Position numbers and translations under genes: made by a program | Part shown: positions 1 to 64,000 of the stretch, in pieces | Position numbering within the stretch: position 1 is the stretch's first letter | How the letters are laid out: every line of letters starts with the position of its first letter | The notes under the pieces: model-generated | The model's input: only the letters and a program-made list of their open reading frames with translations | What the model was told of the DNA's origin: nothing | The model's database searches: none | Assembly: GCF_013409745.1 (NCBI RefSeq) | Contig: NZ_JACCBH010000001.1 | Span: 1,674,001 to 1,738,000, forward strand | DNA: 64,000 nt | Direction: 5' to 3' | Source: Microbacterium pseudoresistens | GTDB taxonomy: Bacteria; Actinomycetota; Actinomycetes; Actinomycetales; Microbacteriaceae

Positions 1-65
1 AGAAAACCACGACCTGCATGAGAAACGCCCTTCGGCGTGGCTCCTCATGCAGACCGTGGTTCGTC
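1..65. repeat. 65-bp four-unit palindromic element, copy 1 (left of coaA)
   Basis: Four 8-base units lie exactly 19 bases apart at 1, 20, 39 and 58. The first two read AGAAAACC and GAGAAACG; the last two read GGCTCCTC and GGTTCGTC, which are imperfect reverse complements. The spacers also pair: arms 5-22 and 44-61 match at 16 of 18 positions, with a small inner stem at 25-29/34-38. A second copy with the same 19-base spacing sits at 1289-1353, on the other side of coaA. The element may start before the window. Confidence 0.6.
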
Positions 66-312
66 GGGCGCGATGCCTCCGCGTCAGTTCGCCGGGTAGC
101 CCGACGAGGCGAGCACGCCGCGACCGCCGTCGACGCCGTCGGCGGCCACGCTGACCTGACCCGCCACAGGGTTGCGCGGGGTGGGCGTGCCGGGCGTGAA
201 CGGAGGACGCTCCGCTCGGGTGCCCCGGATGGTCCCTGCCGCGGCATGGTGAGGGCGGAGTGGGGCACCCGAATCGGGTGCCCGAGCGCTCGGGTCATGG
301 GCGGCACGCGGA
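66..312. other. Upstream non-coding stretch before coaA
   Basis: I see no convincing gene here. Open frames on both strands are arginine- or proline-rich and look like high-GC shadows. A minus-strand frame stays open through the stretch and ends with a TGA near 83, but it lacks a supported start. The gene that precedes coaA must end before the window. Confidence 0.4.
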
Positions 313-318
313 TACGAT
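313..318 (+). promoter_or_regulatory. -10 box of leaderless coaA promoter
   Basis: TACGAT is followed by 7 bases and then GTG, so transcription would begin at or next to the start codon. There is no Shine-Dalgarno sequence, which supports GTG 326 over ATG 317 or 260. Confidence 0.6.
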
Positions 319-325
319 GGGGCGC

Positions 326-1267
326 GTGACCTCAGAGCCGAACGCGACCCTGTCGCCCTACCGTCGCATCGACCGTGCGGACTGGGCGAGGCTGGCCGCC
401 GATCTCGATCAGCCGCTCACCGAGACCGAGGTCGTCGAATTGCGCGGCCTCGGCGACCGGCTCGACCTCGACGAGGTGCGCGAGGTGTATCTGCCGCTGA
501 GCCGGCTGCTGAGTCTTTACGCCACCTCCACCAAACGTCTGGGGGCCGCCACCAGCACATTCCTCAAAGAAGACGACGACACGACGCCGTTCGTGATCGG
601 CGTGGCCGGTTCGGTCGCGGTCGGAAAATCGACTATCGCCCGGCTGCTGCGCGAGCTCGTCAGCCGCTGGCCAGACACTCCCCGCGTCGAACTCGTCACC
701 ACCGACGGATTCCTCTATCCGAACGCCGAGCTCGAACGGCGCGGGCTCATGGAGCGCAAGGGCTTCCCCGAGTCGTACGACCGGCGTGCGCTCGTCGAGT
801 TCCTCACCGAGGTGAAGAGCGGCGCGCCCGAAGCCCGTGCCCCCTTCTACTCGCACATCCGCTACGACATCGTGCCCGATGCGACCGTCGTCGTGCGTCG
901 CCCCGACGTCGTCATCGTCGAAGGCCTCAACGTGCTGCAGCCGCCGCCCGTGCCCAACGACGTCGCCGTCAGCGACCTGTTCGACTTCTCCATCTACGTG
1001 GATGCCGATCCCGACCACATCGCTCAGTGGTACATCGACCGCTTCCTCGCCCTGCGCAAGGGCGCCTTCACCAACCCCACCTCGTACTTCAACGTCTTCG
1101 CGCACCTCACCGACGACGAGGCGCGGACCACCGCGCTCGGGTACTGGAACGAGATCAACATGCCGAACCTCGTCGAGAACGTCATGCCCACCAAACATCG
1201 CGCGACCCTCGTGCTCAACAAGGGGCTCGACCACGCGGTCGAGCACGTGGAGCTGCGCAAGCTGTAG
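326..1267 (+). CDS. coaA: Type I pantothenate kinase
   Basis: This cytoplasmic kinase phosphorylates pantothenate with ATP, the first and controlling step of coenzyme A synthesis. The protein is 313 aa, close to the roughly 316 aa of E. coli CoaA. The P-loop [12 protein letters not shown] lies at about residues 92-103, followed by the family's TTDGFLYPN and KGFPESYD segments and a conserved C-terminal half including [14 protein letters not shown] chose GTG 326 because it sits 7 bases after a TACGAT box; ATG 317 and ATG 260 are in frame but would translate promoter sequence. The gene is bracketed by two copies of a 65-bp palindromic element. GlmS lies downstream, so CoA and amino-sugar precursor genes are neighbours. 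Confidence 0.95.
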
Positions 1268-1288
1268 CGGCGCTGACGGGCCGCCGCT

Positions 1289-1353
1289 GAGAAACCGCCT
1301 ACTGCGCGAGAAACCACCGCAGGAGTGGTTTCTGAGACGGAACATGGTTTCTC
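1289..1353. repeat. 65-bp four-unit palindromic element, copy 2 (right of coaA)
   Basis: GAGAAACC occurs at 1289 and 1308, and its reverse complement as GGTTTCTG at 1327 and GGTTTCTC at 1346. All four are exactly 19 bases apart with 11-base spacers. Units 2 and 3 form a perfect 9-bp stem (AGAAACCAC/GTGGTTTCT). It could act as the coaA terminator or be a mobile REP-like repeat. Confidence 0.65.
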
Positions 1354-1414
1354 GGATGTGGTGGCCGCGCTTGCCGGGTGACCGCGAGCTGTTGTGGCGA
1401 GAGCGGGCGGGGGA

Positions 1415-1420
1415 CAGACT
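1415..1420 (+). promoter_or_regulatory. -10 box of leaderless promoter for the Tat-secreted protein
   Basis: CAGACT, one base off TANNNT, is followed by 7 bases and the GTG start at 1428. Confidence 0.4.
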
Positions 1421-1427
1421 GAGGCGC

Positions 1428-1865
1428 GTGAACAGCGAAACCGAAGCAAAGCAGACAGGCGGCGTCTCTCGGCGCACCCTCGTGAAGGCTGGCGTGTGGG
1501 CCGTGCCCGTTGTGGCGGCCGCGGTGGCGGTTCCCGCGCAGGCCGCCTCCACGGTGACGTTCGCGCTGACGAACACCAGCAGCTTTTACGACCCCCTCTC
1601 TCCGGACCCCCTCTCGCCCCCGTACGACCTCTACCTCTCCGGTGATCTCTCCCGCACCGACGGGCAGCAGATCACGCAGGACTACGCGACCGTCGTGGCG
1701 ACGAACAGCGGTGACACCCGCACCTGGTATGTCTCGGGATCGACGAACTACAACCCGTATCCCTTCTCCACCTTCATCCACAACGTCTCGGGCGAGGCGA
1801 CGAGCTTCACACTCACCATCGACGGAGAAGTACTGGGACCGTTCCCGATCGATCCGCCGTTCTGA
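1428..1865 (+). CDS. Small Tat-exported protein of unknown function
   Basis: I do not recognise the mature protein. It is 145 aa and begins with a twin-arginine-type signal: SRRTLVK at residues 14-20, a hydrophobic stretch to about 36, and an AQA cleavage site near 39. The mature part of about 105 residues is Tyr/Ser/Thr-rich with alternating hydrophobic residues (VTFALTNTSS, TSFTLTIDG), suggesting a small extracellular beta-sandwich. A proline-rich PLSPDPLSPP segment follows the first strand. GTG 1428 was chosen because it gives the Tat signal and sits 7 bases after a -10-like CAGACT; upstream in-frame starts would run into coaA. It stands alone between coaA and glmS. Confidence 0.75.
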   Translation: MNSETEAKQTGGVSRRTLVKAGVWAVPVVAAAVAVPAQAASTVTFALTNTSSFYDPLSPDPLSPPYDLYLSGDLSRTDGQQITQDYATVVATNSGDTRTWYVSGSTNYNPYPFSTFIHNVSGEATSFTLTIDGEVLGPFPIDPPF

Positions 1866-1913
1866 CGCGGGTCGACGGCGGGTTCGTACGGACGCCTCGC
1901 AAATCGCGCGGAT

Positions 1914-1919
1914 TATTCT
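1914..1919 (+). promoter_or_regulatory. -10 box of leaderless glmS promoter
   Basis: TATTCT is followed by 7 bases and ATG 1927, whose next codon is the catalytic cysteine. This fixes both the start and the leaderless arrangement. Confidence 0.6.
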
Positions 1920-1926
1920 TGAGCCC

Positions 1927-3774
<1,848 letters not shown>

Positions 3775-3833
3775 GCTCGCGCCTGACCCTGGAATGCGGA
3801 ATCACGATATCGCGCGTGACCCCACGATCCGTC

Positions 3834-4655
3834 TCACCCCGCAGGGGTGGGGTCCATGGGCTCTGCGCCGCTTTCGAGTTCGAGGAACATGCGATACGCG
3901 CTCGGAGCGGCCATCTCTTCGGACAGTTGGCCCAGGAGGCCTGCGGCGCGCGCGAGGAGCGCGATTCCGCGGAGCAGTGAAGCGGGGATCCCTGCGTCGA
4001 GGAGAGCCGCCCCGCACACGCCTGCGCCGTTGAGAGGAAGGGTTCGGCCCAGCAGGTCCGGGTGAACGCGGCCGATCGCGGCAAAGAGCTCCAGATGGGG
4101 GCCGAAGCACTCGTTCTCTCGTGCGATCTGCATCATCCGCGCCGTCCGCGGATCGGCCTTCTTGTGGATGTGGTGACCGAGACCGGGCACGTGGCGACCT
4201 GCTGCGTGAGCCTCGGCGACTGCGTGGCTCGCCAGAGCGTCCCACTCACCAGAGGAACGAGGCAGCGTCCCACCATCGCGCTGCTGACGTTCCAGCGCGT
4301 CGCACAGGAACGCTCCCGTGTCCTGTGTGACGCCGAGGAACCTGGATCCGCCGCCGAGGAGGCCCGCGGCCAGCGCTCCCTGCACCGAGTCTGGCGCGGA
4401 AAGGTACGTCAGCCGGGTGACGATCGACGTCGGTGTCAGGCCATGATCGGCCAAGGCGACCAGGACCGCCTCGAACACCCGGGTCTGCCCTGGTGACGGC
4501 CGTCGTCGTGTGACGAGCCGGTAGCTCAGCTCGCCGAAGCCGACCTTGCCCATGAGATCCTGGGCAAGGTCATCGCCCAGGAGCGTGATCGAGGTCGGTG
4601 TCGAGTATCCCAGCGCCGTGGGGTACCTCGCGTCTGTAGACCTTGTCTCGTTCAT
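3834..4655 (-). CDS. Citryl-CoA-lyase-like protein (small citrate synthase family)
   Basis: This 273-aa protein belongs to the citrate synthase fold but is much shorter than true citrate synthase (about 400 aa), matching the small lyase branch related to the C-terminal part of ATP-citrate lyase. The diagnostic motif is PGLGHHIHKKADPRTARM, which carries the oxaloacetate/CoA-handling histidines and DPR. An N-terminal ALADHGLTPTS segment also fits the family. Such enzymes cleave or form citryl-type CoA thioesters (acyl-CoA plus an oxo-acid). The ATG overlaps the stop of the upstream CaiB-type transferase by ATGA, so the two are probably coupled: the transferase would make the CoA thioester and this protein would cleave it. 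The true substrate is unknown. It converges on glmS. Confidence 0.8.
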   Translation of the reverse strand: MNETRSTDARYPTALGYSTPTSITLLGDDLAQDLMGKVGFGELSYRLVTRRRPSPGQTRVFEAVLVALADHGLTPTSIVTRLTYLSAPDSVQGALAAGLLGGGSRFLGVTQDTGAFLCDALERQQRDGGTLPRSSGEWDALASHAVAEAHAAGRHVPGLGHHIHKKADPRTARMMQIARENECFGPHLELFAAIGRVHPDLLGRTLPLNGAGVCGAALLDAGIPASLLRGIALLARAAGLLGQLSEEMAAPSAYRMFLELESGAEPMDPTPAG

Positions 4656-5821
4656 CGTCTGTCCCTCTCTTCGGCGTTCTGCAACCAGCGCCTGACCTCG
4701 GTTCCGTGCTCGTCGAGCTGAGGAGGAGCGAGGTCGTAGCGGTGCGCGGCGGTGGAGAACCTGATCGGGTTGCGGGCGGTCGGCACGGCGGACTCGCCGT
4801 GCCCCGCCATGACGACCGGAGCGAGGCCCACCTTCTCCGCGAAGGCGAAGCCTCCGTCGATCGTGTTTATCGGTCCGCAGGGGACGCCCTGTGACATCAG
4901 TGCCTCGAACCATTCTTCGGCAGACCGCGTCGCGAGGAGCTCCACCAGCAGTGGGCGCAGTGATTCTCTATGCGCAGTGCGTGACTCGTTGGATGCGTAC
5001 TCGGGCCGCGCCGCCAGTTCGGGCGCTCCCAGCGTTTCGCAAAGCCGGTGGAACTGCCGATCGTTCGCCGCGGCAATGATCAGTTCGCCGTTCTTCGTGG
5101 GCAGCGGCTCGTAGGGAAAGACGCTGGGGTGCGCGTTACCCATCCGGTAGGGAACGACTCCGCCCGCGATGTACGCGGAGCTGTGATTTGCCAGCACGCT
5201 CAGCGCCGAGCTGAGGAGGTTGACCTCGATGTGCTGTCCCGCACCGGTGGTTTGACATCCGTGAAGCGCTGCGAGGATCCCGATCAGGGCATGATTGCCC
5301 GCCGCGACGTCGAAGACCGAGACGCCGGAGCGGTACGCGGGCCCATCATGATCGCCGGTGAGGCTCATCAGGCCGGAGATGCTCTGCACGATCAGGTCAT
5401 AGCCCGGGAGGTCGCGGCCACCGTCGGGGCCGAACCCGCTGATAGAGGCGTAGACGATGCGCTCGTTCATGGCCCGGACGGAGTCGTAGTCGAGCCCGAA
5501 CTTGGCCATTCCGCCGGGCTTCATGTTCTCGACCAGGATGTCGGCACGAGCTGCGAGACGCTGGGCGAGTCGGCGGTCCTCGGGGTCGGTCAGATCCAGG
5601 ACGACCGAACGCTTGCCCCTGTTCACCGCGAGGTAATAGGTCGATCGTTCCTCGCGCACTGGAGGCTTCCACCCGCGCGTCTCATCGCCGCCGGGGGACT
5701 CGACCTTGATGACCTCGGCGCCCAGATCGGCGAGCATCATCGTCGCGTACGGACCTGCGAGAACGCGCGAGAAATCGGCAACGAGCAATCCATCGAGAGG
5801 AGGGGCGCTTGGAGACGTCAT
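4652..5821 (-). CDS. CaiB/BaiF family (class III) CoA-transferase, first copy
   Basis: This 389-aa enzyme is predicted to move CoA between an acyl-CoA donor and a carboxylic acid. It shows the class III hallmarks: LLVADFSRVLAGPYATMMLADLGAEVIKVE at the N-terminus, RGKRSVVLDL, ADILVENMKPGG containing the catalytic aspartate region, then ISGFGPDGG and GYDLIVQSISGLMSLTG. The start has an AAGGA site 8 bases upstream. Its end overlaps the citryl-CoA-lyase-like gene. A perfect GGACA-GA-TGTCC palindrome about 28 bases before the start suggests control by the divergent-acting IclR regulator next door. The partner acid is not identifiable from sequence; the TRAP transporter suggests an imported carboxylate. 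Confidence 0.9.
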   Translation of the reverse strand: MTSPSAPPLDGLLVADFSRVLAGPYATMMLADLGAEVIKVESPGGDETRGWKPPVREERSTYYLAVNRGKRSVVLDLTDPEDRRLAQRLAARADILVENMKPGGMAKFGLDYDSVRAMNERIVYASISGFGPDGGRDLPGYDLIVQSISGLMSLTGDHDGPAYRSGVSVFDVAAGNHALIGILAALHGCQTTGAGQHIEVNLLSSALSVLANHSSAYIAGGVVPYRMGNAHPSVFPYEPLPTKNGELIIAAANDRQFHRLCETLGAPELAARPEYASNESRTAHRESLRPLLVELLATRSAEEWFEALMSQGVPCGPINTIDGGFAFAEKVGLAPVVMAGHGESAVPTARNPIRFSTAAHRYDLAPPQLDEHGTEVRRWLQNAEERDRR

Positions 5822-5848
5822 GCACTTTTTCCTTGAGTTTCACTATGC

Positions 5849-5860
5849 GGACAGATGTCC
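5849..5860. promoter_or_regulatory. Candidate IclR operator upstream of the CoA-transferase operon
   Basis: GGACAGATGTCC is a 5-bp inverted repeat around GA. The same GGACA and TGTCC half-sites recur twice in the TRAP promoter at 6864-6899, which is why I link it to the IclR gene lying between the two promoters. Confidence 0.5.
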
Positions 5861-5919
5861 ATCATAGCTCAGATCGTGCAGAAGGTGACGAATCGCGTGG
5901 AAGGGGAATCGAGGCGCGG

Positions 5920-6729
5920 CTAGCGGGGAAGCTCGATCGCCGGCAGTGCGCCGAACCGAGCGAGATCTCCGCTGATCAGGCTCGCCGCACGCAGCACCAC
6001 CGGGAGATGCCGCTCGCGGAGGATGTCCAACGACGTCTCGGCGGCATGGGTGTTCACGTTCACTGCGGCGACGACGCGGCCGTCGCCGTCCCGGATCGGC
6101 GCCGCCACGGAACGGATTCCCAGCGCGAGGTACTCGTCGGCGATCGCCCACCCCTGTGCTCTGACCTCGCGAAGCCGCTGCGCGAGCTCGCCCTCCTCAG
6201 GCTGCCAGCGGGCCGTCACGCTGGCCCTGCTCGGTGTGCTCAACGCTTGGTGAAGCTCCTCCGGCGCAAGTGCGGCCAGTTGGACCATGCCCAGCGAGGT
6301 GGCCAGAGCGGGGAAGCGGGTTCCCAGTGACACAGCGAGGGTGACGATCTTGGGTACGGAGACACGAGCCACATACACGATGTCGGAGCCGTCCAGCTGT
6401 GCAATCGAGCACGATTCATTGGTCGTCTCCACCACTTGCTGCATGTGTGGCCTTGCCGCCTCCCACAGCTCCTGCGATGCGATGTAGGACAGGCCCAGGT
6501 CAAGGACGCGCGGAGTGAGGCGGAACCCGCCGTCCTCGGTGCGCACGTATCCGAGAGTCTCCAGCGTGAGGAGGATTCTGCGCGCCGTGGGACGTGCGAG
6601 GCCACTGGCGGTCGCGACCTCGGAGAGTGTCATCCGGGGTCGTGCCTGGCGGAAGCACTCGATCACTTCGAGGCCGCGTGCGAGCGCCTCGACGAAATCG
6701 GGTCCGGCACCTTCTCGTTCTCTCGACAT
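5920..6729 (-). CDS. IclR family transcriptional regulator
   Basis: This 269-aa regulator has the two-part IclR structure. A winged helix-turn-helix covers about residues 10-75 (EALARGLEVIECF, TLSEVATASGLARPTARRILLTLETLGYV). The C-terminal effector domain contains PHMQQVVETTNESCSIAQLDGSDIVYVAR and GIRSVAAPIRDGDGRVVAAVNV. Such proteins bind small aromatic or carboxylic acids and repress or activate nearby catabolic operons. It sits between the CoA-transferase/lyase pair (same strand, downstream) and the TRAP operon (divergent). Palindromic GGACA/TGTCC sites in both control regions are its most likely targets. No strong Shine-Dalgarno is seen, so the ATG at 6729 is likely but not proven. Confidence 0.9.
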   Translation of the reverse strand: MSREREGAGPDFVEALARGLEVIECFRQARPRMTLSEVATASGLARPTARRILLTLETLGYVRTEDGGFRLTPRVLDLGLSYIASQELWEAARPHMQQVVETTNESCSIAQLDGSDIVYVARVSVPKIVTLAVSLGTRFPALATSLGMVQLAALAPEELHQALSTPSRASVTARWQPEEGELAQRLREVRAQGWAIADEYLALGIRSVAAPIRDGDGRVVAAVNVNTHAAETSLDILRERHLPVVLRAASLISGDLARFGALPAIELPR

Positions 6730-6818
6730 TGCGTGCTCCCGTGATTCTGGCGAGTGATTCTCACAGCGTAGTGAACCTGTCGTCCGACCGACGGCAGGTC
6801 ATGTGATCTGGGTGTCGC

Positions 6819-6847
6819 TTGACAGGTTTCGGGACGCTTTGCATAAT
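6819..6847 (+). promoter_or_regulatory. Sigma-70-type promoter of the TRAP operon
   Basis: TTGACA at 6819-6824 and CATAAT at 6842-6847 are separated by 17 bases, a near-consensus promoter. Transcription should begin near 6854, just before the operator repeats. Confidence 0.75.
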
Positions 6848-6863
6848 GGGTCGCATTGGAAGA

Positions 6864-6899
6864 TGTCCATCAGGCGGACAGTTGTTCGATAGACTGTCC
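6864..6899. promoter_or_regulatory. Candidate IclR operators in the TRAP leader
   Basis: TGTCC (6864-6868) and GGACA (6876-6880) form one inverted repeat with a 7-base spacer. GGACAG (6876-6881) and CTGTCC (6894-6899) form a second with a 12-base spacer. They lie about 10-45 bases after the predicted transcription start, so binding there would block RNA polymerase. Confidence 0.5.
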
Positions 6900-6922
6900 C
6901 CTCAATCGAAAGGCGAGGCGCG

Positions 6923-8005
6923 ATGAAGCGAACCTCGATCACCCCCCTCCGTCGGATCGCTGTCGTCACCGGTCTCGTCACGGCGATGTTCGGACTTTCG
7001 GCCTGTGCGGACTCCGCGGGAGGGGATGCGGACGGCGAGATCACGAGCATCACTCTGCGACTGGCCGATGGCTACGCCGCGAGCCACTACTACTCTGTGG
7101 CGGGCGCGCAGTTCTTCATCGACAAGGTGGCGGAGCTCACAGACGGCGCGGTGACCATCGAGTACTACCCCGGCGGGCAGCTGGGCAAACCCACGGACAT
7201 GATCGACGTGCTCGATGAGGGAGTCGCCGACATCGCTTTCACCGCGCCCGGTTATCTGCCGTCGCAGATGCCGCTGTCCGGCGCCTTCTCACTGCCCCGA
7301 GTGCTTCCCGATGGTGACGTCGGGACTCTCGCGTACGCAGAGGTGATCGGCGATTCCGGTTCGGTGGTCTATCAGCGCGACTACGCCGACAACGGTTTGG
7401 TCCCGTTGTTCGCCGGCATCGCAGCCGACTACCAGGTGATGAGCGCCACAAGCGGGCTCGAGACTCCCGAAGCGCTTCATGGCCTCAGCGCGAGGTCGGC
7501 CGGTGGCACGATCGACCTCATCGTCAAGGCGCTGGGTGCCGAGCCGGTGCCCATAACGACCGGCGACATCTACGGCGCGCTTGAGGGCGGCATGGTGGAT
7601 GCGAACTTCCAGGGCCCTCCGGGAGCGGTGGGCGGATCTCTGCACGAGGTCGTGAAAGCGATCACGACCAACGGCAACTTCACGGCCTTCGTATCCGCGT
7701 GGACGATGAAGCAGGACGCCTTCGACGCGCTGCCCGTCGACGTGCAGTCGGCATTGCGGGAGGCCGGGGCGGCGACCTCCCAGAACCTCGCCGCTGTCGC
7801 CAATGGTGAGACTGCGAAGGCGATGGCGGCCTTCGAGGAAGCCGGTGTCACGCTCGTGACCTACTCCGATGCGCAGCTCGAGGAGCTGGACTCCGAGCTC
7901 TCCGTCGTGACGGAGCAGTGGCTCGCGGGCCTGGACGCCGGTCTCGCTGGAGAGGATGCGGTCGCGGAGATGAAGGACGCGGTCGCCGCCGCAGCGGAAA
8001 GCTGA
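6923..8005 (+). CDS. dctP: TRAP transporter substrate-binding lipoprotein (DctP family)
   Basis: The 360-aa protein is the extracytoplasmic solute receptor of a TRAP carboxylate importer. It starts with a lipoprotein signal ending in LSAC, giving a lipidated Cys28 that anchors it in this Gram-positive membrane. The mature part has the DctP/TAXI-like receptor pattern: ASHYYSVAGAQFFIDKVAELTDGAVTIEYYPGGQLG near the start, then a conserved GGTIDLIVKALGAEPVPIT segment and GALEGGMVDANFQGPPGAV. An AGGCGAGG site precedes the ATG. It is first in dctP-dctQ-dctM, directly downstream of the palindrome-bearing promoter. The family mostly binds organic acids; the ligand here is unknown. Gene symbol is by family only. 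Confidence 0.9.
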   Translation: MKRTSITPLRRIAVVTGLVTAMFGLSACADSAGGDADGEITSITLRLADGYAASHYYSVAGAQFFIDKVAELTDGAVTIEYYPGGQLGKPTDMIDVLDEGVADIAFTAPGYLPSQMPLSGAFSLPRVLPDGDVGTLAYAEVIGDSGSVVYQRDYADNGLVPLFAGIAADYQVMSATSGLETPEALHGLSARSAGGTIDLIVKALGAEPVPITTGDIYGALEGGMVDANFQGPPGAVGGSLHEVVKAITTNGNFTAFVSAWTMKQDAFDALPVDVQSALREAGAATSQNLAAVANGETAKAMAAFEEAGVTLVTYSDAQLEELDSELSVVTEQWLAGLDAGLAGEDAVAEMKDAVAAAAES

Positions 8006-8014
8006 ACGCGCACG

Positions 8015-8572
8015 ATGTCCATGACTCCTACTGCGACCCCCGTGTGGAGACGAGCCGAGACGGCCGCTCTGTTCCTCGATCGTGCCCTGCTGGTGATCGC
8101 AGGGTCGGCGATGGTGCTGGTGACGGCCACCATCGCACTGGGCACCGTGACCCGGTACTTCTTCAACACGGCGCTTCCGGGTACCCACGAGATCATCGAA
8201 ACCTACGGGCTGCCGCTGGTGGTCATGCTGGGCATGGGGTATACCTTCCGCGCGGGCGGGCATGTACGGATCACGCTGCTGACGAGGGCGCTCCCGCAGA
8301 GATGGCAGCGAGGTTTCGCCTATGTCGCCGGGGTGGCGAGTCTTATCGTGGCCATCGCGCTCACGTGGGGATCCGCTGCCCGTGCCGCCCGCGAGTACGC
8401 CAACGGCTCGGCCAGTGCCGGCCTGATGGCGCTGCCGCTTTGGATTGGTTACGTCGTCGTGGCTCTCGGCCTGCTGTCTCTGTGCCTCCTTGTATTCCTG
8501 GACCTGTTCAAGGTCCCTGCGAATTCATCCCAGTTCACAAGCACCGAAGAAGACCTCGACGCCGGCATCTGA
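8015..8572 (+). CDS. dctQ: TRAP transporter small permease (DctQ family)
   Basis: The 185-aa small membrane subunit pairs with DctM to form the sodium-driven TRAP permease. It has four hydrophobic segments at about residues 22-45, 60-80, 95-118 and 133-158, with the DctQ pattern TRYFFNTALPGTHEIIETYGLPLVVMLGMGYTFRAGGHVRIT. It lies 9 bases after dctP and 29 before dctM, so it is co-transcribed. No clear Shine-Dalgarno is seen; ATG 8015 is followed by a second ATG at 8021 that could also serve. Confidence 0.88.
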   Translation: MSMTPTATPVWRRAETAALFLDRALLVIAGSAMVLVTATIALGTVTRYFFNTALPGTHEIIETYGLPLVVMLGMGYTFRAGGHVRITLLTRALPQRWQRGFAYVAGVASLIVAIALTWGSAARAAREYANGSASAGLMALPLWIGYVVVALGLLSLCLLVFLDLFKVPANSSQFTSTEEDLDAGI

Positions 8573-8601
8573 GGCCGGGCCTTGAAAACGGATAGAACAC
8601 C

Positions 8602-9894
8602 ATGACCATCCTCATCCCCGTCATCCTGTTGCTCCTGCTCTTCCTACTCGGCATGCCGATCGCCCTGGCTCTCACGGCTGCGGGTCTGGTCGGGATCGTC
8701 ATGGTGACCGGAAATCTGCAGATCGTCCTCCAGGCGCTCGGATCCGAGCCCTACTCCACAGCGGCCGACTACGCGCTCACCACTATCCCCGCCTTCGTCT
8801 TCATGGCCTATCTCGCCGATCGCGCAGGACTCGCCGAAGACCTGTATCGGGCGGCCGAGAAATGGCTCGCGCCCATGCGCGGCGGACTGGCGGTCGCGAC
8901 GACCTTCGCGTCAGCCACGTTCGGAGCGATGTCCGGTGCGAGTACGGCTTCGGCGGCGGTCATGTCCCGCGTCGCCTACCCGAACATGCAACGGGCCGGA
9001 TACGACCGACGCTTGTCGACGGGAACCATTGCCATAGGCTCGACCCTGTCCTCGATCGTTCCCCCGAGCGTGGCGATGGTGGTGTTCTCCATCGCCACCG
9101 AGACCTCACTTCGTAGTCTCCTCCTCGCCGGCGTGCTGCCGGGAATAATCCTGGCCGTCCTCGTCGTCTTCGCCGTGACGATCTGGGTCCGCGTGCGGCC
9201 CGCGCTGGCGCCGCAGGTCGAGCGCCATCCGCTAAAGGTGCTGCTGGCCAGCCTGAAGCCGATCTGGCTCGGCGCGCTGGTGATCGTGATCCTGATGCTT
9301 CTGTTGTACGGCGGCTTCGCCACGCCCACCGAGATCGGTGCGGTTGGTGCGGTCGTCATTGGCCTCGTGGGCGTGCTTCGCGGCAAGATCCGCTGGGCCG
9401 AGTTCGTCCAGGCCGTCGAGAACACCCTGAGGACCACGGCGCTCATCTTCCTGATCATCATCGGGGCGGGGGTGTTCGGGCTCTACCTCACTCTCAGCCG
9501 GCTACCCCAGAACCTCGTCGCCTTCATCACCGACGCCGGGGTGGCCCCGTGGCTGGTCATCCTTCTCATCTGCGTCGGCTATCTCGTGCTCAGCATGTTC
9601 ATGGATGAGAATCCGCTGCTGTTGATCACGCTCCCGCTGACGTTCCCCCTGGTCCTCGCGCTCGGATTCGACCCGATCTGGTTCGGCGTCGTCACATTGC
9701 TGCTCGCGGCGATCGGCCTGGTCTGCCCGCCGGTGGGAATGTCGGCGTTCGTCGTGGCCTCCGCCTCGAGGGTGCCCGTGGATGTCGTCTATCGCGGCAC
9801 ACTCGTTCTCATGATTCCGATGCTGGTCTGCCTCGGGCTCGTCCTCCTGGTCCCGGACCTGTCGCTCTGGCTTCCGACATTGCTCAACCCCTAG
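8602..9894 (+). CDS. dctM: TRAP transporter large permease (DctM family)
   Basis: This 430-aa polytopic protein is the main transport subunit of the TRAP importer and belongs to the ion-transporter superfamily. It is hydrophobic throughout, with about 12 membrane segments and family motifs such as GMPIALALTAAGL, GAMSGASTASAAVMSRVAYPNM and IIPPSVAMVVFS-like text (SSIVPPSVAMVVFSI). Length is normal for DctM. It is the third gene of the transporter operon and is followed after 32 bases by the thiolase-fold gene, so uptake and catabolic genes are probably read together. Confidence 0.93.
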   Translation: MTILIPVILLLLLFLLGMPIALALTAAGLVGIVMVTGNLQIVLQALGSEPYSTAADYALTTIPAFVFMAYLADRAGLAEDLYRAAEKWLAPMRGGLAVATTFASATFGAMSGASTASAAVMSRVAYPNMQRAGYDRRLSTGTIAIGSTLSSIVPPSVAMVVFSIATETSLRSLLLAGVLPGIILAVLVVFAVTIWVRVRPALAPQVERHPLKVLLASLKPIWLGALVIVILMLLLYGGFATPTEIGAVGAVVIGLVGVLRGKIRWAEFVQAVENTLRTTALIFLIIIGAGVFGLYLTLSRLPQNLVAFITDAGVAPWLVILLICVGYLVLSMFMDENPLLLITLPLTFPLVLALGFDPIWFGVVTLLLAAIGLVCPPVGMSAFVVASASRVPVDVVYRGTLVLMIPMLVCLGLVLLVPDLSLWLPTLLNP

Positions 9895-9926
9895 ACCCAT
9901 CCATCCAGAGAAGAAAGATCCTCACC

Positions 9927-11147
9927 ATGAGCCACGTCACAAGAGCCGGAGGCGACGCCGCGATCGTCGGCATCGGCAGACGCGTCATCCGCCGCGGCGC
10001 CGGACAACGCCCGACTGCTCTGCAGTTGGGCGTCGGCGCGGCCGTCGACGCGCTGCGCGACGCGGGCGTCACCCGAGACCGGATCGGAGCCTTCTTCACG
10101 GGGCGTGCGCCGCAGTCGCACATGGCACTGCAGTACAACCAGGTCATGTTGTCGGAGCTGAAGATCAATCCGGAGTTCAACACCTCCGTCAGTGCGCACG
10201 GCGCCGGCGCGCTCGGCGGCATCGCCCTGGCGATGACGGCGCTTGAGAGCGGAGCCGTCGACTATGCGCTCTGCGTCACCAATGAGGCGGCCGGGATCTG
10301 GCTCGATCAGGCGCGAACGAATCCGGCGTGGGAAGCGGACCTGCAGTTCGAGGGCCCGTATGGGGTGTCCACCCCGGCTCTCTATGCGCAATTCGCCGCC
10401 CGTTATCAACATCGTTGGGGGATCCTCGCGGAGGATGCCGCGAAGCTGTGCGTCGAGAACCGCCGGTGGGCGCTGGAGCATCCCGACGCGGCGATGCGCG
10501 ATAAGGGCCCGCTCACGGTCGAGGACGTACTCGCGTCCCCGCTCATCGCATCGCCGTTCCGTCTCTTCGACTGCGCCGTGTGGTATCCGGGAGCGATCGC
10601 GACCGCTCTGGTGCTGACCCGGGCGGACATCGCCGCCGATGTCCATGCCGAACCGGTCTACATTTCCGGCCTAGGCCAGTCCACGACGCACGAGCGAGTG
10701 ACCGAACGACTCAACGCCCCCGTCGGGCCGTCGGGCGAACCGTTTGAGCTGTTTGACACCGGCGCGGCGGCCGCCGCCAAGCAGGCATACGAGAGAGCCG
10801 GCATCTCACCGAGAGACCTCGACCTCGTCGAGACCTCCGCCCCCTTCTCCTATGTCGCGCTGATGATGCTCGAGGAACTCGGAATCTGCGAGCGCGGCGG
10901 CGCAGGCAGGTTCGTCGCCGAGGGCGGGATCGACTTCGACGGCGGACTTCCGTTCAACACGAACGGCGGTTATCTCTCGTTCGGACAGGTCGCCCAAGGG
11001 CTGTACATGCTTACTGAAGCGATCGACCAGATCCGTGGGCGTGCTGCCGGACGCCAGGTGGCGGATGCTCACCGTGCTCTCATCCATTCCCACGGAGGTC
11101 CGCTCGCAAGCCATGCCGTGTGCATCATCGGGGACCAGCATGAGTGA
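9927..11147 (+). CDS. Thiolase-fold protein (SCP2/Ltp2-like) lacking thiolase catalytic residues
   Basis: This 406-aa protein has a thiolase-superfamily layout of the SCP2-thiolase/lipid-transfer type. The canonical residues are replaced. The nucleophilic Cys position (CASG in thiolases) reads SAHG, Ser89. The NxxGGxxxxGH motif reads NTNGGYLSFGQ, with the His changed to Gln. The last motif reads HSHGGPLASHAV without the usual Cys. That rules out ordinary thiolysis. In known systems, cysteine-less thiolase-fold proteins paired with a DUF35 OB-fold protein act as acyl-CoA retro-aldolases (steroid side-chain Ltp2-ChsH2). The next gene encodes exactly such a DUF35 protein, so a retro-aldol or similar C-C lyase role on an acyl-CoA is my inference. 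The substrate need not be a steroid. Confidence 0.82.
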   Translation: MSHVTRAGGDAAIVGIGRRVIRRGAGQRPTALQLGVGAAVDALRDAGVTRDRIGAFFTGRAPQSHMALQYNQVMLSELKINPEFNTSVSAHGAGALGGIALAMTALESGAVDYALCVTNEAAGIWLDQARTNPAWEADLQFEGPYGVSTPALYAQFAARYQHRWGILAEDAAKLCVENRRWALEHPDAAMRDKGPLTVEDVLASPLIASPFRLFDCAVWYPGAIATALVLTRADIAADVHAEPVYISGLGQSTTHERVTERLNAPVGPSGEPFELFDTGAAAAAKQAYERAGISPRDLDLVETSAPFSYVALMMLEELGICERGGAGRFVAEGGIDFDGGLPFNTNGGYLSFGQVAQGLYMLTEAIDQIRGRAAGRQVADAHRALIHSHGGPLASHAVCIIGDQHE

Positions 11148-11169
11148 CCCTCGCGCGACACCGAGAATC

Positions 11170-11176
11170 GAGGAGG
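11170..11176 (+). promoter_or_regulatory. Shine-Dalgarno site deciding the DUF35 start
   Basis: GAGGAGG lies 5 bases before GTG 11182. The other candidate, ATG 11140, overlaps the end of the thiolase-fold gene and has no comparable site. Confidence 0.6.
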
Positions 11177-11181
11177 AGAAC

Positions 11182-11679
11182 GTGACGAGCACCGAGACGC
11201 CCTCTCCCTGGGAGGTCTACGGGAACTGGGCCGAGGGCAAGCCCCTCGTCGTCGGCCCGTGGAGCCTGGGCCTCTACCAGCCGGCGCCCGAGTCCGTGGC
11301 CTACTGGGAGGCTGTGGAAAGGCGCGAGCTGCGTCTTCCGCGATGCGTCCGCTGCGAGACATTTCACCATCCACGCCGGCTTGTGTGCTTCTCCTGCGAC
11401 GCAGAGGAGTTCGAATGGACGCTCTCGTCCGGAAGGGCGACCGTCTACAGCTTCACGACCGTGCACCGCGATCTCAGCGGCGTTGGGGGGCCGACGCCGT
11501 ACGACGTGGGGATCGTTCGCACGGAGGAAGGAGTGCACTTGTTCACACGGTTCGTGAACCGCAGCGAGAAGGCGCTCAGAATTGATGACGCCGTCGAAGT
11601 GGACTTCGAGGAGCTTCCGATCGGTTTCGTCGTTCCCGTCTTCGTCAAGGCGAGCGTCGCTGCGGAGACGACTCGATGA
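11182..11679 (+). CDS. OB-fold zinc-ribbon protein (DUF35 family)
   Basis: The 165-aa protein has the two-part DUF35 structure. A rubredoxin-like zinc ribbon is formed by CVRC and CFSC (LPRCVRCETFHHPRRLVCFSC), followed by an OB-fold beginning FEWTLSSGRATVYSFTTVHR. These proteins are obligate partners of thiolase-fold enzymes and bind the CoA substrate or shape the active site. It follows a thiolase-fold gene lacking catalytic residues, which supports a two-protein aldolase or lyase complex. I chose GTG 11182 for its GAGGAGG site; ATG 11140 would add 14 residues. Its stop overlaps the second CoA-transferase gene by ATGA. Confidence 0.85.
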   Translation: MTSTETPSPWEVYGNWAEGKPLVVGPWSLGLYQPAPESVAYWEAVERRELRLPRCVRCETFHHPRRLVCFSCDAEEFEWTLSSGRATVYSFTTVHRDLSGVGGPTPYDVGIVRTEEGVHLFTRFVNRSEKALRIDDAVEVDFEELPIGFVVPVFVKASVAAETTR

Positions 11680-12830
11680 GCGCGGCGCTGGACGGTCTCC
11701 GTGTCCTCGACCTGTCCCGCAGCCTGACGGGCCCGCTGTGCAGCATGATGCTGGCGGATCTCGGTGCTGAGGTGATCAAGGTCGAGCTCCCGGGTATCGG
11801 AGACGATACGCGGTACTGGGGTCCTCCCTTCGTCGGTGATGCGGGACCGACCTTCCTCGCCTACAACCGCAGGAAGAAGAGCGTCGAGCTCGACCTGCGC
11901 GATGCCGGTCATCGGGAGCAGGTGCTCGAGCTCGTGCGCTCATCGGACATCCTCGTGGAGAACTTCCGCCCGGGCACCATGGCGCGGTATGGACTCTCGT
12001 ACGACGAGCTCACCAAGGTGCGGAGCGATCTGATCTACTGCTCGATCAGCGGCTTCGGCCAGACCGGCGAAGACGCGCATCGCCCGGCGATGGATCTGCT
12101 CGTGCAGGCACGGAGCGGCATCATGTCGCTCACCGGACCGATTGACGGCGGTGCCTTCAAAGCGGCGGCACCCGTTGCGGACGTCACGGCAGGACTCATC
12201 GCATCCAGCTCGATCCTCGCCAGTGTGATCGAACGACAGCGCACGGGGGCGGGTGCGTACCTCGACATCAGCATGCTGGATGCGATGTGCGTACTGCTCG
12301 GGCAACCCATTGCCGCCTATGCGATGTCGGGCAAGACGCCGCGGCGGTGGGGCAATGAGCACGCTCTCATGGCGCCCTATCAGAGCTTTGAGACCGCCGG
12401 GCGCGAGATCGTCATCGCGGTCACGAACGACAAGACGTGGGAGAGGATGTGCCGGATCCCCGATTTCGAGGACCTGGCCGATGATCCGATCCTCGCAGGT
12501 GCGCCGGGCCGCAGCGCACGCCGCGTCGAGCTCAACGCGGAGATCGCTCGCAGACTCCGCCGACGGGACCACCGATACTGGTTGGAGAAGTTCGAGGGGG
12601 TGGGTGTTCCCATCGAGTTGGTGTGGGCCGTGCCCGATCTGATCGAGTCTGATTCTCTCCGGCGGCGCGGAGCGCTCGTCGAGGTCGAGTATCCCGCGGG
12701 GTCGGGACATCGCTTCGTGGTACCGGGATCGCCGTGGTCCGCGGCCGATCCGACCCGCGATCCGGGGACGCCGCCGTCGCTCGGCGAGCACACCGAGGAA
12801 GTGCTGGGTGATCTGCCGGGGCAGCAGTGA
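11676..12830 (+). CDS. CaiB/BaiF family (class III) CoA-transferase, second copy
   Basis: This 384-aa transferase resembles the first copy at 4652-5821, with VLDLSRSLTGPLCSMMLADLGAEVIKVELPG, RRKKSVELDLRDAG, SDILVENFRPGTMARYG containing the catalytic Asp region, and SISGFGQTGEDAHRPAMDLLVQARSGIMSLTG. It closes the TRAP-thiolase-DUF35 operon, coupled to DUF35 by ATGA. Two transferases in one island suggest either that two different acids are activated or that the pathway has both an entry CoA transfer and a later CoA recycling step. Which one activates the imported substrate cannot be told from sequence. Confidence 0.9.
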   Translation: MSAALDGLRVLDLSRSLTGPLCSMMLADLGAEVIKVELPGIGDDTRYWGPPFVGDAGPTFLAYNRRKKSVELDLRDAGHREQVLELVRSSDILVENFRPGTMARYGLSYDELTKVRSDLIYCSISGFGQTGEDAHRPAMDLLVQARSGIMSLTGPIDGGAFKAAAPVADVTAGLIASSSILASVIERQRTGAGAYLDISMLDAMCVLLGQPIAAYAMSGKTPRRWGNEHALMAPYQSFETAGREIVIAVTNDKTWERMCRIPDFEDLADDPILAGAPGRSARRVELNAEIARRLRRRDHRYWLEKFEGVGVPIELVWAVPDLIESDSLRRRGALVEVEYPAGSGHRFVVPGSPWSAADPTRDPGTPPSLGEHTEEVLGDLPGQQ

Positions 12831-12927
12831 CCTCGTGAGCATCATCGTTTGATCAGATGTCCTTGAGCCAGGAGAGCTCACGCGTCGCCGTCGGTGTGCT
12901 GGACCGGGACCGAGAGGACCGGGCGGA

Positions 12928-12933
12928 TAGGCT
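12928..12933 (+). promoter_or_regulatory. -10 box of leaderless acpS promoter
   Basis: TAGGCT is followed by 6 bases and GTG 12940. It separates the acpS-alr-tsaE transcription unit from the island upstream. Confidence 0.65.
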
Positions 12934-12939
12934 GGGCCG

Positions 12940-13308
12940 GTGATCATCGGCACCGGCATCGACATCGTGGACATCCCGCGATTCGAGCGCACCATTCAGC
13001 GCACACCGCGGCTGCTCGAACGGCTCTTCGCGCCGTCTGAACGTGCGCTGCGCCTGCCGTCTCTGGCCGCCCGCTACGCCGCGAAAGAGGCGCTGATCAA
13101 GGCCCTCGGCGGATCCGACGGCGTTCATTGGACCGAGATCGAGATCACGGCCGAGCCGTCGGGCAAACCCCTGTTCGCTCTCGCCGGAACCACGGCCGAC
13201 GCCGTGCGGGATCAGGGGATCGACCGCCTGCATCTCACGATGAGCCACGACGCGGGTCTGGCCACCGCATTCGTCGTCGCAGAGAACGTCGCCGAAGGCG
13301 GGGCCTGA
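12940..13308 (+). CDS. acpS: Holo-[acyl-carrier-protein] synthase
   Basis: The enzyme transfers 4'-phosphopantetheine from CoA to acyl carrier protein, switching on fatty acid synthesis. The protein is 122 aa, standard for the trimeric AcpS type. The magnesium-binding aspartate is in IIGTGIDIVDIPRFE and the glutamate in RYAAKEALIKALGG. The GTG start sits 6 bases after TAGGCT, so the mRNA is probably leaderless. Its stop overlaps the alr start by one base (TGATG). Together with coaA upstream, this gives two CoA-linked genes in the locus. Confidence 0.95.
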   Translation: MIIGTGIDIVDIPRFERTIQRTPRLLERLFAPSERALRLPSLAARYAAKEALIKALGGSDGVHWTEIEITAEPSGKPLFALAGTTADAVRDQGIDRLHLTMSHDAGLATAFVVAENVAEGGA

Positions 13309-14429
13309 TGCCCGCCCGCGGCCGCGCCGCCGTGCGCGAGGCGACGATCGACCTCGACGCGATCGCCGACAACGTCCGCCATCTCCGCCGCCTCACCGGC
13401 GTCGACGTCATCGCCGTCGTCAAGGCCGAGGGCTACGGCCACGGCGCCGTCGACTCCGCCACCGCCGCGCTCGCCGGGGGAGCGAACCGCCTCGCGGTCG
13501 CCACCGTCGAAGAGGCGCTCGCGCTGCGCCGCGCCGGCGTCAACGCCGCGGTCCTGGCCTGGCTGCACGCGCCCGACCGCCGCTTCGACGACGCCGCTGA
13601 AGCCGGGATCGAACTCGGCATCTCCTCCTTCGAGCAGCTCGTCGCCGCGTCCGAAGCGGCATCGGGAGGCGCGCCCGTCGCCGTGCACCTCAAGGTCGAC
13701 ACGGGTCTCTCGCGCAACGGCATCGCCGCCGCCGAATGGCCGCGCGTGTTCGCCGAGGCGGCCCGGATGGAGCGCATCGGCCGCATCCGCGTCGTGGGCC
13801 TGTTCAGCCACCTCTCCAACGCGACCCGCGATGACGACATGGCGCAGCTGGCGAGCTTCGAGAACGCCGCGGCGATGGCATCCGGCGTCGGAATCGAGCC
13901 CGAGGTGCAGCATCTCGCCGCCACGGCCGCGGCGATCGACCACCCCGAGACGCGGCTGGATGCGGTGCGCATCGGGATCGGGATGTACGGGCTGTCGCCC
14001 TTCGCCGACCGATCGTCGGCCGATCTCGGCCTGCGCCCCGCGATGACCCTGCGCGGGCAGATCGCCGCCGTACGCCGCGTGCCCGCCGGCAGCGGTGTCT
14101 CGTACGACTTCACCTACCGTGCCGAGCACGAGACGACCCTGGCACTCGTGCCGCTCGGGTACGCCGACGGCGTGCCGAGGCAGGCATCCGGATCCGGCCC
14201 CGTCTCGATCGGCGGGCGCCGGTACCGCGTGGCCGGGCGCATCGCGATGGACCAGTTCCTCGTCGACGTGGGCGACGCCGAGGTCGCGGTGGGCGACGAG
14301 GTCGTACTGTTCGGCGACCCGACCCTGGGCCAGCCGTCGGCGACGGACTGGGCGGATGCCGCCGGCACCATCAATTACGAGATCGTCACGCGAATCGGGC
14401 CGCGCGTGCTGCGCAGGGCCGTCTCGTGA
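13308..14429 (+). CDS. alr: Alanine racemase
   Basis: This PLP enzyme makes D-alanine for peptidoglycan. The protein is 373 aa. The PLP-binding lysine is in VIAVVKAEGYGHG near residue 40; most Alr enzymes have KANAYGHG, so the loop is slightly divergent. The C-terminal beta-domain carries the catalytic tyrosine in the IGIGMYGLSP and DQFLVDVGD regions and the metal-free AMDQ motif. The ATG overlaps the acpS stop by one base, and alr overlaps tsaE by GTGA, giving a tight acpS-alr-tsaE operon as in related actinobacteria. Confidence 0.95.
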   Translation: MPARGRAAVREATIDLDAIADNVRHLRRLTGVDVIAVVKAEGYGHGAVDSATAALAGGANRLAVATVEEALALRRAGVNAAVLAWLHAPDRRFDDAAEAGIELGISSFEQLVAASEAASGGAPVAVHLKVDTGLSRNGIAAAEWPRVFAEAARMERIGRIRVVGLFSHLSNATRDDDMAQLASFENAAAMASGVGIEPEVQHLAATAAAIDHPETRLDAVRIGIGMYGLSPFADRSSADLGLRPAMTLRGQIAAVRRVPAGSGVSYDFTYRAEHETTLALVPLGYADGVPRQASGSGPVSIGGRRYRVAGRIAMDQFLVDVGDAEVAVGDEVVLFGDPTLGQPSATDWADAAGTINYEIVTRIGPRVLRRAVS

Positions 14430-14914
14430 GCGTGCCGGAGCGGATGCTCGGGCGCCGCGAGATCGCCACCGCCGATGCCATGGAGGCGCTGGGCCGCGAG
14501 ATCGGCGGTGGGCTCGTCGCCGGTGACCTGATCGTTCTCACCGGGCCGCTCGGCGCGGGCAAGACCACCTTCACGCGCGGGCTGGCCGACGGGCTCGGCG
14601 TGCGCGGGCCGGTGCAGAGCCCCACCTTCGTCATCGCCCGCACGCATCCTTCTCTCGTCGGCGGTGCCCCCCTCGTGCACGTCGACGCCTACCGGCTCGG
14701 TTCGGCCGTCGAGCTCGACGACCTCGACGTCGACATCGCACGCTCGGTCGTCGTGGTCGAGTGGGGGCGCGGGATGGCCGAAGACCTCGCCGACGCGTGG
14801 TGGGACATCGAGCTTGAGCGTCCCACCGGCGGCGACGACCTCGCCGATGACGATCTCGACGCCGACGCCCCGCGCATCGTGACGATCAGCCACGGCACGC
14901 GCGGCACCCGCTGA
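14426..14914 (+). CDS. tsaE: tRNA t6A synthesis ATPase TsaE
   Basis: TsaE is the ATPase that resets the TsaB-TsaD complex during threonylcarbamoyl-adenosine formation on tRNA. The 162-aa protein has the P-loop GPLGAGKTT near residues 40-48, SPTFVIART and HVDAYRLG, and the VEWG motif that marks the family. The C-terminal part is unusually acidic (GGDDLADDDLDADAPR). GTG overlaps the alr stop. tsaB, rimI and tsaD follow after a short gap with their own promoter. Confidence 0.92.
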   Translation: MSVPERMLGRREIATADAMEALGREIGGGLVAGDLIVLTGPLGAGKTTFTRGLADGLGVRGPVQSPTFVIARTHPSLVGGAPLVHVDAYRLGSAVELDDLDVDIARSVVVVEWGRGMAEDLADAWWDIELERPTGGDDLADDDLDADAPRIVTISHGTRGTR

Positions 14915-14976
14915 CCGGTCCCGGGGCCTGTCGCGCAGGCGCGGGGATTCGCGGCGGCCGTGAAGGCGGTCGCGGC

Positions 14977-14982
14977 TACCCT
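14977..14982 (+). promoter_or_regulatory. -10 box of leaderless tsaB promoter
   Basis: TACCCT is followed by 6 bases and GTG 14989. It starts the tsaB-rimI-tsaD unit within the larger cluster. Confidence 0.6.
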
Positions 14983-14988
14983 GGAGGG

Positions 14989-15612
14989 GTGATCCTGTCC
15001 GTCGACACCTCCCTCGGCACAGCCGTCGCGCTCCTTGGATCCGACGGCTCGGTCGTCGCCGATCTCGCCAGCGACGATGCCCTCGGGCACGCCGAGGCGA
15101 TCGGTGACCTGCTGCAGGGCGCGCTCGCCGCGGGCATCGGCGAGCCGATCACGCACGTCGTCGCCGGGATGGGCCCCGGTCCGTTCACCGGGCTGCGGAT
15201 CGGCATCGCGGCCGCGCGCGCATTCGCGACCGGCCGCGGCATCCCCGTCGTCGCGGTACCGAGCCACCTCGCCGCCGCCCTCACCGTGCTCGAAGCCGAC
15301 CCGCAGACGGGCCCGTTCGCGATCCTCACCGACGCGCGCCGCCGCGAAGACGCCGTCACGGTGTTCGAGGGTCTCGACGTCGACGGCATCCCGCACGTCG
15401 TGGTCGACACCGTGCTCACGCCGCGAGCGGAGGCCGACCGCCGCCTGGGCGCGCTGCGCCGCATCGAGACGCGCACTCTCTCGGCCGCGGCGCTCGCCCG
15501 CATCGGGCGCCGCGCGATCTCGGCCGGGCGGACGCTCACCGGACCCGAGCCGCTGTACCTGCGCGCACCGGATGCGACGATTCCTGGAGCGCCGGAGAAG
15601 GTGGGCGCATGA
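14989..15612 (+). CDS. tsaB: tRNA t6A synthesis protein TsaB
   Basis: TsaB is the inactive ASKHA-fold partner that scaffolds TsaD in the t6A complex. The 207-aa protein begins [20 protein letters not shown] and has the [34 protein letters not shown] segment diagnostic of TsaB. It lacks the metal-binding HxxxH of TsaD. The start follows a TACCCT box by 6 bases, and the end overlaps rimI by ATGA. Confidence 0.93.
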
Positions 15613-16091
15613 TCCGGGCGGCCACCGCATCCGACCTCGATGCGATCATGGCGATCGAGCAGCGCTCCTTTCCGACCGACGCGTGGAGCGCCGAGACCAT
15701 GGCTGCCGAACTCGCCTCCGAGCACAGCCGCTACCTCGTCGACACGGAAGGCGAGGAGATCGTCGGCTACGGCGGAGTGCGAGCGCTGGGCGGACAGCCG
15801 GATGCCGACATCCAGACCATCGCGCTCGTCGAGGAGCACCGAGGATCCGGGCGCGGCCGGTCGCTGCTGCGCGCGCTGCTCGCCGAGGCCCGCGGGCGCG
15901 GCGCACGCGATGTGTTCCTCGAAGTGCGTGCAGACAACCCCGTCGCGCAGGGGCTGTACGCCTCGGAGGGATTCGCCGAGATCGGCCGCCGCGCGCGCTA
16001 CTACCAGCCCGACGACGTCGACGCCGTGATCATGAAGGCCCCCCTGTCGGCCCGGTCGTCCCTGTCGGCAGATGCGGAGGCGACGCGATGA
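15609..16091 (+). CDS. rimI: Ribosomal protein S18-type alanine N-acetyltransferase
   Basis: This 160-aa GNAT acetyltransferase carries [31 protein letters not shown] at the N-terminus and the acetyl-CoA-binding stretch [20 protein letters not shown]. RimI acetylates the N-terminus of ribosomal proteins and is routinely found between tsaB and tsaD. It overlaps both neighbours by ATGA, so all three are translationally coupled. Confidence 0.92.
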
Positions 16092-17152
16092 GCGCACCCC
16101 TCGTGCTCGGCATCGAGACGAGCTGCGACGAGACCGGTATCGGCATCGTGCGCGGCCGGCGGCTACTGAGCAACACGATCGCCTCGAGCATGGACGAGCA
16201 CGCCCGCTACGGCGGCGTCGTGCCCGAAGTCGCCGCCCGAGCGCACCTCGAAGCGCTGCAGCCGGCCATCGAACAGGCGCTCGCCGAGGCGCAGATCGAC
16301 CTGCACGACCTGGATGCCGTGGCCGTCACGAGCGGGCCGGGCCTGGCCGGGGCGCTCATGGTCGGAATCGGTGCCGCCAAGGGGCTGGCCGTCTCGCTCG
16401 GCAAGCCCCTGTATGCAGTGAACCACCTGGTGGGGCACATCGCCGCCGACCTCCTCGACGCCTCCGCACCGCCGCTGGAGTACCCGACGATCGCGCTGCT
16501 CGTAAGCGGCGGGCACACCTCGTTGCTGCACGTGCGCGACCTCACCACCGACGTCGAACTGCTCGGCGAGACCGTCGACGACGCGGCCGGAGAGGCCTTC
16601 GACAAGGTCGCGCGCATCCTCGGCCTGCCGTACCCGGGCGGGCCCGAGATCGACCGCGCCGCGGCGGACGGCGACCCCCGGGCGATCCGCTTTCCTCGCG
16701 GGCTGTCGCGCGCATCCGACCTGGAGAAGCACCGCTACGACTTCTCGTTCTCGGGGCTGAAGACCGCCGTCGCACGGTGGATCGAGCGTGCCGAGGCGAA
16801 CGGCGAGACCGTGCCGGTGGCGGATGTGGCGGCGAGCTTCCGCGAGGCCGTCGTCGATGTGCTCGTCACGAAAGCGCTGAACGCGTGCGCCGACCTCGGC
16901 GTGCCGCGGCTGCTGCTCGGCGGCGGCGTGATCGCCAACCGGCGCCTGCGCGAGGTCGCCCTGGAGCGCGCCGCGGAGGCGGGGGTGACGGTGCGCATCC
17001 CGCCGCTGTCGCTGTGCACCGACAACGGCGCCATGATCGCCGGGCTCGCCGCCGAGCTGATCGCCGCGGGGCGGGCTCCCTCGACCCTTGGGTTCGGGGC
17101 CGACTCGACGCTGCCCGTCACGCAGATCCAGGTCGACGAGGGTGCGCCGTGA
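16088..17152 (+). CDS. tsaD: tRNA t6A threonylcarbamoyltransferase TsaD
   Basis: TsaD transfers threonylcarbamoyl to A37 of ANN-decoding tRNAs. The 354-aa protein opens [17 protein letters not shown] and carries the metal-binding HxxxH as HLVGH in [32 protein letters not shown] and KTAVARW family blocks follow, and the C-terminal [15 protein letters not shown] closes the nucleotide site. ATG 16088 overlaps the rimI stop and places the conserved [14 protein letters not shown] start at the N-terminus. The next gene overlaps by GTGA. Confidence 0.96.
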
Positions 17153-17547
17153 GCCCGCGCGATTCGCAGCGCTACTCCAAGCTGCCCACGGGGCCGATGC
17201 CGGTCACGGTCCAGAGCGGGCCCACCGAGGGCGACGAGGGCGACAGCCTCACGCACGAGGGGTGGACGCCTGATGATGCGGTGACCGCGCCGCGTCGCGC
17301 GCGCAAGGAGCCGACGCTCGCGCCGTGGGCGCTGCTGGCCGCGATCGTCGCCCTGGTGACGTCGTTCTTCGTGGGGTGGGGGATTCCCGTCGCGATCATC
17401 GCCGTGATCGCCGCGATCATGGCCCTGCGCACGCCGTCGGAAAACCGGGCGATGGCGGTGTGGGCGCTCGTGCTCGGCGGCGTCGCGACGCTGTACAGCG
17501 CGGGCTGGCTCGTGTGGGCCGCCTACCGCTTCGGCTGGCTCGGGTAG
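17149..17547 (+). CDS. Small membrane protein, DUF4190-like
   Basis: This 132-aa protein has a hydrophilic, acidic N-terminal half of about 60 residues and two to three membrane segments at about 63-100 and 108-130 ([36 protein letters not shown], then [29 protein letters not shown], quoted in part). The layout resembles DUF4190-type proteins of actinobacteria. It is coupled to tsaD by GTGA, but nothing in it points to tRNA work. Function unknown. Confidence 0.75.
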
Positions 17548-17599
17548 GTCCGTCCCGCGGGTGCCGGGACCGATGACGGTGCCACGGCGCCGGACTGGA

Positions 17600-17802
17600 T
17601 GAGCCAGAGTCCGTCCCGCGCGTGCGGGGACAGATGGCTGAGTGGGGCGGTCGGGGCCGGTACGGATGGCTGAGCGAGATGACCGTTTCGGGGCGACACG
17701 CCGCGTTTCGGGCTGGAATCAGGCTGTGGCTCAGCCCTCTGTCCCGGAACTGCCGGCGGGGGTCAGCCATCTGTCCTCGTCGCCGGGGTGACACTCAGCC
17801 AT
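17600..17802. repeat. 32-bp-period palindromic array, copy 1
   Basis: ATGGCTGAG occurs at 17634 and 17666; its reverse-complement core TCAGCC(A/C)T occurs at 17731, 17763 and 17795. Every step within each orientation is exactly 32 bases. CGTTTCGGGG sits 50 bases after the first unit. The same layout recurs at 49821-50011. It lies between the 3' ends of two convergent genes and contains no reading frame I trust. Confidence 0.65.
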
Positions 17803-17817
17803 CCCTGCCCACCGGAA

Positions 17818-19056
17818 TCAGGCGCGATCGGCGAGGATCGCGTGGCGCGCGTCGCCGATGCGGGCCAGGATCAGCGTCGCCTCGCGCGACCCGCGCAGCG
17901 CGAGTTTCTTGCGGAACGCCGCCGGATCGATGTCGACCCCGCGCTTCTTGATCTCCAACCGCCCGATGTCGGCCTTCTTCAACGCCGCACTGATCGCCTT
18001 CGGCTGCACCGGAAGCACCTCGCGCACCCGGAACGATGCGGCGAAGGGCGAATCGAGCGGGGCATCCGAGGTGAGGTACGCGATGTGCGGATCGAGCATT
18101 CCCGCGTCGTGCTCTCTGGCGAGGTCGCCGATGAGCCGGGCGCGGATCACGGCGCCGTCGGGCTCGTGCACGTACGCGCCCAGCGCGCGCACCTCGGCAT
18201 CCTCGGCGTCGGCCGGCGCCGTGAGCTCGTGGGTCTCGTCGCCGCGGATCACCATCGCCGCGCGCCGCACGCCCTCGCGCGCCAGCGGTCCCGACCACAG
18301 CACGAGCTCGACGACGCTGCCGTCGGCACTGACCCACTGCGCCTCGGAACCGGTCGGAAGGGCGTTGCGATCGTGGCCGGGGCCGAGCTTGATCCCCGTT
18401 GGCACGCGCTCGGCGAGCGCGAACGCCCAGTCCAGCGCGGGGGAGTAGTCGGATGCCGCCACGCGCCGGGTCTCGGAATGCCCGGCCGTGCGGCGGGCGG
18501 GATCCAGCCACACCGCCGTTGGCGCGTCTCGCAGATGTGCAGCTTCCTCGGACGAATCCAATCCGCGCCCGAGATGCGTGTCGGCGAACTCCTCGGCCGT
18601 GCCCTGCTGCACGGTGACGTCGCCGCCGAACGGGGCCAGGTTGTACGCGGCGATCGCGGCGGTGACCTCGTCGGCGTCCACGGCGTGCACCTCGAGCCCT
18701 GCTCCGGCGAAGGCGAGCGCGTCGCCGCCGATCCCGCAGCCCAGGTCGGCGACGCCGGTGATGCCCGCCGCCCGCATCCGCCCGGCGTGACGCGCCGCGA
18801 CCCCGAGGCGCGTGGCCTGCTCGAGCCCGGCGCGCGTGAACAGCATCCGCTCGGCGAAGCCGCCGAACTTGGCCACCGCCTTGGCTCGCAGCCGCGCCTG
18901 GCCGACGACAGCCGAGACGAGGTCGGGGGAGTGGCCCGCGGCGCGCAACCGGGTGACGGCGCGCGCGACCGCATCCGTCGAGTCGATGGGCCCGACCCCA
19001 TCCAGCAGCCTCAGCCCTTCGGGGGTGAGCAGTGCGGTGAGCTCGGAGAGTTGCAC
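17818..19056 (-). CDS. THUMP-like domain class I SAM-dependent methyltransferase
   Basis: The 412-aa protein has a central Rossmann methyltransferase fold with GVADLGCGIGGDALAFAGAGLEVHAVDAD as the SAM-binding motif I and TAVWLDPARRTAG as motif IV. A C-terminal THUMP-like domain of about 80 residues (REVLPVQPKAISAALKKADIGRLEIKKRGVDIDPAAFRKKL, in part) suggests RNA binding. The substrate is not known; an rRNA or tRNA base is likely. GTG 19056 follows a TAGGGT box by 6 bases on the minus strand. It diverges from groES. Confidence 0.88.
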   Translation of the reverse strand: MQLSELTALLTPEGLRLLDGVGPIDSTDAVARAVTRLRAAGHSPDLVSAVVGQARLRAKAVAKFGGFAERMLFTRAGLEQATRLGVAARHAGRMRAAGITGVADLGCGIGGDALAFAGAGLEVHAVDADEVTAAIAAYNLAPFGGDVTVQQGTAEEFADTHLGRGLDSSEEAAHLRDAPTAVWLDPARRTAGHSETRRVAASDYSPALDWAFALAERVPTGIKLGPGHDRNALPTGSEAQWVSADGSVVELVLWSGPLAREGVRRAAMVIRGDETHELTAPADAEDAEVRALGAYVHEPDGAVIRARLIGDLAREHDAGMLDPHIAYLTSDAPLDSPFAASFRVREVLPVQPKAISAALKKADIGRLEIKKRGVDIDPAAFRKKLALRGSREATLILARIGDARHAILADRA

Positions 19057-19062
19057 CCTTTC

Positions 19063-19068
19063 ACCCTA
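19063..19068 (-). promoter_or_regulatory. -10 box of leaderless promoter for the THUMP-like methyltransferase
   Basis: On the minus strand TAGGGT is followed by 6 bases and GTG at 19056. Confidence 0.55.
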
Positions 19069-19084
19069 GAGGGGATGCCTCGCG

Positions 19085-19111
19085 CTGGCACTCGCATTGC
19101 GTGAGTGCCAG
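19085..19111. promoter_or_regulatory. CIRCE-like HrcA operator 1
   Basis: CTGGCACTC and GAGTGCCAG are perfect 9-bp inverted arms around a 9-base spacer, the CIRCE geometry. It overlaps the -35 region of the groES promoter. Confidence 0.75.
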
Positions 19112-19126
19112 CGTTGCGCCTACACT
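19097..19126 (+). promoter_or_regulatory. groES promoter
   Basis: TTGCGT (19097-19102) and TACACT (19121-19126) are 18 bases apart. Both CIRCE elements overlap it or its start point, so it should be repressed by HrcA and induced by heat. Confidence 0.6.
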
Positions 19127-19130
19127 GTGA

Positions 19131-19157
19131 TTAGCACTCTCGCCATGAGGGTGCTAA
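19131..19157. promoter_or_regulatory. CIRCE HrcA operator 2
   Basis: TTAGCACTC, 9 bases, then GGGTGCTAA. This matches the CIRCE consensus TTAGCACTC-N9-GAGTGCTAA with one mismatch and covers the expected transcription start. Confidence 0.88.
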
Positions 19158-19189
19158 CTCAGTCTTGATTCGTCAGAAAGAGGTAGACC

Positions 19190-19486
19190 GTGTCGGTTTC
19201 CATCAAGCCGCTCGAGGACCGCATCGTCATCCAGCAGGTCGAGGCAGAGCAGACCACCGCGAGTGGACTGGTCATTCCCGACACCGCCAAGGAGAAGCCC
19301 CAGGAGGGCGAGGTCGTGGCCGTGGGCCCCGGCCGTATCGACGACAACGGCAACCGCGTTCCGCTCGACGTCGCCGTCGGCGACCGTGTGCTGTACAGCA
19401 AGTACGGCGGCACCGAGGTCAAGTTCGGCGCCGACGAGTACCTGGTGCTCTCGGCCCGCGACGTGCTCGCGGTCGTCGTCCGCTGA
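19190..19486 (+). CDS. groES: Co-chaperonin GroES
   Basis: The 98-aa protein is the 10-kDa lid of the GroEL folding chamber. It shows [45 protein letters not shown] and [26 protein letters not shown], quoted in part, which are textbook GroES blocks including the mobile loop. The start is GTG 19190 after an AGAGGT site. No groEL follows: a strong terminator comes 20 bases after the stop. GroEL must lie elsewhere. Two CIRCE operators upstream imply heat-shock control by HrcA. Confidence 0.97.
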
Positions 19487-19505
19487 CACATCGGCGACAG
19501 CTGAC

Positions 19506-19541
19506 CGAAGGGTCCGGATGCTTCGGCATCCGGACCCTTCG
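19506..19541 (+). terminator. Terminator after groES
   Basis: A perfect 16-bp stem (19506-19521/19526-19541) closed by a TTCG tetraloop. It isolates groES from the island that follows. Confidence 0.88.
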
Positions 19542-19844
19542 TCGTCCCCGCGCGGACAGACTCGGTCGCGGATCGCCCAGGCACTCGCTGCGAATGAGGG
19601 CGAGGGGAGGACGGCGGCGCGTCAGATCCTCGGGCTTCCCACGGAGGACGGAAAGGAGGGCGCATCGCAGCGCCCGATCCAGATCAGGATCGATGCGTCC
19701 GTCCGACCCGACGAGTGGGATCATGAGACCGAATCCCCGCTCGGATTCGGTCGACGAGTCCATCGAGCGGATCCGTGGCAGTGCCTCCGCGCGGATGCCC
19801 GCGAGTAGTGCTGTTCTGCGCGCTCCGAAGCGTCTACGTCGTTA
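19542..19844. other. Unassigned stretch between groES and the ABC operon
   Basis: About 300 bases contain no gene I can support. A plus-strand frame here reads RIAQALAANEGEGRTAARQI and continues into GLPTEDGKEG, but has no start of its own and ends at about 19808; it could be the tail of a decayed gene. A 10-bp perfect stem (19727-19736/19743-19752, GACCGAATCC arms, 6-base loop) may be a second terminator or marks an island border. Confidence 0.35.
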
Positions 19845-19858
19845 TCGGGAATGTACGG
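19845..19858. promoter_or_regulatory. Candidate PucR operator, ABC promoter copy
   Basis: Read on the minus strand it is CCGTACATTCCCGA. Very similar strings lie upstream of the VOC gene (27441-27453) and between pucR and gcvPA (29117-29129). Confidence 0.4.
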
Positions 19859-19953
19859 ATTGTCGATTGAGGGGGTGATTCGTCCGTCATAAGTTCAAGA
19901 CATTCGCCACGGGGCCGGACGCCGCGGTCGAAGACGACGAGAGGGATCTCTAT

Positions 19954-20736
19954 ATGACAACTGGCAGCGGCGGAGCCGCGGTCTCGCTCCGGGACGTCAG
20001 CAAGACGTTCCAGACCGCCTCGGGACCGATGCAGGTCGTCGACTCCGTGAGCGTCGACATCGAGGCGGGAAGCTTCGTCTCCGTGATCGGCCCTTCCGGA
20101 TGCGGGAAGACCACGGTGGTCCGCATGGTGGGCGACCTCCTCGCCCCGAGCGGCGGGGACATCCTCATCGACGGCCTCCCTCCATCCGCGGCGCGGGCGG
20201 CGCGTCAGTTCGGATTCGTCTTCCAACGACCGACCCTGGTGGAGTGGCGCTCGGTGCTGCGCAACGTGACCCTTCCCCTCGACGTGCTCGGATGGTCGCG
20301 GAAGGACAAGGAGAACCGTGGACGTGAGCTCCTGGAGCTCGTCGGCCTGGAGGATTTCGCCGACCACCGTCCCGATCAGATCTCCGGGGGGATGCAGCAG
20401 CGCGTCGCCATCGCCAGGGCGCTCTCCTACGACCCCGGCGTGCTGATCATGGACGAGCCCTTCGGCGCGTTGGATCTCATCACCCGTGACCGGATGGGCT
20501 TCGAGCTCCTGCGTATCCACGCGGAGGCGGGGAAGACCATCCTCTTCGTCACGCACAGTATCGACGAGGCCGTGCTCCTGTCCGACCGTGTCCTCGTCAT
20601 GGGTCCGAGGCCGACGGCCGTGCAGAAGTTCGAGCAGGTCGATCTTCCCCGCCCGCGCGTACCGGATCATCGCGACGACCCCACTTTCATCGGGCTCGCC
20701 CACGAACTCCGGGAGATGTTGGAACCCCATGACTGA
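19954..20736 (+). CDS. ABC transporter ATP-binding protein (NitT/TauT family)
   Basis: The 260-aa ATPase powers the import of a small solute. Walker A is GPSGCGKTT at about residues 47-55, the Q-loop lies near FQRPTLVEW, the signature is ISGGMQQRVAIARAL, and Walker B is VLIMDEPFGALD, followed by the H-loop in VTHSIDEA. The DEPFGALD plus SIDEAVLLSDRV pattern is typical of the nitrate/sulfonate/taurine/riboflavin-precursor class. It overlaps the permease gene by 8 bases and leads the island-2 operon. Confidence 0.93.
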   Translation: MTTGSGGAAVSLRDVSKTFQTASGPMQVVDSVSVDIEAGSFVSVIGPSGCGKTTVVRMVGDLLAPSGGDILIDGLPPSAARAARQFGFVFQRPTLVEWRSVLRNVTLPLDVLGWSRKDKENRGRELLELVGLEDFADHRPDQISGGMQQRVAIARALSYDPGVLIMDEPFGALDLITRDRMGFELLRIHAEAGKTILFVTHSIDEAVLLSDRVLVMGPRPTAVQKFEQVDLPRPRVPDHRDDPTFIGLAHELREMLEPHD

Positions 20737-21574
20737 CGCAACCTCTGTCGACAGCCCGCGCACGACGACGGTCGCGGTGGAGAAACCCGCCCGCAACGGC
20801 CTGCGCAAAGCCCTGACGAGTCTGCCCGCGATCATCTTCTACGGCGCGCTCCTGGTGCTCTGGGAGCTCGCGTCGCAGTTCGGCTGGGTGCGGTCATTCA
20901 TCCTGCCGGGGCCTTCTCTCATCGCGCAGTCGATCGCCCTCAACTGGGACTCGCTGTGGTCGAACACCCTCGTGACCGCACGGGAGATCCTGATCGGGTT
21001 CCTCGTCGGCTCGCTTCTGGGTTTCATCCTCGCCCTCGGGATCTTCTACTCGAAACCGCTGCGGACGATCATCTATCCCGGGGTCGTGTTCCTGCAGACA
21101 GTGCCCAAGGTCGCGCTCGCACCGTTGTTCCTCATCTGGTTCGGAGTGGGCGAATCGTCGATCGTCGCCATCACGGCGCTGATCTGCCTCTTCCCGATCC
21201 TCGTGAACACCGTCGTCGGCTTCGAAGGCGTCGACGTGAACCTCCTGGAGCTCATGCACTCGGTGTCGGCGAACGGCTGGCAGAAATTCCGCATGATCTA
21301 CCTGCCCGCGAGCCTCCCCGAGATCTTCGCCGGGCTCGAGGTCGGCATGTCGCTCGCCGTGGTGGGTGCCATCGTCGGCGAGTTCATCGGCGCCAGAGCG
21401 GGCCTGGGCTACCAGATCCTGATGGCGAACAGCCGGATCGACACCGCCGAGGTCTTCGCGGCGATCGTTTTCATCTCGGCGGTCGGAATGCTGTTCTACT
21501 TCGGCGTCCGCCTGCTGGGTCGTCTCCTGGTGGGGACGCGCGCCAATACGCGCACCGCCAGAGAGTCGGCCTGA
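20729..21574 (+). CDS. ABC transporter permease (NitT/TauT family)
   Basis: The 281-aa protein has about six membrane segments and the binding-protein-dependent permease motif in LLELMHSVSANGWQKFRMIYLPASLPEIFAGLEVG (EAA loop, quoted in part). ILPGPSLIAQSI and VPKVALAPLFLIWFG are typical of SsuC/TauC/ThiX-like permeases. The hydrophilic first 25 residues are variable. It overlaps the ATPase gene by 8 bases and is followed by the binding protein. Confidence 0.92.
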   Translation: MTDATSVDSPRTTTVAVEKPARNGLRKALTSLPAIIFYGALLVLWELASQFGWVRSFILPGPSLIAQSIALNWDSLWSNTLVTAREILIGFLVGSLLGFILALGIFYSKPLRTIIYPGVVFLQTVPKVALAPLFLIWFGVGESSIVAITALICLFPILVNTVVGFEGVDVNLLELMHSVSANGWQKFRMIYLPASLPEIFAGLEVGMSLAVVGAIVGEFIGARAGLGYQILMANSRIDTAEVFAAIVFISAVGMLFYFGVRLLGRLLVGTRANTRTARESA

Positions 21575-21619
21575 CGTCCTGCAACACACACCCCGAAACA
21601 CCAACCCTTTGGAGCATCC

Positions 21620-22675
21620 ATGCACCGCACACTGAAGTACCGGGCCATCGCCGCCGTCGGCGCGTCCGTGGCGCTTGCTCTCGCCCTCGGCGGGTGCGCA
21701 GCATCCTCCGACGAACCGGGCGGATCCGAGGGCGAGGGCGGCCTGGACCTGGTCACCCTGCGCCACTCCTGGGTCCCTGATCAGATCACCCTCCCGTACG
21801 CCGCAGCCAAGGCGCTGGGGTTCTATGAGGAGGAGGGCATCCAGCTCGTCGATCAGCCGGGCAACGGCGGCGCGACCTCCGTGCAGCTCGTCGCCAACGG
21901 CGAGGTCATGTTCGGCACGGGCGAGGCGTCGCACGTCATCTCCGCCCAGACCAAGGGCATCGAGCTCGTCTCGGTCATGCAGCAGTACCAGGAGCAGCCC
22001 AACGCCGTGATCACCATGAAGGACTCGGGAATCGAGGACTGGGACGATCTGCGTGGCAAGTCCATCGGCGGGGCCGTGGCCTCCTCCGGGCACCTCGCGA
22101 CCCTCGCCGCGCTGCAGCTGAAGGGTATCGACGAGAGCGAGATCGACTTCGTCAACCTCAGCCCCGGTGCGCAGTTCGCGGCTCTCTCCGAGGGGCAGGT
22201 CGACGCGGCCGGAACGTTCCTCGGCAACCTCGCGGCGCTCGACCTCAAGGACGAGGTGAACATCCTCACCGTCGCGGATGCCGGGTACATCGCTCCGTCC
22301 ACGAGCCTGTTCACCACCCCGGAGCTCATCGAGAAGAACCCCGACCTGGTCGAGCGCTTCGTGCGCGCCACCGTCAAGGGACTGCGGGCCGCGCTCGAGG
22401 ACCCCAAGGGCACCTCCGAGGCGATGGCGGGGATGTACGCGAACGTCAACGCCGAGTCCCTGCAGGCGACTTTCGAGATGGACAGCCGCTTCCTCGTCAA
22501 CGACTTCACCGACGAGAACGGACTCGGCATGCACAACGCCGACGCCTGGGAGCAGCAAGTCGAGATGCTCACCGAACTCGGCGAGCTCACCGGCGACGTC
22601 GACCTCTCGAAGGCCTTCACCAACGACTTCGTGGAGAAGACCGACAAGGCCGATCGCTCGTTCCCCCAGAAGTGA
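21620..22675 (+). CDS. ABC transporter substrate-binding lipoprotein (NMT1/SsuA-like)
   Basis: The 351-aa lipoprotein has a signal ending LGGC, lipid-modified at Cys26, then a Ser/Gly/Glu linker. The mature part follows the NMT1/THI5/SsuA fold: VTLRHSWVPDQITLPYAAAKALGFYEEEGIQLV, NGGATSVQLVANGEVMFGTGEASHVI and GKSIGGAVASSGHLATLAALQLKG (in part). Ligands of this family include sulfonates, pyrimidine precursors and aromatic acids, so the solute stays open. A TTTGGAGC site precedes the ATG. A strong hairpin separates it from the metallohydrolase gene, which would raise its dose over the catabolic genes. Confidence 0.9.
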   Translation: MHRTLKYRAIAAVGASVALALALGGCAASSDEPGGSEGEGGLDLVTLRHSWVPDQITLPYAAAKALGFYEEEGIQLVDQPGNGGATSVQLVANGEVMFGTGEASHVISAQTKGIELVSVMQQYQEQPNAVITMKDSGIEDWDDLRGKSIGGAVASSGHLATLAALQLKGIDESEIDFVNLSPGAQFAALSEGQVDAAGTFLGNLAALDLKDEVNILTVADAGYIAPSTSLFTTPELIEKNPDLVERFVRATVKGLRAALEDPKGTSEAMAGMYANVNAESLQATFEMDSRFLVNDFTDENGLGMHNADAWEQQVEMLTELGELTGDVDLSKAFTNDFVEKTDKADRSFPQK

Positions 22676-22678
22676 CCT

Positions 22679-22710
22679 CATCGGGGCCCGTTCTCCGACG
22701 GGCCCCGATG
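22679..22710 (+). terminator. Intra-operon hairpin after the binding protein
   Basis: A perfect 12-bp GC-rich stem (22679-22690/22699-22710) with an 8-base loop. It has no T-run, so it is more likely a partial terminator or mRNA stabiliser than a full stop, as the next gene has only a Shine-Dalgarno site before it. Confidence 0.6.
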
Positions 22711-22745
22711 CCCCATCCCTGACGAAGACGAAGAGGAGAACAGAC

Positions 22746-23936
22746 ATGGCGTTTCCCGAGGAGTACAAGCTCAAGTGGGCCGACTTCCCGCAGGACGAGT
22801 ACGAATCGCGCGTGCGCCGCGCGCAGGAGCTGATGGCGGAGGACGGACTCGACGTCGTCGTGCTCACCTCGGGTGAGAATGTCGAGTACTTCTCCGGTTT
22901 CCAGAACGGGCACTGGAACTCGAAGTCGTTCCCCACCGGAGCGCTTCTTCTGCACCGCACGAAGAATCCGGTGCTGATCATCCCGCGGTTCTTCTCCGGA
23001 ACGGCCTGGTCGTCGTCCTGGGTCGACGAGTACGCGATCTTCCCCGAACCGCACGCGGCCCCCCGCGATTTCGGGCGGGTCCTCGTCGATGCGGTCCGCA
23101 ACCTCGGCGGGGCGACGGCGGTCGTCGGCTTCGAGCGGGGCACGCACCTGTCGCCCGGGTGGAACTTCGACGACCTGATCTATGTCACCGAGCACCTCGT
23201 CTCGGGGGAGATGCGCAGCGCGGCTCGCGTGATCTGGGGCTGCCGCATGATCAAGTCGGCACGGGAGATGGATCGGATGCGCTGGCTCACCAAGATCGCC
23301 GACGAGTCGATCACGGCCGCGCGCAACGATCTGGCGCTCGGGCAGACCGAGCGAGAGGTCGGCAACCGCATCGCCGTGGAGATCATGGCCCGCGGCGGCG
23401 ACGACACCTCGTTCCGCAATATCAGGGCCGGATCCGACCGCTACCACTGCAGCGACTCGCTGCCGCAGGATCGCGCGTTCATCGACGGCGACCTCCTCAT
23501 CATCGACACCGGCGCCAAGTACGGCCAGTACGTCACGGACGTGGCGTACACGACTCTGCTCGGCACGGCGACCGACCGTCATCGCGAGGTCTACGACATC
23601 ACCGTCCGTGCGCAGGAGGCCGCGGTGGCGAAATGCCGTCCCGGCGTACCGGCCAAGGAGGTCTTCCTCGCTGCCGCACGCGTCATCGAGGAATCGGGAC
23701 TCACCAGTCTCGACATGATCGGGCACGGGATCGGCATGGATCTGCACGAGCCGATCATGCTCACGCCATACAACGACGAGGTGCTCCAGGAGGGGATGGT
23801 CCTCGCCGTCGAGCCGTGGCTCTACGACCCGAGCGGGCTGGGCGTCTTCGCGCTGGAGGAGCACGTGATCGTCACGGCGGACGACCCGGAGATGCTCTCC
23901 TCGATCCCGCGCGACGAGCTCCTCGAAGTCCGCTGA
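22746..23936 (+). CDS. M24 family metallohydrolase (creatinase/prolidase fold)
   Basis: This 396-aa protein has the creatinase-type N-terminal domain (about 1-165) and the pita-bread catalytic domain. Likely metal ligands are both Asp of IIDTGAKYGQYVTDV, the His of IGHGIGMDLHEP, the Glu of LAVEPWL and the Glu of FALEEHVIV, so the site appears complete. The family covers Xaa-Pro dipeptidases, creatinase and the DMSP lyase DddP, and sequence by eye does not separate them. Its place in an importer operon argues for a small imported molecule rather than general peptide turnover. It has an AGAGGAGA site and is followed after 5 bases by the first LLM gene. Confidence 0.88.
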   Translation: MAFPEEYKLKWADFPQDEYESRVRRAQELMAEDGLDVVVLTSGENVEYFSGFQNGHWNSKSFPTGALLLHRTKNPVLIIPRFFSGTAWSSSWVDEYAIFPEPHAAPRDFGRVLVDAVRNLGGATAVVGFERGTHLSPGWNFDDLIYVTEHLVSGEMRSAARVIWGCRMIKSAREMDRMRWLTKIADESITAARNDLALGQTEREVGNRIAVEIMARGGDDTSFRNIRAGSDRYHCSDSLPQDRAFIDGDLLIIDTGAKYGQYVTDVAYTTLLGTATDRHREVYDITVRAQEAAVAKCRPGVPAKEVFLAAARVIEESGLTSLDMIGHGIGMDLHEPIMLTPYNDEVLQEGMVLAVEPWLYDPSGLGVFALEEHVIVTADDPEMLSSIPRDELLEVR

Positions 23937-23941
23937 TCGAG

Positions 23942-24937
23942 ATGGCTCTGCCCGCACTCAGCATCCACCTCTCCAATCACGGCGACGCCGCGCGGACGGT
24001 CGAGGACATCGTCCTGGCGGAGTCGCGGGGCGTGCGGCGCGTGTGGGTGTCGGAGGATCTCTTCCACCGCGGGGCGATGCCGATCGTGGCTGCCGCGCTG
24101 GCGCGTACCCGCACGATCGAACTCGCGTTCGGCGTGCTGGCTCCGCAGCATCGGCATCCGGCATCCATGGCGATGGACATCCGCAGTCTTCGCGAGATCG
24201 GAGGCGACCGGATCATCATCGGACTGGGCTCCGGTGTCGCCGAGCGTGGCGCGCTGATCGCTCAGCCGGCGTCGCCACCGCTACGGATCGTAGACGAGGC
24301 GGTCTCGGCGCTGCGCACGCTGCTCGCCGGCTCCGCGCTCGATCAGGAGGGAGTGCTGCACACGTCGAAGGGGCTGCGTCTGACCGGAGCGTCGGCCATC
24401 CCGCCGGTGTATGTCGCCGCAGTCGGTCCCAAGGCGCTGCAGCAGGCGGGGCGGCGAATGGACGGCGTCGTGCTCACGATGATGTGCTCGCAGGAGCACG
24501 CGCGCTGGGCGGCGGGACGGGTCGCCGCTGCCGCCGTCGATGCCGGCCGGGGGCAGGTGCCGGTCGTGGCCTATCTGCCCATCGCGGTCGATGAGGACGG
24601 GGCGGAGGCGCGCGACCGCATGCGCGGCGTTCTCGGCTATTTCATCGCGCGGTGGTCGCAGGTGGCCTTCCTTTCAAAGCTCTTCCTGGACTGGAGCGAG
24701 CTCGACGTCGAGAGGATGACGCGGATCCGTGAAGCGTTCGATGCGGGCGAGCCGCTCGACGAGCTGCTGCCGGACGCGCTCGTGGACCAGTACTGCGTGG
24801 CAGGGACGGCCGAGGAGTGCCACCGCACGATCGAGGCGTTCGCCGAGGCGGGGATCACGGAGATCGCGTTCGACGCCAGTGACGACCTCGACGGCGTGAC
24901 GGCCCTGATCGCCGAGCTTCAGGACGGCGGGGCCTGA
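23942..24937 (+). CDS. LLM class (F420/flavin-dependent) oxidoreductase, first copy
   Basis: The 331-aa protein has the luciferase-like TIM-barrel pattern: ALPALSIHLSNHGD at the first strand, VEDIVLAESRGVRRVWVSEDLF, GVLAPQHRHPASMAMDIRSLREI and IIGLGSGVAERGAL. The central region has PVYVAAVGPKALQQAGRRMDGVV, as in F420-dependent methylenetetrahydromethanopterin-reductase relatives. It sits in one operon with a second LLM protein and with fgd, which regenerates reduced F420, so F420H2 is the likely cofactor. The substrate is unknown. Start ATG 23942 lies 5 bases after the preceding stop. Confidence 0.87.
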   Translation: MALPALSIHLSNHGDAARTVEDIVLAESRGVRRVWVSEDLFHRGAMPIVAAALARTRTIELAFGVLAPQHRHPASMAMDIRSLREIGGDRIIIGLGSGVAERGALIAQPASPPLRIVDEAVSALRTLLAGSALDQEGVLHTSKGLRLTGASAIPPVYVAAVGPKALQQAGRRMDGVVLTMMCSQEHARWAAGRVAAAAVDAGRGQVPVVAYLPIAVDEDGAEARDRMRGVLGYFIARWSQVAFLSKLFLDWSELDVERMTRIREAFDAGEPLDELLPDALVDQYCVAGTAEECHRTIEAFAEAGITEIAFDASDDLDGVTALIAELQDGGA

Positions 24938-24938
24938 G

Positions 24939-25913
24939 ATGCGCGTCGGGATCGCGCTGCCGCAGAGCTCAGCGGCAGCGCCAGGGCACCACGAGCTCAC
25001 CGCCCGGTTCGCCGGGAGGGCCGAGAAACTGGGCCTGGACAGCCTCTGGGTCCAGGAGCAGATGCTCGGCTCGGACCCGAGCCTGGAGCCGATCGTGAAC
25101 CTGGCCTTCGTCGCGGCGTGCACGCAGCGCATCCGCCTGGGCAGTGCGGCGATCATCGTCCCGCCGCGCAACCCCGTTGTCCTTGCCAAGCAGCTCACCA
25201 GCGTCGACCGGCTCAGCGGCGGGCGGCTGATCGCCGGGCTCGCCATCGGGGAGATGCCGCAGCTGTACGCCGCGTCCGGGGTGTCGCCGCGCGAGCGCGG
25301 TGCGCGGCTGGACGAGGCCGTCGAGGTCATCCGGGCGCTGTGGACCAGCACCTCGGTGCACATCGACGACGAGTACCGACGACTCGAGGGCGCGCGGATG
25401 GAACCGCAGCCGATCCAGCGGCCCCATCCGCCGATCTGGTTCGGCGGATCCTCGCAGGCGGCGCTGGTACGAGCCGCGCGGGTCGGACAGGGCTGGGTGG
25501 GCGCCGGCGGTTCCTCGTCGAGAGCGTTCGCCGAGGTCGCCGGTCGTCTGCGCGCGCTTCTTCTCGATCGACCGGGGTTCACGATCGCCAAGAAGGTCTA
25601 CTTCGCGGTGGAGAGCACGCGCGAGCGCGCCGAGGAGCGGATCGTGGACTGGTTCGCCGCGCACTGGGGCTCCTCGCGCGATCCGAACAGCCTTGCCGCC
25701 GACGTCGCCGTCTTCGGCACCGCCGCGCAATGCGCCGAGGCTCTCGAGAGTCTGGCGGAGGTCGGTGATCCCGACCTGCTCATCGTCAACCCGGTCTACG
25801 ACGAACCCGATCAGCTCGAGAGGCTCGTGGGAGAGGTGCTCCCGCATCTCCGCGAGGCGGTGAGCCTGCGCAACACTGCGCAGGACGGAGAGAAAGAGGA
25901 GCTATGGCGCTGA
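24939..25913 (+). CDS. LLM class (F420/flavin-dependent) oxidoreductase, second copy
   Basis: The 324-aa protein is a second luciferase-like oxidoreductase: [70 protein letters not shown] (in part) and [30 protein letters not shown]. It shares only the fold with its upstream neighbour, so the pair is not a recent duplication. It begins one base after the upstream stop and overlaps fgd by 10 bases. F420H2 use is inferred from the operon. Confidence 0.87.
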
Positions 25914-26920
25914 GTCTGGGATACAAGGCGTCCGCCGAGCAGTTCGGACCACGAGAGCTGGTGGAGCTTGCCGTGCAGGCCGAGCGGCACGGATTCGACT
26001 CCGCGACCGTCAGCGATCACTTCCAGCCCTGGCGCCACGTCGGCGGTCATGCGCCGTTCGCTCTGGCCTGGCTCGCCGCGGCGGGGGAGCGGACGGACCG
26101 GATCCGACTGGGAACGTCGGTGCTCACCCCCACGTTCCGCTATAATCCGGCTGTCCTCGCGCAGGCGTTCGCCACTCTCGGCTGCCTCTACCCGGGGCGC
26201 ATCATCCTCGGCGTGGGGTCCGGCGAGGCGTTGAATGAGATCGCGACTGGTTTCCAGGGAGCAGGAGAGCAGGTCTGGCCGGAGTTCCGCGAGCGCTTCG
26301 CCCGGCTCCGCGAGGCTGTGCGGCTCGTGCGTGCGCTCTGGGCGGGGGAGCGGGTCAGCTTCGAGGGCGACTACTACTCGACCCACGATGCGAGCATCTA
26401 CGATCGCCCCGTTTCACCGATCCCGATCTACATCGCCGCAGGGGGCCCTACCGTCGCGAAGTACGCCGGTCGCGCCGGTGACGGGTTCATCTGCACCTCC
26501 GGCAAGGGGCGCGAGCTCTACGTCGACGATCTGCTTCCCGCGGTCGCGGCGGGCGAACAGGCCGCAGGAAAGACCGAGGGCAGCACGGAACGGATGATCG
26601 AGATGAAGCTGTCGTTCGCGGACACGCTCGAGGAGGCGTACGAGAACACCCGTTTCTGGTCGCCGCTGTCTCTGTCGAAGCAGCAGAAGCACGACATCAC
26701 TGACCCGGTGGAGATGGAAAGGGCGGCCGACGCGCTGCCGATCGAGCAGATCGCCTCGCGCTGGATCGTCAGTGCGGACGCCGACGACGCCGTGCAGAAG
26801 ATCAAGGAGTACGTGGACATGGGGTTCACGCATCTCGTGTTCCATGGACCCGGTCAGGATCAGCGGCGCTTCATGGAGCTGTTCGAGCAACGGCTCGCCC
26901 CCCGGCTGCGGAAGCTCTGA
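25904..26920 (+). CDS. fgd: F420-dependent glucose-6-phosphate dehydrogenase
   Basis: The 338-aa protein closely follows mycobacterial Fgd1 as I recall it: [98 protein letters not shown] and [15 protein letters not shown]. The enzyme oxidises glucose-6-phosphate and reduces cofactor F420, feeding F420H2 to dependent reductases such as the two LLM proteins just upstream. It has an AAAGAGGAGCT site inside the preceding gene. A few extra residues (GAGEQV) are inserted around position 118 relative to Fgd1. It ends the operon and converges with the VOC gene. Confidence 0.93.
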
Positions 26921-26943
26921 GGGCGCGGCCGTCGGCGCGAGGA

Positions 26944-27378
26944 CTAACGCGGCAACTCGTGCCGCTCCAGGATGAGTCCACCGACGGCACGCGTATCGAA
27001 GTAGGCGAAACGGCCGCCGTCGGTGAGGCTGCCCTCGGACACGACGGGGAATCCCGCCTCCGCCATCTCCGCGGTATCGGCGTCGAGGTCGTCCGTATAG
27101 GCGCAGACGTGCAACGCGTGCTCGCCCCTGTCACGAAGGACCTCCGCCTGGACGCTGTCGCCGCTCACCGGCTGCAGCAGTTCCAACTCGATCGGACCGA
27201 GCTGCACGCAGGCGCCGCGGACCACGGCGTCCGAGGGCACCCCGTGAACGCGCCGGTCCGATGCGGTCTCGGACGGTCCCTCGTGGAACGGGCCGATGCC
27301 CGCCTTCGCATAGTGCGCGATGGCCTCATCGAGATCCGTGACGACGACGCCGATCTGATAGATCCGATCCCAGTTCAT
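26944..27378 (-). CDS. VOC family protein (glyoxalase/epimerase fold)
   Basis: The 144-aa protein is a single glyoxalase-type unit resembling methylmalonyl-CoA epimerase-like proteins: IYQIGVVVTDLDEAIAHYAKAGIGPFH, IELELLQPV, ALHVCAYTDDLDADTAEM and GLILERHEL. Possible metal ligands are the early His/Gln, Glu of ELELLQ and the late Glu of LILERH. Its promoter region contains a GTACATTCCGG element like those near the ABC operon and pucR, so it is likely part of the same regulon. GGAGGAATC precedes the start. Confidence 0.8.
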   Translation of the reverse strand: MNWDRIYQIGVVVTDLDEAIAHYAKAGIGPFHEGPSETASDRRVHGVPSDAVVRGACVQLGPIELELLQPVSGDSVQAEVLRDRGEHALHVCAYTDDLDADTAEMAEAGFPVVSEGSLTDGGRFAYFDTRAVGGLILERHELPR

Positions 27379-27440
27379 GATTCCTCCGACTTCGAGAGCG
27401 TTTCTGCGACGCTAACCAGCGGAGCGGGCGAACGGGATCG

Positions 27441-27453
27441 CCGGAATGTACAA
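27441..27453. promoter_or_regulatory. Candidate PucR operator, VOC promoter copy
   Basis: On the minus (VOC) strand it reads TTGTACATTCCGG. A partial second copy, CTGTACGGTCC, lies 30 bases further upstream at about 27472-27482. Confidence 0.4.
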
Positions 27454-27524
27454 GCTCGTCGGCGGCGTCCCCGGACCGTACAGATCGGTGAGGGCGAAGC
27501 CATGACCCGTCCGCGGGGATCGTC

Positions 27525-29045
27525 TCAGCCGACGCGCTGGTTGCGCAGTTCCACCGCGAGCCAGAGCTCGAGGTACTGCGAGGAGTCGGAGATGTCGTAG
27601 CCGCTCAGCTCGGTGATCCTCTTGAGCCTGGCGCGCATCGTGTGGCGATGGATCTGCATCGTCACCGCCGAGGCCTCGATGCTGGCGATGGAATCGAAGT
27701 AAGCGCGCAGCGTCGGCAGCAGTTCGTGGCGAGGGTTGGCCTGATCGTGCGCCTCCAGCGGCGCGAGCACGCCGTGGGAGAACTCGGAGAGCCGATCCTC
27801 GTCCGCGAGGAAGATGCGCCGCAGCTGGTGTCCCTGTTTCGGGGCCGTTGCGAGGGGTATCCCGCGGGTGCGCGCGGCGCTCTGCGCCCGCACCGCCTCG
27901 GTATGGCTCTGCGGCGTCCGCTCCGCAGGACCCGCCTCGCCGATGCCGGCGTCGCCCAGGCCCAGCTCCGCGATGAGCGCGCTGAGGCGATCGAACACGT
28001 CCGGGCGGGGATCGCAGAGGATCACGGTCGTCTGATCCTGATCGTTCAGGACGAGGGCGTCGCCGGCGAGGTCGTCGAGGCCGGCGAGGAAGGCACGACG
28101 CTGAGCCACCGACTGCGTGCGCACGCAGACGACCTGCGTGGATGCCGCATCGACCCTCGCCGCGGAGAAGACCGCCGCGAGGTTCTCAGAGTTCTCCTTC
28201 GCCGCCAGCAGCATCGCCGCCAGAGTCGCCCGCGCGTTCCGCAGCGGGGCACCGGCCATGTCCCGCAGGTCGAGGAGGAGTCCGAGCACGGGTGCGGCGA
28301 CCTTCAGGAGCGCGCGTTCCTCCGCGGTGAAAGGCACCCGCTTGGCGGAGACGGCGAATCCGCGGGCCCTTCCCTCGGTCACCAGCGGGAAGACGACCAT
28401 CGAGCGCCCGGCGTCCTCCTGGATCGAGATCGCGCCCTGTCGATCGCGCAGGAGCTGTCGGCGGATCCGACGGCTCAGCTCGTCGCCGAGGATGATGTCC
28501 GGTGTGTTGATCACGGGGCGCAGCCGGATGTCGTAGACGGACACCGCGAGTCCAGACATCGCGCGAAGACGCTCGGCGGCGCCCTCGAGGCCGCTTCCCG
28601 AGGCAGCCTCTGACATCAGCCGCTGCTGCGCGTCGACGAGAGAGCGCAGAGGCTGGGCGCTCGCCGCGCTGATGGCGTCGGCGACGGCGCGGACGACGGC
28701 CTGCAGCGGGGTCCGCTGCGGCACCAGGATGAGGCGCAATCCCGTCTTCTCCGCGGCGGCGATCAGCGCCTCGGGGATCGTCTGATGCGTGAGGTCGGAG
28801 CCGACGCTGACTCCGAGCGCCACCACCCCTCGCTCGACCAGCCGCTGACAGTAGCGGAGGGCGTCGTCGCCATCCCAGGAGGCGCTCAGTCCGGTGGTCA
28901 GGAGCAGTTCGCCGCCTTCGAGCCAAGGGGTGGGGTCGTCGAGCTCGCTGACGTGCGCCCATCGCACGTCGAGGTCCAGGGGGTCGCCGGTGAGCAGACG
29001 CAGGCCCAGATCGGGGTGGGCGAGGACGGTGCGGAGGGGGACCAT
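27525..29045 (-). CDS. PucR family transcriptional regulator
   Basis: The 506-aa regulator has the PucR layout: an N-terminal PucR-type ligand domain (VLAHPDLGLRLLTGDPLDLDVRWAHVSELDDPTPWLEGGELLLTTGL, in part), a GAF-like or GGDEF-like middle, and a C-terminal CdaR/PucR helix-turn-helix with AVTMQIHRHTMRARLKRITELSGYD and LELWLAVELR. Members control purine, allantoin or other nitrogen-compound catabolism. It is divergent from gcvPA with a GTACATT element between them and probably controls the whole island. No inducer can be named. Confidence 0.9.
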   Translation of the reverse strand: MVPLRTVLAHPDLGLRLLTGDPLDLDVRWAHVSELDDPTPWLEGGELLLTTGLSASWDGDDALRYCQRLVERGVVALGVSVGSDLTHQTIPEALIAAAEKTGLRLILVPQRTPLQAVVRAVADAISAASAQPLRSLVDAQQRLMSEAASGSGLEGAAERLRAMSGLAVSVYDIRLRPVINTPDIILGDELSRRIRRQLLRDRQGAISIQEDAGRSMVVFPLVTEGRARGFAVSAKRVPFTAEERALLKVAAPVLGLLLDLRDMAGAPLRNARATLAAMLLAAKENSENLAAVFSAARVDAASTQVVCVRTQSVAQRRAFLAGLDDLAGDALVLNDQDQTTVILCDPRPDVFDRLSALIAELGLGDAGIGEAGPAERTPQSHTEAVRAQSAARTRGIPLATAPKQGHQLRRIFLADEDRLSEFSHGVLAPLEAHDQANPRHELLPTLRAYFDSIASIEASAVTMQIHRHTMRARLKRITELSGYDISDSSQYLELWLAVELRNQRVG

Positions 29046-29116
29046 GCCTCACTCTCTCATGCGTCTTCGGTCGCGGCGAAGACGACCTCTCCACAACGGC
29101 GTCCCCGCCGTCGAAG

Positions 29117-29129
29117 ATGTACATTGCGG
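29117..29129. promoter_or_regulatory. Candidate PucR operator between pucR and gcvPA
   Basis: ATGTACATTGCGG on the plus strand matches the GTACATTCC(C/G)G strings at the two other island promoters. GTAC is itself palindromic, so the true site may be wider. Confidence 0.4.
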
Positions 29130-29190
29130 ATGCTGTTCGACCGAATCGCCGGTTCCTATCGTGGAGGAGTTCACCCCGAAGGAGGAGTCC

Positions 29191-30582
29191 ATGCGCGAGG
29201 TCGCGCGGTTTGCACATCCCTACATCCCCAACTCCGCTCCCGTCGTCAAAGCGGAGATGCTGGCGACCGTCGGTGTCGCCGACGTGGACGAGCTCTATGC
29301 CTCGATCCCGAATGCTCTGCGCTTCGAGGGCGAACTCGACCTGCCATCGGCGTTGGAATCGGAGGTCGCCCTCCGCCGCCACATGAACGGCCTGCTTGCG
29401 CGCAACGTCACCGCCGGCCAGACGCTCTCCTTCCTCGGCGCCGGTTGCTATCAGCACTACGTCCCCTCCATTTGCGGCGAGATCAACTCGCGGGCGGAGT
29501 TCCTGACCGCCTACGCGGGCGAGCCCTATGAGGACCACGGCAAGTGGCAGGCGATCTTCGAGTACACGAGCCTGATGGCGGATCTGCTGGAGATGGACGT
29601 CGTGAACGTACCGAACTACGACGGCTATCAGGCTGCGGCGACCGCGCTGAGGATGGCCGTGCGGATGACCGGCCGCGCCACCGTCCTCGTCTCGGACGCG
29701 GTGCTCGCCGACAAGCGTCGCAAGATCGAGTCGTATCTGGAGGGCGCGGCCACCGTGGTCGTGCTGCCCGTCGACCGTGAGACGGGGCGAGTCGTCCCCT
29801 CGGCGGTGGAAGAACGGATGGGCGATGACGTCGCCGCCGTGTACCTGGAGACGCCCAATGCGCTCGGCGTGGTCGAGACTGAGCTCTCGGCGATCGCCGG
29901 GATCGCACACGGCGCGGGGGGTCTGCTGATCTGCGGGGTGGAGCCGCTCGCACTCGGATTCCTGGAGAGTCCCGCCTCGTCCGGCGCGGACATCCTCTGC
30001 GGAGACATCCAGGCGCTGGGGCTGGGGATGCACTTCGGCGGTGCGCACGGCGGTTTCATCGCCACACACGACGAGGAGACGTTCGTCTACGAGTTCCCGT
30101 CCCGGTTGTTCGGCATCGCGCCGACCGTCGAGGACGGTGAGCTCGGCTTCACCGACGTGGCCTATGAGCGCACGTCCCTGGCGATGCGCGAGGAGGGGAT
30201 CGAGTGGGTCGGCACGGCTGCGGCCCTGTGGGGGATCACCGCCGGCGTGTACCTGTCCCTCCTCGGACCGCACGGACTGAGCGAGCTGGGCGAGACGGTG
30301 GCCGCCAACACCCGCTACGCGATCGAGAGGATCCGTGTTCTCCCCGGCGCTGAGATCATCGCCGCCGATGCCCCGCACTGGCGCGAGTTCGCCGTCCGCT
30401 TCGAGGGCCGGACGGCCGCCGAGGTGGAGAGCGGTCTGCGCGGGCGCGGGATCTTCGGGGCGGTGCCGCTGAGGCGCGAGCTCCCCGATCTCGGCGAGAC
30501 GGTCCTCTTCGCCGTCACCGAGATTCATTCGAGCGCGGACATCGACCGGCTCGCCGACGCCCTGGAGGGGATCCTGGCATGA
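29191..30582 (+). CDS. gcvPA: Glycine dehydrogenase (decarboxylating) subunit 1
   Basis: The 463-aa protein is the N-terminal half of a split P-protein. It shows PNSAPVVKAEMLATVGVADVDELYASIP, SFLGAGCYQHYVPSICGEINSRAEFLTAY, EYTSLMADLLEMDVVNVPNYDG (in part) and ALGLGMHFGGAHGGFIA. GcvPA has no PLP lysine; it builds the active site with GcvPB. An AAGGAGGAG site precedes ATG 29191. The split form is common in Firmicutes and archaea but unusual in actinobacteria, where P-protein is normally one chain. No gcvT or gcvH gene is nearby. It overlaps gcvPB by ATGA. Confidence 0.9.
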   Translation: MREVARFAHPYIPNSAPVVKAEMLATVGVADVDELYASIPNALRFEGELDLPSALESEVALRRHMNGLLARNVTAGQTLSFLGAGCYQHYVPSICGEINSRAEFLTAYAGEPYEDHGKWQAIFEYTSLMADLLEMDVVNVPNYDGYQAAATALRMAVRMTGRATVLVSDAVLADKRRKIESYLEGAATVVVLPVDRETGRVVPSAVEERMGDDVAAVYLETPNALGVVETELSAIAGIAHGAGGLLICGVEPLALGFLESPASSGADILCGDIQALGLGMHFGGAHGGFIATHDEETFVYEFPSRLFGIAPTVEDGELGFTDVAYERTSLAMREEGIEWVGTAAALWGITAGVYLSLLGPHGLSELGETVAANTRYAIERIRVLPGAEIIAADAPHWREFAVRFEGRTAAEVESGLRGRGIFGAVPLRRELPDLGETVLFAVTEIHSSADIDRLADALEGILA

Positions 30583-32249
30583 CGGATATCCTGACCGCTC
30601 GCACACCGCTCGCCGCGCTCTCCGATCAGGAGGGGCGGACGCCCCGCGATTATCACGCCGCGCGCTGGAACGAGCCGCTCATCTTCGCCCTGGGCAGTGA
30701 GGGCGAGCGGGGCGTCCGCGTTCCGCTCGCTGATCCGGCCGCCTTGGAAGCGCTCTCCCGTGGTGCGGAAGCGGCCGTGCGCCGTGCGCGGCCGACGGCG
30801 CTTCCCGAGGTCGGTCAGGCACAGGTGCTGCGGCATTTCCTCCGGCTGTCGCAGGAGACCCTCGGTGCCGATCTGAACGTGGACATCGGCCAGGGCACCT
30901 GCACGATGAAGTACAGCCCCAAGGTCAACGAGGAGTTCGCCGGAGCCGCGCAGAGCGTCGAGACGCATCCGTTGCAGCATCCGTCCACGGTTCAGGGGAC
31001 GCTGGAGATCCTCCACGAGCTGGAACGCGCAATCGCGTCCGTGTCGGGCATGGACGCGGTCTCGTTGCAGGCGGGTGCGGGGTCGGCCGCGATCTGGGGG
31101 AACGTGCAGATCGTCCGCGCGTACCACGCCGACCGCGGCGAGGGAGAACAGCGGGACGAGGTGGTCACGACGATCTTCTCCCATCCGTCCAACGCGGCGA
31201 CGGCGAAGACCGCCGGCTACCGCGTCGTCACGCTGTACCCCGGCGACGACGGGCTGATCGAGCTGGATGCCCTGCGCGCGGCGCTGTCGGAGCGCACAGC
31301 GGCGCTGCTCATCACGAACCCGGAGGATACCGGGATCTTCAATCCGGCGATCGCGGAGATCGTCGCCGCTGCGCACGAGGTGGGTGCACTGTGCGTCTAC
31401 GATCAGGCGAACGCGAACGGCATCCTCGGTATCACCCGGGCGCGGGAGGCGGGATTCGATCTGTGCCATTTCAACCTCCACAAGACGTTCTCCACACCTC
31501 ACGCGTGCGGGGGTCCCGCGGCAGGGGCGATCGGCGCGACCGCGGAGCTCGAGCCGTTCCTTCCTGGTCCGCGACTCGTCCGCGGCGAGGACGGATTCCG
31601 CCTCGAGGACCGCGGCCCGCGGACGACCGCGCCGATCCGTCCGTTCTGGGGCGTCGTGCCGAACCTGATCCGCGCGTACGCCTGGATCAGGGCGCTCGGT
31701 GCCGAGGGTCTGCGGGAGGTCGCCGAGATCGCGGTGCTGAACAACAATTACGTCATGAGCCGTCTGTCCGAGGTGGAGGGCGTTCGCCCCGCCTACCTGG
31801 AGGGCGCTCATCCTCCCATCGAGCAGGTGCGCTACAGCTGGGACGGTCTCGCCCGTGACACCGGGGTGACCTCAGGAGAGCTCGGACAGCGCCTCGCGGA
31901 CTTCGGCATGCACCTGTGGACGAGTCATCACCCCTACGTCGTGCCCGATCCGGCGACGATCGAGCCCACCGAGGCCTATGCGCGACGGGAGTTGGACGAG
32001 TACGTGGACGCGCTCCGCCAGGCGAGCGCCGAGGCGAGGGAGGACCCGGAGTTCGTCCGTCGTGCACCCTACAAGTCGAGCATTCATCACGTCGATGCCC
32101 AGTCGATGACCGATCCGGAGACCTGGGCGACGTCATGGCGCGCGTATCGGCGCAAGTATCTGGGAGAGGACGTGCGGATACCGGCCCACTGGTCTCCGTC
32201 GGTGGATTCTCCGACCCGCGAACGGCAAGAGAAGCTCTTCCACCGATGA
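30579..32249 (+). CDS. gcvPB: Glycine dehydrogenase (decarboxylating) subunit 2
   Basis: The 556-aa PLP subunit of the split P-protein carries the Schiff-base lysine in CHFNLHKTFSTPH and family blocks LGADLNVDIGQGTCTMKYSP, HPSTVQGTLEIL, VSLQAGAGSAAIWGN and TNPEDTGIFNPAI. The C-terminal part is longer than in many GcvPB proteins (about 480-490 aa), with an added tail of around 60 residues after PYKSSIHHVD. P-protein decarboxylates glycine onto lipoyl H-protein, yet no H or T gene accompanies it here. It may serve the genome's only glycine cleavage system or act on another amino acid released in this pathway. Confidence 0.9.
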   Translation: MTDILTARTPLAALSDQEGRTPRDYHAARWNEPLIFALGSEGERGVRVPLADPAALEALSRGAEAAVRRARPTALPEVGQAQVLRHFLRLSQETLGADLNVDIGQGTCTMKYSPKVNEEFAGAAQSVETHPLQHPSTVQGTLEILHELERAIASVSGMDAVSLQAGAGSAAIWGNVQIVRAYHADRGEGEQRDEVVTTIFSHPSNAATAKTAGYRVVTLYPGDDGLIELDALRAALSERTAALLITNPEDTGIFNPAIAEIVAAAHEVGALCVYDQANANGILGITRAREAGFDLCHFNLHKTFSTPHACGGPAAGAIGATAELEPFLPGPRLVRGEDGFRLEDRGPRTTAPIRPFWGVVPNLIRAYAWIRALGAEGLREVAEIAVLNNNYVMSRLSEVEGVRPAYLEGAHPPIEQVRYSWDGLARDTGVTSGELGQRLADFGMHLWTSHHPYVVPDPATIEPTEAYARRELDEYVDALRQASAEAREDPEFVRRAPYKSSIHHVDAQSMTDPETWATSWRAYRRKYLGEDVRIPAHWSPSVDSPTRERQEKLFHR

Positions 32250-33355
32250 CCTCCGCGTGCGGCCTCATCGTCAACCCCGTCGCCGGTGTCGGCGGCGAGG
32301 TTGCACTGGCGGGGAGCGACGGTGACCGGGTGCAGCGCCTCGCCCTCTCCAAGGGGGCGGTTCCGCGGGCGTCGCTGAAGGCGGGGCGGGCCGTCGGCGC
32401 GATCCTCGCGCGCAGTCCGGAGACGGTCTTCCTCACCGGAGGAGGAGTCCTCGGTGAAGACGTCTGCCGACGGGAGGGGGCCGGGCATCGTGTGCTCGTC
32501 CCCGCTCCGCAGTCGACGTCCGCGGAGGATACGCGACGGCTCGCACAGGCGCTCCGCGACGAGGGTGCCGAGCTGATCCTCTTCGTCGGGGGAGACGGCA
32601 CCGCCAGGGACGTCTGCGCCGTGATCGGCGAGGATATTCCGGTGCTCGGAGTCCCCGCCGGGGTGAAGATGCACTCCGGCGTGTTCGCGATCACTCCGGA
32701 GCATGCCGGACCGCTCGTGGCCACGGTGTTCGCGGGGCACCGGGCGGTCGAGCGCGCCGAGGTCGTCGACATCGACGAGGATGCGCGTCGCGCGGGCCGT
32801 CTCTCGGCACGGCTGTACGGTCATGTCTTGGTGCCCGTCGCCCCCGAGGCCGTGCAGCGCGGGAAGGCCGGCGTCTCGCCGGGCGATCCGTCCTCGGTCG
32901 ACGGTATCGCCGCCGAAGTCGCCGGCCGGTGGGAGCCGGGGGTCCCCTGCCTTCTCGGTCCGGGAACGACGGTGCAGCGGATCGCGGAACGCCTCGGGCT
33001 GAGCTCGTCGCTCCTCGGCGTCGACGTGGTTCTCGACGGGGTGCTGACGGGGAGCGATCTCGACGCCACCGCGCTGCACGACGCCGTCGGCGCCGGTCGG
33101 TTCCAGGTGCTGGTGTCTCCCGTTGGCGGTCAGGGCATGGTGCTCGGCCGCGGAAACCAGCAGATCGACGCCGCGCTGCTCTCCCGGCTCGACCCGGCGG
33201 ACCTGCTCATCGCCTGCCCTCCTCGCAAGCTCGCACAGTTCGCCGGTCGCGGCCTGCTCATCGACGCGCCGAGCGACGCTCTTAATCGTCGATTCCGCGG
33301 GATGCGGAGGGTGATCGTCGGCCACCGCGAGGACGCGCTCCTGCGCGTAGCATGA
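32246..33355 (+). CDS. ATP-NAD kinase family protein (AcoX-like)
   Basis: The 369-aa protein has the NAD kinase signature GGDGTARDV (FVGGDGTARDVCAVIGEDIPVLGVPAGVKMHSGVFAITP, in part) after an N-terminal GLIVNPVAGVGGEVAL. Its length and second-domain motif SPVGGQGMVLGRGNQQI place it with the AcoX-like branch seen in acetoin and related catabolic operons, not with housekeeping NadK. Its reaction is not settled; it may phosphorylate NAD or another nucleotide or small molecule. It overlaps gcvPB by ATGA and ends the operon. Confidence 0.85.
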   Translation: MTSACGLIVNPVAGVGGEVALAGSDGDRVQRLALSKGAVPRASLKAGRAVGAILARSPETVFLTGGGVLGEDVCRREGAGHRVLVPAPQSTSAEDTRRLAQALRDEGAELILFVGGDGTARDVCAVIGEDIPVLGVPAGVKMHSGVFAITPEHAGPLVATVFAGHRAVERAEVVDIDEDARRAGRLSARLYGHVLVPVAPEAVQRGKAGVSPGDPSSVDGIAAEVAGRWEPGVPCLLGPGTTVQRIAERLGLSSSLLGVDVVLDGVLTGSDLDATALHDAVGAGRFQVLVSPVGGQGMVLGRGNQQIDAALLSRLDPADLLIACPPRKLAQFAGRGLLIDAPSDALNRRFRGMRRVIVGHREDALLRVA

Positions 33356-33366
33356 CCGGACGCGGC

Positions 33367-33372
33367 TAAGGT
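33367..33372 (+). promoter_or_regulatory. -10 box of leaderless rarD promoter
   Basis: TAAGGT is followed by 6 bases and GTG 33379. It marks the return to core-type genes after island 2. Confidence 0.55.
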
Positions 33373-33378
33373 CGTGTA

Positions 33379-34314
33379 GTGACCACCCCTTCGCGCACCT
33401 CACCGGTGGGCGTCGCCTATGGCGTCTCCGCCTACTTGCTCTGGGGGCTGCTGCCGATTTACTTCCTGCTGCTCGTGCCCACCGGCCCGTGGGAGCTGGT
33501 GGCCTGGCGCGTGCTGCTGTCGTTCGTGCTGTGCCTCGTGCTGCTCACGGTCGTGCGCGGATGGAAGCCTTTCCTCGCGATCGTGCGCCAGCCGCGACTG
33601 CTGGGCTGGACGGCGCTGGCCGGCGCGGTCATCTATGTCAACTGGCAGGTCTTCGTGCTCGCCGCGCTCTCGGACCACATCGTCGAGACGAGCCTGGGGT
33701 ACTTCATCAATCCGATCTTCACGGTGCTGCTGGGCGTCTTCGTGCTCGGCGAGCGGCTGCGCCCGCTGCAATGGACCGCCGTGGGCATCGCCGCGATCGC
33801 CGTGGTCGTCATCGTCGTCGCCTACGGATCGTTCCCGTGGATCGCCCTGACCCTGGCCGCCTCGTTCGGCAGTTACGGACTGATCAAGAAGAAGATCGGC
33901 CCGGCCGTGGACGCGCTCAGCGGCCTGACACTGGAATCGTTCTGGCTCGTCCCCGTCGCCGTCGTGCAGCTCGTGCTCGTCGCCCAGCTCGGCACGCTCA
34001 CCTACGGCACGGTCAGCACGACGCACACCGTGCTGCTGTCGTTCGCCGGCATCGCCACGGCCATGCCGCTGCTGCTGTTCGCCGCCAGCACGCGGCGGAT
34101 CGGCCTGTCGGTCGTGGGGATGCTGCAGTTCATCACCCCGGTCATGCAGTTCATCACGGGCGCGTTCATCCAGGGCGAGCCGATGCCCGTCGAGCGATGG
34201 ATCGGATTCGGGATCGTCTGGGTCGCGATCGCCGTCTTCCTCATCGATCTGGCGATCGCCGGCCGTCGCGACCGCCGTACCGCGCAGGCCGCCGCGGTCG
34301 GCGCGGTGGTCTGA
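33379..34314 (+). CDS. rarD: EamA family transporter RarD
   Basis: The 311-aa membrane protein has about ten hydrophobic helices arranged as two EamA halves, with GVAYGVSAYLLWGLLPIYFLL, NWQVFVLAALSDHIVETSLGYFINPIFTVLLGV and LQFITPVMQFITGAFIQGEPM, quoted in part, as in RarD/YojE drug-metabolite exporters. Its natural substrate is unknown. The start follows a TAAGGT box by 6 bases. Confidence 0.92.
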   Translation: MTTPSRTSPVGVAYGVSAYLLWGLLPIYFLLLVPTGPWELVAWRVLLSFVLCLVLLTVVRGWKPFLAIVRQPRLLGWTALAGAVIYVNWQVFVLAALSDHIVETSLGYFINPIFTVLLGVFVLGERLRPLQWTAVGIAAIAVVVIVVAYGSFPWIALTLAASFGSYGLIKKKIGPAVDALSGLTLESFWLVPVAVVQLVLVAQLGTLTYGTVSTTHTVLLSFAGIATAMPLLLFAASTRRIGLSVVGMLQFITPVMQFITGAFIQGEPMPVERWIGFGIVWVAIAVFLIDLAIAGRRDRRTAQAAAVGAVV

Positions 34315-34380
34315 ACGACGGATCGTTAGCGCACCGATACCCACCGGGCGAAACGGCGCCATAGGGTTGGATCACCCCGG

Positions 34381-34396
34381 GCATGCGCGAGCATGC
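34381..34396. promoter_or_regulatory. Palindromic motif in the livK leader
   Basis: Two GCATGC palindromes flank GCGA 25 bases before livK. They can form a 6-bp hairpin or bind a dimeric regulator. Confidence 0.35.
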
Positions 34397-34420
34397 TCGC
34401 TGTTGTCAAAAGGAGCATCA

Positions 34421-35665
34421 ATGAACCGAACGAAGAGCTCGCGGAAGAGCCTACTCGCGGGTATCGCGCTGATCGGCGCCTCGGCACTGGTCATCACCGG
34501 ATGTGCGGGAAACGCCGCCACTCCGGAGTCCTCGGACGCGCCGGCCGATGTCGACCTCACACTGAAGCTCGGCTCGCTCCTGCCGTCGACGGGAACGCTG
34601 GCGTTCCTCGGCGCGCCGATGAACGCCGGTGTCGAGCTCGCCGTCGCGGAGATCAACGAGGCCGATGCCGGGATCACCGTCGATCTCACCGCCGAAGACG
34701 AGGGCGACCTCGACAACAAGGCGTACGAGACCTCGATCACCAACCTGCAGAGTGCGGGCATCACGGCCATGATCGGTGCCGCATCCTCGGGTGTGTCCAA
34801 GCTGATCCTCGACGGGAACGCCGGTGCGGGCATCCTCACCGTGTCGCCGTCGAACACGTCGGCGGAGTTCACGGGCATCAACCCGCTGTACTTCCGCACC
34901 GCCCCCAGCGACAGCCTGCAGGGCGAGGTGCTGGCCAACCAGGTGGCCGAAGACGGCCACAGCACGCTCGGCATCATCTACCAGAACGACCCGTACGGCT
35001 CGGGCCTGTTCGACAGCATCAAGACCACGTTCGAGGGAACGGGCGGCCAGGTCGTCGCCGATGCGTCGTACAACCAGACCGACGGTCAGTTCAACGCCCA
35101 GGTGCAGACGATCGCCGCAGCCAAGCCGGATGCCGTCGCCATCGTCTCGTACGACCAGTTCCTGACCATCGCACCGCTGCTGGTCAACGCCGGCATCAAC
35201 CCGGGTTCGCTGTACCTGGTCGACGGTAATCTGAAGGACTACCCCGACCTGCCCGTCGACCTGACCGGGTCGAAGGGGACGCGCGCCGGTGCCGACCTGC
35301 CCGACTCGTTCCTCGACGACCTCAACGCGGCCTGGACCGCCAAGGGCAACGACCCGATCGACGCCGTCACGTACTCCGCCGAGGCGTACGACGGCGTCAT
35401 CCTGATCGCGCTGGCCGCCCTCAAGGCCGGATCGGTCGAGGGTGCCGACATCGCCGAGAACATGCAGGAGGTCTCCGGCGGCAGCGGCAAGGGTGAGAAG
35501 TGCACGAGCTTCGCCGAGTGCGCGAAGATCATCGCGTCCGGCGGCACGGCCGACTACGACGGCTACTCCGGCGAGATCACCTTCGACGACCAGAACGACC
35601 CGAAGGGCGCCGACGTCGGCGTCTACGAGTACGGGGCGGGCAACGTCCAGACGCGCATCAAGTAA
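34421..35665 (+). CDS. livK: Branched-chain amino acid ABC transporter substrate-binding lipoprotein
   Basis: The 414-aa receptor has a lipoprotein signal ending ITGC, Cys28, and a type I periplasmic-binding fold: LKLGSLLPSTGTLAFLGAPMNAGVELAVAEINEA, AAKPDAVAIVSYDQ and TYSAEAYDGVILIALAALKAG (in part). This is the LivJ/LivK/amide-urea receptor class. ATG 34421 has AAAGGAGC at the right distance. livHMGF lie on the opposite strand and converge on it; both units share the terminator at 35676-35721. The ligand may be a branched-chain amino acid or an amide such as urea. Confidence 0.9.
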   Translation: MNRTKSSRKSLLAGIALIGASALVITGCAGNAATPESSDAPADVDLTLKLGSLLPSTGTLAFLGAPMNAGVELAVAEINEADAGITVDLTAEDEGDLDNKAYETSITNLQSAGITAMIGAASSGVSKLILDGNAGAGILTVSPSNTSAEFTGINPLYFRTAPSDSLQGEVLANQVAEDGHSTLGIIYQNDPYGSGLFDSIKTTFEGTGGQVVADASYNQTDGQFNAQVQTIAAAKPDAVAIVSYDQFLTIAPLLVNAGINPGSLYLVDGNLKDYPDLPVDLTGSKGTRAGADLPDSFLDDLNAAWTAKGNDPIDAVTYSAEAYDGVILIALAALKAGSVEGADIAENMQEVSGGSGKGEKCTSFAECAKIIASGGTADYDGYSGEITFDDQNDPKGADVGVYEYGAGNVQTRIK

Positions 35666-35675
35666 GCGCTGACCA

Positions 35676-35721
35676 CGAGAGAAAGGGCTCCGGATCACCC
35701 GATCCGGAGCCCTTTCTCTCG
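35676..35721. terminator. Bidirectional terminator between livK and livF
   Basis: A perfect 21-bp inverted repeat with an ACCC loop. It lies between convergent 3' ends and can stop transcription from both sides. Confidence 0.9.
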
Positions 35722-35735
35722 TGCGTTCGTGTCGG

Positions 35736-36506
35736 TCAGTCGTCGGTGCCGAGGGTGCCCAGGTACAGCCCGATCACCTTCGGGTCGTTGAGCAGCTCGC
35801 GCCCCGGACCCTCGTAGGCGTCCTTGCCCTGGTCGAGCACATAACCGCGGTCGCAGATCTGCAGGCAGCGCCGCGCGTTCTGCTCGACCATGATCGTCGT
35901 GACGCCGGCCCTGTTGATATCGGAGACGCGGATGAACGCGTCATCCTGCCGCACCGGAGAAAGCCCCGCCGAGGGCTCGTCGAGCAGCAGCACCGACGGA
36001 TCCATCATGAGCGCCCGCGACATGGCCACCATCTGGCGCTCGCCGCCCGAGAGCGAGCCCGCCCGCTGCTTCAGCCGCCCGCCGAGCTCGGCGAAGATGC
36101 CGGTGACGAACTCGAGGCGCTCGGCGAAGATCTTCGGGTTCTGGTACAGCCCCATCTGGAGGTTCTCGGCGATCGTGAGCGACGGGAAGACGTTGTTCGT
36201 CTGCGGCACGAACGCCACTCCGCGCGAGACGAGCTTGTCGGCCTTGAGGCCCACGATGCTCTCGCCGTTGACGGTGATCTTTCCCGAGCGCACCTGCACC
36301 ATCCCGAAGATGGACTTCAGCAGCGTCGACTTGCCGGCGCCGTTGGGTCCGATGATCCCGATGAGCTCGCCCTTGCGGGCCACGAGGTTCGCGCCGTTCA
36401 GGATGTTCACCCCCGGCAGGTAGCCGGCGTGCACGTCGGTGAGCTCGACGACCACGTCGTCGCTCGGCGAGGGGATGCCGTTGCGCTGCGCGTTCTCGAC
36501 GGTCAT
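35736..36506 (-). CDS. livF: Branched-chain amino acid ABC transporter ATP-binding protein LivF
   Basis: The 256-aa ATPase has Walker A GPNGAGKSTLLK, the Q-loop VPQTNNVFPSLTIAENLQMG, signature LSGGERQMVAMSRAL and Walker B VLLLDEPSAGLSP, all typical of LivF. ATG 36506 overlaps the livG stop by ATGA. The first 18 residues are a short hydrophilic lead. It is last in the livH-livM-livG-livF operon. Confidence 0.94.
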   Translation of the reverse strand: MTVENAQRNGIPSPSDDVVVELTDVHAGYLPGVNILNGANLVARKGELIGIIGPNGAGKSTLLKSIFGMVQVRSGKITVNGESIVGLKADKLVSRGVAFVPQTNNVFPSLTIAENLQMGLYQNPKIFAERLEFVTGIFAELGGRLKQRAGSLSGGERQMVAMSRALMMDPSVLLLDEPSAGLSPVRQDDAFIRVSDINRAGVTTIMVEQNARRCLQICDRGYVLDQGKDAYEGPGRELLNDPKVIGLYLGTLGTDD

Positions 36507-37474
36507 GAGCGCTCCTCCTCGGCCGCGTCGAACCCTTCCTCGATCTCGGCCTCCGCCTCGGCCTCGATCTCCTCGCGATCCCGGCGGTCCTCCTCGGACA
36601 CGACCTCGAGGCGTCCGGTGACGGCGCCCAGGTCGACATCCTGATGCGCGCCGAGGTAGGCGTCGACGACGGCGGGATCCGACATCACCTGTGCGGGCGG
36701 ACCCTCGGCGACCACGCGGCCCTCCGCCATGACGACGACCCAGTCGGCGATGTGACGCACCATGTGCATGTCGTGCTCGACGAACAGCACCGTCATCCCG
36801 AGTTCCTTGAGCCCCAGGATGTGATCCAGCAGCGACTGCGTCAATGCCGGGTTCACGCCGGCCATCGGCTCGTCGAGCATCACCAGCGTCGGATCGCTCA
36901 TCAGGGCCCGCGCCATCTCGAGCAGCTTGCGCTGCCCGCCCGAGAGCGAGGCGGCGAAGTCCTTCTCCTTGGCGTCGAGCTTGAACCGGGCGAGCAGCTC
37001 GCGCGCCTTCTGCTCGATCTCGGCCTCCTGGCCGCGCCACAGGAACGGGAACAAGCTTGACCAGAACTTCTCGCCGCGCTGCGACTGGGCGCCCAGCTTC
37101 ATGTTCTCCAGCACCGTCAGCAGTGACAGCGCCTTGGTGAGCTGGAACGTGCGCACCTGCCCCATGCGCGACACCTTGAACGAGGGCACGCCTGACAGCG
37201 CGGTGCCGTCGAACGTCCAGGTGCCGGAGTTGGGGCGGTCGAATCCGCACAGCAGGTTGAACAGGGTCGTCTTGCCGGCGCCGTTCGGCCCGATCAGCGC
37301 CGTGATGGCTCCGCGCGGGATCTCGAGGTGATCGACGTCGACGGCGACGAGACCGCCGAAGCGGCGGCGCACTCCGTCGGCCACGAGGATCGGGTCGGTC
37401 TTCGCCACCCCCGGTGCGGCGGGGCCCGTGGCGATCGGCTGGTTCTCCGTTGACGCCTGGTTCTCAGTTGACAA
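36503..37474 (-). CDS. livG: Branched-chain amino acid ABC transporter ATP-binding protein LivG
   Basis: The 323-aa ATPase has Walker A GPNGAGKTTLFN, signature LSGGQRKLLEMARAL, Walker B LVMLDEPMAGVNP and the LivG C-terminal YLGAHQD region. A further 50-residue tail, EVVSEEDRRDREEIEAEAEA and on to EEERS, is highly acidic and not part of the usual 255-aa LivG. The likely start is TTG 37474, which overlaps livM by 11 bases and is preceded by GGGAG; a start about 28 residues further in is possible, as the first 27 residues look non-conserved. Confidence 0.93.
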   Translation of the reverse strand: MSTENQASTENQPIATGPAAPGVAKTDPILVADGVRRRFGGLVAVDVDHLEIPRGAITALIGPNGAGKTTLFNLLCGFDRPNSGTWTFDGTALSGVPSFKVSRMGQVRTFQLTKALSLLTVLENMKLGAQSQRGEKFWSSLFPFLWRGQEAEIEQKARELLARFKLDAKEKDFAASLSGGQRKLLEMARALMSDPTLVMLDEPMAGVNPALTQSLLDHILGLKELGMTVLFVEHDMHMVRHIADWVVVMAEGRVVAEGPPAQVMSDPAVVDAYLGAHQDVDLGAVTGRLEVVSEEDRRDREEIEAEAEAEIEEGFDAAEEERS

Positions 37475-38441
37475 AGGTCATCTCCCTCTTGTTGCCGAGG
37501 ATGCCCTGCGGGCGGAACACCACGATCAGCATGAGCACGACGCCGATGAGGATGTAGCGGACGATATCGCCCTGCTCGGCCGTGATCGGCAGGATGCCCG
37601 AGTCGGCCATCTGGGGGAGGAGGCCCCCGAGGAAGGCGAACACCATCCAGAACAGAACGGCGCCCAGTACGGGCCCGAACACGGTCGCCGCACCGCCGAG
37701 GAGCAGGATCGTCCACAGGAAGAACGTCAGCGACGTCGTGTAGCTGCCGGGGATCACCGCGGAGGGCAGCACGAAGACGACACCGCCCAGCGCGCCGATG
37801 ACACCGCCGATCACGAGCGACTGCATCTTGTAGGCGAACACGTTCTTGCCCAGCGAGCGCACGGCATCCTCATCCTCGCGGATGCCCTTGAGCACCCGGC
37901 CCCAGGGGCTGCGCACGAGGGCCCACACGAGCAGAACCGACACGGCGAGCACGATGAGCCCGAACACGCGCACCCACAGGTCGTTCGCGTTGTACGTCCA
38001 CGGCCCGAAGCCGTACGTCCCGGGAGGGAACGGGTTCGCATCGCGGAAACCCGTGTGGTAGCCGGAGAGGCCGCCGGAGCCGTTCGTCCACTTCTTGAAC
38101 AGCTCGGTCGTGAACAGCAGGCGCACGACCTCCGCAGCGGCGATGGTGGCGATCGCCAGATAGTCGGCGCGCAGACGCAGGGTGGGGATGCCCAGCAGCA
38201 GCGCGAACAGCGCACCGCAGGCCGCGCCCACGATCACGCCCAGCCACCAGGGCAGGCCGAACGTGAGGATCGAGATGGCGTACCCGTATCCGCCGACCGC
38301 CATGAACGCGGCCATGCCGAAGTTGAGCAGTCCGGCGTAGCCGAAGTGCATCGCGAGCCCCGTGGCCGCCAGCGCGTAGGCGATCGTGGTGGGGCTGAAC
38401 AGGTAGGAGGCGGTGTTGCCGAAGATGCTGCCGAAATCCAT
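37464..38441 (-). CDS. livM: Branched-chain amino acid ABC transporter permease LivM
   Basis: The 325-aa permease has about eight to ten membrane segments and LivM features: GYAGLLNFGMAAFMAVGGYGYA, LRLRADYLAIATIAAAEVVRLLF, the coupling loop SPWGRVLKGIREDEDAVRSLGKNVFAYKMQS (in part) and LGGAATVFGPVLGAVLFW. It starts one base after livH stops and overlaps livG by 11 bases. Confidence 0.94.
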   Translation of the reverse strand: MDFGSIFGNTASYLFSPTTIAYALAATGLAMHFGYAGLLNFGMAAFMAVGGYGYAISILTFGLPWWLGVIVGAACGALFALLLGIPTLRLRADYLAIATIAAAEVVRLLFTTELFKKWTNGSGGLSGYHTGFRDANPFPPGTYGFGPWTYNANDLWVRVFGLIVLAVSVLLVWALVRSPWGRVLKGIREDEDAVRSLGKNVFAYKMQSLVIGGVIGALGGVVFVLPSAVIPGSYTTSLTFFLWTILLLGGAATVFGPVLGAVLFWMVFAFLGGLLPQMADSGILPITAEQGDIVRYILIGVVLMLIVVFRPQGILGNKREMTFVN

Positions 38442-38442
38442 C

Positions 38443-39804
38443 TCAGCCTATCCTTTCCTTGCGCCCGAGAAGCCCCTGCGGCCGCAGCAGCAGGACCAGG
38501 ATCAGGGCGACGAGAGCGCTGGCGTACTTCAGGTCGGAAGGGACGCCGAACAGTGTCGGCACTTCGACGGCGAGCCCGACGATGATCGATCCGATGAGCG
38601 CGCCGATGGCCGATCCGAGACCGCCCAGCGTGATCGCGCAGAACATCAGCAGCAGCATCTGCATACCCATGTCCCACTTGACTCCGGGGCGGAAGTACGC
38701 CCAGAGGATGCCCGAGATCGCCGCGAGCAGACCCGCGAGGATCCAGACGATCCGCACCACCTTGTCGACGTCGATGCCCGAGGCGGCGGCGAGCTGCGGG
38801 TTGTCGGAGATGGCCCTGGTCGCCTTGCCGACCCTCGTGCGGGTGAGGAAGAACGCCATGCCGAGGATGACGACGAGGCTCACCGACATGCCGATCAGAT
38901 CGATGTACGACAGGCTGACCGGGCCCAGGCGCATCGGCTCGGGGCTCGATCCCGGCAGCTGCCGGGTGCTGCCGCCGATGATGAACTGCAGCGCATAGCG
39001 CAGGGCGAGCGAGAGCCCGATGCTCACGATCATGAGCTGCACCACGCCCAGGCCGCGCCGGCGCAGCGGGCGCCAGATCACGGCATCCGAGGCCCATCCC
39101 AGCAGGATGCCGGCCAGCACCGCGGCGATGATGCCCGCCCACAGCGGCAGGTGCAGCATCGAGGTGACCACGACCACGACGACCGGCCCCCATGTGACCA
39201 TCTCGCCGTGTGCGAAGTTCGACAGCCGTGTGGTGCCGTAGATCAGCGCCGCGCCCATCGAGGCCAGCCCCAGCAGGAGGCCGAAGTTCAACCCCCCGAC
39301 CGTGCGCGAGAGCAGCTGGTCGACGAACGACGCCGTCTGCCGCTCGCCGGCGCCGAGGAACAGGTTGACGATCTTCGTTCCGGTGAGGCCGAACTCCGCC
39401 TCGAACGACGCCGTCGTGCCCGACACCGGCTGCAGGCCCTCGGGAAGCTGCGAGGCGTCGACGATGACGCCGTCGGGAAGGGTGTCTTCGTCGACCTTGA
39501 GCGTGTACGTGTCCTTCTCGGGCACGTACAGGCGCCACTTGCCCTCGGCGTCGGTCTTCGTCTTCGCGTCGAAGCCGCCGCCGTCGACCGACATGGTCAC
39601 ATCGGGCACCGGTTCGCCCTCGAAGGTGATGACTCCGGCGAAGTAGAAATCGGTCTGCTCCTGGTCGCCGCCCGGGGTGTCCGGGGCATCGGCGGCGTGC
39701 GCGCCGGGTGCCGAGAACAGCACCATCACGGCGGCGAGGAGAAGACCGAGCAACGCGATCAGCCACGGGGCGGATCGTCGCGCGGCCATGGTCGTCGGGC
39801 TCAC
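38443..39804 (-). CDS. livH: LivH-type permease with N-terminal extracytoplasmic beta-domain
   Basis: The 453-aa protein is about 150 residues longer than ordinary LivH. Residues 1-38 are a signal peptide or first helix (PWLIALLGLLLAAVMVLFSAPGAHAA in part). Residues about 50-135 form a carboxypeptidase-regulatory-like or Ig-like beta-domain (DFYFAGVITFEGEPVPDVTM, GKWRLYVPEKDTYTLKVDEDTLPDG). The permease follows from about 168 (GLNFGLLLGLASMGAALIYG, TRLSNFAHGEMV, GVVQLMIVSIGLSLALRY). GTG 39804 has AGGAGG four bases upstream. The extra domain would face outside and could help dock the LivK lipoprotein. First gene of the operon. Confidence 0.92.
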   Translation of the reverse strand: MSPTTMAARRSAPWLIALLGLLLAAVMVLFSAPGAHAADAPDTPGGDQEQTDFYFAGVITFEGEPVPDVTMSVDGGGFDAKTKTDAEGKWRLYVPEKDTYTLKVDEDTLPDGVIVDASQLPEGLQPVSGTTASFEAEFGLTGTKIVNLFLGAGERQTASFVDQLLSRTVGGLNFGLLLGLASMGAALIYGTTRLSNFAHGEMVTWGPVVVVVVTSMLHLPLWAGIIAAVLAGILLGWASDAVIWRPLRRRGLGVVQLMIVSIGLSLALRYALQFIIGGSTRQLPGSSPEPMRLGPVSLSYIDLIGMSVSLVVILGMAFFLTRTRVGKATRAISDNPQLAAASGIDVDKVVRIVWILAGLLAAISGILWAYFRPGVKWDMGMQMLLLMFCAITLGGLGSAIGALIGSIIVGLAVEVPTLFGVPSDLKYASALVALILVLLLRPQGLLGRKERIG

Positions 39805-39808
39805 TGGG

Positions 39809-39814
39809 CCTCCT
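39809..39814 (-). promoter_or_regulatory. Shine-Dalgarno site deciding the livH start
   Basis: AGGAGG on the minus strand lies 4 bases before GTG 39804, favouring it over the in-frame ATG 15 bases later. Confidence 0.6.
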
Positions 39815-39908
39815 GTCCGAGGGGGACCGAGGCAGTATCGGGTGCATCGGCCTCGATGTCGACGGTATGAGCGTAATCCGTCGGGTCTGCTTCGGCCAAC
39901 GGTCGTGA

Positions 39909-41555
<1,647 letters not shown>

Positions 41556-41603
41556 CAGACGGCGGGCGCGTATCCCGGGGTTTCCGATGTCGCCGGGGCG
41601 GCG

Positions 41604-41609
41604 TAGCGT
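41604..41609 (+). promoter_or_regulatory. -10 box of leaderless DUF2277 promoter
   Basis: TAGCGT is followed by 6 bases and ATG 41616. Confidence 0.55.
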
Positions 41610-41615
41610 GCGGGC

Positions 41616-41933
41616 ATGTGCCGCAACATCGTCCCCCTGAACAATCTCGAGCCCGCCGCGACGGATGAGGAGTGCCACGACGCCGCTGTGCAGTTCGTGC
41701 GCAAGATCTCCGGGGCGACGAAGCCGTCGAGGGCCAATCAGGAGGTCTTCGACCGGGCCGTCGCCGAGATCGAGCAAGCCACCCGTCGCCTTCTCGACGG
41801 ACTCGTCACCTCCGCGCCGCCGAAGAACCGCGAGCAGGAGGCGACCAAGCGCCGAGCGCGCTCCGCGGAACGGTATGAGGCGATCCGGGTCTTCCAGGAG
41901 CAGAAGCGCGCCTCCCGCGCAGCAGGCCGCTGA
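41616..41933 (+). CDS. DUF2277 family protein
   Basis: The 105-aa protein opens MCRNIVPLNNLEPAATDEECHDAAVQFVRKISGATKPSRANQ (in part), the pattern of DUF2277, a small family of unknown function widespread in actinobacteria and proteobacteria. The conserved N-terminal MCRNI with Cys2 may be exposed after methionine removal. The C-terminal third is Arg/Glu-rich and probably helical. It has its own leaderless promoter. Confidence 0.88.
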   Translation: MCRNIVPLNNLEPAATDEECHDAAVQFVRKISGATKPSRANQEVFDRAVAEIEQATRRLLDGLVTSAPPKNREQEATKRRARSAERYEAIRVFQEQKRASRAAGR

Positions 41934-41954
41934 CACCCCTCCCATCAGCAGTGG

Positions 41955-41960
41955 CACGAT
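41955..41960 (+). promoter_or_regulatory. -10 box of leaderless promoter for the decayed antitoxin
   Basis: CACGAT is followed by 6 bases and ATG 41967. This identifies 41967 as the original start, before the in-frame TAG. Confidence 0.4.
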
Positions 41961-41990
41961 GCGGGCATGAATACCACATAGGCTGCTCCG

Positions 41991-42212
41991 ATGGGAGATC
42001 GAGGGCGTCTCGTCGTGCCCGCGGAGCTGCGCGTGCGGTTGGACTGGACCCAGGGAACGACCCTGTTGTTCATCGAGATGGGCGATGGCGTGATCGTGGC
42101 GACGCGCGACCAGGCGAAGGCGCTGATGCGGCGGCAGCTGGGCGGGGCGGACCTCGTGAGCGAGCTGCTCGCCGAGCGCCGAGACGCCGCGCGCGTCGAC
42201 GACGCCGCATGA
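41991..42212 (+). CDS. AbrB/MazE-type antitoxin, 5' end interrupted by a stop codon
   Basis: The 73-aa reading frame is a swapped-hairpin AbrB-type DNA-binding antitoxin: GDRGRLVVPAELRVRLDWTQGTTLLFIE. The original start is probably ATG 41967, 6 bases after a CACGAT box, but codon 5 is TAG (41979-41981), giving MNTT-stop-AAP before ATG 41991. Translation could restart at 41991, losing 8 residues ahead of the first strand. Its stop overlaps the start of a VapC remnant by ATGA, the usual vapBC junction. The module looks decayed. Confidence 0.75.
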   Translation: MGDRGRLVVPAELRVRLDWTQGTTLLFIEMGDGVIVATRDQAKALMRRQLGGADLVSELLAERRDAARVDDAA

Positions 42213-42321
42213 TCGTGCTCGACGCCTCGCCATGGCCGCACGGTTTGACGCGCGCGTGCTGACAGCAGACCGGGAGTGGGGATCGTCAGAACAGATCGTG
42301 CAGTTGCGCACGGCCGACTGA
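42209..42321 (+). pseudogene. VapC (PIN toxin) remnant with internal deletion
   Basis: MIVLDAS, the usual start of a PIN toxin with its first metal-binding Asp, is in frame from 42209 but runs to a stop after 17 codons. From 42232, in another frame, AARFDARVLTADREWGSSEQ and on to a TGA at 42321 reads as the normal end of a PIN domain. The middle of about 100 residues is missing, so no toxin can be made. Confidence 0.8.
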
Positions 42322-42383
42322 CACTGTCGCCGAACGCCCGGTGCCCGTCCCTGATGAGGACCTGGGGATATCTTCGCCGCGGG

Positions 42384-42389
42384 TAGGCT
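42384..42389 (+). promoter_or_regulatory. -10 box of leaderless guaB3 promoter
   Basis: TAGGCT is followed by 6 bases and GTG 42396. Confidence 0.65.
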
Positions 42390-42395
42390 GGGCGC

Positions 42396-43520
42396 GTGAG
42401 CATGGATATCGAGATCGGCCGCGGCAAGCGCGCACGGCGCGCGTACACGTTCGACGACATCGCGGTGGTGCCCTCGCGGCGCACGCGCAACCCGGAGGAC
42501 GTGTCGACCGCGTGGACGATCGACGCGTTCTCGTTCGACATCCCCGTACTCGGCGCCCCGATGGACTCGGTCATGAGTCCGGCCACGGCCATCGCGCTCG
42601 GAAAGCTGGGCGGACTCGGGGTGCTCGACCTCGAGGGCCTGTGGACCCGGTACGAGGCTCCCGAGCCGTTGCTCGAGGAGATCGCGGGCCTTGAGCCCTC
42701 CGAGGCGACCGTGCGGATGCAGCAGCTGTACGCCGAGCCGATCAAGCCCGAGCTCATCACCCGGCGCCTCGCCGAGGTCCGCGAAGCCGGCGTGACCGTC
42801 GCCGGGTCTCTCACCCCGCAGCGCACCCAGGAGCTGTACGAGACGGTCGTCGCCGCCGGTGTCGACCTGTTCGTCATCCGCGGCACGACCGTGTCGGCCG
42901 AGCACGTCTCCAGCGTCACCGCCCCGCTGAACCTCAAGAAGTTCATCTACGACCTCGACGTTCCCGTGATCGTCGGCGGCGCGAGCACCTACACGGCCGC
43001 CCTGCACCTCATGCGCACCGGCGCCGCCGGCGTGCTCGTCGGCTTCGGCGGGGGAGCGGCCTCGACGACGCGGGTCACCCTCGGCATCCACGCGCCCATG
43101 GCCACGGCCGTCTCCGACGTCGCCGCTGCGCGCCGCGACTACCTCGACGAGTCGGGCGGGCGGTACGTGCACGTCATCGCCGACGGCGGTGTGGGCACCT
43201 CGGGAGACATCGTCAAGGCACTCGCGATGGGCGCTGACGCCGTCATGCTCGGCGTCGCCCTCGCCCGCTCGACGGACGCGCCGGGCCGCGGATTCCACTG
43301 GGGTCCCGAGGCGCACCACGCCGAACTGCCGCGCGGACGCCGCGTGGCCGTCGGCGGCGTCGCACCGCTCGAAGAAGTGCTGTTCGGCCCGGCCCCGGTC
43401 GCCGACGGCACCGCCAACCTCATCGGAGCGCTCCGCAAGTCGATGGCGACCACGGGCTACTCCGACCTCAAGGAGTTCCAGCGCGTCGAAGTCGTGCTCG
43501 CCCCGTACGAGCGGTTCTGA
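42396..43520 (+). CDS. guaB3: GuaB3 family IMP dehydrogenase-related protein
   Basis: The 374-aa protein is an IMPDH barrel without CBS domains, as in actinobacterial GuaB3. It has YTFDDIAVVPSRRTRNPEDV, GAPMDSVMSP, VIVGGASTYTAALHLMRTGAAGVLVGFGGG and [27 protein letters not shown], quoted in part. The loop that carries the catalytic Cys in IMPDH (GSICTT) reads GAASTT, so the nucleophile is replaced by Ser. It may be a regulator or have a different activity. It is leaderless from TAGGCT and sits between guaB and guaA. Confidence 0.92.
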   Translation: MSMDIEIGRGKRARRAYTFDDIAVVPSRRTRNPEDVSTAWTIDAFSFDIPVLGAPMDSVMSPATAIALGKLGGLGVLDLEGLWTRYEAPEPLLEEIAGLEPSEATVRMQQLYAEPIKPELITRRLAEVREAGVTVAGSLTPQRTQELYETVVAAGVDLFVIRGTTVSAEHVSSVTAPLNLKKFIYDLDVPVIVGGASTYTAALHLMRTGAAGVLVGFGGGAASTTRVTLGIHAPMATAVSDVAAARRDYLDESGGRYVHVIADGGVGTSGDIVKALAMGADAVMLGVALARSTDAPGRGFHWGPEAHHAELPRGRRVAVGGVAPLEEVLFGPAPVADGTANLIGALRKSMATTGYSDLKEFQRVEVVLAPYERF

Positions 43521-43527
43521 TCGCGTC

Positions 43528-44337
43528 GTGACCGCCCCCGCGACCCCGGCGCCATTCCCGCCGACGCTGCGCGAGGTGCTGCTGCGCCCGCGCTGGCTCG
43601 GCCTCCTCGGGCTGTGCCTCGTCGTCGCCGGCGTGTTCGCGTGGCTCGGCCAATGGCAGCTGGGCCGCGCCGTCGACACCGATCCGCCCGAGCCCGGCGC
43701 CACCGAGAGAGTCGTGCCGCTGGAGGATGTGCTGCCGCCGGGCACGTACCTCGATGCGCGATCAGAGGGCCAGAAGGTCGCCGTGCACGGCCACTGGGTG
43801 CCCGGCGATTTTCTCGTCGTCGCCTCGCGGTTCAACGACGGCGCCGAGGGGTACTGGGTGACCGGGCAGCTGCGGATCGCAGATGCCGAGACGCCCACCT
43901 CCCTCGCCGTCGCGATCGGGTGGGTCGCCGATGAGAAGGCCGCTGCTTCCGCCGTAGATGCGCTCGAGAAGCACGCCGACGGATCGGACGTCGAACTCAC
44001 TGGCCGCCTCATCACCGACGAAGGGGTCGCCCCGCCGCCGCGCACCGATCCGCAGCGCCTGGGGCGCATGTCTCCCGCCGCCCTGCTCTCGCGCTGGCAC
44101 GACGTCGAAGGGCTGTCTGTCTACCGGCCGTTCCTCACGGCCGCCGAGCCGCTCGGCGGCACCGTCGCCATCTCGTCTCCCGCGCCCGACGAGGGCACGT
44201 CGGTGAACTGGCTCAACATCTTCTACGCCGCCGAATGGGCCGTCTTCGCCGGTTTCGCCTTCTACCTCTGGTACCGCCTCGGCAAGGATGCGTGGGAGCG
44301 CGAAGTCGAGGAGTTCGAGGAGGCCGGCCGCGGCTGA
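43528..44337 (+). CDS. SURF1 family cytochrome oxidase biogenesis protein
   Basis: The 269-aa protein has one membrane helix at each end, near residues 20-40 (WLGLLGLCLVVAGVFAWLGQWQLGRA) and 225-245, with the SURF1 WQLGRA and VHGHWVPGDFLVVASRF blocks between them and NWLNIFYAAEWAVFAGFAFYLWYR at the end, quoted in part. SURF1 helps assemble heme aa3 oxidase. GTG 43528 lies 7 bases after the guaB3 stop, so the two are probably co-transcribed. Confidence 0.9.
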   Translation: MTAPATPAPFPPTLREVLLRPRWLGLLGLCLVVAGVFAWLGQWQLGRAVDTDPPEPGATERVVPLEDVLPPGTYLDARSEGQKVAVHGHWVPGDFLVVASRFNDGAEGYWVTGQLRIADAETPTSLAVAIGWVADEKAAASAVDALEKHADGSDVELTGRLITDEGVAPPPRTDPQRLGRMSPAALLSRWHDVEGLSVYRPFLTAAEPLGGTVAISSPAPDEGTSVNWLNIFYAAEWAVFAGFAFYLWYRLGKDAWEREVEEFEEAGRG

Positions 44338-44408
44338 GGCGGTGCCGCATCCGGTGGCGCCGCCGCGCACGTGCCGCCGACACGGCGATGGCGGGGAGCC
44401 CGCGGAGA

Positions 44409-45011
44409 TCAGGCTTCCCAGACGAAGCCGTCGGGGTCGACGGCATCCGCGCCGCCGTGGATCACGATCCGATGCGAGCCGCTGCCCTCCGCGGAGACGT
44501 CGACCGACTTCGCCAGGGCCGCGCGCTTGTACAGCCCGAGACCGATCGTGCCCGCGGGGGTGTCGAAGTCGACGTAGCTGCCGAAGCTCTTGCGCACGGC
44601 GAAGCCGCGCTCGGTGTAGAAGGCGCGACTGCGGCGCACATCCGCCGATCCCAGCAGCAGCACGACGCTCTCGATCGCGCGCGATGCGGGGGCGGTGTCC
44701 TTCTTCGAGGAGGTGGCGATGTTCCACAGGGCGCCGTCCGGCGCCTCCAGTGCGCCGCCGAAGCCCCATAGCGACTTCGTCGGCGGCTTGCGCACGACCG
44801 CTCCGGCGGCGGTCGCGTCGTCGAAGAGGAGCAGGGCGTCGGCGGGCTGCGCAACGATGAGAGAGAGGGTGTACCCGCGGAACCCCTCGGAGGGTTCGGC
44901 GGTCTCGCGCAGGCGGATGCGGTCTCTGAGTCCGAAGACCGCGTCGTAGAAGGCCTTCGCGGCGGCGAGGTCGGTGGTCTCGAGGGTGATGGCGTCGATG
45001 GTGGTGTTCAT
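44409..45011 (-). CDS. VOC family protein with two glyoxalase repeats
   Basis: The 200-aa protein contains two glyoxalase/bleomycin-resistance units: TIDAITLETTDLAAAKAFYDAVFGL to about residue 100, then ESVVLLLGSADVRRSRAFYTERGFAVRKSFGSYVDF to the end DPDGFVWEA (in part). Function unknown; the family includes lyases and resistance proteins. On the minus strand TAGCGT lies 7 bases before ATG 45011, so it is probably leaderless. Confidence 0.85.
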   Translation of the reverse strand: MNTTIDAITLETTDLAAAKAFYDAVFGLRDRIRLRETAEPSEGFRGYTLSLIVAQPADALLLFDDATAAGAVVRKPPTKSLWGFGGALEAPDGALWNIATSSKKDTAPASRAIESVVLLLGSADVRRSRAFYTERGFAVRKSFGSYVDFDTPAGTIGLGLYKRAALAKSVDVSAEGSGSHRIVIHGGADAVDPDGFVWEA

Positions 45012-45018
45012 GTCCTCG

Positions 45019-45024
45019 ACGCTA
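45019..45024 (-). promoter_or_regulatory. -10 box of leaderless promoter for the two-repeat VOC protein
   Basis: TAGCGT on the minus strand is followed by 7 bases and ATG at 45011. Confidence 0.5.
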
Positions 45025-45133
45025 CGGCGGGCGCTCGGCCGCCGCTTCTCGATTCCTGCTCGATGGCCCCGTGGGGTTCTCCGGAGGGTGCCCGCCCGGC
45101 GGCGGAGACAGCGGGATGTCGCAGGCGGACGGC

Positions 45134-45139
45134 TAGAAT
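45134..45139 (+). promoter_or_regulatory. -10 box of leaderless DUF3817-guaA promoter
   Basis: TAGAAT is followed by 6 bases and ATG 45146. guaA overlaps the DUF3817 stop, so this promoter likely serves both. Confidence 0.6.
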
Positions 45140-45145
45140 GAGGAC

Positions 45146-45640
45146 ATGCCCGAACCCAAGCCCTCCTCCTTCCCGAAGATCCGCGGAGCGCTGAAGTTCT
45201 ACCAGGTCGCCTCGATCATCACGGGCGTCATGCTGCTGCTGCTCGTGACCGAGATGATCCTCAAGTACACGCCCATCCGGCTCGAGCTCTTCGCCGGCGG
45301 ATCCGGCGGGCCGCTGTGGTTCGCCCCCGTCGTCGACGGCGCCGAAGGCCTCGTCTCCACCGGTGACGGACTGAACATCTCGCTGCTCATCCTCATCGCG
45401 CACGGCTGGTTCTACGTCGTCTACCTGTTCGCCTGCTTCCGGGTGTGGAGCCTCATGCGGTGGCCGTTCCTGCGGTTCATCATGCTCGCCCTGGGCGGTG
45501 TGATCCCGCTGCTGTCCTTCTTCATGGAGGCGATCGTCGCGCGCGAGGTCAAGGCCTACCTCGCCCGTCGCGAACAGGAGCTCGCCGCCGAGCCGGCCGC
45601 CGCATCCTCATCCGCCCCCGCCACGGAAGGCACCCGTTGA
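45146..45640 (+). CDS. DUF3817 family membrane protein
   Basis: The 164-aa protein has three membrane segments at about 18-38, 75-100 and 108-130, with the DUF3817 pattern [44 protein letters not shown] and [24 protein letters not shown], quoted in part. An Ala/Glu-rich tail follows. It regularly lies next to guaA in actinobacteria, and here its stop overlaps the guaA TTG start. Function unknown. Confidence 0.88.
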
Positions 45641-47253
45641 CCGGTCAGAACACCCCCGACCAGAACGCCCCCGTCGAGGGCAACGACACCGCGCAGCGCC
45701 CCGCGCTCGTCGTCGACTTCGGCGCCCAGTACGCCCAGCTCATCGCCCGCCGCGTGCGCGAGGCCGGTGTGTACAGCGAGATCGTGCCGCACACCGCGAG
45801 CGCCGAAGAGATCGCGGCGCGCAATCCGGTGGCGCTCATCCTCTCCGGCGGGCCGTCGTCGGTGTACGAGGACGGCGCGCCGCAGCTGGATCCGGCCGTC
45901 TTCGAGCTCGGCGTGCCGACGCTGGGCATCTGCTACGGCTTCCAGGTGATGGCCCAGACCCTCGGCGGCGAGGTCGCCAACACGGGCCTGCGCGAGTACG
46001 GCGCGACGGATGCGACCCTCGCCGGTGACGGCGGCACGCTGCTGGGCGGTCAGCCCGCAGATCAGAACGTGTGGATGAGCCACGGCGACCAGGTCGCCCG
46101 GGCCCCCGAAGGGTTCGAGGTGCTCGCCTCGACTCGCGCGACAGGCGTGGCCGCCTTCGCCGACGACGAGCGCCGCTTCTACGGCGTGCAGTGGCATCCC
46201 GAGGTCAAGCACTCCGATCACGGCCAGCAGGTGATCGAGAACTTCCTGCACAAGGGCGCGGGGCTTCCGGCCGACTGGAACAGCGACAACGTCATCGCCG
46301 AACAGGTCGAGCGCATCCGTGCACAGGTCGGCGATGCGCGCGTCATCTCCGCGCTGTCGGGCGGCGTCGACTCGGCGGTCTCCACCGCCCTCGTGCACAA
46401 GGCGATCGGTGACCAGCTGACGGCCGTGTTCGTCGACCACGGGCTGCTGCGCAAGGGCGAGCGCGAGCAGGTGGAGCAGGACTATGTCGCCTCCACCGGC
46501 GTGCACCTCATCACGGTCGACGCCGTCGACACCTTCCTCGGGCACCTGCAGGGAGTGACCGACCCCGAGGAGAAGCGCAAGATCATCGGCCGGGAGTTCA
46601 TCCGCGCCTTCGAGAAGGTGCAGCGCGAGCTCGTCGCCGAGGCGAAGTCCGACGGCGAGAAGGTGCGCTTCCTCGTGCAGGGCACGCTCTACCCCGACGT
46701 CGTCGAATCCGGCGGCGGCACGGGCACCGCCAACATCAAGTCCCACCACAACGTGGGCGGGCTGCCCGACGACCTCGACTTCGAGCTCATCGAGCCGCTG
46801 CGCACCCTCTTCAAAGACGAGGTGCGCGCGATCGGACGCGAGCTCGGCATCCCCGAGGCGATCGTCGGACGTCAGCCGTTCCCCGGCCCTGGCCTCGGCA
46901 TCCGCATCATCGGCGAGGTCACCCGCGACCGCCTGGAGGTGCTGCGCGAGGCCGACGCGATCGCCCGCGAAGAGCTGACCAGGGCGGGCCTGGATGGCGA
47001 GATCTGGCAGTGCCCGGTCGTGCTGCTCGCGGATGTGCGCTCGGTGGGCGTGCAGGGCGACGGCCGCACCTATGGGCATCCGATCGTGCTGCGCCCGGTC
47101 TCCAGCGAGGATGCGATGACGGCCGACTGGACGCGCCTGCCGTACGACGTGCTCTCGAAGATCTCCAACCGCATCACCAACGAGGTGCGCGAGGTCAACC
47201 GGGTGGTGCTCGATGTCACATCCAAGCCCCCGGGGACCATCGAGTGGGAGTGA
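45637..47253 (+). CDS. guaA: GMP synthase (glutamine-hydrolysing)
   Basis: The enzyme aminates XMP to GMP. The 538-aa protein has the class I glutaminase domain with Cys in GICYGFQVM and His/Glu in [10 protein letters not shown], then the ATP-pyrophosphatase P-loop [12 protein letters not shown] and the C-terminal dimer domain ending [10 protein letters not shown] infer a TTG start at 45637, overlapping the DUF3817 stop (TTGA), with GGAAGG six bases upstream; the first 22 residues are a non-conserved lead before [20 protein letters not shown]. Confidence 0.96.
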
Positions 47254-47265
47254 CCTCTCACGCCG

Positions 47266-47309
47266 AGACCCCTGGTTCGCGTCGTTCTCGCGTCGCGAAC
47301 CAGGGGTCT
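47266..47309 (+). terminator. Terminator after guaA
   Basis: A perfect 16-bp stem (47266-47281/47294-47309) with a 12-base loop, just after the guaA stop. Confidence 0.85.
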
Positions 47310-47359
47310 TAGCTTATGATCCCCGGGGCGTGTGCCCCGGAGTTTCGGGTTGTCTTCCG

Positions 47360-47632
47360 TCAGCTCTCGACCTTGTTGCCCCGGCCCACGATGAGGCCGT
47401 AGATCAGCAGAACGATGATGGAGCCACCGATCGCGAGCAACCAGCTCGTGAGGTCGAAGAATCCGTCGATCTTCGCGCCGAACAGCAAGCCTCCCAGCCA
47501 GCCGCCCAGCATCGCGCCGACGACGCCGAGGATGAGCGTCATAATCCAGCCGCCGCCATGCTTGCCGGGCAGGATCAGCTTGGCGATGGCGCCCGCGATG
47601 AGTCCGAGGATGAGGAATGCGATGAATCCCAT
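47360..47632 (-). CDS. GlsB/YeaQ/YmgE family membrane protein
   Basis: The 90-aa protein is three Gly-rich membrane helices: FIAFLILGLIAGAIAKLILPG, GWIMTLILGVVGAMLGGWLGGLLFG and LLAIGGSIIVLLIYGLIVG, quoted in part. This matches the transglycosylase-associated (YeaQ/YmgE) family, often linked to stress. AAGGAGC precedes the ATG. It is monocistronic. Confidence 0.9.
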   Translation of the reverse strand: MGFIAFLILGLIAGAIAKLILPGKHGGGWIMTLILGVVGAMLGGWLGGLLFGAKIDGFFDLTSWLLAIGGSIIVLLIYGLIVGRGNKVES

Positions 47633-47740
47633 GATGTGCTCCTTCGATCAGTGGACGCCGTCATCATGACACTCCGCGCGCCGGGACGGAATACCTTGCG
47701 CGCCGAGTCGATGTGAGATAAAGAACTTTTCCGGATGACG

Positions 47741-47774
47741 AGAACGGCCCGCCCCTTGCGGGACGGGCCGTTCT
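47741..47774 (-). terminator. Terminator after the Bax-inhibitor-like gene
   Basis: An 11-bp perfect outer stem (47741-47751/47764-47774) with a further inner CCC/GGG pairing, 15 bases after the minus-strand stop. Confidence 0.8.
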
Positions 47775-47788
47775 GCGATGTGCGCGCG

Positions 47789-48739
47789 TCAGTTGCTGCG
47801 GGCGATCGCGATGATCCGCAGGATCTCGACGTACAGCCACACGACGGTGACCATGATGCCGAAGCCGCCGAGCCAGCCGTACACGCGGGGAGCGCCGTTG
47901 CGCACGCCCTGCTGGATCTGGTCGAAGTCGAGCACCAGCGAGTACGCCGCCATGAACACCACGAGCACGCCGATGATGAGGCCCAGCGGGATGCCCGCGA
48001 CCTTGGCGCTGAACATGCCGAACATCTGATCCTGCGGCAGCACGTTGAAGAGCATCAGGCCGACGTTGAGCAGCGAGAAGACGAGGTAGCCGAGCATCGC
48101 GATCATGAAGATCTTGGTCATCTTCTTCGAGGCGCGGATCTTGCCGCTGGCGAAGAGGGCGAGCGTGACACCCACGACCGCGACGGTCGCGAGCGTCGCC
48201 TGCACGACGATGCCCGGGAACATGATCTCGAAGAACGCCGAGATTCCGCCGACGAACAGGCCCTCGAACGCCGCGTAGGCGAAGATCAGCGCCGGCCGCA
48301 CCTTCTTGCGGGAAGTGAACGTGACGACCATGGCGAGCACGAAGCCGCCGAGCGCCCCGACGATCCACGGCCATGCGACGACCTGGCCCATCGCCGCGGA
48401 GTGCACATACGGGTCGGAGAGGTTGGGGATCGCGCCGCCGAACTTCGACAGCGTGAAGAACCAGCCGATCACAGCCGTGACCAGGAGGATGCCGAACAGG
48501 CCGGCCGTCTTCCAGACCGTGTCCTCGACGGTCATCCGATCGGTCTCGATCGCACCGGCCGGCGGGGCGGCGTATATGCCCTCGAGCTGTGCGTTTACGG
48601 CGGCGTTCATGCCCGCGTGGGCGGCCGACGCCGTCTGCGCGGCCTGCGCAGCACCCTGCGGGCTCGCCCCGGGATAGGTCGCGACGTTGCGCGGATCCTG
48701 CTGCTTGAACGCCGGATTGTTGAACGCGAAGTTGCTCAT
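47789..48739 (-). CDS. Bax inhibitor-1/YccA family membrane protein
   Basis: The 316-aa protein has a hydrophilic N-terminal region of about 70 residues (Ala/Gln/Asn-rich, AAQAAQTASAAHAG) and about seven membrane helices with the actinobacterial YccA/Bax1-I pattern: ALIFAYAAFEGLFVGGISAFFE, ASKKMTKIFMIAMLGYLVFSLLNVGLMLF and SLVLDFDQIQQGVRNGAP, quoted in part. The family includes calcium-leak channels; the bacterial role is unclear. GAGGAGTGAGG precedes the start. Confidence 0.9.
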   Translation of the reverse strand: MSNFAFNNPAFKQQDPRNVATYPGASPQGAAQAAQTASAAHAGMNAAVNAQLEGIYAAPPAGAIETDRMTVEDTVWKTAGLFGILLVTAVIGWFFTLSKFGGAIPNLSDPYVHSAAMGQVVAWPWIVGALGGFVLAMVVTFTSRKKVRPALIFAYAAFEGLFVGGISAFFEIMFPGIVVQATLATVAVVGVTLALFASGKIRASKKMTKIFMIAMLGYLVFSLLNVGLMLFNVLPQDQMFGMFSAKVAGIPLGLIIGVLVVFMAAYSLVLDFDQIQQGVRNGAPRVYGWLGGFGIMVTVVWLYVEILRIIAIARSN

Positions 48740-48814
48740 GAGTTGGCCTCACTCCTCGAGGTCGGGATGCGCGTACGTCAAGACTACCTGCGAGTGGGGC
48801 TCCACGGCGTGTCC

Positions 48815-48820
48815 TACCCT
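48815..48820 (+). promoter_or_regulatory. -10 box of leaderless glycerophosphodiesterase promoter
   Basis: TACCCT is followed by 6 bases and ATG 48827. Confidence 0.55.
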
Positions 48821-48826
48821 GAAAAT

Positions 48827-49807
48827 ATGCCCCGTCGTCCGCCGCTCGTGATCGGTCACCGGGGCGCACCCGGATATCGGCCCGAGCATTCCCGCTCGTC
48901 GTACGAGCTCGCGTTCGCGATGGGCGTCGATGCCGTCGAGCCCGATGTCGTGGCCACCCGCGACGGCGTGCTCGTCGTGCGTCACGAGAACGAGATCTCC
49001 GGCACGACCGACGTGGCCGAGCATCCGGAGTTCGCCGACCGCCGCACGACCAAGCGCGTCGACGGCGTGCAGCTGACGGGATGGTTCACCGAGGACTTCA
49101 CCTGGGACGAGCTTTCGACCCTGCGCTGCCGGGAACGGCTGTCGGCGCTGCGACCATCGAGCGCGAGCTTCGACGGCGGACAGCCGATCCTCCGCCTCGT
49201 CGACGTGCTCGACCTCGTGCGCACCGCATCCGAGGAGCACGGGAGGGTCATCGGGGTGGTGCTGGAGGTCAAGCACGCCACGTACTTCGCCGGGATCGGG
49301 CTCGATCTGGCGCCGCTCATCCTGCGCGATCTGCGAGCGAACGGCTGGGCGGACGGCGACCTGCCCCTGACCATCGAGTGCTTCGAGGCCGGCATCCTCG
49401 ACGTGTTCCGCGACAGCGCCGTCGCTGCGACGCTCATCTATCTGATCGAGGCGGTGGGCAGACCCGCCGACCTCGTGGCGGCCCTGGGCAAGGCGGCGCC
49501 GACGTACGCGCAGGAGGTATCGTCGGCGGGGCTCGACGCGCTGGTCGGGCGAGTCGACGGCATCAGCGTGAACAAGCGCATGCTGCTGGAGGGCGAAGGC
49601 CTCGTCGAGGCGGCGCACGAACGCGGGCTGCGGGTGTTCACCTGGACGTGCCGGCCCGAGAACGCCTTCCTCGACCGGCGATTCCGGCTCTCGGGCGGCA
49701 AAGCGGCGTTCGGGGACTACGAGAGCGAGTGGGCGCAGATCGCTCGCACCGGCGTCGACGGCGTCTTCGTCGACCACCCCGACCTCGGCGTCGCCTTCTT
49801 CCGGTAG
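48827..49807 (+). CDS. Glycerophosphodiester phosphodiesterase family protein
   Basis: The 326-aa protein opens LVIGHRGAPGYRPEHSRSSYELAFAMGVDAVEPDVVATRDGVLVVRHE, quoted in part, carrying the catalytic HRG...PEH and the E-x-D metal site of GDPD enzymes. VFTWTCRPENAFLD and GVDGVFVDHPDLG finish the barrel. No signal peptide is seen, so it is cytoplasmic. It would cleave glycerophosphodiesters to glycerol-3-phosphate. A 32-bp-period repeat array follows directly after its stop. Confidence 0.9.
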   Translation: MPRRPPLVIGHRGAPGYRPEHSRSSYELAFAMGVDAVEPDVVATRDGVLVVRHENEISGTTDVAEHPEFADRRTTKRVDGVQLTGWFTEDFTWDELSTLRCRERLSALRPSSASFDGGQPILRLVDVLDLVRTASEEHGRVIGVVLEVKHATYFAGIGLDLAPLILRDLRANGWADGDLPLTIECFEAGILDVFRDSAVAATLIYLIEAVGRPADLVAALGKAAPTYAQEVSSAGLDALVGRVDGISVNKRMLLEGEGLVEAAHERGLRVFTWTCRPENAFLDRRFRLSGGKAAFGDYESEWAQIARTGVDGVFVDHPDLGVAFFR

Positions 49808-49820
49808 TCATCCGGCACGG

Positions 49821-50011
49821 ATGGCTGAGTGGGTCGCTCGGCGCCGGTACAGGTGGCGGAGCCCTGCTCCCGTTTCGGGGACGGACGGCTGAAGGCTTCC
49901 TCGTTTTGGACCAGACACCCTGGGTTTCACCCCGAAAACGGCTTCCTGCTCAGCCATCTGTGCCGAGGGTCTCAGCCATCCGTACCCGAACCCGTCGTGC
50001 CGTTCCGCCAT
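49821..50011. repeat. 32-bp-period palindromic array, copy 2
   Basis: ATGGCTGAG at 49821, GTGGCGGAG at 49853 and ACGGCTGAA at 49885 are 32 bases apart. Inverted CTCAGCCAT occurs at 49949 and 49971, and TCCGCCAT at 50004, 32 bases after the last TCAGCCAT. CGTTTCGGGG lies 50 bases after the first unit, exactly as in the copy at 17600-17802. It fills most of a 300-base gap with no gene. Confidence 0.65.
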
Positions 50012-50110
50012 CCGTACCCGCTTCGTTCACCGGGTGGACACCCGGCAGACGGGAGCGGGCCATACGGCAGCGATGATCTGGGACGGTCCCATCCGAATCC
50101 CAGGAGTCCC

Positions 50111-52597
50111 ATGTCTCGCCTTCGTCACGGCCTCGCCGCCGCCTCCGCATGCGCGCTCGGCGCCGCCCTGCTCGCCGTACCGCCCGCCTTCGCCGCCGAA
50201 CCCGGCATCCGCATCAACGAAGTCGAATCCAGCGGCGGCACGCCAGGCGACTGGATCGAGTTCCTGAACCCGACGGATGCGCCGATCGATCTCGGCGGCT
50301 ACAGGGTGCAGGACGACAGCGACAAGAACCCGTACACGATCCCCGCGGGAATCGTCGTGCAGCCGGGAGAGTTCCTCGTGCTCGACGAGCTGATCGACGG
50401 TGAGGGCGACTTCGACTTCGGACTCGGCGGAACCGACCGGGTGCGTCTGTTCGACCCCGCCGGCGCGCTGGAGACCGAGACCGCGTGGGCGGGACACGCC
50501 GCGACGACCTGGGGTGCGCGGGTCATCGATGGTGCGGTGGAGTGGGCAGTGACCGCTGAGCCGACCAAGGGTGCCGAGAACGTCTTCCCCGACGACGGCG
50601 GGGAAGGCGGGGACGACGACGGAGGAGACCCGGGAGCGCTGGGCACGATCCGCATCAACGAGGTCGACTCGCAGCCCGCCGACTGGGTGGAGTTCGTCAA
50701 CACCGGCGCCGCGCTGCTCGACATCTCCGGCTACGAGATCCGCGACAACTCCGACGATCACCGGTGGGCGTTCCCCGCCGGATCGGTCATCGAGCCGGGC
50801 GGGTATCTCGTGGTGGACGAGGCGAGCATCGGCATCGTCGACGGCGAGGAAGCTCCCTTCCGCGACCCGATCGGGATCGGCAGCGCCGACATGATCCGCC
50901 TGTTCGACCCCTCCGGATCGCTCGTCGACGAGACGGGCGCGTGGGAGGGGCATGCCGCGATCGACGGCGACTTCGGCGCCGCGACCCTGGCGCGCTGCCC
51001 CGACGGCGAGGGTGCCTTCGTGCTCGCCTACGCCACTCCGGGTGCCGCCAACACGTGCGTGAGCGCGCAGGTCGTCATCAACGAGGTCGAGTCCGACGGC
51101 GGTTCGCCCGACGACTGGATCGAGCTGGGCAACCCTATGGCCGAGACGGCCGACGTCTCGGGTTTCGTCGTGAAGGACGAGGACGACGGCCATTCCTACA
51201 CGATCCCGGCGGGCACGACGATCGACCCGGGCGGCTACCTCGTGATCGAGCGCGATGAGCTGGGTTTCGGTCTCGGCGGCGGGGATGCGGTGCGCTTGTT
51301 CGACGGTGACGTGCTTCTGGAAGAGGTGCGCTGGGGAGACGGCCACGCGCCCACCACCTGGGGGCGCTGCCCCGACCTGACCGGCGACTTCGATATCACC
51401 GCGGAGCCGACCAAGGGCGCGGCGAACGTCTGCGGCGGCGACATCCCCGTCTCGCCGTGGCTAGGATCGCCGGATGTCCGCGTGCTCGACACCGAGCCGA
51501 TGTTCCTGGAGGACAGCTCCGGTCTCGACACGCAGGAGACCGCGGAGGGCACCTTCCTCTGGGCGGTCGACAACGGCGAGGGCAGGATCTGGAAGCTCAC
51601 CGCCTCGCCCGACGGCTCGGTGGCCAAGGCTGACGGCTGGTCCGACGGCAAGCGCGTGCGCTTCTCGAAGGATGCCGCCGATCCGGGCGCCGCGGGCCCG
51701 GACACCGAAGGGATCACCGTCGACGGCGACGGGCTCGTGTACGTGGCCGTCGAGCGTGACAACAGCGCCAAGGGCGTGAACCTCAACATGCTGCTGCAGG
51801 TCGATCCGGATTCGGCGCCGGGCGATCTCATCGCCCAGGCGGAGTGGGATCTCACGGATCTGCTGCCCGCCGTCGGTGCCAACCTCGGGATCGAGGCGGT
51901 GGAGTGGGTGCCCGACGCCGAACTCGCGGGGGCGCTGTACGACGATGCGGCCGGCGCCCGCTACGACCCCGCCGCGTACCCCGGGCACGGCGACGGACTG
52001 TTCTTCGTCGCGATGGAGGACAACGGGCACGTCTACGCCTTCGCGCTCGCGGCCGGTGCGGCCACGCTCGTGGCGGAGATCGATCCGGGGCTCGCCGGCG
52101 TCATGGGTCTGGACTACGACGCCGCCCTCGGCGTGCTGTGGGCCGTCTGCGACGACGGATGCCACGGACGCTCGGCGCAGATCGCGCTCAACGGCACAGC
52201 CCAGCCCGGCATCGTCCACATCGCCGCGCCGTCGGGGCTGCCCGACATCAACAACGAGGGCTTCGCCACGGCACCCGCGTCGCTGTCGATCGACGGTCAG
52301 CGTCCGGTGTGGTGGTTCGCCGACGGATACTCTTCGGAGGCGCTGCGCGTCGGCTCCCTTCCTGGCGGCACCGGCGGTGGCGGAGACGGCGGGGGAGCCG
52401 GGGGCGACGGCGATGGCCCGGACGGCGGCGCCGACCCCGGTGACGGATCCGGCGGCGATGGTGGATCCGGCAGCAGACCCGACGACGGACTCGCCGTGAC
52501 GGGTGTCGAGCCTGCGATCGGGGCGGCCGTGCTCGGACTGAGCCTGCTGTTGGCCGGTGCGATCGCGCTCACCGCGCGTCGGAGGCGCCGCGCATAG
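50111..52597 (+). CDS. Secreted lamin-tail-domain surface protein with propeller domain and sortase-like anchor
   Basis: The 828-aa protein has a signal peptide ending AFAA near residue 29 and three lamin-tail-like repeats that each open with IRINEVES or VVINEVES, D-W-I-E and G-G-Y (about 30-150, 180-310 and 315-440). A second half of about 330 residues contains FLWAVDNGEGRIWKLTASPDG, GITVDGDGLVYVAVERD and GVMGLDYDAALGVLWAVCDDG, resembling an esterase-like or phytase-like propeller. A Gly/Asp linker leads to LAVTG, a hydrophobic segment and RRRRR, a sortase-type tail of the LAxTG kind. CAGGAGT precedes ATG 50111. Confidence 0.85.
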   Translation: MSRLRHGLAAASACALGAALLAVPPAFAAEPGIRINEVESSGGTPGDWIEFLNPTDAPIDLGGYRVQDDSDKNPYTIPAGIVVQPGEFLVLDELIDGEGDFDFGLGGTDRVRLFDPAGALETETAWAGHAATTWGARVIDGAVEWAVTAEPTKGAENVFPDDGGEGGDDDGGDPGALGTIRINEVDSQPADWVEFVNTGAALLDISGYEIRDNSDDHRWAFPAGSVIEPGGYLVVDEASIGIVDGEEAPFRDPIGIGSADMIRLFDPSGSLVDETGAWEGHAAIDGDFGAATLARCPDGEGAFVLAYATPGAANTCVSAQVVINEVESDGGSPDDWIELGNPMAETADVSGFVVKDEDDGHSYTIPAGTTIDPGGYLVIERDELGFGLGGGDAVRLFDGDVLLEEVRWGDGHAPTTWGRCPDLTGDFDITAEPTKGAANVCGGDIPVSPWLGSPDVRVLDTEPMFLEDSSGLDTQETAEGTFLWAVDNGEGRIWKLTASPDGSVAKADGWSDGKRVRFSKDAADPGAAGPDTEGITVDGDGLVYVAVERDNSAKGVNLNMLLQVDPDSAPGDLIAQAEWDLTDLLPAVGANLGIEAVEWVPDAELAGALYDDAAGARYDPAAYPGHGDGLFFVAMEDNGHVYAFALAAGAATLVAEIDPGLAGVMGLDYDAALGVLWAVCDDGCHGRSAQIALNGTAQPGIVHIAAPSGLPDINNEGFATAPASLSIDGQRPVWWFADGYSSEALRVGSLPGGTGGGGDGGGAGGDGDGPDGGADPGDGSGGDGGSGSRPDDGLAVTGVEPAIGAAVLGLSLLLAGAIALTARRRRRA

Positions 52598-52635
52598 ACC
52601 CCCCGGCCGACCCACGGGTTCGGCCGGGCCGGGCA

Positions 52636-52668
52636 GCGGGGGATGCGTGGCGGGGGGCGCATCCCCGC
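52636..52668 (+). terminator. Terminator after the lamin-tail gene
   Basis: An 11-bp GC-rich stem with one bulged G (52636-52647/52658-52668), ending just before the next gene's -10 box. Confidence 0.55.
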
Positions 52669-52673
52669 TTCGC

Positions 52674-52679
52674 TAGAGT
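52674..52679 (+). promoter_or_regulatory. -10 box of leaderless promoter for the GH67-like protein
   Basis: TAGAGT is followed by 6 bases and ATG 52686. Confidence 0.55.
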
Positions 52680-52685
52680 CCTTCT

Positions 52686-55600
52686 ATGGGAGCACCGAGG
52701 CGACGCGGGATCGTCGCGATCCTTGTCGTCATCGCACTGCTCGGGGCCGGCTTCGGCGTCGCCACCGTCGTCGGCGACGCGCTCGGCATCCGTGCCGAAC
52801 CGGCCCAGCGGATGGGCGGCGTCGCCGAACCGGCCACCGCTGCTCCTGCCACCCCCTCGCCGCGGCTCACGGTCGTGGAGGCCCCGCAGGACGAGCGGAT
52901 CCGCGTCGCCCTCGATGAGCTCGACGATGCGCAGGCCACGGCGGCGATCGACGGTGCGGCCACGCTCGCCGTCTCGGTGCCGGTGGGTGCCTCCGGTGCG
53001 GATGACACCGACGACACGTACCGCGTCGCCGGCTCCGCCGAGGCGCTGCGCATCGAAGCCGATACCGTCACGGGTGCGACGCGCGGCGTGTACGACCTCG
53101 CCGCCGCGATCCGGGCCGGGCGCGACGTGCGCGCGCTCATCGGCCAGACCGTCACCTCGCGCATGCCGCTGCGCATGGTCGATCTCGGCGCGGTGGGGGT
53201 CGCCGTCGATCCGGAGCAGTGGCGCCCCGGCACCGACTACTCCCACGCGTCCAAGGCCTTCGCCGACGTGTTCCTCCCCGAGGCGCCCTACATCGACCAG
53301 ACCGCGCTCGCCGCGGCATACGACGAGTTCGACGCCTATGTGCGACGCATGCTCGCCGAGGGATACAACGCCCTGGCTTTTCCTGGCTTCGTCGAGTTCG
53401 TGACCTTCTCCGGCGTCGACGGCGTGTACTCCGACGGCGACGAGCACATCGCCAAGGCGCTCGCCCTGCGCGAGGCGTTCGGGCCGTTCTGGGATCGTGC
53501 GCAGGAGCTGGGGATGAAGGTGTTCCTGCGCACCGACATGCTCACGCTGACCAGCCCGCTCGAGAGCTACCTGACCGACCGATTCGGCTCCCTCGACACG
53601 ACGAACCCCGACCTCTGGCAGTTATACGCCGCAGGGCTCGACGAGCTCTACGCCGCCGAGCCGTCGCTGGACGGCGTGCTCGTGCGCATCGGCGAGGCCG
53701 GGCGCGTATACGACGTCGAGGGCTGGGACTACTACTCCTCGCTGGCGGTGACCACGACGGATGCTGTGCGCGCCATGCTCACCGCGCTCACGGCGCAGGC
53801 CGAGGCGTCAGACCGCGAAGTGATCTTCCGCACCTGGAGCGTCGGCGTCGGCGCAGTGGGCGACATGCACACGGATACGGACTCGTACGAGGCCGTGCTG
53901 GGCGGCATCGACTCGCCCGCGCTCATCGTGTCGACGAAGTACACGCTCGGCGACTTCTACAGCTGGCTGCCCCTCAACGACACCCTGCTGCAGGGCGATC
54001 AGCGGCGGATCGTGGAGTTCCAGAGCCGTCGCGAGTTCGAGAACAACGGCGCCTTCCCCAACGATCTCGGCGCCGAATACCAGTGGGCGCTGCAGAAGCT
54101 CCTCGCCGGCAACGATCGCATCGAGGGCATCTGGGCGTGGGCGCAGGACGGCGGACCGTGGCGTGCGGGCCCCATGATCCTCTACGGCAAGGCCGGGTTC
54201 TGGCAGCTCGCCGACCTCAACGCACAGCTGGCCGTTCGCCTGGCCCGCGACCCCGACGGCGATCCGGGCGGGATCACCGTCGACTGGGCGCGGCAGTGGT
54301 TCTCCGACGATCCGGCGACGATCCAGGCGATCGCCGACGCCATGGCGCTCTCGCGCACCGCGATCGAACAGGGGCTGTACATCCCTCCGTTCGCCGAGCA
54401 GCGCGTGGCCGCGATCGGGCTCGAGCCGCCGCCGATGATGTGGATCTTCGAGTGGGACATCCTCACCGGCGACTCTGCCGTGCTCGACGTGATCTACAAG
54501 ATCTCGCGCGATCGCTTCGGCGAGGCCGTCGACGGGGGCGCGGCGGCATCGGACGCCGTGGAGCGGATGCGCACGCTCATCGCCGGCACGGATGCGGCGA
54601 CCTGGCGCGATCCCGAGCTGCGCACCCGCTTCCTGGGCGCGCTCGACTACGAGCAGGACACCCTCGATCTGCTCGGTCACTACCGCGCGATGGTGCTGCA
54701 GCAGGCGCGCTGGCACGACACCCTCTCCGGTGACGCCTACGCGGCCTGGCAGAGCGCCCGCGACGACTTCGAGACCGCCGCGGCGGCGCACCTGGCGACC
54801 TACGAGGGCGACGTCGACCATCCGGCCTACAACCTCGCGGCCGCGCAACTGGGCGTGGAGCGCGCCGACCGCGATCTCGCGATGTCGTGGTGCGCGCGCG
54901 TGCTGCTCGTGCTCGCCCTGACGTGGCTGGTGATCGGGATGATGTCGGCGCGGATGCGCATCGTCCGCCGTCCGGGAGCCGCCGCGGCCAGGGCGACGTG
55001 GCTCGCCTCGACCCGTCCCTGGCGTGCGGCCGAGTCGACGCTGGGGATGCTGTCGGCCGATCGGATGCTCCTGGTGGCCGTGCCGGGCGCCCTGCTCGTG
55101 GCCACGCGCGCCGTGCAGACCTCGATGCTGTCGTGGACGCACCTGGCGATCACGCTCGGCGCCTGGGCCGTGTTCGTCGCGGTGACGCTGCTGCTCTCGC
55201 GGCGGCACTCGCCCTGGCCGCTGCTGAGCGCGGTGGGCGGGGTGATCGTGCTGCGCTGCGTGCTCACGCTGTTCGCGCTCTCGTTCACCGGGCCCGGCGG
55301 TTACTGGTTCGCCTTCTGGACCGACCCTGTTCGCCGCTCGCTGTACATCACCATCGCCTTCGCCCTGTTCGTCTGGCTGTTCGTCGCGGCGGGGTGGGCG
55401 CTGGCCGCCACCCGGGGTGCGCGACGCGCGACGGGTGTCGTGCTCGCCGGGGTCGGGCTCGGGCTCGCCGTGCCCGCGGCGGTGATCGCGATCATCGGCC
55501 TGGAGCCGGCGATGACGCTGTGGAACGACGAGATGGGGCTGCTGCCGTGGGGGCTCTCGCGCATCCTCGGCATCACCGTGTACCTCGAGATCCCCGCCGC

Positions 55601-55715
55601 GACGGCCGCATACGCCGCCGGATTCGGCGCAGCGCTCGCGGCGTTCGGCCTGCTCCTCGCCCTCATCCCGTCGAAACGGGTGTCGGCGGGGCGACCTAGA
55701 CTCGAAGGGACATGA
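52686..55715 (+). CDS. Large membrane protein with GH67-like extracytoplasmic domain
   Basis: The 1009-aa protein has an N-terminal anchor helix at about 8-28, an outside domain of about 700 residues, then a helix near 740 and about five to six more membrane segments to the end. The outside domain recalls GH67-type alpha-glucuronidase layout: a small N-terminal alpha/beta part (about 60-160), then a TIM-barrel-like core (YVRRMLAEGYNALAFPGFVEF, VFLRTDMLTLT, VLVRIGEAGRVYDVEGWDYY, GIWAWAQDGGPWRAGPMIL). Catalytic residues are not certain, so enzyme activity is inferred only. It is leaderless, and its ATGA stop overlaps pcrA. Confidence 0.65.
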   Translation: MGAPRRRGIVAILVVIALLGAGFGVATVVGDALGIRAEPAQRMGGVAEPATAAPATPSPRLTVVEAPQDERIRVALDELDDAQATAAIDGAATLAVSVPVGASGADDTDDTYRVAGSAEALRIEADTVTGATRGVYDLAAAIRAGRDVRALIGQTVTSRMPLRMVDLGAVGVAVDPEQWRPGTDYSHASKAFADVFLPEAPYIDQTALAAAYDEFDAYVRRMLAEGYNALAFPGFVEFVTFSGVDGVYSDGDEHIAKALALREAFGPFWDRAQELGMKVFLRTDMLTLTSPLESYLTDRFGSLDTTNPDLWQLYAAGLDELYAAEPSLDGVLVRIGEAGRVYDVEGWDYYSSLAVTTTDAVRAMLTALTAQAEASDREVIFRTWSVGVGAVGDMHTDTDSYEAVLGGIDSPALIVSTKYTLGDFYSWLPLNDTLLQGDQRRIVEFQSRREFENNGAFPNDLGAEYQWALQKLLAGNDRIEGIWAWAQDGGPWRAGPMILYGKAGFWQLADLNAQLAVRLARDPDGDPGGITVDWARQWFSDDPATIQAIADAMALSRTAIEQGLYIPPFAEQRVAAIGLEPPPMMWIFEWDILTGDSAVLDVIYKISRDRFGEAVDGGAAASDAVERMRTLIAGTDAATWRDPELRTRFLGALDYEQDTLDLLGHYRAMVLQQARWHDTLSGDAYAAWQSARDDFETAAAAHLATYEGDVDHPAYNLAAAQLGVERADRDLAMSWCARVLLVLALTWLVIGMMSARMRIVRRPGAAAARATWLASTRPWRAAESTLGMLSADRMLLVAVPGALLVATRAVQTSMLSWTHLAITLGAWAVFVAVTLLLSRRHSPWPLLSAVGGVIVLRCVLTLFALSFTGPGGYWFAFWTDPVRRSLYITIAFALFVWLFVAAGWALAATRGARRATGVVLAGVGLGLAVPAAVIAIIGLEPAMTLWNDEMGLLPWGLSRILGITVYLEIPAATAAYAAGFGAALAAFGLLLALIPSKRVSAGRPRLEGT
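55697..55702 (+). promoter_or_regulatory. Possible -10 box of the pcrA promoter
   Basis: TAGACT lies 9 bases before ATG 55712, slightly further than at other leaderless genes here. It falls inside the end of the preceding gene. Confidence 0.4.
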
Positions 55716-58186
55716 CCGACGCCCCCCTCCTCGCCCCCGGAAACACCGGATCCGCCCGTCCCGGCAGTTCGGACCATTCCGACGCGGATCTCCTCGCGGG
55801 GCTGAACCCGCAGCAGCTCGACGCCGTGACCTACCGCGGCTCCGCCCTGCTCATCGTCGCCGGTGCCGGCTCGGGCAAGACGAGCGTGCTCACCCGTCGC
55901 ATCGCCCTGCTGCTGCGCCGCAGGGAGGCCTGGCCCAGCCAGATCCTCGCGATCACTTTCACGAACAAGGCGGCGGGTGAGATGCGCGAACGCGTCGCCC
56001 AGCTCGTCGGCGACGTGTCGCGCGGCATGTGGATCTCGACGTTCCACTCCGCCTGCGTGCGCATCCTGCGTCGTGAGGCCGAGCGCTTCGGGTTCACCAA
56101 GGCGTTCACCATCTACGACTCCGGCGACTCGCGCGCGCTCATCAAGCGGCTCGTCAAAGAGCACGAGGCGGATGCCTTCGGCTTCACACCTGCGGCGGTG
56201 CAGTCGCGCATCTCCAAGCTCAAGAACGAGCTGCAGGATGCCGAGTCGTTCGCCCGGCAGGCGAACCTCGCCGATCCCGCCGAGCGGGTGTTCTCGGAGG
56301 TGTTCGGCGACTACCAGCGCTCGCTGCAGAAGGCCAACGCCTTCGACTTCGACGACCTCATCGGGCAGACCGTGTTTCTGTTCCGCGCCTTCCCCGAGGT
56401 CGCCGACACGTACCGCCGCCGGTTCCGGCACATCCTCATCGACGAGTATCAGGACACCAACCACGCGCAGTACTCGCTCATCCACGAGCTCACCCGTCCT
56501 CTCAGCGGCAAGGGGGCGGCGCCCGAACCGTATGCCTCGAACGGCATGATGATCTTCGAGCCCGAGCCGCAGACCGCGCCCGATGCCGGTGGCGAGGGCG
56601 CCTCGCTCACCGTCGTCGGCGACTCCGACCAGTCGATCTACGCCTTCCGCGGCGCCGACATCCGCAACATCAGCGAGTTCGAGCGCGACTTCCCCGGAGC
56701 CAAGGTGGTGCTGCTGGAGCAGAACTACCGCTCGACGAACAACATCCTCCAGGCCGCCAACGCCGTCATCGGCAACAACTTCGACCGCAAGGAGAAGAAG
56801 CTGTGGAGCGACCGCGGCGCGGGCGAGAAGATCGTCGGCTTCACCGGCTACTCGCAGCACGACGAGGCGCAGTTCGTGGCCGATGAGGTCGATGCGCTGC
56901 ACCGGGACGGCATGCCGTATTCCGAGATGGCGGTGTTCTACCGCACCAACTCGCAGTCGCGCGCGCTGGAGGAGATCCTCATCCGCGCGGCCGTGCCGTA
57001 CAAGATCATGGGCGGCACCAAATTCTACGAGCGCGCCGAGATCAAGGATGCCCTGGCCTACCTCGTCGCCGTCGCCAACCCCGCCGATGACATGGCGGTG
57101 CGCCGCATCCTCAACCGGCCCCGCCGCGGCATCGGCGACGTCACCGAGACGACGATCGCCCGCTTCGCCGAGGAGCACGAGCTGTCGTTCCGCGACGCGC
57201 TCGCGCATCCGGCCGAGCTCGGGGTGGGGCCCAAGATCCAGGCCGCGATCGGGCAGCTCGATGCCGTGCTCACCGAGGCGAGCGCGATCATGCTGCCCGC
57301 GACAGGCGACGTGCCGCCGCCTACGGTGGTCGCCGAGGGCCTCACCCTGCTGCTGTCGAAGAGCGGGTATATGGATGCGCTGCGCGCCAGCCGTGACCCG
57401 CAAGACGAAGCGCGTCTGGAGAACCTCGACGAGCTCATCGCCGTGACGCGCGAGTTCGCGCGCAACAACCCCGAGGGAACGGTCGCCGACTTCCTCACCG
57501 AGGTCGCCCTCGTCTCCGACGCCGACGACCTCGACGACTCCTCGGGCGTCGTCTCGCTCATGACGATGCACACCGCGAAGGGTCTCGAGTTCGACGCCGT
57601 GTTCGTCACCGGCGTGGAGGAAGACCTCATCCCGCACCGCATCTCGGCCGGAGAGCCGGGTGGGCCGCAGGAGGAGCGCCGGCTGTTCTATGTCGGCATC
57701 ACCCGCGCACGCACCCGCCTGCACCTGTCTCTCGCGATGACCAGGGCGCAGTTCGGCGAGGTGTCGGTGGCGATGCCGAGCCGGTTCCTGCAGGAGATCC
57801 CCGCCGAGCTGATCGACTGGCGCCAGTCGCCCGGCGATATCAACTCGCGGGGATCGCGGACGCTCGGCGGGCGGGGCGGATTCGGGGGTTCGGGTTTCGG
57901 CGGATCGGGTCGCGACCGCTTCGCCCCGCGCGAGCTCGCGAAGAGCGACCGGCTGAAGCCGCTGTCGACCGCGATGGACAAGTTCCCCAACCGCGTCACC
58001 GGCAAGGTGCGCGACAACGGCGACCTCGAGTTGTCGGCGGGAGACCGCATCCGCCACGACGACTTCGGCGAGGGCCGCGTGGACCAGGTGACCGGCGAGG
58101 GGGCCAAGCGCGTCGCTCACGTGCGGTTCGACAGCGCCGGGATGAAGAAGCTGCTCATCAAGATCGCCCCGATCACGAAGCTCTGA
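55712..58186 (+). CDS. pcrA: ATP-dependent DNA helicase PcrA/UvrD
   Basis: The 824-aa superfamily 1A helicase unwinds DNA 3' to 5' in repair and replication restart. Motifs in order are Q-motif LNPQQLDAVTY, Walker A VAGAGSGKTSVLTRRI, AITFTNKAAGEM, Walker B ILIDEYQDTNHAQY, DSDQSIYAFRGADI, EQNYRST, TMHTAKGLEFD and FYVGITRARTRLHLS. A Gly/Arg linker (GGRGGFGGSGFGGSGRDRF) precedes the C-terminal Tudor-like domain (GDRIRHDDFGEGRV), which binds RNA polymerase in PcrA. An insert of about 25 residues before SLTVVGDSDQ is variable. Confidence 0.97.
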   Translation: MTDAPLLAPGNTGSARPGSSDHSDADLLAGLNPQQLDAVTYRGSALLIVAGAGSGKTSVLTRRIALLLRRREAWPSQILAITFTNKAAGEMRERVAQLVGDVSRGMWISTFHSACVRILRREAERFGFTKAFTIYDSGDSRALIKRLVKEHEADAFGFTPAAVQSRISKLKNELQDAESFARQANLADPAERVFSEVFGDYQRSLQKANAFDFDDLIGQTVFLFRAFPEVADTYRRRFRHILIDEYQDTNHAQYSLIHELTRPLSGKGAAPEPYASNGMMIFEPEPQTAPDAGGEGASLTVVGDSDQSIYAFRGADIRNISEFERDFPGAKVVLLEQNYRSTNNILQAANAVIGNNFDRKEKKLWSDRGAGEKIVGFTGYSQHDEAQFVADEVDALHRDGMPYSEMAVFYRTNSQSRALEEILIRAAVPYKIMGGTKFYERAEIKDALAYLVAVANPADDMAVRRILNRPRRGIGDVTETTIARFAEEHELSFRDALAHPAELGVGPKIQAAIGQLDAVLTEASAIMLPATGDVPPPTVVAEGLTLLLSKSGYMDALRASRDPQDEARLENLDELIAVTREFARNNPEGTVADFLTEVALVSDADDLDDSSGVVSLMTMHTAKGLEFDAVFVTGVEEDLIPHRISAGEPGGPQEERRLFYVGITRARTRLHLSLAMTRAQFGEVSVAMPSRFLQEIPAELIDWRQSPGDINSRGSRTLGGRGGFGGSGFGGSGRDRFAPRELAKSDRLKPLSTAMDKFPNRVTGKVRDNGDLELSAGDRIRHDDFGEGRVDQVTGEGAKRVAHVRFDSAGMKKLLIKIAPITKL

Positions 58187-58225
58187 GCGGGCGGAGCGTG
58201 CCGAAACGTCATGAGACGGGCAGGT

Positions 58226-58231
58226 TAGGCT
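58226..58231 (+). promoter_or_regulatory. -10 box of leaderless promoter for the SseB protein
   Basis: TAGGCT is followed by 6 bases and ATG 58238. Confidence 0.6.
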
Positions 58232-58237
58232 GGCGCG

Positions 58238-59377
58238 ATGGGTCTTTTCTCGCGCCGTAAGAAGAACGACGACGTCCCCGCTGCGGTCGAGGAGGTCGCG
58301 GAGACACAGGCCGCCGGGGAAGCGACTCCTGCCTCCGTGCCGGAGGAAGCCGCGGCCGCAGACGTCACTCCCGCGGTGGACATCACCCCCGCAGTAGACA
58401 TCTCCGTGCAGTCGTTCCGCGGACTCGGGGCCCCCGCCGGCCCCGCCACCGCGCCGCCGCCCGGCCCGGGCGAGACCGCCGCCGCATCCTCCGCCGATGT
58501 CGCTGCGGCCACGCATCCGGTGCGTCCCACGCTTCCGCTGGCGCCGGCCGAACCTCCGGCGTCCCACGAATCGATCCCGGGGATGAAGGACAACGTGCTG
58601 CTGCGCGCCGCGCTCGCCGAGATCGGCGAGGGCGCGAGCAACGAGCAGCTGCTCGGCGTGCTGCGTCAGCTGCTGCAGGGGCAGCTCTTCCTGCGGGTGC
58701 AGGGCGATGCGGGCCAGCAGATCCGCGACGGCCAGCCGCTCGCCATCGGCATCCTCAAAGACGGCGAGCGCACGTTCATGCTCGCCTTCAGCTCGGCCGC
58801 CGCCGTGCGCGATTCGGTGCGGGGCGAGCAGGATGCGGCGCAGACATCGGTGGTGGCGCAACCCGTGCGCGACGTACTGCGCCAGGTCGTAGCCGGTTCG
58901 TTCGCGGGCCTCGTGATCGACACGGCATCCGCCCCGCACCGCGTCGTCTTCCCCCGGGAGGCGCTGGAGAAGGCGCTCGAGCAGGCCGATCCGGAGTTCA
59001 CCCTGAAGACACTCGTGTCGGCGCCGCGCGAGGCCGACACCGAGGTGAAGGTCGGCACCGCCTTGGCCACCGCGCGCTTCTGGGTGGCGGTGAGCCAAGC
59101 CGCCGACGACGGGCAGTTCGGTGTGGCCGAGGCTCGTACGCCCGACGGGTCGCGCTTCCTGCAGATCTTCTCCCACCCGCTGGAGGTCACGGCGCTGGGT
59201 CGCGGAGACCGGCCGATGCCGTTCACGGGCGAGCAGATCGGCAAGGTGCTCTCGGGCCACGACGAGCTCACCGGCGTGCTGCTGGACCCTGCAGGGCCGA
59301 CCATCGCCGTGCGCCGGGATGCGCTCGCGCCGGTGCTCGCGCTGGCCGCCGCGGCGGATGCGGTCGAAGGAGACTGA
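58238..59377 (+). CDS. SseB family protein
   Basis: The 379-aa protein begins with basic MGLFSRRKKND and an Ala/Pro/Glu-rich disordered region of about 115 residues. The rest holds two SseB-type units: NVLLRAALAEIGEGASNEQLLGVLRQLLQGQLFLRV and QPLAIGILKDGERTFMLAFSS, then READTEVKVGTALATARFWVAVSQA and DGSRFLQIFSHPLEV, quoted in part. SseB domains are found in many actinobacteria without a defined role; the name comes from enhanced serine sensitivity in E. coli. It has its own leaderless promoter. Confidence 0.82.
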   Translation: MGLFSRRKKNDDVPAAVEEVAETQAAGEATPASVPEEAAAADVTPAVDITPAVDISVQSFRGLGAPAGPATAPPPGPGETAAASSADVAAATHPVRPTLPLAPAEPPASHESIPGMKDNVLLRAALAEIGEGASNEQLLGVLRQLLQGQLFLRVQGDAGQQIRDGQPLAIGILKDGERTFMLAFSSAAAVRDSVRGEQDAAQTSVVAQPVRDVLRQVVAGSFAGLVIDTASAPHRVVFPREALEKALEQADPEFTLKTLVSAPREADTEVKVGTALATARFWVAVSQAADDGQFGVAEARTPDGSRFLQIFSHPLEVTALGRGDRPMPFTGEQIGKVLSGHDELTGVLLDPAGPTIAVRRDALAPVLALAAAADAVEGD

Positions 59378-59536
59378 TCCGCCGCCCTCGTGCGGGATCG
59401 CGCGAGGTTGCGGGATTGTGATGATGCGATATTGCGCGGTGCGCAGGCGTATCGGATGATGAGTGCAACGCCCCGGGGAGGGGGCGATTTCGCATGTGGC
59501 TCCGAAGGAGGAGTCGAGTCCTGAAAGGGGACGCTC

Positions 59537-60154
59537 ATGTCTGACAGCAACAACCGTCGGAAGGTGCTCGCCGTACTGGCCGGAGGACTCGTCCTCGGTG
59601 TCGGCGCCGCCGTGACCCTGGCCGCGTGGAACGACTCCGAGTTCGCCACCGGAACGTTCACGGCCGGTGCGTTCAACCTCGAGGGGGCGACCGATGGCGC
59701 GGGCGGCACGTACTCCGATCACAACGTCGACGAGGGAGACTCGGCGGCGACCCTGACCTTCACGACGCCGCTGGCGGGCAACCTCTCGCCGACCGACGTC
59801 GTGTACGCGCCGTTCTGGGTGCGCCTGGACGACACGACGACCTCGAATGCCGCCCTCGTCGCCGCGTCGGCGACCGGCACGGGAGACAATGCCGAGAACA
59901 TCTCGTACGCGGTGTACTCGATCGGCGCAGCGGCGACCTGCGACGCGACCGCCGTCACGGGCGGCACTCTCGTCGCCTCGGGCACCGATCTCACCGACTT
60001 CACCGCAGGCAGTTCGGTCGCGCTCGCGAAGGGCGCCGCCGTGGGCACGGCGGGCGCTCCGGCACAGCTCTGCTTCGTGGCGACCGCGGGTGCGGACCTC
60101 GTCGAGGGCGAGGCGGCGACCGCGACCTGGAAGTTCACGGCGACCTCGAACTAG
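59537..60154 (+). CDS. SipW-dependent-type surface protein 1 (alternate signal peptide)
   Basis: The 205-aa protein starts with the alternate signal peptide typical of SipW substrates: RRKVLAVLAGGLVLGVGAAVTLAAWNDSEFATGTFTAG (in part), where the AAWNDSE junction is diagnostic. The mature part is a small beta-rich, Thr/Ala/Gly-rich domain with two Cys (ATCDAT and QLCFVAT) likely disulfide-linked. It resembles TasA/CalY-like or actinobacterial fibre subunits. Two ribosome-site-like stretches (GAAGGAGGAG and GAAAGGGG) precede ATG 59537. It is the first gene of the SipW cluster. Confidence 0.85.
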   Translation: MSDSNNRRKVLAVLAGGLVLGVGAAVTLAAWNDSEFATGTFTAGAFNLEGATDGAGGTYSDHNVDEGDSAATLTFTTPLAGNLSPTDVVYAPFWVRLDDTTTSNAALVAASATGTGDNAENISYAVYSIGAAATCDATAVTGGTLVASGTDLTDFTAGSSVALAKGAAVGTAGAPAQLCFVATAGADLVEGEAATATWKFTATSN

Positions 60155-60245
60155 CGGCATGCGCACTCGGCGCCAGTAGCGGGATGCGCGACGGCTGCGC
60201 TCCCGCCGAATCCGCGCGCTGCTGGCCGGCGGCGCGGTCTTCGGC

Positions 60246-60773
60246 GTGGGCGCTGCCATGACCCTCGCGGCCTGGAACGACTCCGAATACGGAGCGGCGT
60301 CGTTCCAGGCGGGCACGTTCGACATCGTCGGATCGACCGACGGCTCGACCTTTGCCGATCACGCAACGGCGGGCGCCGCGGCCGGGCTCGTGTTCCAGCT
60401 CGCCGCGCCGACGAACATGATGCCCGGCACGGTCACGCACGCGCTGTTCAGCGTGAAGAACCAGGGGTCCGTCGACGGGCATGTGCAGCTGGTCGTCGAC
60501 TCGTCGTCGGGGACGCTCTCGCCATATCTCACCTACGGGGTGCGCCTCATCGCGGGCACGGCGTGCAATGCCACGACCTACGCCGCTGGCGCCGCGGTGA
60601 TCGGCGACGGCACGGCATTGAGTGCGGGGTCGTCGAACACGCAGGGACTCGCCGCCGGGGCCACGGTGAACTACTGCTTCGCAGTGACCCTTCCCGCAAC
60701 GGCCGGCAACGGTGCCCAGGGCGGGACGCTCAGTCAGGTGTGGCGCGTCGCCGGCGAATCCGGAGCGGGATGA
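60246..60773 (+). CDS. SipW-dependent-type surface protein 2, signal peptide interrupted by a stop codon
   Basis: The 175-aa frame contains GAAMTLAAWNDSEYGAASFQAGTFDI, matching the signal junction of protein 1, and a mature beta-rich domain with two Cys (ACNATT and NYCFAV). The first part of the signal (RRIRALLAGGAVFGVGAAMT) is encoded upstream in frame, but the only ATG, at 60159, is followed by TAG as codon 7 (60177-60179). From 60180 to GTG 60246 there is no standard start. GTG 60246 would delete most of the hydrophobic core. The gene is therefore probably non-functional, or uses an unusual start. Confidence 0.65.
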   Translation: MGAAMTLAAWNDSEYGAASFQAGTFDIVGSTDGSTFADHATAGAAAGLVFQLAAPTNMMPGTVTHALFSVKNQGSVDGHVQLVVDSSSGTLSPYLTYGVRLIAGTACNATTYAAGAAVIGDGTALSAGSSNTQGLAAGATVNYCFAVTLPATAGNGAQGGTLSQVWRVAGESGAG

Positions 60774-60853
60774 GCGGGCGCTGATCCTGCGGGCAGGTCT
60801 ATGGCCCGAGACGGATGCCGGACGAGGAGAAGACGGGAGAGGAGGAGCCGAGG

Positions 60854-61474
60854 ATGTCGGCACCGACCACGCGACGCGAGCTGCGAGAGCAGCGGGCCAC
60901 GGCTGGCGAGCACGCGACGCCCGCTGTCGCGCCCTCCGTCCGCGTGCCGCGCGCGCACTCCGTGCTCGCCGACCTGCTGCTGTGGGTCGCCGCGATCGCG
61001 GGGGTCATCTGCCTCGTCCTCGTGATCCTCGCCTTCAGCGCGAACATCACGCTCATCATGTTCCGCACCGGGTCGATGGCGCCCACGATCCCGACCGGAT
61101 CGGTGGCGGTCGTGCAGCGCATCCCGGCATCCGAGATCGCCGTCGGCGACGTCGTGACGGTGGATCGGCAGGGCGAGCTGCCGGTGACGCACCGAGTGCG
61201 CTCGGTCGAGCCGGGATCCACCGACGCGCAGCGGGTGATCGTGCTGCGGGGCGATGCGAACGTCGATGACGACCCGTTCCCGTACACGGTGGAGTCGGTG
61301 CGGATCGTGCGCTTCGCGATTCCGGGGCTCGCGCCGGTGATCGTCACCCTCGGCAACCCGTTCGTGCTCGGGGCCATCACGATCGCGGCCGCGGGGCTGG
61401 TGGGATGGGCGTTCTGGCCGCGCGAGAGCGGCAGGCGGTCGCGCGAGCCCGACGAATCCGGGAGCGGATCATGA
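60854..61474 (+). CDS. sipW: Signal peptidase I, SipW (ER) type
   Basis: The 206-aa membrane protease has helices at about 50-75 and 165-185. The catalytic Ser is in MFRTGSMAPTIPTGS, and the general-base position is His in PVTHRVRSVE rather than the Lys of common bacterial signal peptidases; this Ser-His pair defines the archaeal/ER and SipW class. RGDANVDDDPFP is the third conserved box. I chose ATG 60854, which has GGAGGAG six bases upstream; ATG 60815 is possible. It is expected to mature the alternate-signal proteins encoded on both sides. Confidence 0.92.
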   Translation: MSAPTTRRELREQRATAGEHATPAVAPSVRVPRAHSVLADLLLWVAAIAGVICLVLVILAFSANITLIMFRTGSMAPTIPTGSVAVVQRIPASEIAVGDVVTVDRQGELPVTHRVRSVEPGSTDAQRVIVLRGDANVDDDPFPYTVESVRIVRFAIPGLAPVIVTLGNPFVLGAITIAAAGLVGWAFWPRESGRRSREPDESGSGS

Positions 61475-62130
61475 GGGGCGGGATGCGGGCGGCCGCGGCG
61501 CTGGCTGCCATGCTGGCGTTCAGTGTGATCGCCGCGACGCCGGCCGAAGCGGCGCCGACGACGGAAGTGGTGCAGGGGCGCTATCTGCGACTGGTGTCGA
61601 CGGCGGACTGGACCCAGGCGCTGCGGCTCACCCCCGGCAACCCCGTGCGCTGGGACATCGAGATCAGCGCCGCCGCCCCCGATCCCGGCACGGTGTCCGT
61701 GGGGATGAGCGCGTCCGGCGACACGGTGCTGCTCGTCGACGTGCGGCTGTGCGCCCGGGCGTGGCAGGGCGAGGAATGCCCCGGGGGTGCGGATGCGCTG
61801 CGCACCGACTGGGAGGTGCCGCGCGACGGCGCCGTCGCCGCGCTGACCACCTTCGCCGACGATGCCGTCGCCCACCTCCGGCTCGACGTGCGCCTGGGCG
61901 CTGCGGGAGCGATCGGCACGGCCGGGCCGGCGCCCACCGAGCTTCGGGTGCACGCCGACGGCATGGGCGATGGCGTGAGTGTCGGGCCGGGGCTCCCCGG
62001 CACCGGCGGCGCGATACCGTATCCGATCATCATCGGCGGCGGGGCTCTGCTCGCCGTCGGCACGGTCGTCGTCATCGCCACGGCCGTGCGCCGTCGCCGT
62101 GGCGACGAGGATGACGGGGGTGACGCGTGA
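61471..62130 (+). CDS. LPxTG-type cell-wall protein of the SipW cluster
   Basis: The 219-aa protein has a signal peptide ending PAEAAP near residue 30, a beta-rich domain with two Cys (LCARAWQGEEC), and a classical sortase tail: LPGTGG, a hydrophobic helix and RRRRGDEDD. It overlaps sipW by ATGA. It is a candidate wall anchor or base for the alternate-signal surface proteins in the same operon. I do not recognise the mature domain. Confidence 0.82.
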   Translation: MRGGMRAAAALAAMLAFSVIAATPAEAAPTTEVVQGRYLRLVSTADWTQALRLTPGNPVRWDIEISAAAPDPGTVSVGMSASGDTVLLVDVRLCARAWQGEECPGGADALRTDWEVPRDGAVAALTTFADDAVAHLRLDVRLGAAGAIGTAGPAPTELRVHADGMGDGVSVGPGLPGTGGAIPYPIIIGGGALLAVGTVVVIATAVRRRRGDEDDGGDA

Positions 62131-62164
62131 ATGCCCCCTTCCTCACCCGCGAACGCACGGCTTC

Positions 62165-62231
62165 TCGCCGAATGCGCGGCGTATCGACGGCAATAACCCG
62201 CGCATTCGGCGACATGCCGCACATTCGGCGA
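62165..62231. repeat. 19-bp-period CATTCGGCGA palindromic repeat, copy 1
   Basis: TCGCCGAATGCGCG (62165-62178) is a perfect 14-bp inverted match to CGCGCATTCGGCGA (62199-62212). CATTCGGCGA recurs 19 bases later at 62222. A similar string lies at 63499-63530. Its presence argues that this stretch is intergenic, which favours ATG 62235 as the next gene's start. Confidence 0.6.
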
Positions 62232-62234
62232 GGG

Positions 62235-62729
62235 ATGCGTCGCGCGCTCGCCGCCGCGCTCGGGCTCGGCCTCATCGTAGGAAGCGCGAGCCTCGCCGCC
62301 ACCCCGCAGACGGATGCGGTGTTCACGGATGACGAGTACGCCGCGGCGTCGTTCTCGGCAGGCACGGTGCCGACGCCCACGATCACCTCGTGCACGGTGA
62401 GCACGGTGCTCAACCTGGGTCTCGTGTTCACAGGCGTGACGATCGTCTGGACTTCGACCTATCCGCCCGCGCAGATGAGACTGACCATCAGCGGGGTGAC
62501 GGTCCCCGCGCAGAATATCGTGGTGACGGGATCGGGTCCGTACACCTACACCGCGACGCTCAACGCCACGCTGCTGCAGTCGCTGCTCGGGGGATTGCTG
62601 GGATCGGAGAATCCGGTGCGGATCGTCGCGACGTATCCGCAGAACTGGGAGTCGGTGGCCGCGACCCGCACGCTCCGCGTGGGAGGAGTCTTGGGGCTGC
62701 TCGGTCCGAACAACTGCACGGCTCCCTGA
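62235..62729 (+). CDS. SipW-cluster surface protein 3
   Basis: The 164-aa protein begins MRRALAAALGLGLIVGSASLAATPQTDAVFTDDEYAAASFSAGT (in part), a signal of the alternate type with the DDEYAAASFSAG junction. The mature domain is beta-rich and Thr/Val-rich with two Cys (TSCTVS and NNCTAP at the very end). I chose ATG 62235 with a GAGGG site, because the region before it is a palindromic repeat. An upstream GTG at 62127, overlapping the LPxTG gene by GTGA, is in frame and would add 36 residues. Confidence 0.75.
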   Translation: MRRALAAALGLGLIVGSASLAATPQTDAVFTDDEYAAASFSAGTVPTPTITSCTVSTVLNLGLVFTGVTIVWTSTYPPAQMRLTISGVTVPAQNIVVTGSGPYTYTATLNATLLQSLLGGLLGSENPVRIVATYPQNWESVAATRTLRVGGVLGLLGPNNCTAP

Positions 62730-62736
62730 ACCGCGC

Positions 62737-63417
62737 CTACTCCGCCAGCGCGAGCGCGCGGAACATGTCGCGCTCGCGGAGCGCATCCCGGCGACTGGCA
62801 TCCTCACCGTCGTCGCGGGTGGGAGGCCTCTGTCCCGTCGTCCGGTGATACAGCTCGTCGATGAGGCGGGTCGCCAGGTTCACGAGCTGGGAGATCTCGC
62901 GGTCGTCGCGGTCGATCCACACGCAGTGCGGCTCGTCGTGCACGGGCTGGAAGTCGTCGTGCTGCTCCCAGACGAACAGCGTGCGCTCGGCGCCGAGCAC
63001 GTGCTGCTGCCACCACACCTGCCGCAGGTAGGTGCGGGGGATGCCACGCCACGCCTTGTTCGTGGTCTTGATCTCGGCGAGCGAGATTCGACCTTCGGCA
63101 TCCTGCACGATGCCGTCGGGGGTGGCGAGGTGACGGTGCTCGACCTCGGCGCGGAACAGGGCGGAGGAGGGCCGGATGCCGTGGGTCGCGGCGACCCAGG
63201 CGGCGATCTCGGGTTCGCGGCGCCGGCCGTGGTCGGTGTAGGCGTTGCCGGCGAACCGCGGGCCAGCACCGAGTTTCGCATCCGCCGCTCGTGCGATCGA
63301 CCTCTCGCTGGTGAGCCCTGCGACATCGGTGGCGGTGATCCCGCGGGCCCGGGCCCGGAGCCAGGCGACGCGGTCGCGGGAGTCCGCGACGATGCGTGCG
63401 CTCAGTTCCGGGGTCAC
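62737..63417 (-). CDS. YqaJ-like viral recombinase family nuclease
   Basis: The 226-aa protein has the YqaJ/lambda-exonuclease-type core: GITATDVAGLTSERS, YTDHGRRREPEIAAWV, LATPDGIVQDAEGRISLAEIKTTNKAW and YLRQVWWQQHVLGAERTLFVWE, quoted in part. The metal-binding set (E in EPEIAAW, D in TPDGIV, E-x-K in AEIKTT) is present, so it should be an active 5'-3' exonuclease or related nuclease. No phage genes surround it, so it is probably a chromosomal member. GTG 63417 follows TAGCGT by 6 bases on the minus strand. Confidence 0.88.
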   Translation of the reverse strand: MTPELSARIVADSRDRVAWLRARARGITATDVAGLTSERSIARAADAKLGAGPRFAGNAYTDHGRRREPEIAAWVAATHGIRPSSALFRAEVEHRHLATPDGIVQDAEGRISLAEIKTTNKAWRGIPRTYLRQVWWQQHVLGAERTLFVWEQHDDFQPVHDEPHCVWIDRDDREISQLVNLATRLIDELYHRTTGQRPPTRDDGEDASRRDALRERDMFRALALAE

Positions 63418-63423
63418 CCCTTC

Positions 63424-63429
63424 ACGCTA
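63424..63429 (-). promoter_or_regulatory. -10 box of leaderless promoter for the YqaJ-like nuclease
   Basis: TAGCGT on the minus strand is followed by 6 bases and GTG at 63417. Confidence 0.55.
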
Positions 63430-63498
63430 CCCCCGGCCGCCGACCCGCCCCGGCCGCGGGTGCCGCGCGTCCCGATCCTCGTGCGTGATTCCGCCGAG

Positions 63499-63530
63499 TG
63501 CACGGCGAGAAGCCGCTCATTCGGCGAGGG
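63499..63530. repeat. CATTCGGCGA repeat, copy 2
   Basis: CATTCGGCGAGGG at 63518-63530 matches 62222-62234 exactly. The CGGCGA core also occurs 19 bases earlier. The flanking GCGA..GCCGC text is shared as well. It lies between zwf and the nuclease gene. Confidence 0.5.
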
Positions 63531-63535
63531 GATGA

Positions 63536-64000
63536 TCACACGCGCGCAGGCCACCCCTGCGGGCCGAGCGAGCCCGCCGGATACTCCTCGAGCGGCACCT
63601 TCCCCGCACGCCACGCCTCCAGCACCGGGGCGACGATGCGCCAGCACTCCTCGGCGGCGTCGCCGCGCACGGCGAGCATCGGATCGTGATCCAGGATGCC
63701 CTCCAGGATCTCGCCGTACGGCGGCAGGTCCCCGGCGCCGAACGCGGTGACGAGGGTCTCGCGCTCCAGGTCGAGCGGATCGGCGGCGCCGTTCATGTTG
63801 ATCTCCCATGACATCCGATCCGGGCCCAGCGTAAACCGGATGATCTCGGGATCGGCCCGGCCGACGAACCCCTCGGGCACGTGCTCGGGCGGGCGGAACA
63901 CCACGGCGATCTCGGCGAAGCGCGCACCCAGCGCCTTACCCGAGCGCAGCCGGAACGGCACGCCCTCCCAACGCGGAGTGCGGATCTCGAACACCACCTC
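63536..64000 (-). CDS. zwf: Glucose-6-phosphate dehydrogenase, C-terminal part (cut by window edge)
   Basis: About 153 residues of the C-terminal domain are present. WEGVPFRLRSGKALGARFAEIAVVF is the substrate and structural region of NADP-type glucose-6-phosphate dehydrogenase, followed by PEIIRFTLGPDRMSWEINMN, EGILDHDPMLAVRGDAAEECW and the end EEYPAGSLGP. The gene continues beyond 64000, so the start is not seen. Together with fgd the genome would have both NADP- and F420-linked routes from glucose-6-phosphate. Confidence 0.93.
   Translation of the reverse strand, partial: EVVFEIRTPRWEGVPFRLRSGKALGARFAEIAVVFRPPEHVPEGFVGRADPEIIRFTLGPDRMSWEINMNGAADPLDLERETLVTAFGAGDLPPYGEILEGILDHDPMLAVRGDAAEECWRIVAPVLEAWRAGKVPLEEYPAGSLGPQGWPARV

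Follow-up and report, generated by a model that had tools for sequence, protein, structure and literature searches.

The window analysed here, a stretch of 64,000 nucleotides from Microbacterium pseudoresistens, raises the question of whether the importer, hydrolase, F420-type, P-protein-like and kinase genes gathered around one PucR-type regulator form a single catabolic system, and whether its GcvPA/GcvPB pair is a glycine decarboxylase, as an earlier sequence-only reading of this DNA had proposed. All the gene families named in that reading were recovered at their positions by Pfam and NCBIfam profile matches, after which the gene starts were refined. Two adjacent operons flank the minus-strand PucR gene (27525..29045; PF07905 at 90.9 bits and PF13556 (HTH_30) at 62 bits), namely importer-M24-LLM1-LLM2-Fgd at 19954-26920 and GcvPA-GcvPB-AcoX-like at 29191-33355, both on the plus strand. 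Gene overlaps of 4-10 bases (ATPase/permease, LLM2/Fgd, GcvPA/GcvPB and GcvPB/AcoX) support the assignment to two operons. Across a gap of 23 bases, 3' of the AcoX-like gene, lies a RarD/EamA exporter gene (33379..34314, plus strand; TIGR00688 over cut-off). It is a candidate extra member, possibly co-transcribed with the AcoX-like operon.

The proposal of a single system gained support from the neighbourhoods of related genes. In one related genus, PucR bridges both halves: it adjoins the importer and M24 genes in genome G194 and GcvPA-GcvPB in the sister genome G084, the two regulators being 76% identical. The M24-LLM1 pair of G084 lies on another contig than GcvPA-GcvPB, and the G194 contig ends within PucR. 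No GcvPB was detected at E 1e-60 in G194, a genome 69% complete, nor any AcoX-like gene in either genome at E 1e-10, and neither LLM2 nor Fgd was seen in the searched stretches of the two. Relatives of the window PucR lie beside M24 (L127) and beside GcvPA (L060), at 36-38% identity, as well as one gene from GcvPA (L009), at 35%. On a Natronosalvus plasmid, M24 genes, a TIGR03619 LLM gene, GcvPA/GcvPB and an AcoX-like kinase gene occur within about 58 kb, the M24 and LLM proteins being just 27% alike to those of the window. A complete separation of the ABC/LLM and gcvP halves was thus not what the neighbourhood search returned; their co-occurrence is thin. When 248 genomes of the order were searched, relatives of LLM1 (at least 49% identity) turned up in 3; a second draw of 396 returned the identical three genomes, and among 316 genomes across the phylum the host alone had one. 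With the host left out, their overlap with the GcvPB clade described below amounts to one genome (hypergeometric P 0.04).

The two operons might instead be unrelated catabolic modules lying side by side, one comprising importer, M24, LLM and Fgd, the other PucR, GcvPA, GcvPB and AcoX. Consistent with this, a search at E 1e-10 gave no M24 or LLM relative next to the pair at any of the other 17 loci of the GcvPB clade, the operator motif is weak (see below), and the importer type differs between genomes (the neighbour of M24-LLM1 is an oligopeptide-type importer in G084, and probably in G194 too). Most clade relatives have an SDR gene in the stretch and lack relatives of M24 or LLM there, so that the combination seen in the window is perhaps not one pathway everywhere. 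Weighed against the regulators shared by G194 and G084 and the gathering of genes on the Natronosalvus plasmid, which argue for a joint system, two independent modules appear possible but rather unlikely.

Regarding regulation, the earlier suggestion of a similar operator at each transcription unit holds weakly for two units. Adding the region 5' of the glyoxalase gene (VOC/glyoxalase-fold protein, 26944..27378, minus strand; PF13669) for a three-way comparison gave no clear common word. The candidate operator, GTCTTCG-N7-CGAAGAC, lies between PucR and GcvPA (29063..29083, plus strand) and forms a perfect inverted repeat of 7-7-7 spacing. It is the sole perfect copy within the window; allowing up to two mismatches yields 2 matches, a number reached in 6 of 100 shuffles. 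A related half-site lies 5' of the importer operon (19921..19936, minus strand). The pattern CGTCTTCG[AG][CT]CGCGGC, derived from its own two copies, occurs at 19921-19936 (minus strand) before the importer and at 29062-29077 (plus strand) between PucR and GcvPA, with 5 more places in the window at 1-2 mismatches. When the best word shared by the two gaps was compared with the matches of 150 random window segments to the importer gap, the 16-mer was reached by 5 and the 18-mer by 2, against 19, 33 and 53 for the 12-, 14- and 20-mers, respectively. Five promoter regions taken from relatives gave no copy of the motif with four or fewer mismatches. A common operator is therefore a weak proposal, drawn from two promoter regions and dependent on word length, and the case for co-regulation, based on one two-copy motif, is a modest one.

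The importer trio, encoded in one operon, consists of a NitT/TauT/SsuB-like ATPase (19954..20736; PF00005), a permease (20729..21574; PF00528) and an NMT1/SsuA-type binding protein (21620..22675; PF09084, 149.7 bits), all on the plus strand. The same trio is present in L127, with identities of 69%, 63% and 54%, respectively. The best NCBIfam matches of the ATPase (proV, SaoA, ntrCD, TauB) each fall under the cut-off, as do the SaoP/SsuC-like matches of the permease. The prolidase-like M24 metallohydrolase (22746..23936, plus strand; PF00557 and PF01321) has relatives of 57-64% identity in G084 and G194, and an LLM1 relative adjoins M24 in L059 and L061. Like DoeA, creatinase and prolidase, the window protein combines a Creatinase-N with an M24 domain, and in the alignment with the 1pv9 prolidase five metal-ligand positions match up, the identities of these ligands being those that we presume. 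Unlike DoeA, it scores under the cut-offs of the DoeA models, and indeed of all 15 family models listed. As candidate identities, ectoine hydrolase (DoeA; 103.6 bits against the DoeA_2 cut-off of 575, and 49.9 against 613), DddP (far under its cut-off) and creatinase (a weak match of 39 bits to 1chm) were each rejected.

The three downstream genes of this operon, all on the plus strand, encode LLM1, a luciferase-like protein (about 23942..24937, the start being approximate; PF00296), LLM2 of the TIGR03619 family (24939..25913; 183.9 bits against a cut-off of 166.9) and Fgd, an F420-dependent glucose-6-phosphate dehydrogenase (25904..26920; TIGR03554). The family score makes the identity of Fgd certain (588.1 bits, the equivalog cut-off being 420), and the protein can be aligned over its whole length with 5lxe and 3b4y. 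The best PDB match of LLM1 is Mer (1z69), placing it nearest to F420-dependent methylene-H4MPT reductase. In these respects the island resembles known systems in which an F420-dependent Fgd accompanies LLM reductases. However, the host differs from them in that CofH and CofD found no match in its genome at E 0.001, in a search with 14 control genomes that we take to include no F420-making actinobacterium; the host does have two Fgds and a CofE match at 169 bits. Thus, of the proposed scheme of two F420H2-dependent LLM reductions with cofactor recycling by Fgd, the Fgd assignment stands, whereas the failure to find CofH and CofD makes the scheme itself doubtful, and an F420-linked step in the island is uncertain.

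The GcvPA-like subunit (29191..30582, plus strand) and the GcvPB-like catalytic subunit (30579..32249, plus strand) of a P-protein-derived PLP enzyme both exceed their equivalog cut-offs (NF001696, 456.7 bits against 364; NF003346, 532.6 bits against 441). In the phylogenetic tree, however, GcvPB falls outside the 60 canonical rows, in a separate clade of 18 rows (support 100/100) on a stem of 1.25 changes per column. Of the 67 GcvPB columns that do not vary among 59 canonical P-proteins, 14 are absent from all 18 clade rows and 33 are kept in all of them, including K302, which we take to be the PLP Schiff-base lysine, and D275, H202 and H301, presumably cofactor residues. Relative to the split rows alone, the clade lacks 15 of 80 invariant GcvPB columns and the fused rows lack 6. 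For GcvPA, 2 of 17 columns invariant in 56 canonical rows (Q111, L119) are absent from all 17 clade rows; relative to the split rows alone, the clade lacks 3 of 23 and the fused rows 2 of 23, a difference not clearly above the control. The GcvPA motif YTPYQPExSQG is replaced, and its second tyrosine aligns to a gap. By alignment offset this tyrosine would correspond to human Y164, listed as an active site in PMC7259800.

These counts leave out L062, a duplicate of L091 (also excluded from the tree), and, in the signature test, L093, a duplicate of L064 that is among the canonical rows of the tree; L091 has no GcvPA. The signature test divided the 59 canonical rows into 25 fused and 34 split; a later frame check found that the two subunits share a frame in 23 rows and occupy separate frames in 33, with L037, L054 and L089 ambiguous. 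L126, L128 and L129 were left out of the analysis, and L101 was used as an annotation table and one protein. The predicted structure of the window GcvPB (pLDDT 48.4) was too poor for use.

Like the split P-protein of Thermus thermophilus (1WYT), to which nearly all of it can be aligned (at 315 and 223 bits), the window pair is a two-subunit PLP enzyme and keeps the presumed Schiff-base lysine, aspartate and histidines. Unlike split glycine decarboxylase, it belongs to the separate clade, has lost the 14 canonical GcvPB positions and is accompanied by an AcoX-like kinase instead of gcvT/gcvH, which were found beside none of the 18 clade loci, the window included (the L091 stretch spans just 4.2 kb). 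Among canonical split controls both genes were present in 5 of 7, L106 and L107 giving no matches. The pair could still be a true second glycine decarboxylase, receiving glycine made from the imported compound and using the chromosomal GcvH/GcvT, given its equivalog scores, the conservation of the PLP lysine together with a further 32 invariant GcvPB residues, and a host GcvH that could serve in trans; yet the simple glycine route is set aside as improbable because of the signature and context tests on GcvPB, and the altered GcvPA motif and the gcvT-gcvH-gcvP set that the host already has near 97-103 kb speak against it as well. Decarboxylation by a split glycine decarboxylase, as first read from the window, is thus not upheld: that label is probably wrong, the sequences pointing to a separate enzyme family, and the GcvPA-like protein is probably not a glycine decarboxylase subunit.

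A frequent companion of the pair is the AcoX-like kinase of NAD-kinase type (32246..33355, plus strand; PF01513 at 68.8 bits and PF20143 at 27.3 bits). Its gene adjoins the GcvPA/GcvPB pair in 15 of the 18 clade loci, lies 2.8 kb from it in L012, and is 54 kb off on the same plasmid in Natronosalvus. In the sample of the order it occurs in 5 of 248 genomes, always beside a clade GcvPB. Among the matches listed from PLSDB, it is present on 8 of 8 clade plasmids and on none of 12 other GcvPB records (the tree took in 14 of 23 plasmid records, of which 8 fell inside the clade and 6 outside it, while 6 were listed but unplaced and 3 were unlisted). Other plasmid neighbours of the clade pair vary between loci, and the amine, hydroxyproline and carnitine routes at which they hinted were dropped for this reason. 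The GGDGTA motif is intact in the window protein and invariant in 12 aligned rows. The predicted model (pLDDT 82.6) gave no match at E 0.001 in a Foldseek search; in the fold look-up, kinases score no better than unrelated proteins, and the matches hardly extend past residue 207 or so, which is no sign of novelty in the part beyond. As with AcoX of acetoin catabolism in Pseudomonas putida, the window protein is predicted to be a small-molecule kinase travelling with another enzyme's genes. The partner is acetoin dehydrogenase in P. putida, whereas here it is a PLP enzyme. As to the idea of a threonine phosphate, with AcoX as the kinase, a CobD-like partner in Peptoclostridium scores 230.5 for HisC (cut-off 276.55) and 144.4 for CobD (cut-off 290.55).

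Overall, we lean slightly towards reading the genes as one accessory island for catabolism, controlled by a single PucR-type regulator. In such an island, the NitT/TauT-type importer would take up a small nitrogen compound, in which the M24 metallohydrolase may split a C-N bond, and LLM1 and LLM2, paired with Fgd, could carry out deazaflavin-linked redox steps. An amino-acid-like product would then reach the PLP enzyme of GcvPA- and GcvPB-like subunits, presumably departed from the glycine cleavage system and acting together with the AcoX-like kinase. Here we infer the order of the steps, the single linking substrate and the use of F420 by LLM1 and LLM2, as well as the target of the kinase, taken to be either that substrate or the product of the PLP enzyme. 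As a far more speculative, and in our estimate improbable, extension, GcvPA*-GcvPB*-AcoX, which occurs in actinobacteria (Arthrobacter, Paeniglutamicibacter, Rhodococcus), in alphaproteobacteria, in a haloarchaeon and in a Bacillota MAG from the rumen, might be an unrecognised module in which a P-protein-derived PLP enzyme works without lipoate, GcvH or GcvT, the kinase phosphorylating the substrate (e.g., a hydroxylated amino acid) and thereby driving decarboxylation or elimination. The substrate would be prepared by M24 and LLM/F420 in the window, and by amidohydrolase or M20 with SDR elsewhere.

We found no description of a non-glycine GcvPA/GcvPB clade or of its AcoX link among the titles and abstract openings listed from an open-access library. 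Plasmid records with annotation call the clade members glycine dehydrogenase and the equivalog models accept the window pair; clade members are thus probably misannotated. The PucR bridge offers a concrete regulon for tracing the compound. A P-protein relative freed from glycine cleavage and tied to a kinase would make the role of AcoX-type kinases testable in a simple pair and, if true, the logic of GcvPA*-GcvPB*-AcoX could explain the need of acetoin dehydrogenase for AcoX.

All genes named in the sequence-only reading were recovered by family searches of the window. The first operon (19954-26920, plus strand, starts refined) encodes an importer ATPase, permease and binding protein, an M24 hydrolase, two luciferase-like oxidoreductases (LLM1 and LLM2) and an F420-dependent glucose-6-phosphate dehydrogenase (Fgd). 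The second (29191-33355, plus strand, starts refined) comprises GcvPA-like, GcvPB-like and AcoX-like (NAD-kinase-type) genes, with a RarD exporter 23 bases 3' on the same strand; a glyoxalase-fold gene and the PucR regulator lie between the operons on the minus strand. The host genome is a single contig of 2.91 Mb (99.96% complete); its G+C of 69% and its closest named relatives point to an actinobacterium. Elsewhere in the window, 4652-12830 holds a second catabolic set (two CaiB-type CoA-transferases, a PcaR/IclR-type regulator, a TRAP importer and a thiolase-like protein), possibly the first island of that reading. An ABC importer of the branched-chain amino acid/urea type is encoded at 34421-39915, with the binding-protein gene on the plus strand and those for the ATPase and both permeases on the minus strand.

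The description of the GcvPA/GcvPB pair as a split glycine decarboxylase is probably a mislabelling. Despite exceeding the NCBIfam equivalog cut-offs in both subunits, the pair probably does not serve the host as its glycine cleavage enzyme, since host GcvT and GcvH queries found no match in the window or the 17 other clade loci (both match in 5/7 canonical split controls), and the host's own gcvT, gcvH and fused gcvP are grouped near 97-103 kb. The GcvPB signature test points the same way as this genomic context. In a 78-row tree, in which some rows are long or compositionally odd and the midpoint root serves for drawing, the window GcvPB falls inside a clade of 18 (support 100/100, stem 1.25). 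The ten rows of the window's kind come from the window itself, Paeniglutamicibacter, Arthrobacter, six genomes within the host's phylum and a rumen Bacillota MAG; the other eight are plasmid-borne. The clade was aligned with 59 canonical rows, which a later check resolved into 23 fused, 33 split and 3 unclear. The canonical rows share 67 invariant GcvPB columns, of which 14 are retained by none of the 18 clade rows and 33 by every one. In a control that starts from the 80 columns invariant in split rows, 6 are missing throughout the fused rows and 15 throughout the clade. K302, D275, H202 and H301, which we take from family knowledge to be PLP residues, are retained. The GcvPA test was not decisive (2/17 columns lost in the clade; 3/23 against a control of 2/23 in the split-row comparison). 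The GcvPA motif YTPYQPExSQG is nevertheless replaced; its tyrosines correspond by offset to human Y161 and Y164, listed as active site in PMC7259800, and the second is a gap in the window protein.

Do the two operons form a single system? Relatives of LLM1 (at least 49% identity) are rare, occurring in 3/248 genomes of the order, host included, in the same three genomes in a second draw of 396, and in the host alone among 316 genomes of the phylum. Clade-form GcvPB occurs in 6/248 (at least 58% identity) and in 2/316 (the host and G446, 62%), with distant matches only in 26 further genomes of the order set (33-38%) and 78 of the phylum set (at most 42%). Beyond the host the two overlap in one related genome (P 0.04), a count that is weak alone; in this genome, G084, they lie on separate contigs. 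Gene order is the stronger argument for one system. In G194, of the same genus as G084, contig L127 carries importer ATPase (69%), permease (63%), binding protein (54%), M24 (64%) and PucR (36%), stopping within PucR; this PucR is 76% identical to that of G084, which directly precedes GcvPA (60%) and GcvPB (62%). PucR thus bridges both halves in this genus. Against the bridge, neither the M24 nor the importer type of the window was matched beside the G084 PucR, GcvPB was not found in G194 (69% complete) at E 1e-60, no AcoX-like match was obtained from either genome, and in both genomes the M24-LLM1 pair adjoins a family-5 binding protein, in G084 with an oligopeptide-type ATPase and permease also alongside.

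A similar operator had been proposed for each transcription unit; this holds modestly for two units, and its extension to all units is not supported. A perfect 7-7-7 inverted repeat lies in the PucR/GcvPA gap (29063-29083), and its left half and centre recur 5' of the importer (19921-19936). The shared 16-mer is matched as well by 5/150 random window segments and the 18-mer by 2/150, against 19, 33 and 53 of 150 for shared 12-, 14- and 20-mers. Five promoter regions from L127, L009 (a clade locus) and L060 (a relative with PucR beside GcvPA) yielded no copy, even with up to 4 mismatches allowed. This candidate operator favours co-regulation of the two units only modestly.

Regarding the cofactor, the identity of Fgd is certain by family score. 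A second host Fgd, 76% identical, lies directly 3' of a stand-alone CofE-type F420 ligase (C1:1465189-1466999 of the host genome; L123:9190-11000). Searches for CofH (TIGR03551) and CofD (TIGR01819) gave no host-genome match at E 0.001, with control genomes that presumably include no F420-making actinobacterium. If both are truly absent, the LLM/Fgd set must rely on salvaged F420 or another cofactor.

Other clade loci bring different partners. An SDR match, common generally, occurs in the fetched stretch of 16/18 loci (exceptions: L060 and the window), amidohydrolases in L009, L012 and L015, and M20 deacylases and AMP-binding ligases in the two Rhodococcus loci; in the window, the corresponding hydrolytic and redox roles may be taken by M24 and the LLM enzymes. 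A plasmid of the haloarchaeon Natronosalvus halobius (L100, L104; about 62-124 kb) carries within ~60 kb clade GcvPA/GcvPB, an AcoX-like kinase, several M24-type proteins, two dipeptide-type importers and a TIGR03619 LLM. On a Peptoclostridium acidaminophilum plasmid (L101:6992-9068) an AcoX-like gene overlaps a HisC/CobD-like PLP enzyme gene, another pairing of kinase and PLP enzyme.

The most likely scheme, with the first two roles taken from family knowledge, is that a compound would be imported, the M24 enzyme would hydrolyse a C-N bond, the LLM enzymes would carry out redox steps with Fgd recycling, and a P-protein-like PLP reaction would be coupled to AcoX. We lean, with little to spare, towards a single island under PucR control whose PLP enzyme acts on something other than glycine; a kinase-driven, lipoate-free reaction is a bolder and rather improbable reading. 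As the GcvPA and GcvPB models (NF001696 and NF003346) both accept the non-canonical window pair (29191-32249) above cut-off, the public names for the clade are probably wrong.
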